Made by a program: the position numbers and the translations under genes. The notes beneath the pieces were generated by a model. The model made no database searches, had not been told where the DNA came from, and saw nothing but the letters and a program-made list of their open reading frames with translations. Below are positions 1 through 64,000 of a stretch of 64,000 nt of DNA, piece by piece. The stretch covers positions 6,778,117-6,842,116 of the forward strand of contig NC_069125.1 in NCBI RefSeq assembly GCF_026914265.1, in the 5' to 3' direction. This stretch comes from Mya arenaria. Its lineage: Eukaryota; Mollusca; Bivalvia; Myida; Myidae. How positions within the stretch are numbered: the stretch's first letter is position 1; every line of letters begins with the position of its first letter.

Positions 1-270
1 TAGACCTCCCACGCTTCTGGTGAACTTTTTGTGCTCCACTCCGGTCTACCAATCACCACGACTTATTTCCGATCAATCCTTCGATATAGCGTCCTAGCTT
101 GCCATCTAGACCCCCAAACATACACTGCACATTCTTTTCGCATCGGTGGAGATACTCTTGCCTCCAAAAACCGTATGTCTGTTTCCAACATACAGAAAAT
201 AGGCCGTTGGAAATCATCCGCCTATAAGAAATACATTCGCGCTCCGGTTCTTCCCTTGGCTTATCAGTAA
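1..270 (+). mobile_element. Tyrosine recombinase C-terminus, element cut by window edge
   Basis: The frame ending at 270 carries the C-terminal catalytic box of a tyrosine recombinase: an H-x-x-R motif (HSFRIGG, about 130-150), then GRWKS and a Tyr in AYKKYIR near the end. DIRS, Ngaro and Crypton elements share this arrangement, and the window is too short to choose between them. The sequence differs clearly from the recombinase of the Ngaro element at 26962-27933, so it is another family. A 49-bp tandem repeat begins about 120 bp after the stop and may belong to the element's 3' end. Treated as a fossil; only the 3' end is visible. Confidence 0.75.
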
Positions 271-390
271 CCAGGGCTTAGTATAACGCCGCTTCGGCCA
301 TTTCAAAATCAGCCATCATTATACTTTAATTCTATCCCTCTCTTCAATCCAACAGCCACTCTGAGCATTCGAATTGTTACTACAGTGATC

Positions 391-635
391 GGACAGTTTT
401 AGACTGCAGATCTATTTATTTCCGTTCCATACCATGTTCTGTCAGTTAAAGGCTGCAGAACTATCTGTATATGTAAATTGCCGTGATATGACACTTTAAG
501 GCCGCATATCTCTACATTTCTGTTTTTTGCCGTGATATGACAGTTTAAGGCTGCTCATCCATTCGTGTAGGTTTAGCGCCGCGATCTAACAGTCTAAGAC
601 TGTAGATCTATACATTTCTGTTAACTGTCGGGTTC
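391..635. repeat. 49-bp tandem repeat, five diverged copies
   Basis: Copies begin at 391, 440, 489, 538 and 587, an exact 49-bp spacing, each opening with a variant of TGACAGTTTAAGGCTGCA. The copies differ at many positions, so the array is not young. It lies just 3' of the tyrosine recombinase reading frame. Confidence 0.8.
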
Positions 636-966
636 TTCAAGTTTAAAGGGACTATATAAACCTCCAAGTGGCACTTGGGCAATCTTTTGTATAATTTAAG
701 GCATGTTTTACATCAGGGACACTTTTTTTCAAAATTAAGAAATACCTACAAATAGTTTAGACATGAAACTTTGCAGGCATGTAGAATAAAGGTTACACAA
801 ATAAAAAATGCTTAATTTGTTTTTGAAATACCACTAGAAACATGACTTTGGGAAAAAATCCAACTGTCAATTTGAATATTTGAATTTGCTGGGGGAGTGG
901 CTAATTGGTGATAAGTATAAAACATTGAATTGTGTTTATATACACTGACCACCCAATTTCATAACA

Positions 967-3900
967 TGGTGTCAAAAGTAAATTCCACTTCTAGTGAGAA
1001 CGGACATACATAGATAAAAAAGAATTATATTCAGTCCTACTGAATTTGTTTTTCTGCACCACCGAATTAAATTTTCACGGATTACAAGATGAACAACCTT
1101 TATCCGCCGGATAATTTTGACCATGTTGGGAAAATTCAACGAACATTTCAGATCGAAAAAAAAACACTATTCATGAAAAAGCAACGTTTTATTCTCGAAA
1201 ACAAACAAGGCGAATCGGTCGAAACTTTCGTCAGGAGTCTTAACGAGTTAGCTGAGAGCTGCGAGTTCAACGTTGCCGTAAAATTAGAACAAATCCGTGA
1301 TGGCATAGTTGTCGTAATTTTCGACAAACAGTTGTCAGAGAAAATGCTTCTAGAAGGCGATCTAACATTGGAAAAAGCCGTCACAATGGGAAGACTGGTA
1401 AAGGAACAGGTTCGAGCACAATCGACTGGACCTGCCGAATTGGATGAGCTTAAAGGAGCCAAATTTAAGTCTAGTGGCGTGCGTGGCCAGCCGAGATCCA
1501 AACAATGATATCGACGTCAACGACGTGATGAAGCTTTCACAATACCATGGTGTTCACGGTGTTCGTCGGGAAAATGCCCAGCGAAGTCCCAGAAATGCCG
1601 GAAGTGTGGGAAATTTAATCATTTTGCAGTGTGGTGCTGCAAACGTGTTAGTGAATTACATATATAGTATCAAATATGGATTATACAAGCGACAACGAAA
1701 ATAACCAAAATAAGGACCAAAAACAGCGCGCCGCGTACCATTTCCACTATTACCAAAGTGTGAAAAAGCCTTAAATGACATGCTAAATGACGTTGTCATA
1801 GAGAAAGTAACGGAACCGACAGACTGGTGTACACCGATGGTATCAGCAGTTAAGCCGAATGAAAATGTAAGAATATGTGTCGATTTAAAAAAAGCTTAAC
1901 AAATCCGTAAAACGCGAACGCTATATCATACCAAATCTTGACGACGTTTCGCTAAAAGTTGATAACATGACAGTCTTGTCAAAGTTAGATGCAGCGAATG
2001 GTTTCTATCAGTTATTGCTTGATGACAATAGCTCGCGATTGACGACATTTATTACGCCATTCGGTCGATATGCGTTCAAACGTGTTCCGTTTGGGATCAC
2101 GTATGCTCCAGAAATATTTCAAAGAAAAATGTCTAAGCTTTTAGATGGTCTGCCAGGTGTTGATGCCATTGTGGATGACATTGTCGTTTATGGTAAAGAC
2201 GTACAGGAGCATGATAGGAATATGAGTAAGGATAAAAAATTCGGGACTAAAATTAAATAAAATATAATTTTCTACGTTTGATTGAAAAGAATTAGGAGAA
2301 AATTGTTTCCCCTTGTATCGTTCCGAAACGATACGCCTGGGGGCGCTATGATTTCGCGCTCTATCGAGCACGTGTTTACTGTGCAATATTGATTGATTCA
2401 TTCAGCGCATGGTCATCAAGCTGTGTACAAGCATGTCCGACGTTTTTATTTCAAAAAACTTAACGGGTTCATTCATATCAAACATCGGAACTCATCATTA
2501 TATTCTTGAAATCAGTATACATTATGATATACAAAATTTTGTCTTTATGTTTTACAAAAGTTGTGTTGTTACATAGATATATCAATGCTTTTTGAATAAT
2601 TTCATTGAAAATGTGTTGTTTATTATGATCGTATATGTTGAAATATGTGAAAATGTTTGTGTATGTACAGTTGATTGGCCATGACGCTTACAACAAATTA
2701 AACATTTGTATACTATACATGTTGTTTTTCGTCTTAGTACAAGATCGAATTAGTAAGATAGAGTGAGTAAGGATTGATTCTAGGGGAAACAAATGTATGT
2801 TCAGATAGACCAAAATTGAATATTTTGGCCATATAAATAGTGATAAAGGGGTCAGTGTTAATCCCAAAAAGGTCCAAGCAGTAGCTAAAAGACCTTAGTG
2901 CGCCAATCAATGTCACGGAATTGAGACGGGTGATAGGGATGATTAATTATCTAGGCAGACACTCCAAATTTGTCTACAGTCATGAACCCGATGACTGAAT
3001 TGTTGAAGTCAAAATCTGTTTGGCAATGGGGCAGGAAAAAGCATTTCAAACTATTAAAGATTTGTTGTTAACCGATCGACTTTTTGACAGATCGAAACTT
3101 TTAGTTGTTAGCGCTGATAGCAGTAGTTACGGATTAGGTGGAACACTGTTCGTTAAAGAAGGTTCGAATCTAAAGCCGGTAGCGTATTGTTCGAGAACGT
3201 TGTCCGATGCAGAAAAGAAATTGAGGAAGAAACAACCGCCTCGGTATGGGCATGGGAAAATTTCTAAAATTATCTTATAGGGCTAGATTCATTTGTCCTA
3301 TTGACAGATCACACACCGCTGATATCGCTTATTAACAATCAGGACATTAACCAAGCACCTTTAAGATGTCAGAGGCTTCTCATGCGAATGAGAAAGTTTA
3401 ATCCTATATGCAGTTATATATCGGGCAAGAAAATTGTTGTCAGGTACCCTTTCTAGGTCTCCATTGAATGAGTTTGATCAAACTTCTGAGAATGAAGTGA
3501 ATATATATATATATAGAAATGGTCACTGAAAATATTCCTTTAAGTGACATGCGACTACAGCAATTAAAAGAGTCATAAGAAAATGATGACAACGAAAGGT
3601 TATTACGTATAAAGCAAGGATGGCGGTAAAAGGAAAACTTACTTACACAGGTAATAAAACTATACTTTCCAGCAAGAAATGACTATTCTGTGGCCAAAGG
3701 TTTACTGTTGTTCAGGAGTAGAATTGTTGTACCAGACACAGTACACTCAGAAATTTTACTACAATTGCATACAAGTCACATGGGAATTACTAAAAGTAAG
3801 AACCTACCTGGCCTGACAGTTTGGTGGCCAGGAATATCCAAAGACATTGTGAAATTAATTCAAAACTGTCAAACTTGCCAATAAAATAAACCAACACAAG

Positions 3901-4528
3901 TACGTAAACCATTGAAATCAATGCCTTTGCCTAATGGGTCATGGGAGAAAATTGCCGCAGATATTTGCGAAGTTGATAATAAACAGTTTCTGTTAGTAAT
4001 GGATTATTATTCCCGTTATCTTGAGATTGGATACTTACCGATAGCAACAAGTGATAACGTAATGTGAAAAATGTCAAACATGTTCTCATATTTAAGCGAC
4101 GCCTCAGAGCTGGTGACCGATAAAGGTACACCCTTCACATCTGATAAGATCACAAAGTTTATGGAAAGACATAATGTGAAACATTCATTTGCATCCCCAA
4201 GATGTCTGCAAGGAAATTCTCAAGCCGAAGCTGCGGTTAAATAATGAGAAGAAATGGGAAAAACAAGGAAGAAAGAAGATCATACGTTGTAGAGAGAGAA
4301 AATGGAACATATACAAGAAATCGAAGGCATTTACAAATTCCGAACATTGATTTTTGTGAGCCTGAAAAATCAAACAAAAAAAGTGAAAAAAGTGCCACTG
4401 TTCCTTTTCAACAATCCAGCGAAACTCTGAGTGAACAAACAGATAAAACACAAACATCTCCAGTTACATACATATCTCGATCTGGGAGGGAAGTTAAACC
4501 ACCACTGCGATATGGGAACTATGTTTAA
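967..4528 (+). mobile_element. Ty3/gypsy LTR retrotransposon fossil
   Basis: Parts in gypsy order are readable on the plus strand. A gag-like segment lies at 1089-1500 (GESVETFV...IRDGIVV, a common capsid phrase). Reverse transcriptase spans about 1760-2220 and resumes after an insertion at about 2775-3010 (VPFGI and IVDDIVVY motifs). RNase H lies at 3020-3440, the integrase zinc finger at 3690-3884 (H-H-C-C), the integrase core at about 3900-4245, and a C-terminal tail (SRSGREVKPP) at 4244-4528. A tRNA-Leu-type primer-binding-like TGGTGTC starts at 967, so the sequence just before it may be the end of a 5' LTR. No matching 3' LTR was found. It is an old, clearly broken copy with probably more than ten interruptions. 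Confidence 0.85.
2234..2763. mobile_element. 530-bp insertion in the gypsy fossil with 11-bp target duplication
   Basis: The reverse transcriptase similarity stops at about 2222 and resumes at about 2775. Both junctions carry the identical 11-mer TGAGTAAGGAT (2223-2233 and 2764-2774), which reads as a target-site duplication. The insert begins with an A-rich run, has no coding potential and contains a perfect 8-bp hairpin (GTATCGTT...AACGATAC, about 2312-2331). No terminal inverted repeat was found, so its class is unknown; a non-autonomous retroposon or a degenerate DNA element both fit. Confidence 0.7.
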
Positions 4529-4714
4529 TGTAAGAGTTAAGGGACATTCAGATTAAGTTCTTCGGTCTCAGATAAGACGCAATAATAGATTATTAAGAAA
4601 TGTATTAACTGGCAGTTTCGTTAATGTTTAGATAAGAATTTCACAAAAGTTATCAACGCTGTCTTTAATCTGTGATCATTAGGTTAACAATTTATGGAGG
4701 GAGATACAAGGGAG
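4529..4714. other. 3' flank of the gypsy fossil, no gene
   Basis: AT-rich sequence without coding signal. A purine-rich stretch at about 4692-4705 (GGAGGGAGATA) resembles the polypurine tract that precedes a gypsy 3' LTR and abuts the start of the satellite array. Confidence 0.4.
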
Positions 4715-5149
4715 ACCACAATACAATGGCAGGAGAGCTTCAGATCATCACAAATATCGTGACCGTACAATGGCAGGAGAGCTTCTGACCATAACAAATA
4801 TCGCGCCCATACAATCGCAGGAGTTTCCGACCATAACAAATATCACGATCACTCAACGACAGGAAAGTTTCTGACCATAACAAATATCACCACCATACAA
4901 TGACAGGAAAGCTTCTGACCATAACAAATATCACGATCACTCAACGACAGGAAAGTTTCTGACCATAACAAATATCACGATCACTCAACGACAGGAAAAT
5001 TTCTGACCATAACAAATATCACGACCATCGATGGCAAAAGAGCTTCTGACTATGATGAAAAATGCGACCATACATTGGCAGCAGAGATTCTGACCATACA
5101 AATCTTGAGACCATCCAATGGCAGGAGAACTTCTGACTATAACATAATG
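4715..5149. repeat. Short 44-bp satellite array, about ten copies
   Basis: About ten diverged copies of the monomer with core ACAATGGCAGGAGAGCTTCT and ACCATAACAAATATCACG. This is the same monomer, in the same orientation, as the large array at 10650-13825. Copies here are more divergent (for example CACTCAACGACAGG variants). The array starts about 20 bp after the polypurine-like stretch that follows the gypsy fossil. Confidence 0.9.
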
Positions 5150-5487
5150 TGAACCCTGTTTAGTAGCAGAAATTAATGGCCTAAACGACACGAGACAAAC
5201 AAAAGAACACAAATAAGCCAGCCATGAATCACAAAAGCCTTATCAATGAATTATGTAAATTCTTGGAGTTATATTATTCGCTAAGTATTAAACTTTAGCG
5301 TCTAGTAAGATAATATTAATATTTAGTACGTAGCATCATTGATAATAAATTATATTAGTTGCTTGATTTTAAAATCTCAATGTTCTTAATACTTCACATT
5401 TCATGGCTAATTGATGCTAATTTGTCGTCTGGGTTATCTTGGGTCATCCATATTTGGTAGGATCAGCCATGCTTCCAGTTTCGAGCC

Positions 5488-5495
5488 TATATAAG
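5488..5495 (+). promoter_or_regulatory. TATA-like box, possibly of an LTR remnant
   Basis: TATATAAG sits in otherwise non-coding sequence downstream of the gypsy fossil and the short satellite array. The surrounding 5170-5720 stretch has no coding potential. It could be a degenerate LTR promoter region (U3 with satellite copies, then TATA, then R), but no second LTR copy is in the window to prove it. Confidence 0.3.
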
Positions 5496-6067
5496 AAGCC
5501 GCAAGACGTTTTGTGGGTATCACAACGTGGGGATAAACATCTTACCGACTAAGATAACCATTTCGCTCAATTTGGTCTCATCGTTTTTATTGTCATTTAA
5601 AGTGTGATATCAACGGTGGCATACAGGAGACATACGTGTTATCTTTTATCTCGTTAAAGTGACTTCCGTTTCTCGTTTAAAAGACTTAGCAACTCGTTAA
5701 AACGCGAATAAAGGGACTCGCTCATGAGTTTGGATCAACAATTGTTTTCCCCGAAAATGCATTTGAAAACACGTTAATCTTATAAATATTTTACTCTTTG
5801 ATTCCGAAATTACAGAAAAATACAATTAAAGTATTAAATAATTATTCTGGTTTCCGTGATTATGCGAATCAACCAATCACGCTACAGCATTTTGCTGAAA
5901 TGCGTAAGCGACGATTTTTAAATTCTAGGACTTCAAAGATAATATTTGAGCATATATCAACTTTTGTTGCTGTCTGTATCTTAGTTTTAAAACTTTTAAC
6001 ACTATTTATGATAAGAAACATTTTATTTGCATTTTAACATTTCTTGTTATAACGAGACAAACAATAG

Positions 6068-6455
6068 AAGGTATGTCACCACTATGTCACGGTGGATATC
6101 TGTCACCAATATGTCACGGTGGATATCTGTCACCGCTATGTCACGATCGATATCTGTCACCACTACGCCACGGTATATATCTGTCACCACTATGCCACGG
6201 CAATTATCTGTCACTACTATGCTTCGGTATATATCTGTCACCACTATGCCACGGCAATTATCTGTCACTACTATGCTTCGGTAGATATCTGTCACCACTA
6301 TGCCACGGCAATTATCTGTCACTACTATGCTTCGGTAGATATCTGTCACCACTATGCCACGGCAATTATCTGTCACTACTATGCTTCGGTATATATCTGT
6401 CACCACTATGCCACGACAATTATCTGTCACCACTATACCGCTATACCACGGTTGA
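6068..6455. repeat. 27-bp minisatellite with 54-bp dimer organisation
   Basis: The two monomers CTGTCACCACTATGCCACGG... and CTGTCACTACTATGCTTCGG... (27 bp each) alternate to give a 54-bp higher-order unit repeated about four times. It is preceded by several older monomers (about 6070-6180) and followed by decayed ones. Because 27 is a multiple of three, several frames on both strands stay open and translate as 9- or 18-residue repeats. I read these as a periodicity artefact, not protein. Confidence 0.9.
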
Positions 6456-6983
6456 TAAAATTCCCGTAATTTTGAGATGTGAATTTAGAACAGATCAAAT
6501 CTGGAAGTAAAATCCTAATACATAACACGAAATCGCAGTTTAGCACACCGGAAGTTACGTAGTTGTCATTGAACTTTCCAAGCCCACGCAGACTACTTTG
6601 AAGCGTGATAATACAATATCATGTCTGGCGTATTTAAATCCGATAGCTGTTTATTTTCTTTGTCCAATAAATACACCCTGGATATGTGAGAGTACATATT
6701 AACTACCCTACGCATTGAAACACGACTTATATAATAATTTTATCAAGGTGATGAGAGTCCGTCTGTGTGTGCTCACAAATGGTATATATAGTAGTCGTAC
6801 TGTCCGTGCGTCCGTCCGCCCGTTACTATCGTTTATTAGCTTTAACTTGGAATTAGATCGTGAAAAGATGTCTCAAATATCAATGTCATACGTAGAAATG
6901 GATTGGGTATAATCGCGGCAATTGAACAATTCGGGGGCATTTGTCATGTTATTTTGACAGATTTTGCTCTCCTTTTTTTCTAG
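6456..6983. other. Non-coding stretch 5' of the Cvsi-like remnant
   Basis: No gene recognised. I searched the plus strand here, and back to about 5500, for a signal-peptide exon with a phase-1 donor to match the acceptor at 6984, and found none. Confidence 0.5.
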
Positions 6984-7727
6984 CACTTGTTGCCAGTGAA
7001 ACGTGCTCTAATACGGCATCTTGTACACACGAGACTTGTACTGGCACTGGATGGAACATACACTGTGTGAGGGGAACCTGCACGTGCTTGCAAGACACAG
7101 GTTTGTAGACAAATATTGTTAATTGACTTCATGGAAATTAAATGACTTTAAGAAATTAGTGCTACTTTTTAAGGTCAGGACAATATTTGGATATGGGTTG
7201 ATATGGCAACATTATTCTCGAAAAAAAAAATGTGCAGATCGCTAATGTATACTGCACAACATGTTCATGCTCGTTGTTAGTGGTCTTCATTGATGAAAAA
7301 CGTGCCCTTGGACAACTTGTCATCGTTGTCTCATGGCTAGTTTTTCTTGTCACCATTGATTCCTAGATAGTTTGTCTTTTCAATTCTTAGTGATAATACA
7401 TAGCACCGTTTGAACAAACCTAGATTAATGATACAATCGAAACCAATGTACAAGCCGATGTGCCTGTCGAAAGGCACAAGGATCAAGCCCAGATTAACTC
7501 AATGATTAAAATAAAAAAAATAAAACATCCCTAGCTTTTTCTTGAACTCACTCGATAACTTGAACTAGACTGACGTGTGAACACTGGTTGAGGTATAAAT
7601 ACAGCCACCACTCTTACCTTTTTCAGGTAGTGGGTGTACAGCTGCGACTGACTGCAGCTTTGACAACGGAAGAACTCCACCTTGCATTGACGGACACTGC
7701 AGATGCGGATTCGGCGGAGGCCGTTAA
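6984..7727 (+). CDS. Cvsi-like cysteine-rich secreted protein, partial and degenerate
   Basis: Two exons can be read: 6984-7100 (after a polypyrimidine tract and TAG, ending in phase 1 at GTTTGT) and 7627-7727 (after TTTTTCAG, ending in TAA). Joined, they give about 72 residues, with six cysteines in the first half (CTHETC and CVRGTCTC motifs) and five in the second (CIDGHCRC). Intron phases and the cysteine pattern match the intact minus-strand gene at 28578-31305, which has 6+6 cysteines. Here the third cysteine of the second half is replaced (CSFDNG against CPHCDN), leaving an odd count of 11, and no signal-peptide exon was found upstream. An AATAAA lies at 7758-7763, 31 bp after the stop. 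The family resembles the bivalve Cvsi serine protease inhibitors (MEROPS I84). It may be a decaying paralogue, or a gene whose first exon is too diverged to see. Confidence 0.6.
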
Positions 7728-7789
7728 ACCAATCACTATTTGATGTAAACATAAGGAAATAAAATGAATTCCGTTAATCCTGTTTTATT

Positions 7790-8021
7790 GACCAAATGCC
7801 AGATGCGGTTGACACAGTCAGTGAACCAATAATGATAAAACGGGTGTTTGCCTCTATTTGTATTGTTGTGAAGGACCATCCCTGTGGGGAACCACATCGC
7901 AAACGTGACCAATTGCCAGATGTGGATGACACAGTTAGTGACCCATTAATGATAAAACGGGTGTTTGACTCTATTTTATTGTTGTGAAGGACCATCGCTG
8001 TGGGGAACAAAGTCGCAAACG
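7790..8021. repeat. 117-bp tandem duplication
   Basis: Two adjacent copies starting at 7790 and 7907, opening GACCAA(A/T)TGCCAGATG and each closing with a GCAAACG motif. They differ at roughly a tenth of positions. Short frames across them exist on both strands, but nothing supports coding. Confidence 0.85.
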
Positions 8022-8924
8022 TTAGCTTTCGTCAGCGAGTGTAAGCCTTACTGAACATGGTGAAATAAAAAACTTACATTTTGTCCCTTTTACTGGCCAA
8101 GACGACAACTGAAGCGATTTACATGTCGCAGAAACTCCATATATATAGATATTTAGAAAGCAGAATAACAGAAAAAGTATAAAACTCTATTTAACTTGTA
8201 CCAACAAAACATTTAAACACGCTCACGTAGACACATTCAACATGTCAGCCACATGTAGGTTGTATACTCTCATCCAATGACTTCAGTTCTAACGTATATA
8301 GTGTGTGTTGTCTTTTTGTGTACATGTATTTTAATGTACAAAACCACTTTCAAGTACAAGTACAATCGTAACAACTCGGCCATCTCCGACAAGCTTCGAG
8401 ATAAAACAATCATATTGGGTAATGGCCGAGGTGTTCCGATTGGTACAAGTAGAGCAAAAACAATCAATTATAATAAAAAAATAAACGCTTGATTAACCTA
8501 GAACCTCCCTTAATCAAATATCATAAAATTTGAATAGACATGTTCATAATGAAAACCACAATATTTTTTTTCATTTATTTATATCAAATTTTAGTATTAT
8601 TTTGGCCATTTGAAATAAGCGACTTAAGTATGTTAAGCTTCAGGAGTTCCGAGGGATTGGACACCGCTTTGACATCATATTGTTGTTATGACCACCGAGC
8701 AGTTACCGTGGCCGACTCGTGCATAACACATGCCTGTCCGATGATTGTTCTGCATGGGACGCATAAACTGTGTTTCACTCTTAACATACACAGAGTAAAA
8801 TGCCCAACCGAAGAAAGCATTATTGCATGAAAATATGGCTTATCTATTCCATCAGCCGAATCATTACGAATTTCAACTTTATGTGTAAAGGTCTGCCCAC
8901 TGCCACTCATCCTATACACTATCA
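8022..8924. other. Non-coding stretch with a MITE-end fragment
   Basis: No gene recognised. Around 8419-8445 the motif ATGGCCGAGGTGTTCCGATTGG matches the right end of the MULE-like MITE family seen at 29288-29622; no left end was found, so this is a fragment. Confidence 0.4.
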
Positions 8925-9080
8925 TTGCGTCAGATTTTGTGTTGACAATGTGTCATCGAATGAGGTTGTATTCTAAGTCAGTTAGATGACCTGAATTAAA
9001 ATCTTAACTATTAAGAAGCGCTACGCTCACTCCACCCATTCTTAAACATTAAGATTTTAATTCACGTCATCTTGCTATGA
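8925..9080. repeat. Palindromic interspersed repeat, copy 1
   Basis: The core at about 8975-9080 is an imperfect palindrome running from GATGACCTGAATT to AATTCACGTCATC around GCGCTACGCTCACTCC. The same palindrome plus its flank (a TTGTCAAC-containing stretch) occurs in reverse orientation at 32715-32880. Two related copies at unrelated sites mark it as a mobile non-autonomous repeat. Confidence 0.7.
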
Positions 9081-10124
9081 ATTCAAGCGTTCGTTTCTCA
9101 TGGCTACACGTATGCTCCATTTAGAAATTGGCAAAAAAACGCTTTCAGACCAAAATATATACCAGTGTTAGAACCTGTGTTTAGTGTTGAAATAATCCAC
9201 AGAGATTGTTTAAAGCTACACATGACAGGTTGATGCATTTTCGGTATGTTATTATGTTTAACTCATTGGACTTAATGATCCAAAAATAGCTTATAATTTG
9301 TATACAGGTATCTAAGTATCTTTAAAAAAGATACTCGGCCGTGGAAAACCAGCGAATGACTAGTGTCCGAATGGTTTTAATGTTTGACATCTAATAGAGT
9401 AACTCCTGAGCCTTTTGAAATGAGTATATTTCTAAGGAATAAGCAGTTTTTTGAAAGGAATATTATAACCATGCACAGTATTACAGAGTATTGCAATGTT
9501 CGATTTTAAACGTGTCATTTCCCAATACAGAAATGTTTTAACCCCTAAAAAGATAACAAAACGCTTTGCGCTGTATTATAGAATGTATTGATGATGGGCG
9601 TGTAAATATGACCAACAGAAAATGAGTTATTGTAATCATGCGTTTAGATTATAATATTTACACCTCAACTTCCATTCCTAAAATGAATTGCCTTACCGCA
9701 GTTGCGTTTAATAATCGATGAACGCAACATCTTCGGACATGTTCGGATCGCAATTCATCGCATAACAATATATTTGAAAACTATTGATCTTGTTATTGTT
9801 TGTATTGTGTCAGCAGGTCCCGTAAAATATAAATCAACATTCTAGAAAGTGTTGATTTATTATGTTTTAAATTTATTGTTGCCATAAATGTTTCAATTTT
9901 ACGTTTAAAAGTGATTTCAAGTAGTTGATCTTTTCCCGCGTTATTGTGACGTCATTTGAAAAAATGTTTCCGCTTACAGTCGGGTCGTTCTGTTTACAGA
10001 ATGGGTAAGAAAGGATTACTGAAAGGTTTTATTAAATGAAATTAAGTATTTTTGTAACAATTTTTGAATGAAATAATGAACTATTGGTGTAAATATAAGG
10101 AATGAGTTGATGACATCAACCCCG
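9081..10124. other. AT-rich intergenic sequence
   Basis: No gene, exon or recognisable repeat seen on either strand. Confidence 0.5.
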
Positions 10125-10645
10125 CAATTCATTCCTTAAATGATCGACATTTAAGGTCGAAAGCCAGTTTGCTTGTTGCGTGTAACTAAACGGTCTTATA
10201 AAATATAAAAATATGAACATTAATAAAATCTCATTATAATATTAATATTTAACAAACTAAAAGTGCATAATAAAACGTTAGATAATTCTACATACGACTT
10301 TTACTTGTAAGAATTTCCTTTTTACCTTTATGGTCAGCAATTGGTCAGTAATATCCCTTTATTTCTATATCGTTAGCAAATCGGTCAGCACTTCAGCACG
10401 CCTTGAAATGACGTTTGACCAACAGGAACTGAGTTCTTAAGAACATTCGTTGAGACTTTAATGATCGACCTTGAAAGGAGTAAGCCAATTTGCTTGTGGC
10501 TTGCAACTAAACGCTAAAATGAAATATAAAATATCAACTTTAATAAAATAATATTTTAGAATAAATACTTTTCAAACTAACAGTACATGAACAATAAAGT
10601 AACTCTTTATACTGCTTTCATTTCGCTAGTAGAAATTTCCTTCTG
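10125..10645. repeat. Diverged direct duplication flanking the satellite
   Basis: Two related segments, about 10125-10330 and 10440-10645, share ATGATCGAC, GCCA(G/A)TTTGCTTGT, AACTAAACG and GAATTTCCTT-type blocks in the same order. The second copy ends exactly where the 44-bp satellite array begins. Confidence 0.6.
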
Positions 10646-10649
10646 TATC

Positions 10650-13600
10650 ATGACCATACAATGGCAGGAGAGCTTCTGGCAATAACAAATATTGCCACCA
10701 TACAATGCCAGGAGACCTTCTAACCATAACAAATATCACCACCATACAATGGCAGGAGAGCTTCTGGCCATAATAAATATCGCCACCATACAATGACAGG
10801 AGAGTTTCTGACCACAACAAATATTGCCACCATACAATGCCAGGAGAGCTTCTGGCCATAATAAATATCGCCACCATACAATGACAGGAGAGTTTCTGAC
10901 CACAACAAATATTACCACCAAACAATGGCAGGGGAGCTTCTGACCATAACAAATATCACGACCATACAATGGCAGGGGAGCTTCTGACCATAACAAATAT
11001 CACGACCATACAATGGCAGGGGAGCTTCTGACCATAACAAATATCACGACCATACAATGGTAGGGGAGCTTCTGACCATTACAAATATCACGACCATACA
11101 ATGGTAGGAAAGCTTCTGAGCATAACAAATATCACCACCATACAATGGCAGGAGAGCTTCTGACCATAATAAATATCACGACCATACAATAGCAGAAGAG
11201 CTTCTGACCATAATAAATATCAGGATCATACAATGGCAGGAGAGCTTCTTACCATGACAAATATCACGACCATACAATGGCAGGGGAGCTTCTGACCATA
11301 ACAAATATCACCACCATACAAAGGCAAGGGAGCTTCTGACCATAACAAATATCGCGACCTGACAGTAGCATGGGAGCTTCAGACCATAAAAATGCCAGGA
11401 GAGCTTTTGACCATAACTGATACCACGACCATACACTGGCATGGGAGCTTCTGACCATAAAAAATATCGCGACCATACAATAACAGGGGAGTTTCTGACC
11501 ATAAAAAATATCACGACCATACAATGGCAGGGGAGCTTCTGACCATTACAAATATCACGACCATACAATGACAGGAGAGTTTCTGGCCATAGCAAATATT
11601 GCGACCATACAATGGCAGGAGAGGTTCTGGCCATAATAAATATCGCCACCATACAATGACAGGAGAGTTTCTGACCACAACAAATATTACCACCAAACAA
11701 TGGCAGGGGAGCTTCTGACCATAACAAATATCACGACCATACAATGGCAGGGGAGCTTCTGACCATAACAAATATCACGACCATACAATGGCAGGGGAGC
11801 TTCTGACCATAACAAATATCACGACCATACAATGGTAGGGGAGCTTCTGACCATTACAAATATCACGACCATACAATGGTAGGAAAGCTTCTGAGCATAA
11901 CAAATATCACCACCATGCAATGGCAGGAGAGCTTCTGACCATAATAAATATCACGACCATACAAAAGCAGGAGAGCTTCTGACCATAATAAATATCACGA
12001 CCATACAATTGCAGGGGAGCTTCTGACCATGACAAATATCACGACCATACAATGGCAGGGGAGCTTCTGACCATAACAAATATCACCACCATACAAAGGC
12101 AGGGGAGCTTCTGACCATAACAAATATCGCGACCTGACAGTAGCATGGGAGCTTCAGACCATAAAAATGCCAGGAGAGCTTTTGACCATAACTGATACCA
12201 CGACCATACACTGGCATGGGAGCTTCTGACCATAATAAATATCGCGACCATACAATAACAGGGGAGTTTCTGACCATAAAAAATATCACGACCATACAAT
12301 GGCAGGGGAGCTTCTGACCATTACAAATATCACGACCATACAATGACAGGAGAGTTTCTGGCCATAGCAAATATTGCGACCATACAATGGCAGGAGAGGT
12401 TCTGGCCATAATAAATATCGCCACCATACAATGACAGGAGAGTTTCTGACCACAACAAATATTACCACCAAACAATGGCAGGGGAGCTTCTGACCATAAC
12501 AAATATCACGACCATACAATGGCAGGGGAGCTTCTGACCATAACAAATATCACGACCATACAATGGCAGGGGAGCTTCTGACCATAACAAATATCACGAC
12601 CATACAATGGTAGGGGAGCTTCTGACCATTACAAATATCACGACCATACAATGGTAGGAAAGCTTCTGAGCATAACAAATATCACCACCATGCAATGGCA
12701 GGAGAGCTTCTGACCATAATAAATATCACGACCATACAATAGCAGGAGAGCTTCTGACCATAATAAATATCACGACCATACAATTGCAGGGGAGCTTCTT
12801 ACCATGACAAATATCACGACCATACAATGGCAGGGGAGCTTCTGACCATAACAAATATCACCACCATACAAAGGCAGGGGAGCTTCTGACCATAACAAAT
12901 ATCGCGACCTGACAGTAGCATGGGAGCTTCAGACCATAAAAATGCCAGGAGAGCTTTTGACCATAACTGATACCACGACCATACACTGGCATGGGAGCTT
13001 CTGACCATAATAAATATCGCGACCATACAATAACAGGGGAGTTTCTGACCATAAAAAATATCACGACCATACAATGGCAGGGGAGCTTCTGACCATTACA
13101 AATATCACGACCATACAATGACAGGAGAGTTTCTGGCCATAGCAAATATTGCGACCATACAATGGCAGGAGAGGTTCTGACCAAAACAAATATCGCGATC
13201 ATACAATGGCAGGAGTGGTTTTGGCCAAAACAAATATATTGTCCATACAATGGTAGGAGAGCTTCTGACCATAACAAATATCACGACCATACAATGGCAG
13301 GAGAGCTTCTGACCATAACAAATATTGCGACCATACAATGGCAGGAGAGGTTCTGACCAAAACAAATATCACCACCATACAATGGAAGGGGAGCTTCTGA
13401 CCATAACAGATATCACCACCATACAATGTCAGAAGAGCTTTAGACCATAACAAATATCACGACCATACAATGACAGGAGAGCTTCTGGCCATAACAAATA
13501 TCACGACCATACAATGGCAGGGGAGCTTCTGACCATAACAAATATCACGACCAAACAATGGCAGGAGAGCTTCCGACCATAATAAATATCACGACCAAAC

Positions 13601-13825
13601 TATGGCAGGGGAGCTTCTGACCATCACAAATTTCACGACCATGCAATGGCAGGAGACCTTCTGACCATAACAAATGTCACGACCATAAAATGGCAGGGAA
13701 GCTTCTGAACATAACAAATATCACGACCATACAATGTCAGGAGAGATTCTGACCATAACAATTATCACGACCATACAATGGCAGCAGAGCTTCTGACCAT
13801 AACAAATATCACGACCATACGAGTA
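10650..13825. repeat. 44-bp satellite array with 775-bp higher-order repeat
   Basis: About 72 copies of a 44-bp monomer (core ACAATGGCAGGAGAGCTTCT, then ACCATAACAAATATCACG). From about 10859 to 13183 the array is built of three consecutive 775-bp higher-order units. The diagnostic variants (ACCACCAAACAATGG; a shortened block around AAAAATGCCAGGAGAGC) recur at 10914, 11689 and 12464, exactly 775 bp apart, with only a few differences. Single monomers inside a unit differ far more than the units differ from each other, so unit-level amplification was recent. Runs of open frames on both strands are by-products of the stop-poor monomer. Confidence 0.95.
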
Positions 13826-15602
13826 CACCATTGAGACCATTGTCGACAATTAACAAACTGAAGAAAGCTTGATGAGCGGCCTGAATTGAGCTCGATTAAG
13901 TTTTTCGATAACTCTTTTATGATATTAACAATGTTATCTTGTTTTCTGTATTTTCTGCTTTATCAGTGAACTCAAAGTAAAAACGTAATTTAAAGTGAAT
14001 ATGTTTTGGTCGAGTAAGTCCGCAGTTTGAATTTCCTACCGTGTTACAATGAAAATATTTTGTTATACATTGAAGTTCAATACATTGAACAGTTATTTAA
14101 ATTTATATTTAAAAAACAAACAAAGTAACTTTACACCTTTTAATTGAAATGTTGAACGAACTGATATCAGGACATCCTAGCTAATATATCAGAACAGAAT
14201 CAGAAGTAGCCTCGGTAGATCGTGAATGTAATATACGTTCAAGCAACGCATTTGATTATAAACAAAAACAACAACAACGCGTCACTGTGACATGAACAAT
14301 TGAATATATTTTGCTGTTGTTGCTGTTGTTGTTTTTATTGTCTTGAAATCGACAGCTGTGCCAAATGGGGGATTTAAGAGGGCGTGAGATGTATAAGTCG
14401 TCCAAATTCCATAGCAGCATGTTTCAGTTGGTCATTTTGGTCACGATTGGTCAATCTGCATTTGAATAAATTATCTCTACTTCATCAAAGTATTTTAGTG
14501 TATGCGTGTTAGCTTGTGCTCGTTTAATCCGAGAACAGTCATGTTTATGTTTTAGCCAAATTGGTCTTATTGAATAATAAAAATAATATTAATGAACATT
14601 TCATAACGCTTGAAATATTATCGATACCATGGAAACCTTTCAATCTGCCTCCATGCAACATGATTCCAACTGTACCCTAGTACTTTGATTGTGATTAGTT
14701 TTAAAGCAATGGTTGCTAGTAATTATCATTATAATGCAGTTGATTGAGATAGGATAGGAATACGCTATAGTTTACTCACCATGTCTTAAGCAGATACAAA
14801 ACAATTAGATACGATATGATTACAGGGCCGCAGCATGTAAACAAATAATTCGATTAATGGTAAACTATACAAACACGTGTTCTGGAGCTAATTAATGGTT
14901 GAAATGTTATAACATCCTATACTATTTAGTATGCGTGTGTTAGTAAATATATCAACAAATCTGCGTGATTATAACAATTGTCTGGCTTATCTAAGTTCCC
15001 TTTATTTTGGGCATACGAGAAGATAGTAGTGCTCAGATTCTACCTGATTCATGTTGCATGATACACAAATTCATGCATTTATTTCAATAATACATGTACA
15101 ATGGACACAGCACGCCTACCTCGGTAATATCACGTGATAACACCGACTAGCCGATCACGCATAAGGAATGACATACCCAGTACTTTTTTTACGAACTAAT
15201 TGGAAAAATACCAAATAATTGCTAAACTTAAATAAATTGTAAACTATGTGGTACTTCAGTTTTTACGTTTCAATGCATTGTACACATCGATGCCAAGTTT
15301 ATGTCAGTTTTCGACAATTTTCTTTTATTTTTCGCTATTTTATCATATGTGAGACAGCCCCTTCAACGCTTATTTTGATTTGCCACACTTTATTTCGTAA
15401 TAAAAAAGTGCAGTTTCCAAACCACGAGCAAGTCCCTTATACGAAGCTTAGCTCACTAATTTTGTTTACGGTATTATTTGTGTTATTTACATTCATTTTA
15501 AAGACAATCTATTTTTGATGGTTATCATGACAGGTATCACTATTTGTGATTAAGTATTTAATCAAGATAAAGTAAGAAAGTAGGCGTAAGGAAATAAGCT
15601 AC
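13826..15602. other. AT-rich intergenic sequence
   Basis: No gene recognised. The one structure seen is an imperfect inverted repeat of AACAACAAC and GTTGTTGTT tracts at about 14262-14342. Confidence 0.5.
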
Positions 15603-15816
15603 TGTAACGTGCGACCTCAACATGGCCAACAGATCCCTTCAGAGAAAAAGCATGTTCGACCATGAAGGGGTCCGCTGGTCTTTATATACAGTAAATTCTC
15701 AATCCACACAGAGCCCGGGCTTTGCTTATTTGCATATTACCAACCAAGTAAACATACGTACTATGAACGTACTTCCGTATATAACGGACATCCGCCGCCT
15801 TCAGCGGACCGTTACA
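15603..15816 (-). mobile_element. Solo-LTR-like element, TGTAACG family, copy 1
   Basis: A 214-bp element with ends TGTAACG and CGTTACA, flanked by the identical 4-mer CTAC (15599-15602 and 15817-15820). A TATATAAAG box is read on the minus strand, which sets the orientation. TG...CA ends, a TATA box and a 4-bp target duplication fit a solo LTR of a Ty3/gypsy-type element. Related copies are at 22075-22272 and 39462-39690, both in plus orientation. No internal coding region; treated as a fossil. Confidence 0.65.
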
Positions 15817-16496
15817 CTACTTATAAGAACTTTCGAGCAGTTGGGCCTGGGTCCGCATTACAGAAGCACCTGAATTGCTTTAAACATAGTTTACCGGAGG
15901 TGTTAACTTTCAATTGTTATATTTCTTTATTGTTATAACTTTCAAGATGTTTCAACAATCAAGCCTCTGGCTCCAATACCACGAAAATACTTAAGTCAAA
16001 TCTCAATCTTAGTCTCAACTCATTTAACCACATAGCATTAAGTCATTAAAATCATATATGTTTTGACACCTTTTAAAAGCATATTCTATCATAGGATATG
16101 TTGATAAACGCCTTTGGTCAAGATTCCAAGGGAAAACTATTCTACAGCCAAAAATATATTTCGGTACAATTTATTGACGTTTTTTAACGATTACTTAAGT
16201 CTATTTATTCGCTCTAGAATTAGTTTTCTTTGACATATTGACAAAATATATTTATTAACACATTCTATAAGAACATCTATGAGAACAAACGTTTTCAAAA
16301 AGTATAAAAAAGCATGCAAGATTTTGATTAATCTTACCAGAATGTTGTTCAACTTGGCTAAGTATGCAATAACGGTTTTTGTCGCACATGGATGTGGTGT
16401 TGGCCGCCTGGTTCGTTATTGGGTTCTTTGTATAATTTGTTGTCTGCTCCCGACAACGCCCGATTCAGTCTCAAGTAACACGTTCTATCCTCCGTA
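15817..16496. other. Non-coding stretch before LINE 1
   Basis: No host gene recognised. The part from about 16380 may be the 5' untranslated region of the LINE that follows. Confidence 0.4.
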
Positions 16497-19400
16497 ATGA
16501 CGTTTCCTATTGTTTCTGTTCTGCGTTGTCGGTCACTTGTTAACCGTCCAACAGCTTTGTTTCTATCTTCTCGTTTACTTTCTATATCCGGAGTTATTCA
16601 TCCAAATCCAGGACCAACTTCCACTTAGGACGACCTAGATAATTCATTTCTTTCATCTTTTTACAGCGACTTAATCAACAGTGGGCTCAGCGTTGTGCAT
16701 CTCAATATTCAGAGTCTACGATCAAAACTTGAACTCATAGAGGTCGAACTTCAAAACTATGACATTCTTATATTTTCTGAAACCTGGCTTTCCCCTGAGA
16801 TTTCCAGCGAAAATATAAAAATTGCCGATTTTAGCCATCCGTTCCGTTGTGACAGAGTAGGTAGGCCTGGAGGCGGGGTCGCAATTTACGTTCGTGATGG
16901 TATCACAGCGACCGAAAGGACTGACCTGTCTGTTAACGGTATAGAGGCCATATGGATAGAAATTAACATTAATAGGAAAAAACTATTTGTTGGTGGATTC
17001 TATCGCCCCCTCCCCCCAACTCTAACAATAACCATTGGAACCTTATGGAACACAGCTTTGACCAAGCATTTAACCAAGCTGCCGACGACATTCTTATCGC
17101 AGGAGATTTCAATATTAACCAATCAATTCCATCCAACAAACTTTCAAATCTTATTAATTCGTACAATGCACATCAATTTATAGATAATCCCACTCATTTC
17201 ACAGAACATTCAAACAGTATTATCGATGTATTTATCGTAAAGCATGCACATAATGTAATCTCAAGCTTCGTATCAGATCCTATCACACAGCTCTAACAAG
17301 ATATCACTGCCCAATAGTCTGCGAACTTAAATTCACAAAATTCAAAACAAGCAATTATAAACGTCACATATGGCTTTACGACAAGGGTAACTATGGCGAA
17401 TTCCAAAATAAATTGCAAGCAACAAACTGGGAAACCATTCTCAACTCAAACAACATCGATTAGACAGCATCCAGTATATCAGATACAATTATCTCAGCAG
17501 CTCTACCACAGTGGAGAACCCACGTGACTTTTTTTGGTAAAGTGCACGGCAATAAATGTCAACAAGTCTCGATCCAGGTAAGGTTTTTAAAGATAACTTT
17601 CTTAATATTTGGAGAATGTTTGTGAAATAAAGACCATAAACCCCGCATTTAAGAGCTCTATTCACGGTATTAAAAAACTTCTCTAATATTCTAAAGGTTT
17701 CCTGAAAATCTTGACCAACTGGTTTCTCAGAGTTGAAATCTAAGGCAAAGTACGCGGCTTTTGACAAATCTATCGCTTTACTTCATGTTAGCCGTAAATA
17801 ATTCATACACAATTCTTATTTTAAGCAAATTTGATATATTTTAAAGTTTTCAGCGTGTATTGTTGAACTTCTTATAGCTATTTCAAAGGCGAAAACCAAA
17901 CTAAAACCAAATTGATAAAGTACACGGACATTTTAGGTTTGATAAAGTACACTGTCGTTTACAACCTTCAGCGTATATACTCATTATTTCACTGACTGGT
18001 GCTAAAACGAGTTATCATACATTTATTTATTATTTATATTCTTCAAATTCATTATTGAACATTGCTCCATGTTTGAAAAAACGCATTGTAATGGAGTGGC
18101 AATGGAAGAATGAATGCGTTTTAACAGTTAGACCGACGGAGTCGCCTAAATGATGGGCTCATTTTCATGAATCATGGAAACATGTGTTATCACACTAAAA
18201 TTCAATCCCGTATTTTAACAATATATTCGCAATTGACATAATAAAAGGGCTTGAAGTTCTTGTAAAGGGTGTTCCACTTCTTTTTCGTAACGTATATGTA
18301 AAACGTGTTTGTATTCATTATGCATGGTAAACAGTAACACATTACTGCTTAATAACTCTTCATTTTGTCAATTTTGAGAAAGAAAAGTGTTCTTGTACTT
18401 TTAATGTCTTCGATTGCTAGCTGATTTGATAGACTTATGATTTTGTGACATTTGTTTCATTTCAGAATATGAAGACTCCGACTTTATGCAAAGAATGCGG
18501 AATAGCATTTCAAAAAAAACACAACAAAAACAACATCTACTAGACCACGATAGAAGACATTCTGGTCAATTGCCATTGTTTTTGCGGGGAAGTGTTTACA
18601 CAGACACAGGTTAGTTTTTAGCTTTATTTTTTCGCAGAAAAATAAGAATATACTAAGAGTTATACTTTTATTATGACTCCCCTCGTGTAGAGGTTAAGAT
18701 TTGCCGTCGTCTGTCCGTGTTTCAGTGGACAGGGTCGTTTAGTTTTATGATGCTGATTACACGATCAAACACTCATTGCGTGGCAGTAATATAGTGTTTT
18801 TTTATAAATTATATTCAAGTACTGACATTGCCAGCATTTCTCGCGAACTTGTGACAGTACATGTCTTTTAATAGGTGCAGCAATCACGTTTGCAAATATT
18901 CTGGCAAAAAAAATAGATCAAATTTGCTTAAAATAAGAATTGTGTATGAATTATTTACGGCTAACATGAAGTAAAGCGATAGATTTGTCAAAAGCCGCGT
19001 ACTTTGCCTTAGATTTCAACTCTGAGAAATCAGTTGGTCAAGATTTACAGGAAAACTTTAGGATATTAGAGAAAGTTCTTTATTACCGTGGAAAGAGCTC
19101 TTAAATGCGGGGTTTATGGCCCTTATTTCACAAAAATTCTCCAAATATTAAGAAAGTTATCTTTAAAAAAATGTAACAATAAGACCTAATGACATCCCTT
19201 GGATAAACAATATGATTCGCAAACAAATAAAAATAAAATAATACACAAATTAGCTAAACGGCAAAACACTAATACAGCCTGGTCAAATTTTAGGAGGTCC
19301 AGAAATAAAGTCATATACTCAATTCGAAAGGCAAAAGAAGAACATGAAAACAAGTTAATAGTAGCAATATCTCATCTTAAAATAGTTTAAACTAGTAAAA

Positions 19401-21377
19401 AACCTTACAAATAAACAAACAAATGCAATTTTACCAACATTAATAGAAAATGATCGCACTGCGTCAACAGATCAAGAGAAAACTGAAATGCTTAACAACT
19501 ATTTCTGTAAACAATCAACACTTCCAGATGAAAACACTCAACCGCTCCCTCACGTACGAAATGCTACATCAGTCTTATCAGACATCGTCATCTCTCCTCA
19601 AGATGTCTAAGACGCGATTACCTCTTTCGACCCTTCAAAGGCTTGTGGACCCGATCTAGTCAGTCCCAGACTTATACGAGAAGGTGCACCTGTGCTTGCT
19701 ACGCCCTTATTAATATACTTTAGTAAACTAATTCGTCAATCTGTTTTTCCGTCGTCATGGAAACTTGCAAACGTTTCTCCGATCTTTAAAAAAGGAGACC
19801 CGTCTAATCCAGCCAACTACCGGCCTATTTCGTTGCTCAGCTGTCTTTGAAAACTGATGGAGCGCTGTATCCATAAGGTTCTTTATAACTATCTCGTTAG
19901 TAACAAACTGTTATCCACTCTCCAATCAGGCTTTATCAAGGGTGACTATATAATCAACCAGCTTACATTCTTATACAATGACGTCTGCAAAGCGCTTGAC
20001 GATGGCAAAGAAGTTCGTGCAGTCTTCTGTGATATTTTTAAAGCGTTTGATTGGGTTTGGCATCGAAGTCTCCTCCACAAACTATCTGCTCTTGGTATTT
20101 CTGGCTCTTTGCTTCGTTGGTTCTCTTCCTATCTATCATTTCGCCAACAGCGTGTGTTATATGCTGGTTTCTCGTCATCTTGGTCTTCTGTCAACGCCGG
20201 TGTCCCCCAGGAGTCAATTCTCGGCCCACTTCTATTTCTCGTTTATATAAACGACATCACAACGGACATCAATGCCAATATTCGCTTATTTGCTGACGAT
20301 ACAAGTTTATACATCGTGGTCGACCATCCCGACACAGCTAGCACTATACTTAACATAGATCTTTAAACCGTCTACGCCTGGTCCCGAACATGGCTTGTTT
20401 CCTTCAATCCAGACAAGTCTAAGTCTATGATATTTTCTAGAAAACACAATAAGCCTGTACATCCACAACTTTACATGAACCATATTCCAATAGAACAAGT
20501 CGAGTAACAAAAACATCTCGATATAACACTCTCAAACGATGCCAAATGGACACAGCACATCACTCTAATGTTGGGAAAAGCTTGGCAACGTATCGGTCTG
20601 CTTAGGTCCTTAAAGTATCACCTTAATCGTCCCACTTTAGAAAAAATGTACATGTCTTTTATTCGACCGCTTTTGGGGTATGGTGACATCTTATGGGACA
20701 ACTGCACAAATCAGCAAAAATCTGATAAAGAGTCTATGCAAAATGAGGCTGCTCGTATAAGTTCAGGTGCAACTAAATACTGTAATATCAACTCAATGCT
20801 CGCTGAACTAAAATCTGAGTCCCTAGCAGACAGGCGTAGAAAACACAAGCTTATTACCTTTTACAAAATATACAACTCACTTTCTCCTAAATATCTAACA
20901 GATCTTATTGCCGCACAAGAACAAACACGATACAATCTTCGAACTGCCAACAACATCCCAACTATTATAGTAAGAACACAACTTTACCAAAACTCTTTCC
21001 TTCCAGCAACTATATGTGAATGAAATAAACTTCTATACAACATCAGAAATCTGCCGTCTTTGATATCGTTTAAGAAATCTCTAAATCCAAACATGTCCAA
21101 GGCCAAACCAATATTCAGCTTTGAATCACGCACTGGACAAATATTACACACTAGATTAAGACTTGGCTGCAGCTCACTTAACTATGACCTCCATCGAAGA
21201 TCAATAGTCGATTCCCCTTTGTGTCGTTGCGGATCCGTCGAAACTGCCGAACACTTCTTACTTTATTGTCCACTGCTTGTAGACATTCGACGCCGCTTCT
21301 TGAGCAATATGCCATGTGCACCCATTTATCAAAATCTCCTCTATGGAAACGAAACTCTTTTATTTGAACATAACTAA
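16497..21377 (+). mobile_element. LINE 1: decayed non-LTR retrotransposon with 2A-like motif
   Basis: An ATG at 16497 opens a frame ending in a 2A-like motif (GVIHPNPGP, 16590-16616), soon followed by an in-frame TAG (16626-16628). The apurinic endonuclease then reads VVHLNIQSLRSK, SETW, GGGVAIYV, GGFYRP, AGDFNIN and IIDVFIV (16677-17296), with frame changes near 17030 and 17290. After a large insertion (about 17512-19170) come the pre-RT linker and the reverse transcriptase: PIFKKGDPSNPANYRPIS, FCDIFKAFD (motif A), GVPQESILGPLLF (motif B, Glu where Gly is usual) and FADDTSLY (motif C). The C-terminus has a CRCG...H...C knuckle and no RNase H. At least four in-frame stops (19848, 20364, 20505, 21021) show it is dead. 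I place it in the Jockey superfamily (CR1/L2-like), where N-terminal 2A-like motifs are known. Confidence 0.9.
17512..19172. mobile_element. Long-inverted-repeat element inserted in LINE 1
   Basis: Arms of about 260 bp at 17584-17842 and 18906-19170 are reverse complements with roughly 90% identity (shared landmarks CCCCGCATTTAAGAGCTC and AAGTACGCGGCTTTTGAC). They enclose about 1.06 kb. The insertion splits the LINE between its endonuclease and the VTIRPNDIPWI linker. Inside, 18466-18609 looks like an exon: acceptor TTTCAG before it, donor GTTAGT after it, and text resembling one C2H2 zinc finger (CKECGIAF, then LLDHDRRHSG in another frame across an A-rich run). Exact ends and target duplication are unclear. 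Long arms fit a MULE-like or foldback element that picked up a host exon. Confidence 0.65.
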
Positions 21378-21773
21378 GTAATATTTTCACTTGTACAGTC
21401 GTACATAACTGCCTCTAGGCGGTTCGGTTACCAATGAGCAGCAACAAACAATACACGAAGACCAACCCTCCCTGGCGTGTCGGGCTGATCACGCCTATCC
21501 CATAATCGGTGTGCGACCAACAATTTTCATTTTTTTATCATTGTTAGATAATATTAATAAGACAAAATCTATCAATTATAATCATTGTCAACGTAGCAAA
21601 TACCATGTCTCATCTGTTTCTTATGCACTAAGTAGAGGAGCAGAATTAATATAAGTTATTTCTTGTTTTCTAATCCTCGAACATATTGTGATGTATTTCA
21701 TTTCTATACATATAACGTATGTATGTTTGTATGCTATTTGTCAAATAACTAAAGTTAAACCTAAGAGGAACTG
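21378..21773. other. 3' flank of LINE 1
   Basis: Probably LINE 3' untranslated sequence for the first 150 bp, then AT-rich sequence. No gene seen. Confidence 0.4.
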
Positions 21774-22329
21774 CAATTGGAACACCTCGGCCATATTCTA
21801 TCGAAAAGACAAAAAATGATGTATGTGGAAAGTTTACAATATTAGAGTTTTACATTTAACAACGCTGCCAAAAGATCGCGTAGTCAATATAGCATTTAAA
21901 TATGAGGACTTTACTCTTAGGAGTCTGAAATATTAATGCAACAATACATATCATTGGGAATCAATTTGAAATTAGCAAAACAGCTTTCACGTTAAAACAC
22001 TTCACTTGATCAATAATAGTATTATTAGTTTTACGGACTACTTTTTCAGGCATACAACATGTCAACATAACTAGTGTAACGGTCGCTGTAGGCGACGGAA
22101 GTACGTTCATAGTACGTATGTTTACTTGGTTGGTAATATGCAAATTAGCAAATCCTTTGCTCTGTGTGGATTGAGAATTAACTGTATATAAAGACCAGCG
22201 GACCCCTCCAGGGTCGATCATGCTTTTCTCTGAAGGGATCTAGTTGGTGTTTGTTTAACGTCGCACGTTACACTAGTAACTAGTTACCGAGGTTGTTTTC
22301 GATGGAAACAGCCGAGGTGTTCCGGTGGT
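21774..22329. mobile_element. MULE-like MITE, split by a solo LTR
   Basis: The left end (ATTGGAACACCTCGGCC) and right end (GGCCGAGGTGTTCC-type, here GCCGAGGTGTTCCGG) match in inverted form and match the ends of the MITEs at 29288-29622 and 30508-30845. Without the LTR at 22075-22272 and its 4-bp duplication the element is about 350 bp, close to the 335-338 bp of the other copies. TAAGAGG occurs near both outer flanks, but the exact target duplication is unclear. Confidence 0.55.
22075..22272 (+). mobile_element. Solo-LTR-like element, TGTAACG family, copy 2
   Basis: A 198-bp element with TGTAACG...CGTTACA ends, TATATAAAG box on the plus strand and a 4-bp target duplication CTAG (22071-22074 and 22273-22276). 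It is nested inside the MITE at 21774-22329, so it is the younger of the two insertions. Fossil; no coding region. Confidence 0.65.
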
Positions 22330-22994
22330 ATAAGAGGTTAAGGATACACTCTCACCTAAGTACATAAAAAAACCGTGTGGTTCGCACATTTTGCTTGCAT
22401 TAAATTTAGCGATTTGACCTTTTGTAAAGATATGGCACAGCCCATAACGGAGGTAGAAGGGTCTTCCGATTGGTTTGGTATCCGTCTCCGCATACTTGAT
22501 AGAGACAAGTGCGCGTAAGATGGGAGCCACGTGTCGTGTGCTTCTAGCTGGATTTGGTTTCCGTCTTCAGTAAGATTACTTTAATGAGTTTCATGTACAT
22601 ACGTCCAAGGAAAAATGACTATCAGCTGTTGTGATAAAACGCCTTTCGGACATTTCTGTCTCACACTGTTTCCGTCGATACATTAACATGTGCCACAATG
22701 TATTTATCGAAACATTGGTTCGGAGAGCCAATTTTTAATGTTACATAAATTGGCCTTTGTTCACATTTTAAATAGGCAAACATTGTTCACTTCTGAAATT
22801 TGATAGTAAATGGTATAATTGAATATGGTCAAATCGCATTCTATGCTTATAGGAATGCATTATATAAATGATTCATGTGTAAGGGCGTGAAAATGGAGGA
22901 TTTTGAGCTCAATGGACAGTTTGGTTTCAAGGTTATCGGCTAGCCGGAGTGCTATGGTTCTCGAGTACCATAGGGCCTTAAATTACGTTCCTTT
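22330..22994. other. Non-coding stretch
   Basis: No gene recognised; nothing repeats elsewhere in the window. Confidence 0.4.
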
Positions 22995-23232
22995 GGACCA
23001 GGGGCGAGTCCAGGGTTTGACGTTAGAGGGGGTGTAAATAAGGAGTGTAACTATTTTGGGCAGGGTTTTTTGGGGTATTCCCCCAATAAAATTTTATTTA
23101 TTTTTGGTCCGAATGGTGCATTTTGGGCGTATTTTATTAGTTTTGTTTTCACATATTGAATAAGAAAGTAAACTTGGACGATTTAGGCGGGGGGCGGCGG
23201 ATGCCCCCACTCCACTTGGAACCGCTTGTGTT
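22995..23232. repeat. Interspersed repeat, GGGGCGRGTCCAGG family, copy 1
   Basis: Opens GGGGCGAGTCCAGGGTTTGACG and continues AGAGGGGGTGTAA. A related opening occurs at 40229-40270 (GGGGCGGGTCCAGGAATTG, then GAGGGGCGTAACTAAGG). Family not identified. Confidence 0.45.
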
Positions 23233-23650
23233 AACACGCGACTGTGACTTATACCATATGGTCGTCATACTTCTAGGCGGAAGTTTTTATATTTTGCTTA
23301 GGTTGATATATATTTAATATTATCATAGTGTACAACCCATTTATGTCTATACATTTAACAATTAATGATAAGAAAAGTATCCCCCGTCTTAAAGCTCAGT
23401 ATACTTTAAATTCCTTTCTAAAAATAAATAGGTTTTGATCCATAAAATTATATCTTATGGGTATGTAACCTAAATTTGCAAATGGGTTTCTATAAATAGT
23501 AACTGATTCGACAAAATGCGCGCATGCGTAGATAGCGAACCATCATTGAAATACAGAACACAGAAAGCATATAGTTTTTAGTTTAACTAATTTTGAGAAA
23601 ATTTAATAATTATCAAGGGAGGGAACTCTTTCTTAGCGCCGAATGTTTAA

Positions 23651-24652
23651 TTGTCCGCCCTTCTTTATTTTGGCGCCTTTCTCACTTGTTCTCTAGTTTT
23701 AATCCGGTTCGGACGTGTGTTTTCTGATGTTAATTTACGTGATGAACTTTTGCGTGAGCGTGCGCGGCTTCAACAGCTGGTTGAAGACCGTCGTCAGTCG
23801 GCTGAGACTCGAAGACTGCGTAAAGAGATCGAGGAGCTACGACGCCAACTTGATGACGTCGACATAGCAGATAGCAGCAAGTCAGCCTTCCCAGAGTTTG
23901 GCCCGAGAGGCCCCGACACAATTCATGATCTGCGAGCTTCTGATGTGCTTAACCGGAAGGCGGATATAAAAATGCCTACAGAGATCAGCGATTCCTTAGA
24001 AGGTATCCATCACTCGCAAAGTTCTCAGAAAATTAAGTCTGGTAAAGTCAATAAATGTGCAGACATTCAAGTTAAAAAAACTCAACTCTGGCCTCATTCC
24101 TTTGTTCCGAGTCAACTTTGCCAACAATCAGAAATTGAATATAATGATCTCTCTATGACCCAGTTTGTAGCCGGCTATTGTGCGATAATCTCACATTTAT
24201 TCACCACGGGCACGAGGGATTCGCTCGCGGAAATCAAGCGTAGAGTGGTACATTTGAAATCTCTAATGTGTTTTGCTCATGTGTATCAGTGGACATGTAT
24301 TTTGAACATTCACCAAGAGGTGCTTATTGATATAGAACGTGGCAATAGATCTTGGAATGACAGTTTTTCGGACATAGAGAGCTTAAATCTCCTGTTAGAT
24401 CGAAGTAGTACCAGTGCTAGTCTTCGAACAACGGCTGGATCATCATCAACCTCGAACGTAACGCCAGGTAAACGCACATGGTTTTGCTCTAAGTTCCAAA
24501 AGGGCGAGTGCTCCAAGACATCCCCACACTCTGCGTGGATAGGTTCGGAGATACGTACAGTGAAGCACGTTTGCGCCACGTGCTTTTTGAAGGATCGGGA
24601 ACTACGAGACCATCCAGAGAGCTCTGCGTCATGTCCCCATAAACAAGCCTGA
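23651..24652 (+). CDS. Ngaro gag-like protein
   Basis: The first frame of the Ngaro element. An Arg/Glu-rich, probably coiled-coil region (about residues 28-72) is followed by a middle domain of unknown fold. The C-terminal cysteine/histidine cluster (WFCSKFQKGEC, then HVCATC and a last Cys near the end) resembles the zinc-binding tail seen in gag-like proteins of DIRS and Ngaro elements. The true start is uncertain because the frame begins inside terminal repeat A1. Part of the mobile element, not a host gene. Confidence 0.65.
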   Translation: MSALLYFGAFLTCSLVLIRFGRVFSDVNLRDELLRERARLQQLVEDRRQSAETRRLRKEIEELRRQLDDVDIADSSKSAFPEFGPRGPDTIHDLRASDVLNRKADIKMPTEISDSLEGIHHSQSSQKIKSGKVNKCADIQVKKTQLWPHSFVPSQLCQQSEIEYNDLSMTQFVAGYCAIISHLFTTGTRDSLAEIKRRVVHLKSLMCFAHVYQWTCILNIHQEVLIDIERGNRSWNDSFSDIESLNLLLDRSSTSASLRTTAGSSSTSNVTPGKRTWFCSKFQKGECSKTSPHSAWIGSEIRTVKHVCATCFLKDRELRDHPESSASCPHKQA

Positions 24653-24772
24653 CTACTGTATCATCAAACATCAAGAACTGAATGTATTGAGCTATGTCAT
24701 AATTCTTTTCGTGTTCAGGGTTGTGAACCGTCCTCAGCTTCGTCAGATACGTTTTCGTCATATCCGGATTAT

Positions 24773-26605
24773 ATGTGTGTTGAACAGTCAAATCGCATTG
24801 CGTCTAGCGATTGTATGTCTCCGACGTCTTCGTCGTTCGTCCCAGAGAGATCATGTTCGTCTATGCACTCTCACGTAAATGTTGCTTGTGATCTTAATGC
24901 TCGTGGCGATATCAATTGTTCAGTGAACCATAAATTTCAAGATATTTTAAAGCTTCATGATATTGTGTTTAATTCAGGTGTACCGAATTACAAAGGTGTT
25001 AGGATACCGTTGAAGACAAACTGGAATATTTCCTTTTTGCGGTCAGTTCTAATAGATTATCATGATTATGAAATATGTGATTTTCTTGAATATGGGTTTC
25101 CTATTGGATATTGTAAGGACATTTCACCAGTATCGGACAGTATAAATCACAAAGGAGCTACCAATTTCCCGCTGGATGTTGATAAATTAATTGACACTGA
25201 ATTAGGCCATTTTGCTATGGTTGGTCCATTTCAAAAGAATCCTCTTTGCTGTGACTTGGCTTTTTCGCCGTTGAATACTGTTGAGAAAGATGAATCGAGC
25301 CGCAGAGTGTTTGTTGATTTGAGCTGGCCAGAATTTACTTCAGTAAACAGTGGAATATTAAAAAACATGTACTTAGGAGAGGACATAAAACTTAAATTTC
25401 CAACCGTTGATTCCTTAGTGGATATCATTTTGTGTCAGGGCCCTGGTGCTTTGATGTTTAAAACAGACTTATCACGTGCATATCGCCAGATTCGCGTTGA
25501 CCCCGGTGATATTCATTTTCTATCTATAAGTTGGCGCGGTAAGATTTACATAGACTGTGCACTTCCGTTTGGATTACGTTCTGCAGCTTTTATATGTCAG
25601 CGAGTAACATCCATGATCTGTTATATTGTATCTTTGCAAAATGTACTGTGTGTAAATTATTTAGATGATTTCGGTGGTGCTGACGTACCCTCTCGTGCGC
25701 ATCACTCTTTCCGTGCTTTGTCGGATACGTTGCAACGTGTTGGTGTGCAGGAGAACGTTAAGAAGGCCTGTGAACCCTCGCCCATCATGGTTTTTCTCGG
25801 TGTACTTCTGGATTCAGATCGTTTGGAGTTACGGATTACTCCGGAGCGCTTGGAGGAAATTCGTTCTCTACTTCCAAGATGGATGAAGAAGAGATCGGCC
25901 TCAAAAAGGGATTTGCAGTCACTTCTTGGAAAACTTCAGTTTATTGGCAAATGTGTGAAACCTAGCCGTGTGTTCATATCGCGTATATTAGTGCTGCTAC
26001 GTGGTTCGAAAAATAATGATCAAAAAGTGAAGTTGGGTAATGAATTTAGGAAAGATATCAAGTGGTGGATAAGTTTTGTTCATATCTATAATGGTGTGTC
26101 CATGATTAAAACCAGTCAATGGTCTACTGTTGATCAAGTGTTCTCATCAGATGCTTGTCTTTCTGGATGTGGAGCTATTAATCAGTGTGGTGAATTCTTT
26201 CATAAAACGTTTCCCAAATGTGTGCTTGAAGCGTGCTCAAATATAGCTCAGTTTGAGTGTATCAGTGTTGTAGTCGCTTTAAAGTTGTGGTCTGTGAAAT
26301 GGCAGGGGATGAAAATATCCATATTTTGTGACAATCAAGCAGTTTGCTCTGTTTTGAATTCTGGGAGAACCAAGGATCCAATCTTACAGAAGTGCCTTCG
26401 CGAGGTAGCATACTTGGCATGCTCTCGCGAGTTCGAGCTTCGAGCAGTGCATCTGTCCTCGGCCAGCAACAGACTTGCAGACTTACTCAGTCGCTGGCAT
26501 TTAGATCGTTCTTATGCAGAACTATTTGCGCACGAGGCGCTTCTGAATGGATATACGGAGATAAATGTGGATGATTCAGTGTTTATCTTAGAAAACGATT
26601 GGTGA
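24773..26605 (+). CDS. Ngaro reverse transcriptase and RNase H
   Basis: A frame of 610 residues. Reverse transcriptase motifs are in order: FKTDLSRAYRQI (motif A), LPFGLRSAAF (motif B), VNYLDDFGG (motif C, YLDD) and FLGVLLDS. A RNase H-like domain follows, with DACLSGCGA, a central Glu (FECISVV) and CDNQAV as acidic landmarks, ending near SNRLADLLSRW. DIRS/Ngaro polymerases carry this RT-RH pair without a protease or DDE integrase, as here. The recombinase follows about 360 bp downstream. Confidence 0.85.
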   Translation: MCVEQSNRIASSDCMSPTSSSFVPERSCSSMHSHVNVACDLNARGDINCSVNHKFQDILKLHDIVFNSGVPNYKGVRIPLKTNWNISFLRSVLIDYHDYEICDFLEYGFPIGYCKDISPVSDSINHKGATNFPLDVDKLIDTELGHFAMVGPFQKNPLCCDLAFSPLNTVEKDESSRRVFVDLSWPEFTSVNSGILKNMYLGEDIKLKFPTVDSLVDIILCQGPGALMFKTDLSRAYRQIRVDPGDIHFLSISWRGKIYIDCALPFGLRSAAFICQRVTSMICYIVSLQNVLCVNYLDDFGGADVPSRAHHSFRALSDTLQRVGVQENVKKACEPSPIMVFLGVLLDSDRLELRITPERLEEIRSLLPRWMKKRSASKRDLQSLLGKLQFIGKCVKPSRVFISRILVLLRGSKNNDQKVKLGNEFRKDIKWWISFVHIYNGVSMIKTSQWSTVDQVFSSDACLSGCGAINQCGEFFHKTFPKCVLEACSNIAQFECISVVVALKLWSVKWQGMKISIFCDNQAVCSVLNSGRTKDPILQKCLREVAYLACSREFELRAVHLSSASNRLADLLSRWHLDRSYAELFAHEALLNGYTEINVDDSVFILENDW

Positions 26606-26961
26606 ACATATTGTTATACTTTCGTGATATTCATTGATTGGTCGATACACTATTATTAACATATATTTCTACATGGGTTTTGTTTTTGAGTAAATTTTGT
26701 AACCTGTGTGTAACCCATTTGACCATTTGAATGCATGTATTGGTAATTCTACATTTAATGTGCCTAAGTGTTCGCAATAGTATTTATTTCATGAATTTTG
26801 ATCATTTCGACATTTATCTTTATTTTTATTTCTTAATACCTCCACGGACTTATAATGGTTTAATTGTCATTGGTACCTCTTAGTTTGTTAAAATTTGTAT
26901 AAATAAGCCGTGCTTTTAAGATGCGTTTCTTCTTTTAACAGATGAAGGATCGAACAATAGT

Positions 26962-27933
26962 ATGGGGCTTAATCTTCTTCGCCAACAGTTAGTTCATACC
27001 CAACGGTCTGCTTATTCGCACGGGACCTACAAGAACTTAAAGACTCAAATTCGCTCATTTCTGTTATTTTGTGTATTTTATTCTTTGCAAGACTGTCCTG
27101 TCAATATTGAAACACTTTGTTTATATGCCCAATTTTTAAGCCGTAGCATGAAATCTCTCCAAAGTATTAAAAACTATTTTAACGGGGCTCGTATTTATCA
27201 TGTCTTGCGAGGAGAAGTTTTCCCTGATATTTCCAACATTTCTTTGCAACTCACTTACAGAGGGCTAGGAAAGTTACTATTTCATTCCCCAAAGCAGGCT
27301 CCGCCCATAACGCCAGATATTTTGAAGCAAATTTATGATGTTCTAGATTTTGCTATTCCTTTTCATGCTACGATATGGTGCTTATTTTTGTTTGCATTTT
27401 ACATGATGTGCAGGAAATCAAGCATAGTTCCTGATTCTAGTGTTAAGTTTGATAAGTCTAAATACCTGTGTAGAAACGATGTGTCAGTGACAGATTTTGG
27501 CATTGTTGTTTTACTTAAGTATGCTAAAACTAATCAATTCGGGGACAACAACGTAGTTATTCCGTTGTATAAAAATGACTCTTCTTCTTTATGTCCAGTA
27601 AAAGCGTTTCAAAACATGTGTAGGTTAGTTCCCTTGGCACCCTCAGAACCGTTGTTTGGTACAGTTTCCGTTGGGGAGGTGATCCCGCTTGACGCGAGCT
27701 GCGTTGATCGTATGTTTCGACGTATTATGACGCAACTTCCGATTGCTCACGCTCACGAATACACCATGCACTCATTCAGACGCGGAGGAGCTTCCTTCTA
27801 TTTTAAATGCGGTGTGCCGGGGGAACTTATTCAATTGTTTGGTAACTGGAAATCCGACTGTTACCTACGCTACCTTAGATTTTCATTTTCTAGCATGACT
27901 GACGCGGCACGGCTTGTCGCTTTGGCTTCCTAA
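26962..27933 (+). CDS. Ngaro tyrosine recombinase
   Basis: A frame of 323 residues with an N-terminal SAM-like core-binding region (SYSHGTYKNLKTQIRSF, then LCLYAQFLS) and a C-terminal catalytic domain. Arg in MMCRKSS, the His-x-x-Arg of HSFRRGG and the Tyr pair in SDCYLRYL give the R-H-R-Y set. This enzyme would integrate the circular cDNA. It is followed within 50 bp by repeat B1. The recombinase fragment at 1-270 is only distantly similar. Confidence 0.85.
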   Translation: MGLNLLRQQLVHTQRSAYSHGTYKNLKTQIRSFLLFCVFYSLQDCPVNIETLCLYAQFLSRSMKSLQSIKNYFNGARIYHVLRGEVFPDISNISLQLTYRGLGKLLFHSPKQAPPITPDILKQIYDVLDFAIPFHATIWCLFLFAFYMMCRKSSIVPDSSVKFDKSKYLCRNDVSVTDFGIVVLLKYAKTNQFGDNNVVIPLYKNDSSSLCPVKAFQNMCRLVPLAPSEPLFGTVSVGEVIPLDASCVDRMFRRIMTQLPIAHAHEYTMHSFRRGGASFYFKCGVPGELIQLFGNWKSDCYLRYLRFSFSSMTDAARLVALAS

Positions 27934-28553
27934 CTTAGATTCTGGTATTTAAGTTCAGGTTTTGGCCGTTTTTTGGGAGGATTTTTGGCTGCTTTTGACA
28001 AAACTTTATATCTATGTTAATTTCATTTACAATCTAGCAGCCCATTATTTCGGCCAAATTAAATTTATATTTTACATTTGTCTTTGTTTTTCCTGAGCGC
28101 AATAATTTAACTAATTTTGAGAAAATTTAATAATTATCAAGGGAGGGAATTCTTTCTTAGCGCCGAATGTTTAATTGTCCGCCCTTCTTTATTTTGGCGC
28201 CTTTCTCACTTGTTCTCTAGTTTTAATCCGGTTCGGACGTGTTTTCTCCCTCCCTCCCGCCCGATTCTTTTCTTTCTTTTTGTCGAACAAGTTCTCAATT
28301 TTATCTTTGCTTACATAGTTACCCCTTTTCTTCCCTCTTTTATTTAAGGATATTGAATATTATATTATGTTTTTTTTCACTTTATTATGCTTTCTGATGT
28401 AGTGTATCCTTGCTTTGAGGATTTTTGGCTGCTTTTGACAAAACTTTATATCTATGTTAATTTCATTTACAATCTAGCAGCCCATTATTTCGGCCAAATT
28501 AAATTTATTTTTTACATTTGTCTTTGTTTTTCCTGAGCGCAATAATTTTATGT

Positions 28554-28564
28554 TTTATTTTATT
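28554..28564 (-). terminator. Overlapping polyadenylation signals of the Cvsi-like gene
   Basis: Two overlapping AATAAA hexamers start 14 and 19 bases after the stop codon. Cleavage 10-30 bases further on would fall inside terminal repeat B2 of the Ngaro element, in antisense to it. Confidence 0.5.
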
Positions 28565-28577
28565 ATCCATAGTTCCT

Positions 28578-31305
28578 TTAGAATCGCTCACAATGACAAG
28601 TTCCGTCAATGCAATGGCGGTGTCGATTGTTGTCACAGTGTGGACAATCATCTTTGGCGGAACAAGTGCTGGACCCTGAAATAAAGGAAACATTTACGTA
28701 TTAACGCATATTCTTATTTTGTTCATATTGATATCTTAATTTTATGTCTAATAATACGTATTCTCTTTGTATAAGGAAACTTCAAATAAAAATCAGTTTC
28801 TGAAACAAGATAATTTAGTATCTTTTAAATGTAGATAAAGCGATGTTTGTGGTTTGATAAAACAGAAAACTAAGAAACACAACAGCAGCAGAAGATTACT
28901 GAATGGCAGATAGGATGATGTATAGTTTAACGATATCCAGTTTGCATCAAATTGAAAACATCTTGTGCAATAAAAGTGGCCAATAGTGTTTTTTTTTATT
29001 ATGTGGTACATACTTATAATTATACCGTTTTACTCTATTTATTCGTTATAAATAAATAACAATAGCTTATACATGTGTAGATCTCTAATCTCTTTGTGCT
29101 ATTTTTAACAAATGAAATGAAGATATGTTTATAAAATCATACTCATGACCCTGTTAGAGTTTTACAGACGCAAATCAGTTTTAATGAATAAATCAACTTC
29201 AGGAATGAGGTTGTGTTACTCAGCTATTGACAGCAACTTTATTTAGACAAGATGTGTTCTACCAAGTTTTGAGTGAAACATAATGAGCATTCGGAACCCC
29301 TCGGCCATTTTTTCAAAAACAACCTCGGATGTATGCCGGTACATCTATTGAAGTAGTCCGTATTTTTTTTAATAAAAGCATTAATTAAATGTAGTGTTTA
29401 AGAGTTGTATTCATTGCTCTCAGTTTAAATTGATTGCCAGTGAAGTGTATTATTGCAAACATAATTACGATTCCCAAGAGTTAAGTCATAAATTTTAACT
29501 ACTAATTAAGATTACTACGCGATCTATTTCCAGCGGACTTAAACGTAGCACTTTTTAAGTATGTAAACCGTCCATATACATCCGAGGTTGTTTTTGAAAA
29601 AATGGCCGAGGAGCTCCGAATGACATAATGAGGTAAGGACTTTCGATGATATAGGTTACAATATACTAGTTATTTACCGCATCATTTTAGGTTTTGGAAC
29701 AAAAGCGTACTCACATCATCCTATTAAAATAATGTTTCTTCTCAAAACGACATGGTTACAAAATACTTATGTTTTTTGTAGCTGCACTCTCACAGATACA
29801 CCACTTTTACAACTTTTTTTATTTTTTGTCTTGGAAAGAGCAAATTTTTGCCTTAATGCAGCGGGTAGTATCAAATAAAACACACTGGTTCTACACTTTT
29901 ACCTATGTGAAAATTATAATCCAATTTTATATTATAACAATTCAATTTCCGAGGTTTTTAAATTTCTGTATTTACCCTGAACGGTGCATGTGCACAAACC
30001 ATCCACGCAGTGTAGCTGGGAGGTTGCGTCACATTGTGTGTGCACGCACTGTGATGGCCCACAGGACTCTCCAAATGCGACGGCTGAAGTCATAAACAAC
30101 ATTTCAATCACATTTACATCCTAACGTTAAAATAAACGTTGTTTTTACAACGCACAACCTTTCTTGAAAAATATAAATAAATAAATGAGTGATTAAATGA
30201 ATGAGTGATTGAATGAGTGAGTGAGTGAGTGAGTGATTGAGTGATTGAGTGAGTGAGTGAGTGAGTGAGTGAGTGAGTGAGTGAGTGAGTGAGTGAGTGA
30301 GTGAGTGAGTGAGTGAGTGAGTGAGTGAGTAAATTAAAAAATTTAAAAAAATAATAATAATGTTGATATATCGTCTGCAACATAGCCATGTCTTTATTCC
30401 GGTTGCTTTTCAGGTTTCCTTTTCTTAACTCTACTTTTTGTGCAATACGTCATTCAGTTATATGTACATTGTCCAAGTTAAGAATGGCATGTACCAGTGT
30501 ACGACAGCCATTCGGAGCTCCTCGGCCATTTTTATCGAACGCAACCTCGGATGTAAGCTGGCATACATCGGTTAAAGTAGTTCGTATTTTTTAAATTATA
30601 TCATTAATTAAATATAGTGTTTTAGAGTTGTATTTATTTATCTAAGTTTAAATTGATTACCAGTGAAGTGTATTATAGCAAACAAAATTAAGATTCCCAA
30701 GAGATAAATCATAAAGTTTAACTGCTAAATAAAAGTACTATGCGATTTACTTGCAGCGGACTTAAATGTACCACTTTTTGAGTATGCAAACCGTCCAAAT
30801 ACATCCGAGGTTGTTTTCGATAAAAATGGCCGAGAGGTTCCAAATTGTACGACAGCACAAGGAAAGGGATTCATTCGAGAATCAGAAAAGGCTACAAGTA
30901 CACATTTAAAGTGAAATTTCGCAAACGAATTTTAGACTTATCTGCATATACTTCGTAGACGTGTTCCAGTTCACATACAAGTACATACTAGAACACATAT
31001 AATAACACGTGCGTGAACACTATGTGTTTTGTAACCTTTCGGATGTACAAAAAGGCATATAAGGCTAATAAGTGTACAAAACACTTATCGCAAATAAACT
31101 CGTAATATTTATTTGTAATAAATTTGAAGCCCTATAACGCATTTAAACTTGAATCTATAAACTCTCATTTTTTATCCATTTTGCAGTTTAATTTACCTAT
31201 GAAGATCATTTTTCATCAATTTACTAACGACAATCATAATGAAAACAATATTCGAAACTTACCAATAAGCCCAGCAAGGACGGCAAGGACAAGGAATGTT
31301 CTCAT
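28578..31305 (-). CDS. Cvsi-like 12-cysteine secreted protein, complete three-exon gene
   Basis: Exon 1 (31305-31263) encodes a hydrophobic signal start, MRTFLVLAVLAGLI, ending in phase 1 at GTAAGT. Exon 2 (30083-29976) follows ACTTCAG and ends in phase 1 at GTAAAT. Exon 3 (28675-28578) follows TTTCAG and ends in TAA. All phases join to an 82-residue precursor. The mature part has two similar halves of six cysteines each, one per exon (CVDGLCTC in the first, CIDGTCHC in the second). Length, signal peptide and 12 cysteines fit the bivalve Cvsi protease inhibitors (MEROPS I84), which are secreted into plasma and act in defence; the inhibitory role here is inference. A TATATAAA lies at 31373-31366. 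Overlapping AATAAA signals lie at 28564-28554, only a few bases from the Ngaro end at 28548. Both introns carry a MITE. A degenerate relative is at 6984-7727. Confidence 0.75.
29288..29622. mobile_element. MULE-like MITE in intron 2 of the Cvsi-like gene
   Basis: 335 bp with 47-bp terminal inverted repeats (CATTCGGARCYCCTCGGCCA...) differing at only two positions, flanked by the perfect 10-bp duplication ACATAATGAG (29278-29287 and 29623-29632). Long inverted repeats and a 9-10 bp duplication point to the Mutator/MULE group. It has no coding capacity. Confidence 0.85.
30186..30331. repeat. (GAGT)n microsatellite
   Basis: About 30 near-perfect GAGT units with a few GATT variants on the left side, inside intron 1 of the Cvsi-like gene. 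Confidence 0.95.
30508..30845. mobile_element. MULE-like MITE in intron 1 of the Cvsi-like gene
   Basis: 338 bp, alignable along its whole length with the MITE at 29288-29622 (shared interior such as GTTTAAATTGATTRCCAGTG). The inverted repeats start CCATTCGGAGCTCCTCGGCC. It is flanked by TGTACGACAG (30498-30507 and 30846-30855), again 10 bp. Confidence 0.85.
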
Positions 31306-31365
31306 GGTTTCACACTAGTCAATCAGATGAATACAACTTATTGATGTTCAGTACAGTGAGGACCA

Positions 31366-31373
31366 TTTATATA
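31366..31373 (-). promoter_or_regulatory. TATA box of the Cvsi-like gene
   Basis: TATATAAA on the minus strand, 61 bp before the start codon at 31305. This gives room for a 5' untranslated region of about 30 bp in a single exon. Confidence 0.55.
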
Positions 31374-31758
31374 ATCATAAGTTACGGGCATATGTCGTGT
31401 TCACATCGCCGCAATCGTGTCTTACATGTTCTCAAAGGGTGACATCGTATTTCCTAATTTAAAATGTGACAGAGATAGGTTTACAATTCATGTGCCTTTC
31501 AGATTAAAATACACATACAAGTTTGGAGATAGCTGCGCCTATTGTTTTTTTAAATTAAAATCAAACACATTCATGACCAAGTCTTTCTGAATATAGTTTC
31601 ATCAAATATATTTACAGACGGAAACCATAGCACATAACACTGACTGACTTTAAATCGTGTTTATATCTATTGGAATAAGCTATTGATTCAAACTTTTTGT
31701 CAAATATCAAGAACCTGCACAACAATATAAAGCATAAAGCAATGCAATATCTATATAT

Positions 31759-31776
31759 ATTCAACTTGGACATCAG

Positions 31777-31853
<77 letters not shown>

Positions 31854-31895
31854 TGTCCAAGTTGAATATATATATATATTTAAACTGATGTCCAA
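31759..31895. repeat. (AT)n microsatellite inside an inverted repeat
   Basis: About 70 bp of TA dinucleotides lie between CAACTTGGACATCAGTTATA and its reverse complement, with a further partial copy (AAACTGATGTCCAAGTT) just downstream. The unit would fold into a long hairpin. Confidence 0.85.
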
Positions 31896-32530
31896 GTTAT
31901 TTTTATTTACACTCATGCCAAAACTTAATACAGAAAATAAAGACAAATTTATATGCTCAACTTTTTCACAGCAATTCATGTACAAACAAACTACACAATA
32001 TTTTCAATTTCATCGATATGGAAAAAATCTGACACAGAACATATAAGGACGATTACTCGGTCACATATTCGTACGATGTCATTGCGATTGATAAAATCGT
32101 ATTGGTACGATTCCACCAGCTTTTAAAATCCGTACGGTCTCCGTACAATCGTACCTTCTGGTAGCATGAGCTCGTTGTTTTACCACATGAAGTTCTCAAA
32201 GCTCGTAAGGCGACTGTTACGCCCCGATGGCCCCTTGTGGGCATAGCAGGTTCCCCACCCGGTGCAATATTCCGTACGGACATCATGTGACTCCCCTGCA
32301 ATAGTCGTGCAAGCTTTCACGAGGTGTCCCAAATCCGCACGAACTCTACCTGTGCCCTTCCGAACAACTCCCGATTGTGAGCTCGGCGATAACTCGGGAC
32401 CCTGGCGAAACATTTTCACCGAGTTCCCGAGTGCTCTAGAAATCAAAATATCCGTACGATGCACGCAAGAGTCAACGATGTTCGTACGGATTGTGTGCGA
32501 TTTTGCAAAACTTCAACTGAAAACCTATTC
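31896..32530. other. GC-richer stretch dense in CGTACG motifs, no gene
   Basis: CGTACG-type words (CCGTACGG, TCGTACGA and single-base variants) occur at least six times between 32070 and 32490. Both strands have open frames of 80-140 codons, but none reads as a known protein and none shows splice or start context. Possibly part of an unrecognised repeat. Confidence 0.4.
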
Positions 32531-32714
32531 GGAGGGAGCTCGTGCCTTTGCATATGCAAACAGCAGGCATGGCTATATGCGCATGCGCAGTTATAGCAAT
32601 TTACCTTATCACGAAGAGTTGTCTTCAGCAATAAGAAGCGATTCTTCACAAAAAAAGAAACTAAACATTTTAAAAATTTAGAGCCTCTGATTGGCTGCAA
32701 ACCTAGTAATAATT

Positions 32715-32880
32715 AGATGACATGAAGTGAATTATTAATTATTAAGAATGGGCGGAGTGAGCGTAGCGAACGAGTCCTTCTTAAGTTATTAATAATTCTC
32801 TTCATGTCATCGAACTGACTTAGATGAAAACCTCATTCGCTTAAACATTGTCAACGCAAAACCTGACACAGGGAGTGTGT
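32715..32880. repeat. Palindromic interspersed repeat, copy 2
   Basis: An imperfect palindrome from GATGACATGAAGTGAATTATT to AATTCTCTTCATGTCATC around GGGCGGAGTGAGCGTAGCG, followed by a stretch containing ATTGTCAACGCAAAA. This is the reverse complement of the copy at 8925-9080. Confidence 0.7.
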
Positions 32881-33119
32881 ATCGGATATATTGCGAAAGT
32901 TGAAATTCTTGATGATTAAGTCTACGACTTAATGGTTGCCTTTCTGCAATTTCATTGGCGAACAATGTAGGTTGTATTCTAAAAGCACAAACTAAATGAG
33001 ATTAAAATCTCAGTCAACGGCTGGCAAATTCCAAAACTACAGAAAGAGTAGTATTGGCTAACGACCAGCAGTACATCAGTCTGAACTAGAAACTATCTCT
33101 TTTTAACATGATCGCGATA

Positions 33120-36100
33120 GTACAGATATTCACGATATGAGTAAAAGATTGCACATGATGGAATTACAAACTGAAAATGTAAAACATTCGCTAAGAATTT
33201 TTGGTAGTCCAGATGAGGAGAATGAACTCACAGAACATACAAAAGATAAATATGGAAGAGAAATACATAATGTAGTATCTCCTAACTCCGCTTTTAATGA
33301 TGATGATATCATTGCGATAAAACGAATTGGCAAATACACTGCTTCTTAACCGAGAATGGTATTGATAAAATTTTGTAATGACCGATGTAAAGTGCCAATA
33401 TTCTACAACAGGGACCATTTGCGTTCTAAGGGGATTCGGGTATCAAATGATCTTCCACGTTTTCAACTGCAAAAGTTGAAGGAACTGAGCATTAAGGGTA
33501 TCATAGGCTATTTTAAGAATGGTGTTTTATACCAACGCGAATCTAGACCTAAAGAATCGCTATCCGGTGATCGTGTATATATTGGGGCACGTCGTCGGAT
33601 ACAGCAGCCCATGGAGTGTGCCCCTTAGACTAACGGCGAAGAGACACAGTCCACAGACCACGAAAACCCGACGGAAACCTTACCGGTCGACTAGGAATTT
33701 GGCCGAGGCCCTAGTTTTCATTCACATATTTCGTATTTAGTATGGAATATTGGTGGCAATGTTAATCTTTTTAAACGACCTGATAGTTTTGCTTATATTA
33801 CTAGTTTTGACATTTTTGCTCTTTTGGAAACGTGGAAAAAATAAACATGATCTCAAAATTTATTTAACAGCGAAAGAACGATATAAAAATACATGTAAAA
33901 CCAAAAGAAGATCTTACAATGAATTATATGTGCAAAAACTGGTCGATGTTTCAAAAAGTCAAAGCGACTTTTGGAAAATACTTAAAGACTTAACACAACG
34001 TAATAGTACTTATAAATCACAAATTTCCACAGAGCAGTGGTTTAATCATTTTAAAGAGTTGTTTAATCCAGAATTGCCGGACGTAGAATTAACAGGAACA
34101 ACTGTACAATTAGTCATAGAGAGTGATGTCGAATCATCAATATTGAACATGGAAATTACAGACGATGATACATTTGATGCCATCAGATCGTTAAAATCTA
34201 ATAAGGCTACAGCGGGCATACTAACTGCAAATCACTTTAAATACAGTATTAATCAAATAGTATCATATGTACGTAGAATTTTCAATCGTATATACTCATC
34301 AGGCGACTTTCCTGAACAATGGACATCAACACTGATGATACCCATACACAAGAAAGGAGCTAGAGGTGTTCCCGATATTTATAGGGGGATATCCTTAATT
34401 GACGTATTTAGTAAAATATACATTTACATTTTGAGCAAGCGTTTGACTTTTTATTGTGACGCGTTTGACAAAATAACTGAATCACAGGCGGATTTTAAAG
34501 CAAATTACTCCACAATGGATAATGCATTTATTTTAAATGCTGTTATATCGAAATACCTGTAAAAAACGTGGTAAATTGTATGTTGCTTTTGTCGATTTTA
34601 AAAAGTCGTTTGACTATGTTAACCGTAGTAAGTTATATGTCATTGCTTAATCGCAGAATTAAAGGTAAACTTTTAATGCAAAAAAGCTATATATGTGTCT
34701 GTTAAAAGTCGAATCAAGAATGGTTATGAACTAAGTGAGAGTATAATTTGCCCTCTAGGATTGCGTCAAGGATGTCACCTGATATTATTGAAATATTCAT
34801 GATTTTATTTGCTGATGATGTAGCACTTATGTCTGATACAATTGTAGGTCTACAAACTTAACCTGTTGTATGAATATTGTGAAAATTGGAAACTAACTGT
34901 TAATGTTATCAAAACAAAGATTCTTGTTTTTAAAAATGGCGGTTGTCTTTCTAGGTACGAACATTGGTATTATAACAATGAACATATTGAATGTGTAAAC
35001 GGTTTTAACTATGTTGGGGTCTATTTTACTTCTACTCTGTCTCTGAATAAAATGGCCGACAGCATGGCAATTAAAGGCAAACGGGTCCTTGTATCATTAT
35101 TGAATTCCCTGTATAATTTAATGCCTTTATAAAAACATAGTTATTTTAAAATTGTTGACGCAAAAGTTGTACCTATATTACTGTACGGGTCCGAAATTTT
35201 GGGATTACATAGATATGAAGGTGTTGAAAGAGTGCACAACTATGCCTGTAAAAGGTTTCTTTTTGTACCCATCTTTACATGTAATGCTCCAATTTTAGGA
35301 GACTGTGGTCGATTCCCGTTGTATATATTTTCTTGTAAGCGTGTTATATGCTATTGGCTTAAGTATTTTAGATTTTAAGTATGCCAAAACATAGATATGT
35401 GTAAAAATGTTATGCGATGTTGAAATCTTTGGATACTGTTGGTTATGTGAATTGGGTAACCCACTTAAGAAAACATTTATTTTCAAATGGCTTTGGTTAT
35501 GTTTGGGAAGCCCAGTGTTTTACCAATAAAAATGCTTTATGGCAACATTCTTACAGCGACTTAAAGATCAATATGTTCAGTCATGGCGTAGCAGTTGTAT
35601 AAATAGTGCCAAATTGCAAGCTTATATCGGCTTTAAATTCAATTTTGAGACTGTTCAAAGCGTATGTAAAGTTTCGGAACGTGTATGCTCGTTTTCGAGC
35701 TTCAGCTCATACGCTAGCAATTGAACGTGGCCGTTATACGAATGTTAAAAGACAGTTAAGGTTGTGTCCTCATTGTAAAGATGTTGTAGAGACAGAATAT
35801 CATTTTCTTTTGGTGTGCCCTTTATATGATACTATTAGACAAGAATATATAGAAAGAAAATATTATGAGAACCCAAATATAATAAAGTTTAATATATTGA
35901 TGTCTTGTAACATTGAAAATGTTGTGAAAAAACTGCACACTATTTATACTCAGCTCTTGAAAAGAGAAATTCACTTTTCCATGAATAAACATAACATACT
36001 TGTTACAAGTTTTGACTGTTAAAATATCGTATTGTATTTATAAGTTATCAATGTCATTGTATCAAAATGTACTTTTTATATGTTTTGACAGATACTATTA

Positions 36101-36216
36101 TTTAACCCATGCTCACAAATTTGCACACGTAGTTTTCATGTATGTATTGTGTGATGTTTGCATGTGCTGGTGGCCTTCTAGCAAATAAACTGTTTGTTTT
36201 GTTTGTTTGTTGTTTG
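33120..36216 (+). mobile_element. LINE 2: decayed non-LTR retrotransposon with L1-like ORF1
   Basis: The ORF1 C-terminus (33137-33628) reads IAIKRIGK, VLIKFCN and LRSKGIRVSNDL, the order seen in L1-type RNA-binding ORF1 proteins. The endonuclease begins at about 33741 (WNIGGNVNLFKRP, LLETW) but breaks off within 90 bp and joins the pre-RT linker at about 33835, so nearly the whole nuclease is deleted. Reverse transcriptase follows: IPIHKKG (about 34340), motif A FVDFKKSFDYVN (about 34590), a deletion after LRQGCH, and motif C FADDVALMSD (about 34805). The C-terminal knuckle is CPHCKDVVETEYHFLLVCP (35769-35825). It ends in a TTTG-rich tail at 36188-36216. Many stops and shifts; dead. L1/Tx1-like, exact clade uncertain. 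Confidence 0.85.
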
Positions 36217-37009
36217 TAAGTATAAGTTAATCGTCAGTTCAAAAAGGTCGAATACAGATTTCGCAATAAACCAGATTTGTTTTGAATGTGAAACTCGCAG
36301 CTCGAAATTGAGACTAAGCTGAAAGGAGGGCATAATTAATAAACTACAGGCCGCTTATCTGACCTAGACTGAATGTCTTCTCCATTGCAGTGCATTTAAG
36401 GCAGAGAAAATTACCTATATAACGCTTCAAAGTCGGTATTATCTAACTGGGACTCGCACATAGATTTCATGTTGGCATTGCTTTTGAACTACGTTGACGT
36501 TCAGGTTTAACGTACTTATATGATCAAACACCGAACAGCTACTTGAAAGTACTCTTTTGAGCAGAATTTTGTAAATTCAAGCGAAAAATAATTAAATTTT
36601 CAATTGCGTTACTTAGTACGCCTTTCGACAAATTAGAGATTTTTCTTGTCACATTTCTAAAATATTTATTTAAATAGAGCTCATTAATTTCCTTATAAAA
36701 AGCGTTTCTTTTACATGTCACAAAAAGATTTGTTGGATGTCTGACACCGTAAAAGTTTTTTAAAATGCAGGATGTTATGATGAAGTGCAACACAATCTTA
36801 ATCATTAAAAATGGCCTTTAGTTTGTCCTTGTCCGAGCCAGCATAATATATATTTTTTTATATAAGTCCTCTAGGGGCTACTACATTGGCAAAGCAAAGA
36901 CAAATCTGGGACAATCTAAACGTTCATTCTTTTGTGGTCCTCGATGAAGAACCGATAACAGTGTGCTCATACCACGTGATAAATTACGTCATATATATAT
37001 GCAACGCCG
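36217..37009. other. Intergenic sequence
   Basis: No gene recognised. Confidence 0.4.
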
Positions 37010-37395
37010 AAAGGCAATATTTTGCTTAAAATGAAGACTTAAAACAAAGATAAGCTTTCTTTTTCTACATGAGTTTAAATGAAACAAAGGGAAGTTTATG
37101 CCGCTTAAACAGTCCCGTCTCGGTTTTATTACTGGAGTTTGATTAGATGATTAGTTTCTTTAAACACTTTGACAAACCTGTTTCCAAAATAATGTTTTGA
37201 CATCAGGCAGCGGTTTTGCGAATAGTTTAGACGAAGTGTTTAAAAAAACTAAACTCTCAATCAAACTCTGGTAAAATATAGAATGTGGGGCTTTGTAAAC
37301 GGCGTAGACTGCGCTATGTTTCATTTAAAGTGGTAAAAATTAGTAAAGTTATTTTTGTTTAAAGTCTTCATTCGAAGCAAAATAGTGCCTTCCTA
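37010..37395. mobile_element. Foldback element, arms about 170 bp
   Basis: The two halves are imperfect reverse complements around a short centre at about 37185-37215. Matching landmarks are TTTTGCTTAAAATGAAGACTT with the complement of AAGTCTTCATTCGAAGCAAA, and TTTGATTAGATGATTAGTTT with the complement of AAACTAAACTCTCAATCAAA. Non-coding; older than the 335-bp MITEs, judging by arm divergence. Confidence 0.65.
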
Positions 37396-37842
37396 CGTAG
37401 TATTTATGACGCATTTATAACGCGGTATACACCAACTGGACAACGTGATATTTACAAACAGGCACAGGGGATTTGTGAAGGCCCAAATTGCAACACCTCG
37501 GCCAATATCCAACAGAATTGCCGGAGATGGTCGAGTTTTCTCTTTTAAAATAAAATAAAATGTTTTGCTCATAAACTTGTAAAGTTTTGTCCTCACAATC
37601 ACTATCGTAACTAGAAAATTGCAGTGTAATTAGTTTACTAGCTTTTAGTATGGTGGCATATAACTGCCGTAAGTTAACCTGTTAACGTCCGCGAATTGTT
37701 TCGTTTTAACCACTAAATTTTCGCGATAAATAACTAGTTATCATGTCGCGAAACTTTTATGGTAAGATAAATATCTTTTGACTAAAAACTGGCTAAAAAG
37801 TGCCCAGAACTGCCACCATTTACTTTTTTAGCTGTACAACAT

Positions 37843-38160
37843 TAACAGGTTAACTAGTTATGGTTTGCAAATTCCACATAATGGGTTAACTGGTTGACTA
37901 GATAAGATTCGTGTTACCACTTATCTATAAATGCATTTTTTGCTTTTAGCAGTAACTGGTTGTCTTGTTATGATTTGCGAATTCCACTAAGTAAGTAACT
38001 TACTAAATGGTTAACTAGATAAGATTCGTGTTACCAGTTACCTGTAAATGCATTCCAGATTCAGGCGCTAACAGGTTATCTAGTTATGGTTTGCGAGTTC
38101 CACTTAGTAAGTAACATAACAACTGCATAACTAGATAAGATTCGTGTAAACAATTTTACA
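37843..38160. repeat. Three-copy tandem repeat, 110-116 bp
   Basis: Copies begin at 37843, 37953 and 38069 with TAAC(A/T)GGTT..CTAGTTATG, and each contains ACTAGATAAGATTCGTGT. Just upstream (37485-37545) AACACCTCGGCCAA resembles a lone MULE-like MITE end. Confidence 0.75.
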
Positions 38161-39461
38161 GAGGGTTCTAAACGCCAAACGTTGTACAAATGCCTTGAAG
38201 TTGTCACTTCATGGATAGCTAGGCAGAGTTCCACTAATTATTTAGCGACACATTCGTATTATGAAGTATTTTCTCAAGTTATACAACCAGTGTGGCAACC
38301 AGTGTGGAGATATCACGTGGTTTGTGTCGTCACATTCGGTTATTACAAGAAGCAAAAGTCATCTTGATTCAGATATGATTATCGCTGCAAGTTCGTCATT
38401 TCATATCGATTTTTACAAAACAAAGCGGAGGCTTAGGTGAAAATACACTTTACTCGGTAACTGAGTGATAAAATTAACATTTTTTATTTTTCTCAAAAAT
38501 CTAATTCTAATACCAAGAATGTAAAAAAAAATGTTTATTATATATAAGCGAAAAGCAGATTACGTTTTGGGTCCAAAAATATGTTTATGTATAAATTCAC
38601 CATGTTTGTCTTTGAAACGGAAGTCTTTAAATGTATATTCTATCCACAGGGTATATACATACCCACACATGAGGCTCATATACTATAGAAATATATAATG
38701 TTTGTGTTTTTATTACGAAAAGCAAAAACTATTTGGCTATAGCGAAAAGCAGTTTTGGAGGTACAATCACAAACCTCTCTCCTTCTTGCCATGCGCCCAA
38801 ATAAAACATGTTATCCAATAGATGCTTGCAAAAAAAACCCCAGTAGATATGAACATTGACTATGTTTTAAACCAATAAAAAGACATATATATGAGAAATT
38901 ATCATCACAATTATACTGCTTAGTATATCACCCAGGAAATCCCAACAACTCGTTGCATGTTATTCATTAGCGCGTCTGTGTTTTTTTTTTACAAAAGTTG
39001 AGTTATACGTATGCTTAAGTTAAATAAACATTTTGTTCTGTTCTAAGTATTAGTATTAATAAAACTAAAATTGACTGATTAAAAAATAAAACAATACAAT
39101 TTGAATATTCATATGTAAAATTACATAAACAAGCTCAGTAGCCAAACGTTTAAACATAAAAGTCAACACCTCAAAGACTTGATTTATGCTCCGAACATTT
39201 TTTTTATTAAAAACAACAACCGTGAAAGGCCTATAATTTCAAAATTACTGCAGTCAGAGTTATGGATCCCGTGCAGTGCACTTCTCCTCAACGGTGCCTT
39301 TTATTTATGTTGATGTATTTATGTAACTCACCTTGAAAGCACTTTAAGTTAAACACGATTTCCAGATAAGTATTATTTTCCGCATGAAGTGCTAATCCAC
39401 ACATAATAGCTCATGCCGTGAATGATAAGTAGAATTACATTGAAACCAACCATGCAAGTAA
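38161..39461. other. Intergenic sequence
   Basis: No gene or clear repeat seen; AT-rich. Confidence 0.45.
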
Positions 39462-39690
39462 TGTAACGGTCCGCTGTAGGCGGCGGATATGCATTCATAG
39501 TATAACATTCCGTTATGGACGGAAGAACGTTCATAGTACGTATGGTTGGTAATATGTAAATAAGCAAAGCCCGGGCTCTGTGTGTATTAAGAATTTACTG
39601 TATATAAAGACCAGTGGACCTCTTCAGGGTCGAGCACGCATTTCCCTGAACCGGGGGTCTGTTGTTGTTTGTTTGACGTCGCACGTTACA
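39462..39690 (+). mobile_element. Solo-LTR-like element, TGTAACG family, copy 3
   Basis: 229 bp with TGTAACG...CGTTACA ends and the TATATAAAG box in plus orientation, clearly related to 15603-15816 and 22075-22272. About 30 bp longer through an internal duplication of the CATTCATAGTA/GTTCATAGTACG region. No 4-bp target duplication could be matched, so it may be older or rearranged. Fossil. Confidence 0.6.
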
Positions 39691-40228
39691 ATACCATGAA
39701 CCAACACGTGTTTTGCATTTCGATCATACATGCCTTAAACGAAAAGATTTTCTTCAGTAATAAAATACTGCGAAAACAACAACAACAACAATAACAGGCA
39801 ATTGCTCCGATTAAACATGTCCGTAGATCCGAAAAAATCACATTTGCTGATGATGTTTCCCTCCACAAAAAGCTCGAAAAACATTTCGCCAATATTATCC
39901 TGTTCAAACTATACGATGGATACATCTTCACCCTCAGTTGGCTTCTCATTGAAGCGCATAATCTGCTCTTATAAGGATTATATAGTATAATACAGAATGA
40001 TGACATACTGCCCAATGACTGAAAGATGTGTAAACTAATACATGATTTTGTAGAACAGTGCCTGATGTAATTATGTTTATACTATCATCCATGCATTTAT
40101 CCACACTATATATATCTGTATTAAGCAAACATGAAAGTTTGTGTTCAGTGTCATACAATCGCCAATCAAATGTGCACAACTTGCTGTAACTGGATAAGAC
40201 CAAACTGGTCTGTTAATCACAGCACTTC
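39691..40228. other. Intergenic sequence
   Basis: No gene recognised. Confidence 0.4.
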
Positions 40229-40320
40229 AGGGGCGGGTCCAGGAATTGTCGTCAGAGGGGCGTAACTAAGGTGGAAGCCTTAAGTAACATGCGCCCGTCC
40301 CCCAGAACCGATATTTCATG
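40229..40320. repeat. Interspersed repeat, GGGGCGRGTCCAGG family, copy 2
   Basis: GGGGCGGGTCCAGGAATTG followed by GAGGGGCGTAACTAAGG; the counterpart of 22995-23232, shorter here. Confidence 0.4.
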
Positions 40321-41113
40321 TGGTTAAAAAATTGCAAGGAGGACTTGAGGTTTCTATGATCAAAACATAACAGCACCCTGTCCATTTTCTGTAGCACCCT
40401 GTCCTATTCAAAAGCTTGCCAAAACCCTATGACACGGTACTTAATTGTTATTCTAATGTGTTTATTAATAGTTGATTATCATCTGTTTTCAAACAAGACA
40501 AAAAAGATGTATAAGAATAAAACACGTATATTTAAATATGATGAAATGTTTATTAACATGCTTTTTTTTATGAACGCATCTCACAGAATGGATAGAAATT
40601 AACCAGAACCCACAATCCATTAGTCATATCAGCCTGGGACCAATATACATCTTACTTCCAGTATCAGCGGATAATAGTTACGTTTAGCCGATATTTTGCC
40701 AATTTACTAAGACAATATTTTCATAACACTCGATAGCGCGGCAAATCGTTTCAAAATCGACCTTTCAAAACACAGATAAAATTCACTATGAGAATGATCT
40801 CTGTGGATGAAAGTTGGAGTGATGGCGATGATTTTTTGCTTTGCAAAGAAGTTGAAAAGTGTAAGACCTAATAGAAGAAGTCTTACCGTAACGTACTAAA
40901 GTAAACACGGGTCTTGCCCAAGTACTGTACGTCTGTAGTCCACATAAGATGATATTGATAAGTCCGTCACATAGCTTAATCACTAAAATATAGCCCTTCA
41001 GTCCTTTGATATTGTTAAAAAATTAACAAAAAAATAACTTTATTAATAAAATGACATTTCAATGAATTTCTAAGAGTATAACTTGAAAAAATATTATATA
41101 TATATATATAAAA

Positions 41114-42717
41114 TAAAGTAAACCTGGGAGGAAAAGTGCGCCCAGTGTGGGGCTCGAACCGACATCCACCGGAACACTAGCATGGCGCTCTAACCAACTG
41201 AGCTAACCGGGCGGCAGGTTCTAGCCCACACACACTACACTCCTCCCCCATTAACCTTAATGTCGACGGAGGCACTCCTGCCGTTTACCGCTGCCACCAG
41301 TAAAGTAAACCTGGGAGGAAAAGTGCTCCCAATGTGGGGCTCGAAGCCACGACCGCTGGAACACTAGCATGGCACTCTAACCAACTGAGCTAACAGGGCG
41401 GCTGGTTCTAGCCCACACACACTACACTCCTCCCCCCATTAATCTTAATGAATGACAGAGGCACTCCTGTTAATACAATCATAACACTTCAGCCATGGCC
41501 CAAATGTTCCGATTGTTTTAAAATTGTGCCCTGAAGCCTTGCAGGTGCCCTTCATGTATATATCGTTATGTTTTGACAGAATGAAATAAAGAAAAGCCGT
41601 CAAACTCATAATTATTCGTTGGATATTTATTTTTTGTGTTTGGAACTAATATAAAATAACATAATCTGGTAATATATCTTGTTTTTATGATATTTTATAG
41701 ACGCAATATGCTTTAACCCGGAATCCCGATCAGAAGAACTACCCACTTTGTACAAAACAATTTCTACGTGAAGGATTTGCCATAGCAATAATCGTAAAAA
41801 GAATCTGTCAACGTACAATTATTTGGACTAGGCTCTCTAACCAACTGAGCTAACCGGGCGACTGGTTCTAAGCCCACACACACTACACTCCCAGGGCTTT
41901 TTCTATATTGTGGGTCTGTCTATTGGACCCATTCCCAAAGCAAAATATAAGATATTTTTCCCAATCTTCAGAAAAAAATCCCAATCCAAAAAAAAAAAAA
42001 AAAATTTATTTTATTTTTTGAAATTCTTTTTACCTGTACTGGTTCATTTTCAACATCCTAATAAATTATGTGATGTGAAGTTTTTTTGGTAATTGAACTC
42101 AGAAATCATTGATTTTCATCACATTCAGAGATCTGAAATATGTTATTGATATTTCAGCCATTGAGGGTCTTTTAAAGGGAAAAAAAACTAATATTAAATC
42201 ATTTCCTAATTCGCAGGAGACTCGACAGCTTTTTCTTTTAACTGTAAAATTTCCCAATTTCGGAATTTTCACGACACACAAATTTCCCAAAATGTCTAGG
42301 GTCTTTAGTTTCCCAAAATGGGCAGAAAAAGCCCTGACTTTTCCCCCCATTAACCTTTAAGACTGACGGAGGCACTCCTGCCGTTTACCGCTGCCACCAG
42401 TAAAGTAAACCTGGGAGGATAAGTGCGCCCGGTGTTGGGCTTGACCCCATGACCGCCGGAAAACTATCACTGCGCTCTTACCAACTGAGCTAACCTGGCG
42501 GCTGATTCTAGCCCACACACACTACACTCCTCCCCTCTTTAACGTTTAAGGCCAACGGAAGCACTCCTGGTGTTTACCGCTGCCACCAGTAAAGTAAATT
42601 AACCTGCAAGGAAAAGTGCACCCGGTGTGGGGCTTGACCCCACGACCGCCGGAACACTAGCACGGCGCTCTAACCAACTGAGCAAACCAGGCAGCTTGTT
42701 CTAACCCACACACACTA
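41114..42717 (-). repeat. Tandem tRNA-derived SINE cluster, about five copies
   Basis: A 185-bp unit repeats at 41116-41301, 41302-41471, 41829-42399 (split by a MITE), 42400-42585 and 42586-42717. On the minus strand each has a tRNA-like head: acceptor GCCCGGT, A box TAGCTCAGTTGG, B box near GGTTCGAGCCC and a closing CCGGGC-type acceptor strand (first copy about 41212-41139). The anticodon arm is wrong for a tRNA gene (CGCCG and CGGCG enclose an 11-base loop in the best copy), so these are SINE heads. A second conserved block (CACACACACTACACTCCTCC, GGAGGCACTCCTGCCG) forms the body. 41472-41828 is unrelated sequence. Confidence 0.75.
41892..42336. mobile_element. hAT-like MITE nested in a SINE copy
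   Basis: 445 bp with perfect 13-bp terminal inverted repeats CAGGGCTTTTTCT, inserted in the third SINE unit, whose two halves resume on either side. CAGGG-type ends suggest hAT, but no clean 8-bp target duplication can be matched in the C-rich flank. Non-coding. Confidence 0.6.
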
Positions 42718-43185
42718 CAAAAAATAGACAAGGTTCCCGTGTCCAGAAATCCCAAAAGCTAATGTCTCCGATCATAGCATGAAACTGTTTGTTGATTACC
42801 AAACTGTTAAATTGTAATAAAGTACCATTGCTGGTTAAAAATTGTTTGAAAAATAACATCAGAAGCAGCCAAAAAATGCTGACAATTCTTGTTTTAAAAG
42901 CTTAAATTTTGCTATTAAACTAAGTAATGAGTAATGCAAATATTTTTGATATCGTTCGCCTTTCGAACTACTATGAAATTGAAAAAAACCCACATCAAAA
43001 TGCTTTATTATAAACTTTATTCGCATTCAACAACCACATTCTTTTCACAAGGAATTGATATATAGTGTATTGTAACCGCAACCGTTGCTTACCAACACAT
43101 AAATTTCCGGGAAAATTGTTTAAGAATGTTATTGGGGTAAAATAATGGATTTATGGGGCCCGGTGTGTGTGTGTGTTTTTGTTTT
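42718..43185. other. Intergenic sequence
   Basis: No gene recognised. Confidence 0.4.
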
Positions 43186-44757
43186 TTAGCTCTACTGGCC
43201 ATTATGCGATGGTAATGTGTACGTCGTATGTGCAGCCGTGCGTCAGTGTGTCTGTAAACAATTGCTTGTGAACACGATACAGTCTTCAGTTTTGATTGTA
43301 TCTAGATGAAACTTGTACAGTATTTACTAAATACTATTTAGATATCCATCAGAGCTCCGTTCCTTTCGAAAGGAGATTATGGCCCTTGAAATTATAAAAA
43401 AATGCTTTTTTTTAGCCAAGTCTACATGTATAGCAAAGTCTAGGATTGAAGAGAGACAACTTGTTTTTTGGTTGTGCAGTTGGTTTTATGTTGTACTCTC
43501 CCTTGCCTTTGTTGAAAGAGATCAAAATTACAGTTTAAAGGGGTTGGTTGATCTTTAGCTCTATTGGCCAAAGGCCATTTTTAGCTCTATTGGTCAAAGA
43601 CCAGAAGTGTCTGTCGTTCGTGCATCCATCTAAACACAATTGCTTGTGAATGTTTGTTCACATTATGCCCCTGGGGTCATTACTGGCCACGCCCCCGGTT
43701 CACAGGTTTGGTATACTTAAATTGGGAAATGTTTGAAAATCTTTTTGTCTGAAATTTGTCTGAAACCGCTAGGCAGACCCTTGGTATTTTGAACAAGGTA
43801 TAATTTAGTGGTACGTTACCATGGTTGTTCAAATTATGCCCCTGGGGTCAATACTGGACCTGCCTTGGGGGTCACAAGTTTCCTAGAGACTTATTTAAGT
43901 ATTTTTTTTCAAAATACTCTTGTTTCAAACCACATGGCTCATACCTTTGATATTTGTTGTGGAGCATCATATGATGACCGTCTAGCAAAACAGTTGAGAT
44001 TATGCCCCTGGGGCCAAAGCTTGCCCCACCCCTTTTGACCTACTTTTTTATTTTTAAAGCTACAGCAATGACATTTGGACCATGTGTACAGATTTGCAAA
44101 CGAGCATCAATGTTGTCCTCAGATGACCTTGACTGTGACCTTTTGACCTACTTTCTTATTTTTGAAGCTACAACAATAAAATTTGGACCATGTGTACAGT
44201 TGTGCAAACGAGCATCAATGTTGTCCTCAGATGACCTTGACTGTGACCTTTTGACCTACTTTCGTATTTTTGAAGCTACAGCAATGAAGTTTGGATCTTG
44301 TGTACTGTTTTGTAAACAAATATTTATTTTGTACTTTGACGACCTTGTTTGTGACCTCTTGACCTTTCTTATTTTTGAAGCTAATGCAATAAAATTTAGA
44401 CCATGTGTACAGTATTGCAAACAAGTATCAATGTTGTTCTCGGATGACCTTGACTGTGACCTTTAGACCTACTCTCTTAATTTTGAAGCTACAGCAGTGA
44501 AATTTTGACCATGAGTACAGTTTTGAAAACAAATATTTTTTTTTTCCTCAGATGACCTTGACTTGGCACATATTAAAATAGTTCATGCAACTTATCTGCT
44601 TACAGCACTTTCTGTCCTCAGATGTTGAACGCGCAACATTTTCAGCTAACCCAAACACAAAATGTTTATTGCCTGTTACCAATACATACATGCTCTGGAT
44701 TGAAAATGACCACAAGAGCCTTGCCAGTAGAGCATAAGCCCTCATGGGCCTCTTGTT
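43186..44757 (+). repeat. Large interspersed repeat, AGCTCTACTGGCC/GGGCCTCTTGTT family, copy 1
   Basis: Starts TTAGCTCTACTGGCC and ends AGCCCTCATGGGCCTCTTGTTT. The same two ends and shared interior blocks (ACAATTGCTTGTGAACACGATACAGT; GATATCCA..AGAGCT) occur in reverse orientation at 55988-57098. Within it, 44020-44570 holds five tandem copies of a ~110-bp unit containing GATGACCTTGACTGTGACC, which keeps a frame open over 150 codons by periodicity. The copies lack coding capacity; autonomous partner unknown. Confidence 0.75.
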
Positions 44758-45475
44758 TAAAATGGGGGTGACTGGCTCAACCAGCGCCTGGACCGATGAG
44801 GTTCCAAAGTTTTAGAAGCCCTGATCATAAGGGTTGTAAACAAAATTCGTACATGCTTTTCAAATGCTGTCTTGCATGTTTTAGAAATAGCCTGTATTTA
44901 TTTTATTAACATCAGTAAAAGCAAAAAAAACAATATTTTATAAGTAAAATAACCCGGTTATTTTTTCCCCAAGTTTTTTACTTATATTGTGCTTAGGCAC
45001 AGGCAGTAAAATAATTTTGAATGTACCTCATTCAGCTAGTGAAACATTTTGGAGGTGGTACAAAAGCATGACCATGTACAACAATATACCCCATGTAAAT
45101 CATAGTAGGAATTGAAAGTGGATTTTATGGTGAGCTGCAAAACAAAAGAAAGTAACCGTAAACAATGCATTTGAATTTGTTACAAGGAGTAAACAAAGAG
45201 AGGACGGGGGCTCCCCCTCCCCTACCCTTTCCACCTTTTTACAGGTCTTAAAACATGCAATGATAGTTGAAATATGTGAAATCAATTTAAACCATCAGCT
45301 ATATGTTTGATTTTTTTTACATTATATAAATACAATTACTGCAAGCAATATAAATACCGGCTTGTATCTTATATTATTGACCTAGATGATTATAAATAAA
45401 AAAAAAGGTAGATAGAGTTTAAAAAGTTGAAAAAAACATTAAGGACATATTATAAAATAGTTTTAAACTTTTCAG
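44758..45475. other. Putative EXO5 intron or 5' flank
   Basis: No exon with a phase-1 donor suitable for the acceptor at 45475 was recognised, so the first EXO5 exon is either further upstream (beyond the repeat at 43186-44757) or too short to see. Confidence 0.4.
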
Positions 45476-47996
45476 ATGAACAAGATGTTGAAGAGGTGTT
45501 GAAAAATGGAACCGAGATTGCTGCAAGTGATACAAGTAATGCAGAGGGTTCGGTTCAACTGATTTCAACTTTAGTCAAGCGCAAAAGGGGGAAGGATGAT
45601 CTTTGTTCAGAACTTGAGGATGATGGTCTGCCTGACAACCTGGAGAAAATAGTGGGATTCAAACCCTTAAAACAACATTGCAAGAACAAAACCAGTGAAA
45701 TGGTCTCAGCTAAAAATGTAGATCAATTTCAACTTGTTGATCAATCTGAAATATCATCAGATATTTTTGTTGAATGCACAACAAGACCTAAGAGATTGAA
45801 AAAATCGGTTGAAAGTGAAAACACTAAAGATGATGCAGCTAAAACAGCTACAACTGCCTGTTCAAACAATATTATTCATGAAAAAGATGCTGAGTCAGAA
45901 GCACTGGTTACATGTAGTAAAGGTTCACATATAGCCATAACTTCTTCCTGTTTGAAAGATAATGAAAAGGAATCATGTGAAACAGACTTTGCTGAAGAAT
46001 TTACTGAAAATGATCTCTCTGTAGTAGCAACACTGGAGAAAACTCTGGAAAGTCCATTATCCAGTTTTCGCCCAGGGTATTTGTGGGTTTCTGATCTGAC
46101 ACGACAAAATTGGTGCGAACAGCAGTTGTACTACTCCTTTACTGTGCCAGGACTTGTCGAGGAAAAGCCTGTGATGACAGAGGGAACGAACTTGCACCTG
46201 GAAAGAGGTCTGCTTGCATGTCAGCTTAAAACTTTTTGTTTACCCCTCTTAAAGAAGGAGTGAGGCATAATAGAATTGCCTTTTTCCTTTGTCCGTTTGT
46301 CTATTTTTTCTTCTATCCAAAACTTACCGGAGTGATGAAAATTTCTAGCAAGGTCACGCAGCATGTGAAATTGTGCACCTTGGGTTTAGTGTGTTGTTTG
46401 GCCAATTTAGTGCCGAGTTATGGCCCTTAATTCAGTTAATTTTTGTTGTGTTGGCCTTAAAGCGGACTACAGCAGGAAATTGTATAAAACTTTGATAAGT
46501 TGCCCACATGTAATCTATAGGCTAGTTGGCAAATTTAAATAATCTGTTAATATTAATTTTTGGATAAATATTGACCTACATGTATCAACTGGGAGTAGGA
46601 TTTGTTATTGGTCTTAGCTATCAATAAATATTTTGGCCAACCTTAACCAAACCAAAGACTTAAGGCTAAATCTTAACCAGTTTTATACAATTGTCTGCAG
46701 GCTTGCTTAACCAACATTCGGATATCATCAGTACTCAGGTTGTATCATTGTACAATGTGTTGTTTTTTTTCAGACCAATAAGCATATGAAATTACCGTAG
46801 GCCGTTTTACGAAAGCAAAAAAAAAACACCACTACGGTACTTTTTTCTCAAATGTGTAAAGGAAATTTCCAAATCTTGTTTTAAAAAAAAAAGAAGTTGA
46901 TTTTGATTTAAGTGCAACATCAATGGCCTGTAAGTCGACTTCATACATCAAAGAAAAGAGAAAATGACTGGGGCATTCTGAAAAAGCAGGCTCATGACCT
47001 GGCAAACCATTCATACAAATACTGTTTTTTGCATTGGTTTCACTTTAATCAGCCAATTAAATTGTAACTTTAAATTATGTTTGCATGAATAATGCGGTGA
47101 CAAACCCTTTGAAGATTTGTTGCTGCTGAGGTGAGACTGTTTCTTCAACTACAAAATGCAAAATAGCATTGTGATCTTTGTTTCACTGATTGACATGCAG
47201 ATGACCTTGTTTATTTGCAAACAATAGTAATAATATATGGGTTTTTTATCTTTCAGAGCTTGCTGTGCATGATGTTGTCAATGTTCGAGTGACGTCTAAC
47301 GAGGACATCTGGGGGATTAAAGTCCTCAATCTCATCAACTCCCTACAGGGATTTCTAAACGGCGGAACCGTTGCCAGGGAAATACCAATATTTGGCGCTC
47401 CATTCAATGAAGGTGTTTTTATTGTTGGCCTTATTGATGAGCTACGGTTTGATCCGGAAATGTATCTGATGGAACTTTGGGAGCTAAAGACAAGGAAGCG
47501 AAAAAGTATGCCATCGAAAGCACAGTGTGTTCAACATAGGCTGCAGGTTATGTTATATAAGAAACTTTTTGATGATTTAGTGAAAGGTAACCTTGCAAAG
47601 GAAACAGTCGCAAAACACCTTCGTTTGGATTTGAAGAAAACTTTCGGAGATGATGTTGTCAAACAAGTAACTATCAACTTCTTGACAAGTAAAGATTTGT
47701 CAGAATTAATGGATGTGTTGTTCTCAAAGGTTCAATGTTTAACCTGTATTCAGGAAATCGGTGTCGAATATGTTCACCAGGACTCAAAAGGCACAATCGG
47801 AATGTGTAGAGAGTCATACAGTGATGAAGAGCTAGAAAAACTGTACAAAGAGTACCTGAAGTTTTGGCGGGGTGAACGATGTTCGACAGGTGTTGACATT
47901 GAAGATGCATGGAAATGTCAGTCATGTGACTTTGCAGACATCTGTGATTGGAGGAAAAAGAAGGCTGAAGAGTACTCGAAAAAGAATATAGTTTGA
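45476..47996 (+). CDS. EXO5: Exonuclease V (EXO5), 5' exon not seen
   Basis: Two exons: 45476-46207 (acceptor TTTTCAG, phase 1; donor GTCTGC, unusual) and 47257-47996 (acceptor TTTCAG; stop TGA). The split Glu codon at the junction restores the conserved HLERELAVHDVV segment. EXO5 is a single-strand DNA exonuclease of the RecB-like PD-(D/E)XK group with an iron-sulfur cluster, acting in interstrand-crosslink repair. Visible marks are GYLWVSDLTRQNWCEQQ (first cluster Cys), GLIDELRF and ELWELKTRK (catalytic Asp and Glu-x-Lys), HRLQVMLYK (motif Gln) and the C-terminal CQSCDFADICDWR (remaining three Cys). About 490 residues are visible against about 373 in human, the excess being an acidic, Ser/Lys-rich N-terminal extension of some 190 residues. 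All key residues are present. The first coding exon is missing from the call. Confidence 0.92.
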
Positions 47997-50327
47997 TTTT
48001 GGGTATCAGATTAAGTTAAATGGAATACCAAGCATGCTTTGTATTCAGAAGTCATCCTGGTTGTCCATCTGTCTGTGCAATTCTTACCACCCTTGTGACT
48101 CATATGATACATCTGCAATTAAACATCCTAAATTTTCATTTGCTGGAGCACAAAGATCTTACAACGAGCTATGGAGACCATCAATTTTAACTGTCTGTTT
48201 GTTAAGACTATATTATTTTTCAAACTTGGTGCTATCATAGAATGATTTTATTGGACGACTTTGTTTAAACTGATTGTATATGCAGATTGTAACATTTTGT
48301 TCTTTTACGTATATACTGTTTAAGTGTTATGACAGTGAGTGAGTGTACATATGTGACGTCAGCATAAAAATTAGTCCTCGAGATAACGAAACTTCGCAAC
48401 ATTCTAAAAACAAACAATGTTTAACTGAACCAAAAATATCGGAAAAAAGTTTGACATAACTGGAACATTGAGATAACAGAGTTCGACATAGCAAGTTTCG
48501 AGTGTATGAGATTTATTTTCATAAAATATTTTAACAAATCTAGGATTGCTTGCCTAAAAGGCTCGATTATTTGCACAAGGATGAGTGTTTATTATTACTC
48601 TACAGGACTCATTATTTTGCTATGACTTTACATATAAAAATAATATTTTAAAATATCTATTTCTTGATGGAGTTGTTAAAAATGATAATGTTTTCTAAAC
48701 TGTTCAAAGATATTCAAGCAGTCTGCATTTTTATAATGTAAATATTATTTTCGGTACTCTTTTAAACATAATTATGAACATTTCATCGTTATCGTTGATA
48801 AATATTATTAGTACTTTTGTATGATGTACCTTTTATATACTGTAGGAATCACGTATTGTTAGTATAAATTTAATATATTAAATTGTTAATTAAATTCTTC
48901 ATTCTCGTTTGAAACATGAAACATTTTAATTTGATAAAACGCCTGTTTTTACATAAATACATATTCAATGGCGTTGTACAAATAGATATAGTAAATGTAA
49001 AAGCAAGTTACATGTAATAGAAGCAATGTACATTATATTGCTAAACTGGTATTAGTTAAAAAGTAAGGAGCAATCTGAATAAATTCTCGTTTGGGCTGCA
49101 GTACAAATTATTTGATTATTAGACATTTGCACTTGTATTACTCTCAGTCTGGCTCAAAAGTTTATATTCAGGTGTATTCGAGATTTGTTTTACAACACTT
49201 GAATGACTAAAAAAAAGAGAAAAAGTTTAAACAAAAAATGTTATGTGGAGGGCTGTTTCTAAACAAGTTCCGATGTAATTGAAATGTATAATTAAAATGT
49301 AGGTTTAAATGTAGGTTTCTGCCACAACGGTGAAAACTGTCGCAAGTAAATATTATTTGCTTTGTGCAATAAAACACATCAAAAGCACTTTAAAAATAGC
49401 GAATGGATATATATATATATTGTTTGGTTTAATATAAGAAATATAACAGACAACTTCGGGCCATATAACTTGATAAGAACTGGTCAGTCAGTCCCCAAGA
49501 ATGAATGGACCGCGTCCTTATGATATAATATGACCCTCAGGGGCATGTAATATTTCTTTAATATATATTTTATATAAAAAAATATATATCTAATGGTTCA
49601 ATTATGTAACGTAATCTCTGCTGTTAATCTTATTTCCACGCATTTTACGTGTAATGCAGACAATAATCAGCATAAAAGGCATTTTTTAATCTTTGTACTG
49701 TACAGTTAATGGCGTGCCAGATTTTGCATTACAGCCAATAATTGCCTATATGGAAAGGGAGTAAAAACAGAAGTTACTTTATATAAAAATAAAAATAGTT
49801 CTTAAGATCTGTAACTTCTCTGAATACCAGATTTGTGTTTGAAGGGATAAAGGTTATATAATAATAATAGGCAAAATGCGGTTAAAAGTTGATGGAAATC
49901 AAACTATTAAAGCGTATCTGTTTGTTAAATGGGCACATCTTTGGGTTTTCATAAGCATCTTAAACTTTCCACAAAATAAGACTGTAACCTAATTTGATGC
50001 CTTGCATCTCTATTGGACTAGTTTATTGTACAAAAATTGTGAAACAATAACTTCTTTTACGTTATTTTTGTCTAGATGGAAAAATCTGACATGAGAGCTC
50101 ATGCATAAGCTGGTTGTCATAGGCAAAATATCATAAAACAAGTCAAGGGAGGCCATTCTTACAAATACAATTTTTTTACAGTATTGCAGATGTTACTCCC
50201 CTTGCTACGTATGATTTACTGTAAAAGATAATTGGTTATTACAACATTTATATATATATATAAAATACTGGATGGATGATGATACCTACGTTCAGGTTCA
50301 ATTATTATATAATATGATATCATAATT
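47997..50327. other. 3' flank of EXO5 and intergenic sequence
   Basis: AT-rich, with scattered polyA/T tracts and TATATA runs. No second gene or repeat family recognised. Confidence 0.5.
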
Positions 50328-50620
50328 AAACAAGAGCTGTCACAGTATGTGACAAATGCCCCTGAATGTGATATTGACCTATGAACAAGGTCAGTACATG
50401 AAAATTAAAGATCAAACACTGACCTTTGATGTATGCATGTGGAACTTGCATACAACACACAATCTTCATATGCCAAACACATGTGCCAAGTTTTTGTTGT
50501 AAATCTGTCATACGCATGACAAAATTACAGCCGGGTTATGACATCTATGTACATATATGCAGCATTTCATAATAATATAAAGCAAAGAATGCTTATGAAC
50601 AAGTGAAATAATTATAAAAA
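50328..50620. repeat. Interspersed repeat, AACAAGAGCTGTCA family, copy 1
   Basis: Begins AACAAGAGCTGTCACAGTAT and continues GACAAATGCCCC; a related copy starts at 54484 in the same orientation. The repeat also shares the CCAAACACATGTG(C/G)CAAGT and ATTACAGCC blocks with the tandem array at 51300-51985. Confidence 0.55.
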
Positions 50621-50633
50621 CACTGATTACCTG

Positions 50634-51290
50634 TCATTGATGTTTTGAAACACCACATGAGACCCATGCATGGTCACTGTAGTATGTCAGTGTTGTTGTT
50701 GGTCTTCTGCTAACTAACCCTGAGATACAGATATGGTCAAGACAAGAACCTAATACATGGGTCAGTGAGTGAGAATACTGGTGAAATCCTTTTTCTATGA
50801 GCGCCTGGCATATTCGAGGCATTGGACGGGCTATCGCATTTTGGTTGAAATCACCAGTAATAACAATTGATGGTTGACTTTCTTTGATCTGTATCTGGTT
50901 TATTTGATCTAGCAGGACAGTTTCCAGGTGCACATTCTTCTTTCCTGATGTGGGTGAGTTGTTCACTGCTATCACATAAATTGTGTCCTTTGATGTCATT
51001 ACAAGTTGACACGTAAGGGTTTGTAGTAAATGGTCTGAATAAGAAGCTGACTTGGTACACTGAGTAAATGCATTTTTTTTAACAAGTACAGCAACTCCAC
51101 CTCCTCCATCACTTACACTGAGCTTGTCAGATTCGCAAAATGTATAAATGAGCTTCAAAGTCAGTGAAATCAGGGTTTCTGTTAAAACAATTCTATCAGT
51201 GCTCAAAGCAATCAGGTCATTAATGAGGTCTTGTTTATGACATGAAAATGACCTGAAATCATAGTACCGTGGCATATTTCTGTTGTATGC
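50634..51290 (-). mobile_element. Endonuclease/exonuclease/phosphatase domain fragment
   Basis: The minus-strand frame reads as an EEP-fold nuclease of about 200 residues: an N-terminal Glu-containing stretch (VLTETLIS), GGGGVAVLV, ITGDFNQN (Asp-x-Asn), SCLDHICIS and a terminal TYYSDHAWVSCGV (Ser-Asp-His). The set matches the nuclease of LINEs and of Helentron-type rolling-circle elements; the LDH...YYSDH end favours Helentron, but no Rep/helicase or reverse transcriptase is next to it. The frame continues upstream into tandem repeat sequence, which I do not count as protein. No stop within the domain. Confidence 0.6.
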
Positions 51291-51299
51291 TTGACAACA

Positions 51300-51985
51300 A
51301 TACAGAGTTGGTCTTGCAAATGTGACATTCCCTTTACGTGCCAAATACATATGGCAAGTTATTTTAAATTGCCTTAGAACATAAAAAAAATACCACCAGC
51401 ATTCCATTGTTAATAAACACCTAAGTGTGACCTTGACCTTAGAGGTAGGGACATGGGTATTGCACGTGACACGTCGTCTTGGTATGTCGAACACATGTGG
51501 CAAGTTATTTTAAAATCTGTCCATATACGAAAAAAGTTACAGCCCGGACATGACAACCTATACTCTATGTCCTTATATGCAGCATTCCATTGTTAATAAA
51601 CACCTAAGTGTGACCTTGACCTAAGAGGTAGGGACACGGGTCTTGCACACGACACATGGTCTTGGTATGTCAAACACAAGTGGCAAGTCATTTAAAAATA
51701 TGTCCATACAAGAGAAAGTTACAGCCCGGACACGACAACCTATACTCTATGTCCTCATATGTAGCATTCCATTGTGAATAAACACTAGGAGTGACCTTGA
51801 CCTTAGAGGTAGGGACGCGGGTCTTAAATGCGACACGTCGTCTTGGTATATCGAACACATGTGGCAAGTCATTTTAAAATCTGTCCATACAAGAGAAAGT
51901 TACAGCCTGGACGCGACAACCTATACTCTATCTCCGTCTATGCAGCATTCCATTGTGAATAAACACTGTGTGACCTTGACCTTAG
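51300..51985. repeat. Tandem repeat, ~182-bp unit, about four copies
   Basis: TGTGACCTTGACC recurs at about 51425, 51609, 51790 and 51969, each with GCAGCATTCCATTGT upstream and GAGGTAGGGAC downstream. Adjacent to the nuclease fragment. Confidence 0.85.
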
Positions 51986-54483
51986 AGGTGGGCGGGTGTT
52001 AGATAATCATATATATATATTAAATCACGTCCTATTGAAATGTCATAAAATAAACTAGACAATTTACAAAATTTTAAGTGGCACATTACTTCCTAGCATG
52101 GCCAAATTCATTGAAATACATTGGAAATGCCTGTACAGTGAGCAAGAATACTGGATTTTAGGTAAACCAGGTCCAAAATTTCCCAGTTTGTTTTTTGCTG
52201 GTCATATTCATTGAAAATAGTATGGATCAGGGTCTTGAATTGAAAAGCTTTCATCACTCCTTATCCATGCTTGGAATTGGATGTCTCGTACTACAAACTG
52301 AATTTTCAGGATTATGAATTTCAGTCTGTCTTCACAACCCTGTAAGAGGGATATACAGTTGTTCCGAGAATTTTTTGGGCACTCAGGAAACATACTGGTA
52401 CATTCATTAAATAATAATATCTATAATTCTTTACTAGAGAGGTTTTGACTAAATAACTTTCGTAAAATGTTGCTGGACTATCAGCAACAGCACAGCTACA
52501 ACATGATTATATTAATAAATCTACACATGTGTACATATGATAGACAAAGACAGTTTTAAGTTAAAATTTATTTGATCAATATATTTGGATAACAATAGTT
52601 AATAGCCACATTTCACACCTACCCGGTACATTCAATTAATTGATTACACCTCAAAAATAACAAAGATATGCTTTTTGCAACTTAACAAAACTTCTAATAA
52701 TATCTCTTTGATAAACAAATCCACAAAAATTCCAATAATTATCTCTGTAATAAACAAGTCGACAAAACTGATTTGGCATTTTTCCACAAATATTCAAATT
52801 ATACCATATAGTTTAGTTATTTACGCAAAATGTTGTAATAAGTTTTATGCAGAAAAAAGGGATATATTTCTATTAAAATACATTGTTTATTATCATTGTT
52901 GCCCTAACAAATACTGGCCCAATTATCGAGAAAGTACATTTCTTGCAGAAGTTCAGTAAATAAGTTTAATGGTTAACAACTGTATAATGTATGTGTATCA
53001 AATTCATAATATATATAATTATAAAAATAGCATGCACCGACATACATGATAACTTCCGTTTAATTAATACACAACTTTAAATATATGAAAATCACACAAA
53101 CACAGGGTATTTTTTTTTTTTAAACTTCTATATCTTAACTTTTCGGTGTTCAACCTTTATCTGATAAAAACATCATACATATTAGTGGCAAATTCAATAA
53201 CATTGTTAATATATAAATAAATTCAAAGTTTGCCTATATTTATTGTATGATTGTCTATATGTTTGCCTGTCATTATGTATTCATTTTTAAATATATTTTT
53301 CGAATACTTTATTTATAAAGTGATATATATCTTGCGCCAGTTGTTGTTATTATTGATAATAGACGCAAATGAAGTAAATTCCGAGTTTTTCATTATAACT
53401 CTTATTAAGGATCACGAAAGTGATGGAATATAAAAAAATGATAATATTCTTCTTGCTGATCGAAAATAAATCGGTGCGTTCTGACCCAACTGAGAAAATT
53501 TACCTTGTGTATAAACATAACATATATATATGACTTACTCGGCACATCAAAAACAGACAACAACAAACACTACATCAATAACATGCACCAAAAACCCATC
53601 TAACAAATGTTAGGCACTACTGCATGATCGGCAAGCACGGTACTTAATTCTGTTATATTTCTTAAATTAGTGTGACAATTGACTGACAAAATCAAATGAA
53701 TATGCATGATGCAGGGGAGACAACTTTTCTTTCAATGAATGTGTATGTTACAATTACATAATTCTTTAATAACCCTATATTGTCAGTGGCGTCTATGGCC
53801 GAGAAGCCCTTAAATACCCGTTACTCAAAAACCTTGGAGTCCCCATACAGAGTGTCAAACCATGCCTATTTTGATTACTTAAAATATTCTTATAACATAC
53901 ATGACAAGCTTACTGAGGTAAGGAAATATGCCCAATTACCAAGGCGTAAATAAATAATATGTTTGTTTCCAGTTCATGCTAAAAAAGATAGGGGTCGTTT
54001 TTTCTTTTTTTTTTGATTAGGCAAAATTGTTTCTCGAGATTTGTCAGTTACCAATAACTAGCTGCTTAAAAACATCTATACAATAAGTATTAGTATCACT
54101 GGTATTGTTGAAAGCAAAAACACTTAATTTTTAGATTTTAAAAGAAAAATATCAAACGAATGAAAAAAATTATTCTTGGGCCGGGTAAAAAAAAAAAAGG
54201 TTTAGTCAGGAAACCAGAAACAAACATTTTTTTACGCCTTGTACAACTTTTGTTTAAAATTCAAAATAAGGTCTACAAAGAAAAACACACAATGGAAAAG
54301 AAATCTAGAGCAATGAATGTTCGTCCAAACACTTTTCTCCCGTTCACAGTTGATCAAGGCTGACAATGATATAACTCCATTTAAAGCTTTAGCAGGGTGG
54401 AATAGGGGAACAAGGAAGTCTTCAAAAGACAGACAAATGAGGTAAATTTAACAATTATAAAGGAATGTTTAATGATTTATATT
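51986..54483. other. Intergenic sequence
   Basis: Very AT-rich; no gene, exon or repeat family recognised on either strand. Confidence 0.5.
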
Positions 54484-54720
54484 AACAAGAGCTATCATAG
54501 GAAAGTAACGAATGCCCCCAAAGTTTCCTTGTCAGAGTAATGGCCAACTGACCAAAGACAGACCTTGATTTTGAAGGCAAAGCACAAATCCTATGTGTGA
54601 AATACCTTCCAAATATGCTGCTGTAAATTTGTGTGAAAAGGGATAGTAAATCGAATAAAAGTTGCAGCTGCGACTTGATACAATAACTGACGGACAAAAC
54701 GACAGAAAACTAAATGCCTT
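54484..54720. repeat. Interspersed repeat, AACAAGAGCTGTCA family, copy 2
   Basis: AACAAGAGCTATCATAGG, then ACGAATGCCCCC; related to 50328-50620 by its 5' end and general layout, more diverged inside. Confidence 0.5.
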
Positions 54721-55111
54721 CTTTTAGGAGTATAAAACAAACTGTATAATGCCCATTTTGTATGTTTTTACTACCTTATTTTGTTAAAGAAATCAATAGT
54801 TCTGATAGGTAACGGATGACATTTCACAACCAAATTTATCCCGTAACAATAAGGATACAAAAATAATAGTAAAATAATTCCTTTAACTTTTCTTCATTCA
54901 AGTGGTGTGCTATCTGTCAGTAACTAAGAAAAATAACACATTAGTAGAAAATTCTATAGAACTAGATGTTCAATAAAATAGAAAATTACCTAGATAAGCT
55001 GAGAGATTAATAAAATATCGATTGTCTTTATTTTCAGATCATAAGCAAATTCAAGCTACATGTGTACTTGGTGTTGCTTAAAAATTTCATGGCAATAACA
55101 TAACTACACAA

Positions 55112-58100
55112 TCAATAATAAGTTGAAGACATGGTTAGTTTGCCGATTCCTGTAACAAGGTCGGTCTCTAAATCGTAAAGTGAACTGTCTGTCTGTACGA
55201 AGCCAGTGACGTTGTACTGTGCAAGACGTCTGCTCCATGTTGTGTTCTTTGAAACATCCAACAGCGCCTTTGTGATCTTAGCTTGAAGATCCTCTGGAAG
55301 AAAATTTGCATAAGAAATCGTTATTATTGGCCTCACTTCAAAACACAGAAGCTACAAAAACTCAAGTTTTCAGTAGCAGCGTTTTTTAAAATTTTCTTGG
55401 CAATTTCATCACACATGGTTTGTTTACAAAATGCCAAAGTTACAATTTTGAAAGATTCAGCAATTCTGTTTCTCTGTGAGTTGTCCAATCATTGTTCGAC
55501 ATTTTGATCACATGATACAACACCATTATCTCATTGGACTATTTATCACCTTTATAATTCAAATGACGTAAAAATTCCGAAACCGGAAAAAATGCAGCAT
55601 CGACATTTTGACCTGACGCCGTCGTTTTACTTGTGCATTTAAGTTTATTTCTAAAGGATGCATTTAAGGTAAAGAGTTAAAAATGCTTGTCATTTTATTG
55701 TGCCATAATGGAGAATATGATAAATGCCATAAAATGTTGGTATCACTCGAAATGGAAGTGCTTCCTGATTTATAAAATGTTAAATATATTAAGAAAAAGT
55801 TATTGCAGTTTATTCTGATGTTTATTTCAACTGAGATTTGGATGGAAGCCGGCCAATTGCACACTACACATAACACCCATTAACATGGTAGCTAAATATT
55901 AATAATATGTCATTATGTGGTCATCACTGGCATTCAAAACTGACATAATTATACATCGAATAGCTTAACATATTAAAATAACCATTGAACAAGAGGCCCA
56001 AAAGGGCCTATGCTCTACTGGCATGGCTTTTGTGGTCATATCAATCCAGAGCATGTATGTATGGGTAAAAGGCAACAGACATATAGTTTATGTTTTGTGT
56101 TTGGGTTACCTGAAAACGTAGCACGTTCAACATCTGAGCCCAGAAAGTATTGTAAGCAGATTAGTTGCATGAACTATTTTAATATGTGCCAAGTAAAAGT
56201 CATCTTGACAAAAAAAAATGCTTTAAAAACTGTACTCGTAGTAAAATTTTCTGTAGTTTTAAAAGTTAAAAAAAGTTGGTCAAAAGGTCAAAGTCAAGGG
56301 CATCCTAGGACAACATTGATCAATTTGAACAAACATTCACAATCAATTGTGCTGAGATGGATGCACGAACACACAAAAAGATTTTCAAACCTTTCCAGAT
56401 TTATGTTTACCAAACCTGTGAACCCTGGGTGTGGCCAGTAATGACACCAGGTGCATAACTTAAACATTCACAATCAATTTTGTTAAGATGAATGCGCAAA
56501 CTACAGAACTTAAAGCTAAAAAATGGCCTTTGGGCTTTCAACAAGAACAAGGCAGAGTAATTCACAAAATCAACTGCAGAAGCAAAAAGCAAATTGTCTC
56601 TCAAAATCCTAGACTTGCAAATTGTCTCCCTTAACTCTAGACTTGAATTAACATATACATGTAAACTTGGCTAAAAATAGAATTCGCTCATGCAGACCTG
56701 GCTAAAAATAGAAAGCATTTCTTTAAAACTTTCATGGCCCATAATCTAGGCATTCATGGGCGGATCTTGCTGGTTTTCGAAAGGAACCAAGCTCTAATGG
56801 ATATCTAGATACTGTACAAGTTTCATCGAGATATAATCAAAACTGAAGACTGTATCGTGTTCACAACCAATTGTTTACACAATAGCATTTTTTTATACTA
56901 TCAGGCTGGTTTTCGAAAGGAACCGAGCTCTAATGGATATCTAGATACTGTACAAGTTTCATCGAGATAAAATCAAAACTGAAGACTGTATCGTGTTCAC
57001 AAGCAATTGTTTACAGACGCACGGACGCACGGATGCACATACTACGTACACATTACCATCGCATAAGCTTTTCTGGCCTTTGGCCAGTAGAGCTAAAAAT
57101 GAACTAGAACCCCGCGAGTCGGATGTGTCGCCTGACGAATTATTTACTGTCGACATTATAGCTGTTAGATTGGCATTTTATTCATTTATAGATAATGATG
57201 TTGCCATTTAACTTTCAAGTGTAGGTGGCATTTGAACCCTCAATCAGATATACCTACGGAATAAGTTACAGGTTGAAACCTCCTATAGTTTACGAGATAT
57301 GCCACGGACAAAACCTAAGCAAGAAAATTAACAAAGGGCAATAACTTAACTCTAAAAATATGGCAGCAAGAGTAACAGTTCTTGTGCACTGCACTTGCCC
57401 TCAATGAGATCTATCTAGCTATGAAGTTTCAAGTTGATACCTCTTATATTCTTCAAGATATGCCACGGACAAAACTTTAAGCATGAAAATTAACAAAGGG
57501 CAATAACTTTAAAACTAAGAAAGCAAGAGTTTCTGTTATTGTGCACTGCACTTGCCCTCAATGAGATATATCAAGCTATGAAGTTTCAAGTTGATACCTC
57601 TTATATTCTTCAAGATATGCCCCGGACAAAACTTTAAGCATGAAAATTAACAAAGGGCAATAACTTTAAAACTAAGAAAGCAAGAGTTACTGTTATTGTG
57701 CACTGCACTTGCCCTCAATGAGATCTGTCTAGCTATGAAGTTTCAAGTTGATACCTCTTATATTCTTCAAGATATGCCCCGTACAACCTCTTATATTCTT
57801 CAAGATATGCCCCGGACAAAACTTTATGCAAAACTTTATGCATGAAAATTAACAAAGGGCAATAATTTTAAAACTATGAAAGCAAGAGTTACTGTTATTG
57901 TGCACTGCACTTGCCCTCCATGAGATCTATCTACATATGAAGTTTCAAGTTGATAACTCTTATATTCTACAAGATATGCCCCGGACAAAACTTTAAGCAT
58001 GAAAAATAACAAAGGGCAAAACTCTAAAAATATGGAAGCAAGAGTAACAGTTCTTGTGCACTGCACTTGCCCTCAATTAGATCTATCTACATATGAAGTT

Positions 58101-61100
58101 TCAAGTTGATACCACTAATAGTTTAGGAGATATACCCCGGACAAGCGAAAATGGGACGCGGACGCTTAAGTCAAAGGGAGATAACTCTGAATTCCAACAT
58201 CAGAACTATTTTGCTTTACCTTTTGAATTGAATTTATAATCAGATGCAAAACACTTACACACATCACCAATTGCTTATTGGCAATAGAAAAATGGCAATC
58301 CTAATTACAAGTTCAAACCATGAAATATATCTATTCCTTAATACAATTTCAAACATGATGATTGAATACTGAATCCTAAATCAATTTCAAACGATGAATA
58401 TTAAATCCTAAATACAATTTCAAACCAAGAAATATTGAATCTTAAATACAATTTCAAACCATGAAATAATGAATTCTAAATATGATTTAAAACCATGAAA
58501 TATTGAATTCTGCACACATTTCAGAGACTTGAAATATTGAACTTGAAGTACGGTACAATTCAAAGCTTTGAAATAAAGATATAAGCATACCAGACATTTT
58601 GGCGCTTAATACAATAGGATATGTTGGTAGAGGTCCGAAGGAGTTTATGACATGAACATCGTCCACGTGGTTTGGGTGTTGAGTAAGAAATCCATGGAGA
58701 GCGTTAGAGTCGACGGCTGCTACATCCACACGACCATCCAGCACACTCTTGATCAATCCTATATGAGATCCTGCAAATATGTGGTATAAATGATCTAAAC
58801 ACACGATGTCATTGAAAAAATTAGAATTTGAGCAAGCCTGGAAAGTGTTTTCTTGCATATCGGACGTGTGTTTCCGGTCATGTGACCAGTGCTTACACCC
58901 CCAAATTTTAGATATGCAAGAAAAATTAACAATCATGTGTTTCCGGTCTGGATCGAAAAATCCGACCCTCAGGCACGCTGCGTGGCCGGCAACTCGGCAA
59001 GCCTCGTTCCCAGCTTACGCGCGTGCCTTCGGGTCAGATTTTTCGATCCGCACCGGAAACACATGATAGATACTTATATTACCAACACAGGGTTTTAAGG
59101 CTTCTGCTTATTTCCACCACTGTAACTGACAAAAACAGAACTGATTAATTCATCAAGTATTCATGAAAGCCTCAACTTGTGAAAGACTTCTTATGTTTGA
59201 AATTTTTCAGTAAATGTCAAAAATCTCTGTAAGGCAAGCTTTTTTCACATTTCAGATATTGGTGCCTATATTTTCAGTGTGCCTATGTGTATGCGTATTT
59301 ATCAGTGTGTGCTAAGTTTCATGAAAGTATTTTGAATGTATGTGTTTTAATATGGTCAAGTTCAGATATAGGAAATCTTGACTTTTAATCAAGTTATTAG
59401 GTATCAATGTCTACCGGTAGTTTGAAACATGAACTGTACTGTTACATTGAAATAAGTACACAATTCTGTATTAGGTTGCATATTACTCCTGGATTCGGTA
59501 AATTATTCATATGAGAACATTTCAAAACATTTACCAGACAAGTAAGTGTCGCTGAAGAAGGATGCATCAGCGCCCTGTTTCTTGAGATAGTCGAGGACAG
59601 ACACACAAGACGACAGCGAGCTCTTGTCTGTAAACCCGAGAATGTGGCCACGAAGATCGTGCAGTTCCTTGTACTTCGACCTGGTTGACAGATTCAATAT
59701 CAAATCCACTGATAATCACTATTTTTCAATGTTTTTATTTCAAGCTACACATTCACAGATGTGGAAATGAAAATAAAAAAAATAAATAAAAAAGTATTAA
59801 AAGGAAGAAATTTTAACTTAGTTTTGTTGTCGGCCTTTTTAATACTGATATATAAATATATTCCATATCAACTAAGTTTTAATTGTTTTAACCATCAAAA
59901 TGACCACACACTTCTAATCTGGCTCATGCATAAACAGTATTTTCTGTTCATTTTTTTTCTTTCCAGGAAAGTTACAATAGAAATTGTGAAGAAAAGAAGC
60001 AAACTAAGCACTTTCAATCAAAATTAACATTGGCGACCAACTACATTAATGGACAACAGTAACAACTGTCATTGGTTCAGAAAAATATCGCGTTGTTGCA
60101 AGAATATTTATTGACTTGTTTGTATCGATGTTGTTGAAATGTAGGGATCATCATAGCATGTAGGAATCGACTCAAAATGTAGGGAAAATCTCAAAATGTA
60201 GGAATCAACTCAAAATGTAGGGAAAATCTCAAAATGTAGGAATCAACTCAAAATGTAGGGAAAATCTCAAAATGTAGGAATCGACTCAAAATGTAGGGAA
60301 AATCTCAAAATGTAGGAATCAACTCAAAATGTAGGGAAAATCTCAAAATGTAGGAATCAACTCAAAATGTAGGAAAAATCTCAAAATGTAGGGATCACTT
60401 TGTATTTTATTCCAAAATTTATAGACAATTATGTGAACTGTTGACTCACAGTGCAGCAGTTTTAAAGATTGATTCCTACATGTTATGTGTTTATGCCGTA
60501 GATGGGAGTTGCAAATTAATTACACACACTAGCACTTCCTGAGAAATATCAAATATACACCTATAAATCTTACTTGTTTCTGGCATTGATAATAACATCG
60601 GAGTAGTAGACAGGCCGGCCTGTGTTTTTCTTGTGGTTAAACACCGCTCCTGCACCACACAACACTACACTCTTGTTCCCATCTTTGGCCATACGCAGGA
60701 AGTCAGTGCTCGACATGAATCCTGGGAATTTACAAATTCATAGCAATTTGGTATATAATGATAATGTACTGAATGCAATTGAAAACAAACAACTTATTAC
60801 TGAATGAACATTGGTGGTGGTTTATGTTTAAAACTTTTAATACTGTATGGATGATCAGGGGGCATTATACTCACAAAGTATTACTGGTAATATCAGAGTT
60901 ATCAGCCTTAAAACATTTGTGCTTATTATCACTGGTGACATGTATCGAGTTTCTTTAGAATAATCTTGAAAATAATGGCCAAGGCTAGAAATGTTGCCCG
61001 ATTCTTCAAAGATGCTTAAGGTACATAAAATGATAAACAATTATTTATCAAAGTAAGAATTTTGAAACTTGTTATACATGTGTCTACTGTCACCAGGAAC

Positions 61101-61532
61101 ATATGTACTAAGTTTCAAGTAAATGTTTTGAATTATGGCAAACTTTAAGGTTTTTGCACATCAATGCCATCATTAAGGAAATGACAATTCCTATACTTTT
61201 CTTTTCGAAAAATCTAGGCAGCTAAAAATAGAAATTGAGCAAAAAGTGAACTTGATTATTCTAGAAGTATAATGTACATTAGTTAGCTGTTATAGAGAGA
61301 AGAAGTCAGTTTATCTAGCATAAACCATGTGTTACCCACCAATATCAGCGAGGTTGCTGGTGAACGGGTCAACCCTGTCTTTGGGAGGCCCTGACCAGCG
61401 TGACTCATACGTCAGGTACCCATCCCTCCCTGTCACCTCCTCCAGGTATTCTAGAATGGTCTCAAACAACTCAACCGGAAGGCTCGGACTCAGATACGTG
61501 ATTGCGCGCAAGTTTTCACGAGCCTCAGTCAT
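55112..61532 (-). CDS. PhnD-like periplasmic-binding-protein-fold protein, five exons
   Basis: Exons 61532-61340, 60721-60574, 59680-59535, 58770-58591 and 55293-55112 join in phase, with GT/AG borders throughout (first donor GTGGGT), to give 282 residues from ATG to TGA. The text follows the type II periplasmic-binding fold of the phosphonate-binding (PhnD, Pfam Phosphonate-bd) family. It has an opening AITYLSPSLPVELFETILEY, the ADIGFMSS turn, GRPVYYSDVIIN at the first domain crossover, LRGHILGFTDKSSLS, then GRVDVAAVDSNAL, FGPLPTYPIVLS and a C-terminal EDLQAKITKALLDV. There is no signal peptide or membrane segment, so it is probably intracellular, unlike bacterial PhnD. Ligand unknown; phosphonate binding is not implied. 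Intron 4 (3.3 kb) holds a large repeat and a tandem array. Confidence 0.8.
55988..57098 (-). repeat. Large interspersed repeat, AGCTCTACTGGCC/GGGCCTCTTGTT family, copy 2
   Basis: Starts AACAAGAGGCCC and ends GGCCAGTAGAGCTAAA, the reverse complement of copy 1 at 43186-44757. The block CTGGTTTTCGAAAGGAACC...CAATTGTTTACA occurs twice (about 56770-56880 and 56905-57012), a local duplication. It lies in intron 4 of the PhnD-like gene. Confidence 0.75.
57230..58150. repeat. Tandem repeat, ~160-bp unit, about five copies
   Basis: GTGCACTGCACTTGCCCTCA recurs at about 57385, 57538, 57699, 57899 and 58056, with GAAGTTTCAAGTTGATA and AACAAAGGGCAA blocks in each unit. Inside intron 4 of the PhnD-like gene. 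Confidence 0.85.
58933..59065. mobile_element. Short foldback repeat
   Basis: A 133-bp inverted repeat. The left TCATGTGTTTCCGGT...GGATCGAAAAATC pairs with the right GATTTTTCGATCC...CCGGAAACACATGA, and GGCACGC pairs with GCGTGCC further in. Lies in intron 3 of the PhnD-like gene. Confidence 0.75.
60172..60395. repeat. 19/38-bp minisatellite
   Basis: Alternating 19-bp units AAAATGTAGGAATCAACTC and AAAATGTAGGGAAAATCTC form a 38-bp dimer repeated about five to six times. In intron 2 of the PhnD-like gene. Confidence 0.9.
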
Positions 61533-63004
61533 TTTGGAAGGTTCGTGTTGAAAGATGAGACAGATAAGTTATTCTATTTTGTTGTTTTAGTTATCTGAAA
61601 TAGAAAAACAATATTTAGTCAAGCTCCTTCAATACCCTTTGTCACTGTGGTAGGAATCAAAGAAGCGAAAACTGGGAGTATTAGCAGTCCCGATTGAAGT
61701 TGGTTGATTTATCTGTAATAACTATCAGAAAAAAAACATGAAAAAATGTTGTTAATATAGAAATAAAACAATAAAAAAATGCATTGAGTAAAGTAGTAAC
61801 TGTTGTTCCCTTTTTCTATCTATCAGCAAGATAACTTTTAGGCAACTATAAATTAATTGCTAGATTTTCATCACCGCCCAGCCCTCTTTTTTGCCGCCCC
61901 ATAAACTTTATTGATACAAATAGAATTGTTAAACTAGGGTCTGTGTTTACGTATTTGTTCTGCACTGTCCGGGAACGGCAATTAATACCTTTAGTGTCGA
62001 TGTATAACATTCACATGTAAAAAAGGAGAATTTGTTACGATCGTGTTCGTGTCAAATAAGAAAAAAAAAAAAAAAAGGCACCCCCTACCCCTTAAAAAAA
62101 CTTTATGCGAAAATCCATGGAAACCAGTCATATAAGACTGCTGACAAAAAATTAGAATGCAGATTTTTATATTTAAGCTCAAAAATGGATGTTTATGCAT
62201 TATTCTTAAACCATAAGTAACTGTTTAAGCCATAAAACATTCATTTTCGAAACAGAAATATGAAAATTTGCGATCTGATCTTTTGTCAGCAGTGTTTTAT
62301 CATTGGTTTGCTGATATTTACGCAAAAATTTGCTCCTTTAAAGACAACAAATAAAAAAGTTGTAAAAATGGTATATCTGTGATAGTGCAGCTTACAAAAC
62401 CCAAAGAACTAGGAAATTGAATTAAAAAACTTTTAAAACAGTATGTGAACACAGATAATTAATTATTTACAATCACCAATTTGCAATGAAACTTTATCAC
62501 ATAAACTCCAACAACAAAATTTTCATATAAATTTGTTTTAAACCATCTTGCCAGACAAATTTCTACCCTTCTACTCAATTTTGACAAATAGTTATTGTAA
62601 TGTTAACCATGGTGTGGGTAGATAGATCCGGGTATATGGATGTTTAAGTTACATTTTCAGCACCCGTGTGACTGATCTTCAAATACATTAAGTGATAGTG
62701 CACGGTTGACAATATCTGCAAGCACTCATGTATTTAATTACTAGATACATTTTATCAAAATACTGGTTTTAACACAGTTTCAACATTAAACTGTATCAAA
62801 GTGATACAAATTTGACGAAATAAGGAGAAAAAATTATGAACATATACAATGATAAGTGAGAGTTTATAATAATTATTGCAATACATGTTTTTCATAATGC
62901 TTTAATGACATAGTCTTTTTATTTAAAAACAAAACAAAACATTAATTATAAGCAATACCAGATGAGCAGTTTATTAAGTGATGAAGTGCAGTCGGCAAAG
63001 TAAT
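61533..63004. other. 5' flank of the PhnD-like gene
   Basis: AT-rich sequence with a poly-A run at about 62060. No TATA box at a convincing distance and no gene recognised. Confidence 0.45.
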
Positions 63005-63199
63005 ACATGGCATGATATGAACAAAGAAATACATGTCATGATACGAACAAAGAAACACATGTCATGATACGAACAAAGAAACACATGTCATGATACAAAC
63101 AAATAAACACATGTCATGATACGAACAAAGAAACACATGTCATGATACGAACAAAGAAACACATGTCATGATACGAACAAAGAAACACATGTCAAGATA
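63005..63199. repeat. 26-bp minisatellite, about seven copies
   Basis: AAACACATGTCATGATACGA plus ACAAAG repeated with very few changes, so a young array. Confidence 0.95.
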
Positions 63200-63465
63200 C
63201 CGTGTGTAAAACATGTTCACTATCTATAGCACTGAAGCAAGCACTTGATAAAAAAGTCCTGTACTGTGCAACCGACCAGCCTCGGAAATAAACCCGAGGC
63301 GGCCTAGCTGTGCTCATATGCCAAGTGTAATAGCTCACAAAGTATGAATACTGAGCTGCATTCTCATATCAATTTTATCGAATACACATTGTACAATATA
63401 GATAATAAATTAATGATGTATACAGCATGAAGTCGACTGGTAGAATGACCACATATTATCTGCAC
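63200..63465. other. Spacer between two tandem arrays
   Basis: No gene or repeat recognised. Confidence 0.4.
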
Positions 63466-64000
63466 CTATATCATGTAATCCTCGTACAAGACTGACCAAT
63501 CAATACCTCTATATCATGTAATCCTCGTACAAGACTGACCAATCAATACCTCTATATCATGTAATCCTCGTACAAGACTGACCAATCAATACCTCTATAT
63601 CATGTAATCCTCGTACAAGACTGACCAATCAATACCTCTATATCATGTAATCCTCGTACAAGACTGACCAATCAATACCTCTATATCATGTAATCCTCGT
63701 ACAAGACTGACCAATCAATACCTCTATATCATGTAATCCTCGTACAAGACTGACCAATCAATACCTCTATATCATGTAATCCTCGTACAAGACTGACCAA
63801 TCAATTCCTCTATATCATGTAATCCTCGTACAAGACTGACCAATCAATACCTCTATATCATGTAATCCTCGTACAAGACTGACCAATCAATACCTCTATA
63901 TCATGTAATCATCGTACAAGACTGACCAATCAATACCTCTATATCATGTAATCCTCGTACAAGACTGACCAATCAATACCTCTATATCATGTAATCCTCG
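63466..64000. repeat. 43-bp minisatellite running off the window
   Basis: More than twelve nearly identical 43-bp units (CTATATCATGTAATCCTCGT then ACAAGACTGACCAATCAATACCT). Only single-base variants were seen (for example ATCATCGT near 63905). The array is not finished at 64000. Confidence 0.95.

Follow-up and report, generated by a model that had tools for sequence, protein, structure and literature searches.

Research on the Pfam family PF12974 (Phosphonate-bd) has dealt with exported proteins, which serve in bacterial importers or sensors. PhnD and PtxB are exported and work with permease and ATPase partners, and AioX, ArxX and ArrX are exported sensors of arsenic oxyanions. The same class of two-lobed fold has also been used for catalysis, as in Thi5 and the menaquinone enzymes. 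The gene described here, from the clam Mya arenaria, encodes a member of this family in which the domain begins almost at the initiator methionine, and its relatives form a bacterial branch whose members likewise lack a signal peptide and for which, to our knowledge, there is no published name. Both fold and family are well described; none of the signal-less branch, its position behind phnE or its animal copy appears in the literature searched. Among the titles and openings of abstracts listed there is no paper on an animal member, and the words "phosphonate" and "Mya" are absent from the main text of a compendium of animal gene transfers (PMC13342648).

Gene structure and genomic setting

The window, i.e., the whole 64,000-nucleotide stretch of DNA that was analysed, covers positions 6778117-6842116 of contig C4 in a genome of 1.216 Gb and 18 contigs. 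On its minus strand, from 61532 to 55112, five exons join in phase into a product of 282 residues (Table 1). An earlier, sequence-only reading had proposed this join, which is confirmed by GT-AG sites at all four introns, by the score of the joined product and by the fact that each exon scores alone; the five introns of which it also spoke need to be corrected to four, of 618, 893, 764 and 3297 bases, as five exons have four coding introns between them. The coding part has a GC content of 48.1% as against 30.5-37.2% in the introns, and tandem repeats are present in the latter.

The product was scored with a profile of 26 bacterial relatives, prepared without any animal sequence. Among 240 joins enumerated from nearby splice sites, 12 of which give more than 250 amino acids, the 282-residue join has the top score (242.4 bits), and 200 shuffled versions of the protein reach at most 5.8 bits. 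The second-best join (236.4 bits) moves one junction, that of the 3' end of exon 2 with the start of exon 3, by six residues; as it scores only 6 bits lower, this junction is the least certain one. Upstream of the gene, an in-frame TAA (61571-61569) lies between the acceptor-like AG and the ATG, and hence the reading frame cannot run upstream through that site. Searches of the clam genome, both with the PF12974 model and with the protein as query, gave a match at this locus only.

Table 1. Features of the clam gene and its flanks, in window coordinates
Feature	Position	Strand	Remarks
Exon 1	61340..61532	-	ATG at 61532-61530; ends one base into codon 65, after residues 1-64; 59.3 bits alone
Exon 2	60574..60721	-	36.5 bits alone against the bacteria-only profile
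Exon 3	59535..59680	-	Holds the S135-L136-S137 anion-binding motif (by alignment); 23.1 bits alone
Exon 4	58591..58770	-	Holds H165, D183 and Y213 (by alignment); 51.0 bits alone
Exon 5	55112..55293	-	C-terminal part and stop codon; 18.1 bits alone
Intron 4	55294..58590	-	Tandem repeats, and interspersed repeats recurring at 43.2-44.8 kb of the window
Acceptor-like AG after pyrimidine-rich stretch	61595..61596	-	Possible 5' UTR intron; read from sequence
AATAAA	55027..55032	-	Possible polyadenylation signal about 80 bases beyond the stop; read from sequence

Ten of the 44 window frames of at least 95 amino acids were scanned for domains. Two of these are parts of EXO5, another five are matched by models of reverse transcriptases or element-type endonucleases (the frame at 24653-26605 just under the cut-off), and three have no match. 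No permease or ATPase partner was found among these ten of the 44 frames, nor were neighbors of the AioX type, i.e., a sensor kinase and a regulator, seen among the window frames scanned.

Family assignment and absence of a signal peptide

The product matches PF12974 with an E-value of 1.2e-35 and 123.4 bits (cut-off 27), with residues 13-262 of 282 aligned to profile positions 6-242 of 242. The assignment to the phosphonate family of binding proteins, for which the sequence-only reading had suggested an HMM search, hence holds over nearly the full length. Two narrower models do not reach their cut-offs, namely the PhnD equivalog TIGR03431 (75.1 of 261.1 bits) and the subfamily model TIGR01098 (95.7 of 112.05 bits), and there is a weak, sub-threshold match to NMT1/THI5 (E 0.035). 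Among solved structures, ArrX (1.6e-12) and AioX (5.5e-11) are closest in sequence, followed by HtxB, PtxB and PhnD. Further, the predicted fold of a bacterial relative from the Chloroflexota (L015, mean pLDDT 95.3) has ArrX and AioX as its best PDB matches, then PtxB and PhnD, with Thi5 among the distant ones; the PDB order is unchanged in a sequence search with a profile of 35 signal-less proteins (ArrX 2.3e-40).

Counted from the ATG, the domain of the clam protein begins at about residue 10, and the predicted frame contains no export signal; a targeting peptide would need a different upstream exon. The claim that there is no signal peptide is borne out by this start, together with the in-frame stop after the nearest acceptor-like site, and the idea of a free intracellular ligand-binder survives as a prediction, with the bacterial subfamily being likewise devoid of signal peptides.

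Bacterial relatives and phylogenetic placement

A profile search of genome contigs confirmed 107 loci, of which 80 were retained; their identity is 23-33%, and the set is biased as the query alignment already included signal-less proteins. Phylum sweeps with the animal protein alone are without that bias, but their center genomes come from the biased contig search; with exported relatives included, and with phyla named after the center loci, they matched 91 of 299 genomes in the phylum of a betaproteobacterial locus (E <= 1e-3) and, at 1e-8, 27 of 117 cyanobacterial, 23 of 121 Chloroflexota, 13 of 149 Actinomycetota and 15 of 95 Myxococcota genomes. The closest proteins in these sweeps were L140 of the Chloroflexota (7.7e-42) and L151 and L152 of the Actinomycetota (8.6e-41 and 6.3e-40). 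A second profile, which combined these three with the animal sequence, found matches in 47 of 396 Actinomycetota genomes (1e-15), 37 of 400 Chloroflexota genomes (1e-40) and 8 of 382 Planctomycetota genomes (1e-30). The top BLASTP match is a Planctomycetota protein, with 36.8% identity over 258 residues.

Mobile carriers were searched as well. Among the 30 listed of 182 matches in plasmid records, the best E-value (3e-19) belongs to a cyanobacterium, whose protein has no evident signal peptide. Carriage by viruses was rejected, as searches of viral contigs gave no confirmed relative and only 2 of 50,697 phage records match, both of Staphylococcus phages. At the cyanobacterial loci, counted by organism name, a tetratricopeptide-type gene adjoins on the opposite strand in 24 of 35 cases; in the one example scanned, Pfam gave no domain, and the association yielded no lead.

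Clustering reduced 175 distinct domains to 98, to which the animal row and E. coli PhnD were added for the initial tree set, PhnD thereby entering twice. For the second set, 9 rows (long, duplicate or on odd branches) and 29 hand-picked ones were dropped and 13 near rows added; a further 5 rows were left out of the final set, which gained 4 from the Planctomycetota and 2 from the Chloroflexota. In the resulting 76-row maximum-likelihood tree, the animal row falls within a 27-row clade with a support of 100/99, the 26 bacterial rows of which (21 Actinomycetota, 4 Planctomycetota and 1 Chloroflexota) share 26.6-37.2% identity with the clam protein. All 26 are signal-less, the label being given by a hydropathy rule rather than a dedicated predictor. 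On the final tree this label needs four changes: L059 and L073 have signal-like N-termini, yet lie in or beside the signal-less family, and L133 has no signal, yet lies among exported rows. Within the near clade, the animal row, on a long branch of 1.64, groups with two proteins from a single Planctomycetota genome (100/89).

Placement was examined with p-AU tests, which hold for the final 76-row set with groups named after inspection of the tree. A position of the animal row outside the 59 signal-less rows is rejected (p-AU 0.0082), and one as sister of the 26 near rows is not (p-AU 0.176). Hence, the clam protein belongs firmly to the signal-less family, which cannot be said of its pairing with a nearest neighbor. 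As this subfamily is already without a signal in bacteria, the intracellular life of the clam protein was probably inherited and not acquired. An origin from PhnD by loss of the signal in the animal was accordingly rejected, on the grounds that the bacterial clade is also signal-less and of the former p-AU value.

Gene neighborhoods of the bacterial relatives

A search for phn genes covered the sequence on either side of all 26 near-clade rows, with four of these offering only short contigs or about 1.4-2.4 kb. In 7 of the 26 loci the order phnD - phnC - phnE - X, where X is the signal-less gene, is found on one strand, and in all seven the PhnD N-terminus has the look of a lipoprotein signal, with a hydrophobic run followed by a cysteine. 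Two further loci, both on cut contigs, have phnE directly upstream of X. These nine phnE-preceded loci constitute one subclade of the Actinomycetota (98/88). In four of them (L171, L208, L210 and L213) the aligned part of X starts 16-26 bases after that of PhnE; in the other five the aligned gap is 46-162 bases. The adjacency to phnE in nine loci is what links the signal-less protein, on a reading of gene order, with phosphonate-type uptake. No phn genes were found in the flanks seen of the remaining 17 of 26 loci, including the two nearest the animal row. In a distant relative of betaproteobacterial type (L071), nearby phnD, phnC and phnE genes lie on the opposite strand.

The operon of L208 encodes a permease above the PhnE cut-off (260.8 of 216.7 bits), an exported PhnD above that of TIGR01098 (228.2 of 112.05) and a PhnC under its own cut-off (219.8 of 266.1). 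Additionally, its LysR-type regulator and its PhnD resemble selenium-related models at scores below the cut-off (192.7 and 192.5 of 250). By these scores, the imported anion is probably phosphonate-like. One neighbor of another near-clade member, L207, is a metallophosphoesterase by Pfam.

The predicted binding pocket

Residue roles were taken from papers on PhnD (PMC5700983) and AioX (PMC5908839), and residue numbers of the clam protein beyond 110 include a two-residue insertion of the animal row. The alignment shows that the clam protein has kept the core residues of the oxyanion site, namely Y103, S135, S137, H165 and D183. The first four align with Tyr93, Ser127, Ser129 and His157 of mature E. 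coli PhnD, and all five with Tyr131, Ser161, Ser163, His192 and Asp210 of AioX. Conservation is concentrated where the family itself is conserved: the animal keeps 24 of the 33 columns that are at least 95% conserved in the 26 bacterial rows, and has the commonest residue in 10 of 101 columns conserved below 50%.

Four changes, C68S, N131T, G138S and Q213Y, set the animal apart from 26 of 26 bacterial rows. The first is at the position of AioX Cys106, which is Cys in all near rows and Ser68 in the animal, and the last at the cap, which is Gln in all of them and Tyr213 in the animal; Asn131 and Gly138, again invariant in the 26 rows, are replaced by Thr and Ser. In the S-T-S motif the animal has Leu for the middle Thr, as do 23 of the 26 near rows, and the position of PhnD Tyr47 and AioX Tyr88 is not clearly conserved, with Trp46 in the animal. 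On account of these altered site residues (SLS, Trp46, C68S, N131T, G138S and Q213Y) binding could be altered or lost. The changed rim (C68S and Q213Y) suggests that the ligand differs from that of the bacterial kin. Cys106 of AioX is described in PMC5908839 as binding arsenite; a role as an arsenite sensor like AioX was rejected, since this cysteine is Ser68 in the clam protein.

Origin and possible function

The clam probably acquired the gene from bacteria, judging from its place in the tree. Between the two origins that the sequence-only reading had left side by side, transfer is favored by the position of the animal row within the signal-less family of bacteria (p-AU 0.0082), and it is from this nesting that we infer the bacteria-to-animal direction. 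Old eukaryotic inheritance, whereby the signal-less family entered eukaryotes early, or was already there, and was lost in most of them, leaving the bivalve copy as a relic rather than the product of a transfer into molluscs, is retained as the main evolutionary rival, although we consider it unlikely. Its appeal stems from the long animal branch, the four introns, the lack of a close, animal-like bacterial donor (the best being the above-mentioned 36.8% match) and the sister position that the p-AU test did not reject; against it, the best tree has the animal row inside the bacterial near clade, paired with Planctomycetota, among comparison rows that are bacterial. A protein of bacterial kind could also point to contamination or to a decaying bacterial insert, a reading of negligible probability. 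The four GT-AG introns contain repeats common to other positions of the window, the locus is 6.8 Mb inside its contig of a 1.216-Gb genome of 18 contigs, EXO5 lies within the same window, the frame is open over 282 codons, and conserved residues are preferentially kept (24/33 versus 10/101). Contamination or a dead insert was set aside on the strength of the introns, the contig position and this bias, and the earlier description of a settled nuclear gene is upheld by the introns, the shared repeats and EXO5.

With regard to function, the reading toward which we lean is that this bacterium-derived nuclear gene encodes a soluble, cytosolic, two-lobed (Venus-flytrap) protein which would grip a phosphate-like oxyanion as a sensor or buffer. 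The above analyses support its exon structure and family, the missing signal peptide, its grouping with the signal-less family and the retained anion site. From the sequence we infer, in addition, expression, the class of ligand, closure on binding and the sensor or buffer role. Thus, the gene would descend from the signal-less branch of the PF12974 (PhnD/PtxB/AioX-type) binding proteins of bacteria, and its expressed product would remain in the cytosol as a soluble two-lobed protein. Y103, S135, S137, H165 and D183 could then grip a small tetrahedral oxyanion of the phosphate/phosphonate class between the lobes; binding of the anion would close the lobes, and the closed form, with no membrane partner, might sense or buffer the anion inside the cell.

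The main functional rival is a cytosolic enzyme, in which the two-lobed fold would be used for catalysis and not for sensing or buffering. The absence of a signal peptide and of a transporter partner (among the 10 of 44 window frames scanned) would suit such an enzyme, as would the sub-threshold NMT1/THI5 match, the distant fold match between the bacterial relative and Thi5, and the metallophosphoesterase beside L207. However, the closest folds are the binding proteins ArrX, AioX, PtxB and PhnD, the anion-binding S-x-S and His are retained and no catalytic motif was recognised in the clam protein, which makes this rival improbable. Still less credible is a carrier of 2-aminoethylphosphonate for clam phosphonolipids. 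The family is phosphonate-binding by name, and ceramide aminoethylphosphonate occurs in clams, being recorded for Meretrix lyrata in PMC6429517; but Glu177 and Asp205 of E. coli PhnD, which hold the amine of 2-aminoethylphosphonate according to PMC5700983, align with N185 and Y213 in the animal. A binder of this compound was thus set aside for want of the acidic cap.

A bolder version of the cytosolic oxyanion binder, which we put forward tentatively and do not regard as the probable one, has two parts. The animal may have domesticated a bacterial cytosolic binder as an intracellular receptor of phosphate-like oxyanions, re-tooling the rim of the pocket for a new ligand by Cys to Ser at the arsenite-binding position and Gln to Tyr at the cap; and the bacterial parent family may constitute a class, as yet undescribed, of cytosolic proteins that partner importers of the phosphonate type. 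A signal-less branch behind a complete phosphonate-type importer in some Actinomycetota, together with an intact nuclear gene in an animal, raises the question of whether cells sense or buffer such an oxyanion internally. Additionally, comparison across animal genomes would make the locus a compact example on which to date a gene transfer from bacteria to an animal.

Comparison with known systems

PtxB and PhnD share the Pfam family with the clam protein, which has kept the S-x-S and His of their STS-H motif. In terms of the phosphite site of PtxB, the clam has S-L-S in place of STS, the His and a tyrosine at the one cap position that was aligned, the second cap residue being D22. PtxB and PhnD differ in being exported and in having permease and ATPase partners. 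The arsenic oxyanion sensors AioX, ArxX and ArrX are the best solved relatives by sequence and, for the bacterial relative, also by fold. Five of the seven pocket residues of AioX are identical in the clam protein, with Ser68 in place of Cys106 and Tyr88 not clearly matched; unlike these exported sensors, it has no signal. The closest likeness is with the signal-less PF12974 proteins of Planctomycetota, Actinomycetota and one member of the Chloroflexota (L242, L250, L243, L244, L151, L152, L140 and others), which are homologous to the clam protein over its full length. The clam gene departs from this clade in its introns, in C68S, N131T, G138S and Q213Y and in having no phn operon; it shares with the clade the lack of a signal peptide, the YLSP start and the SGP, GRPVY, S-L-S, GSH and DSN motifs.

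Genomic neighbourhood of the PF12974 gene

Five frames resemble reverse transcriptases or element-type endonucleases and are taken as the remains of several retroelements. Repeats of other kinds are also present in the window, including two tandem arrays and, within intron 3 of the PF12974 gene, an imperfect inverted repeat matching its own reverse complement at 79%, which is perhaps a small mobile element. Additionally, the gene has a eukaryotic neighbour of the EXO5 type, a nuclease gene whose predicted exons are the two frames matching Pfam Exo5.

Features of the window and of bacterial loci (L-numbers; coordinates within locus)
Feature	Location	Strand	Basis or detail
Reverse-transcriptase/endonuclease match	window 1889-2260	+	
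Same	window 16629-17183	+	
Same	window 19851-20366	+	
Same	window 24653-26605	+	slightly below cut-off
Same	window 50634-51509	-	
Exo5 match	window 45412-46263	+	Pfam, 33.0 bits (cut-off 25)
Exo5 match	window 47205-47996	+	Pfam, 149.3 bits (cut-off 25)
Inverted repeat	window 58924-59075		~150 bases
Tandem array	window 62996-63200		26-base unit
Tandem array	window 63466-64000		43-base unit, 12.4 copies, 99% matches; reaches window end
Metallophosphoesterase-like gene	L207 5-715	-	Pfam
Metallophosphoesterase-like gene	L209 2947-3813	-	likeness of listed frame
Operon regulator	L208 320-1195		
Exported PhnD	L208 1198-2070		

Neighbours of the bacterial relatives

In the family of bacterial PF12974 proteins lacking an export signal, 24 of the 35 cyanobacterial loci (L007, L009, L019, L023 and 20 more) carry a tetratricopeptide-type gene just downstream on the opposite strand. 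Two relatives from the clade nearest the animal protein, L207 and L209, each adjoin a metallophosphoesterase-like gene. Further, the anion imported by the L208 phnD-phnC-phnE-X operon, where X is the signal-less relative, may be other than phosphonate, because its regulator and exported PhnD resemble selenium-related models, albeit under the cut-off of 250 (192.7 and 192.5 bits, respectively).
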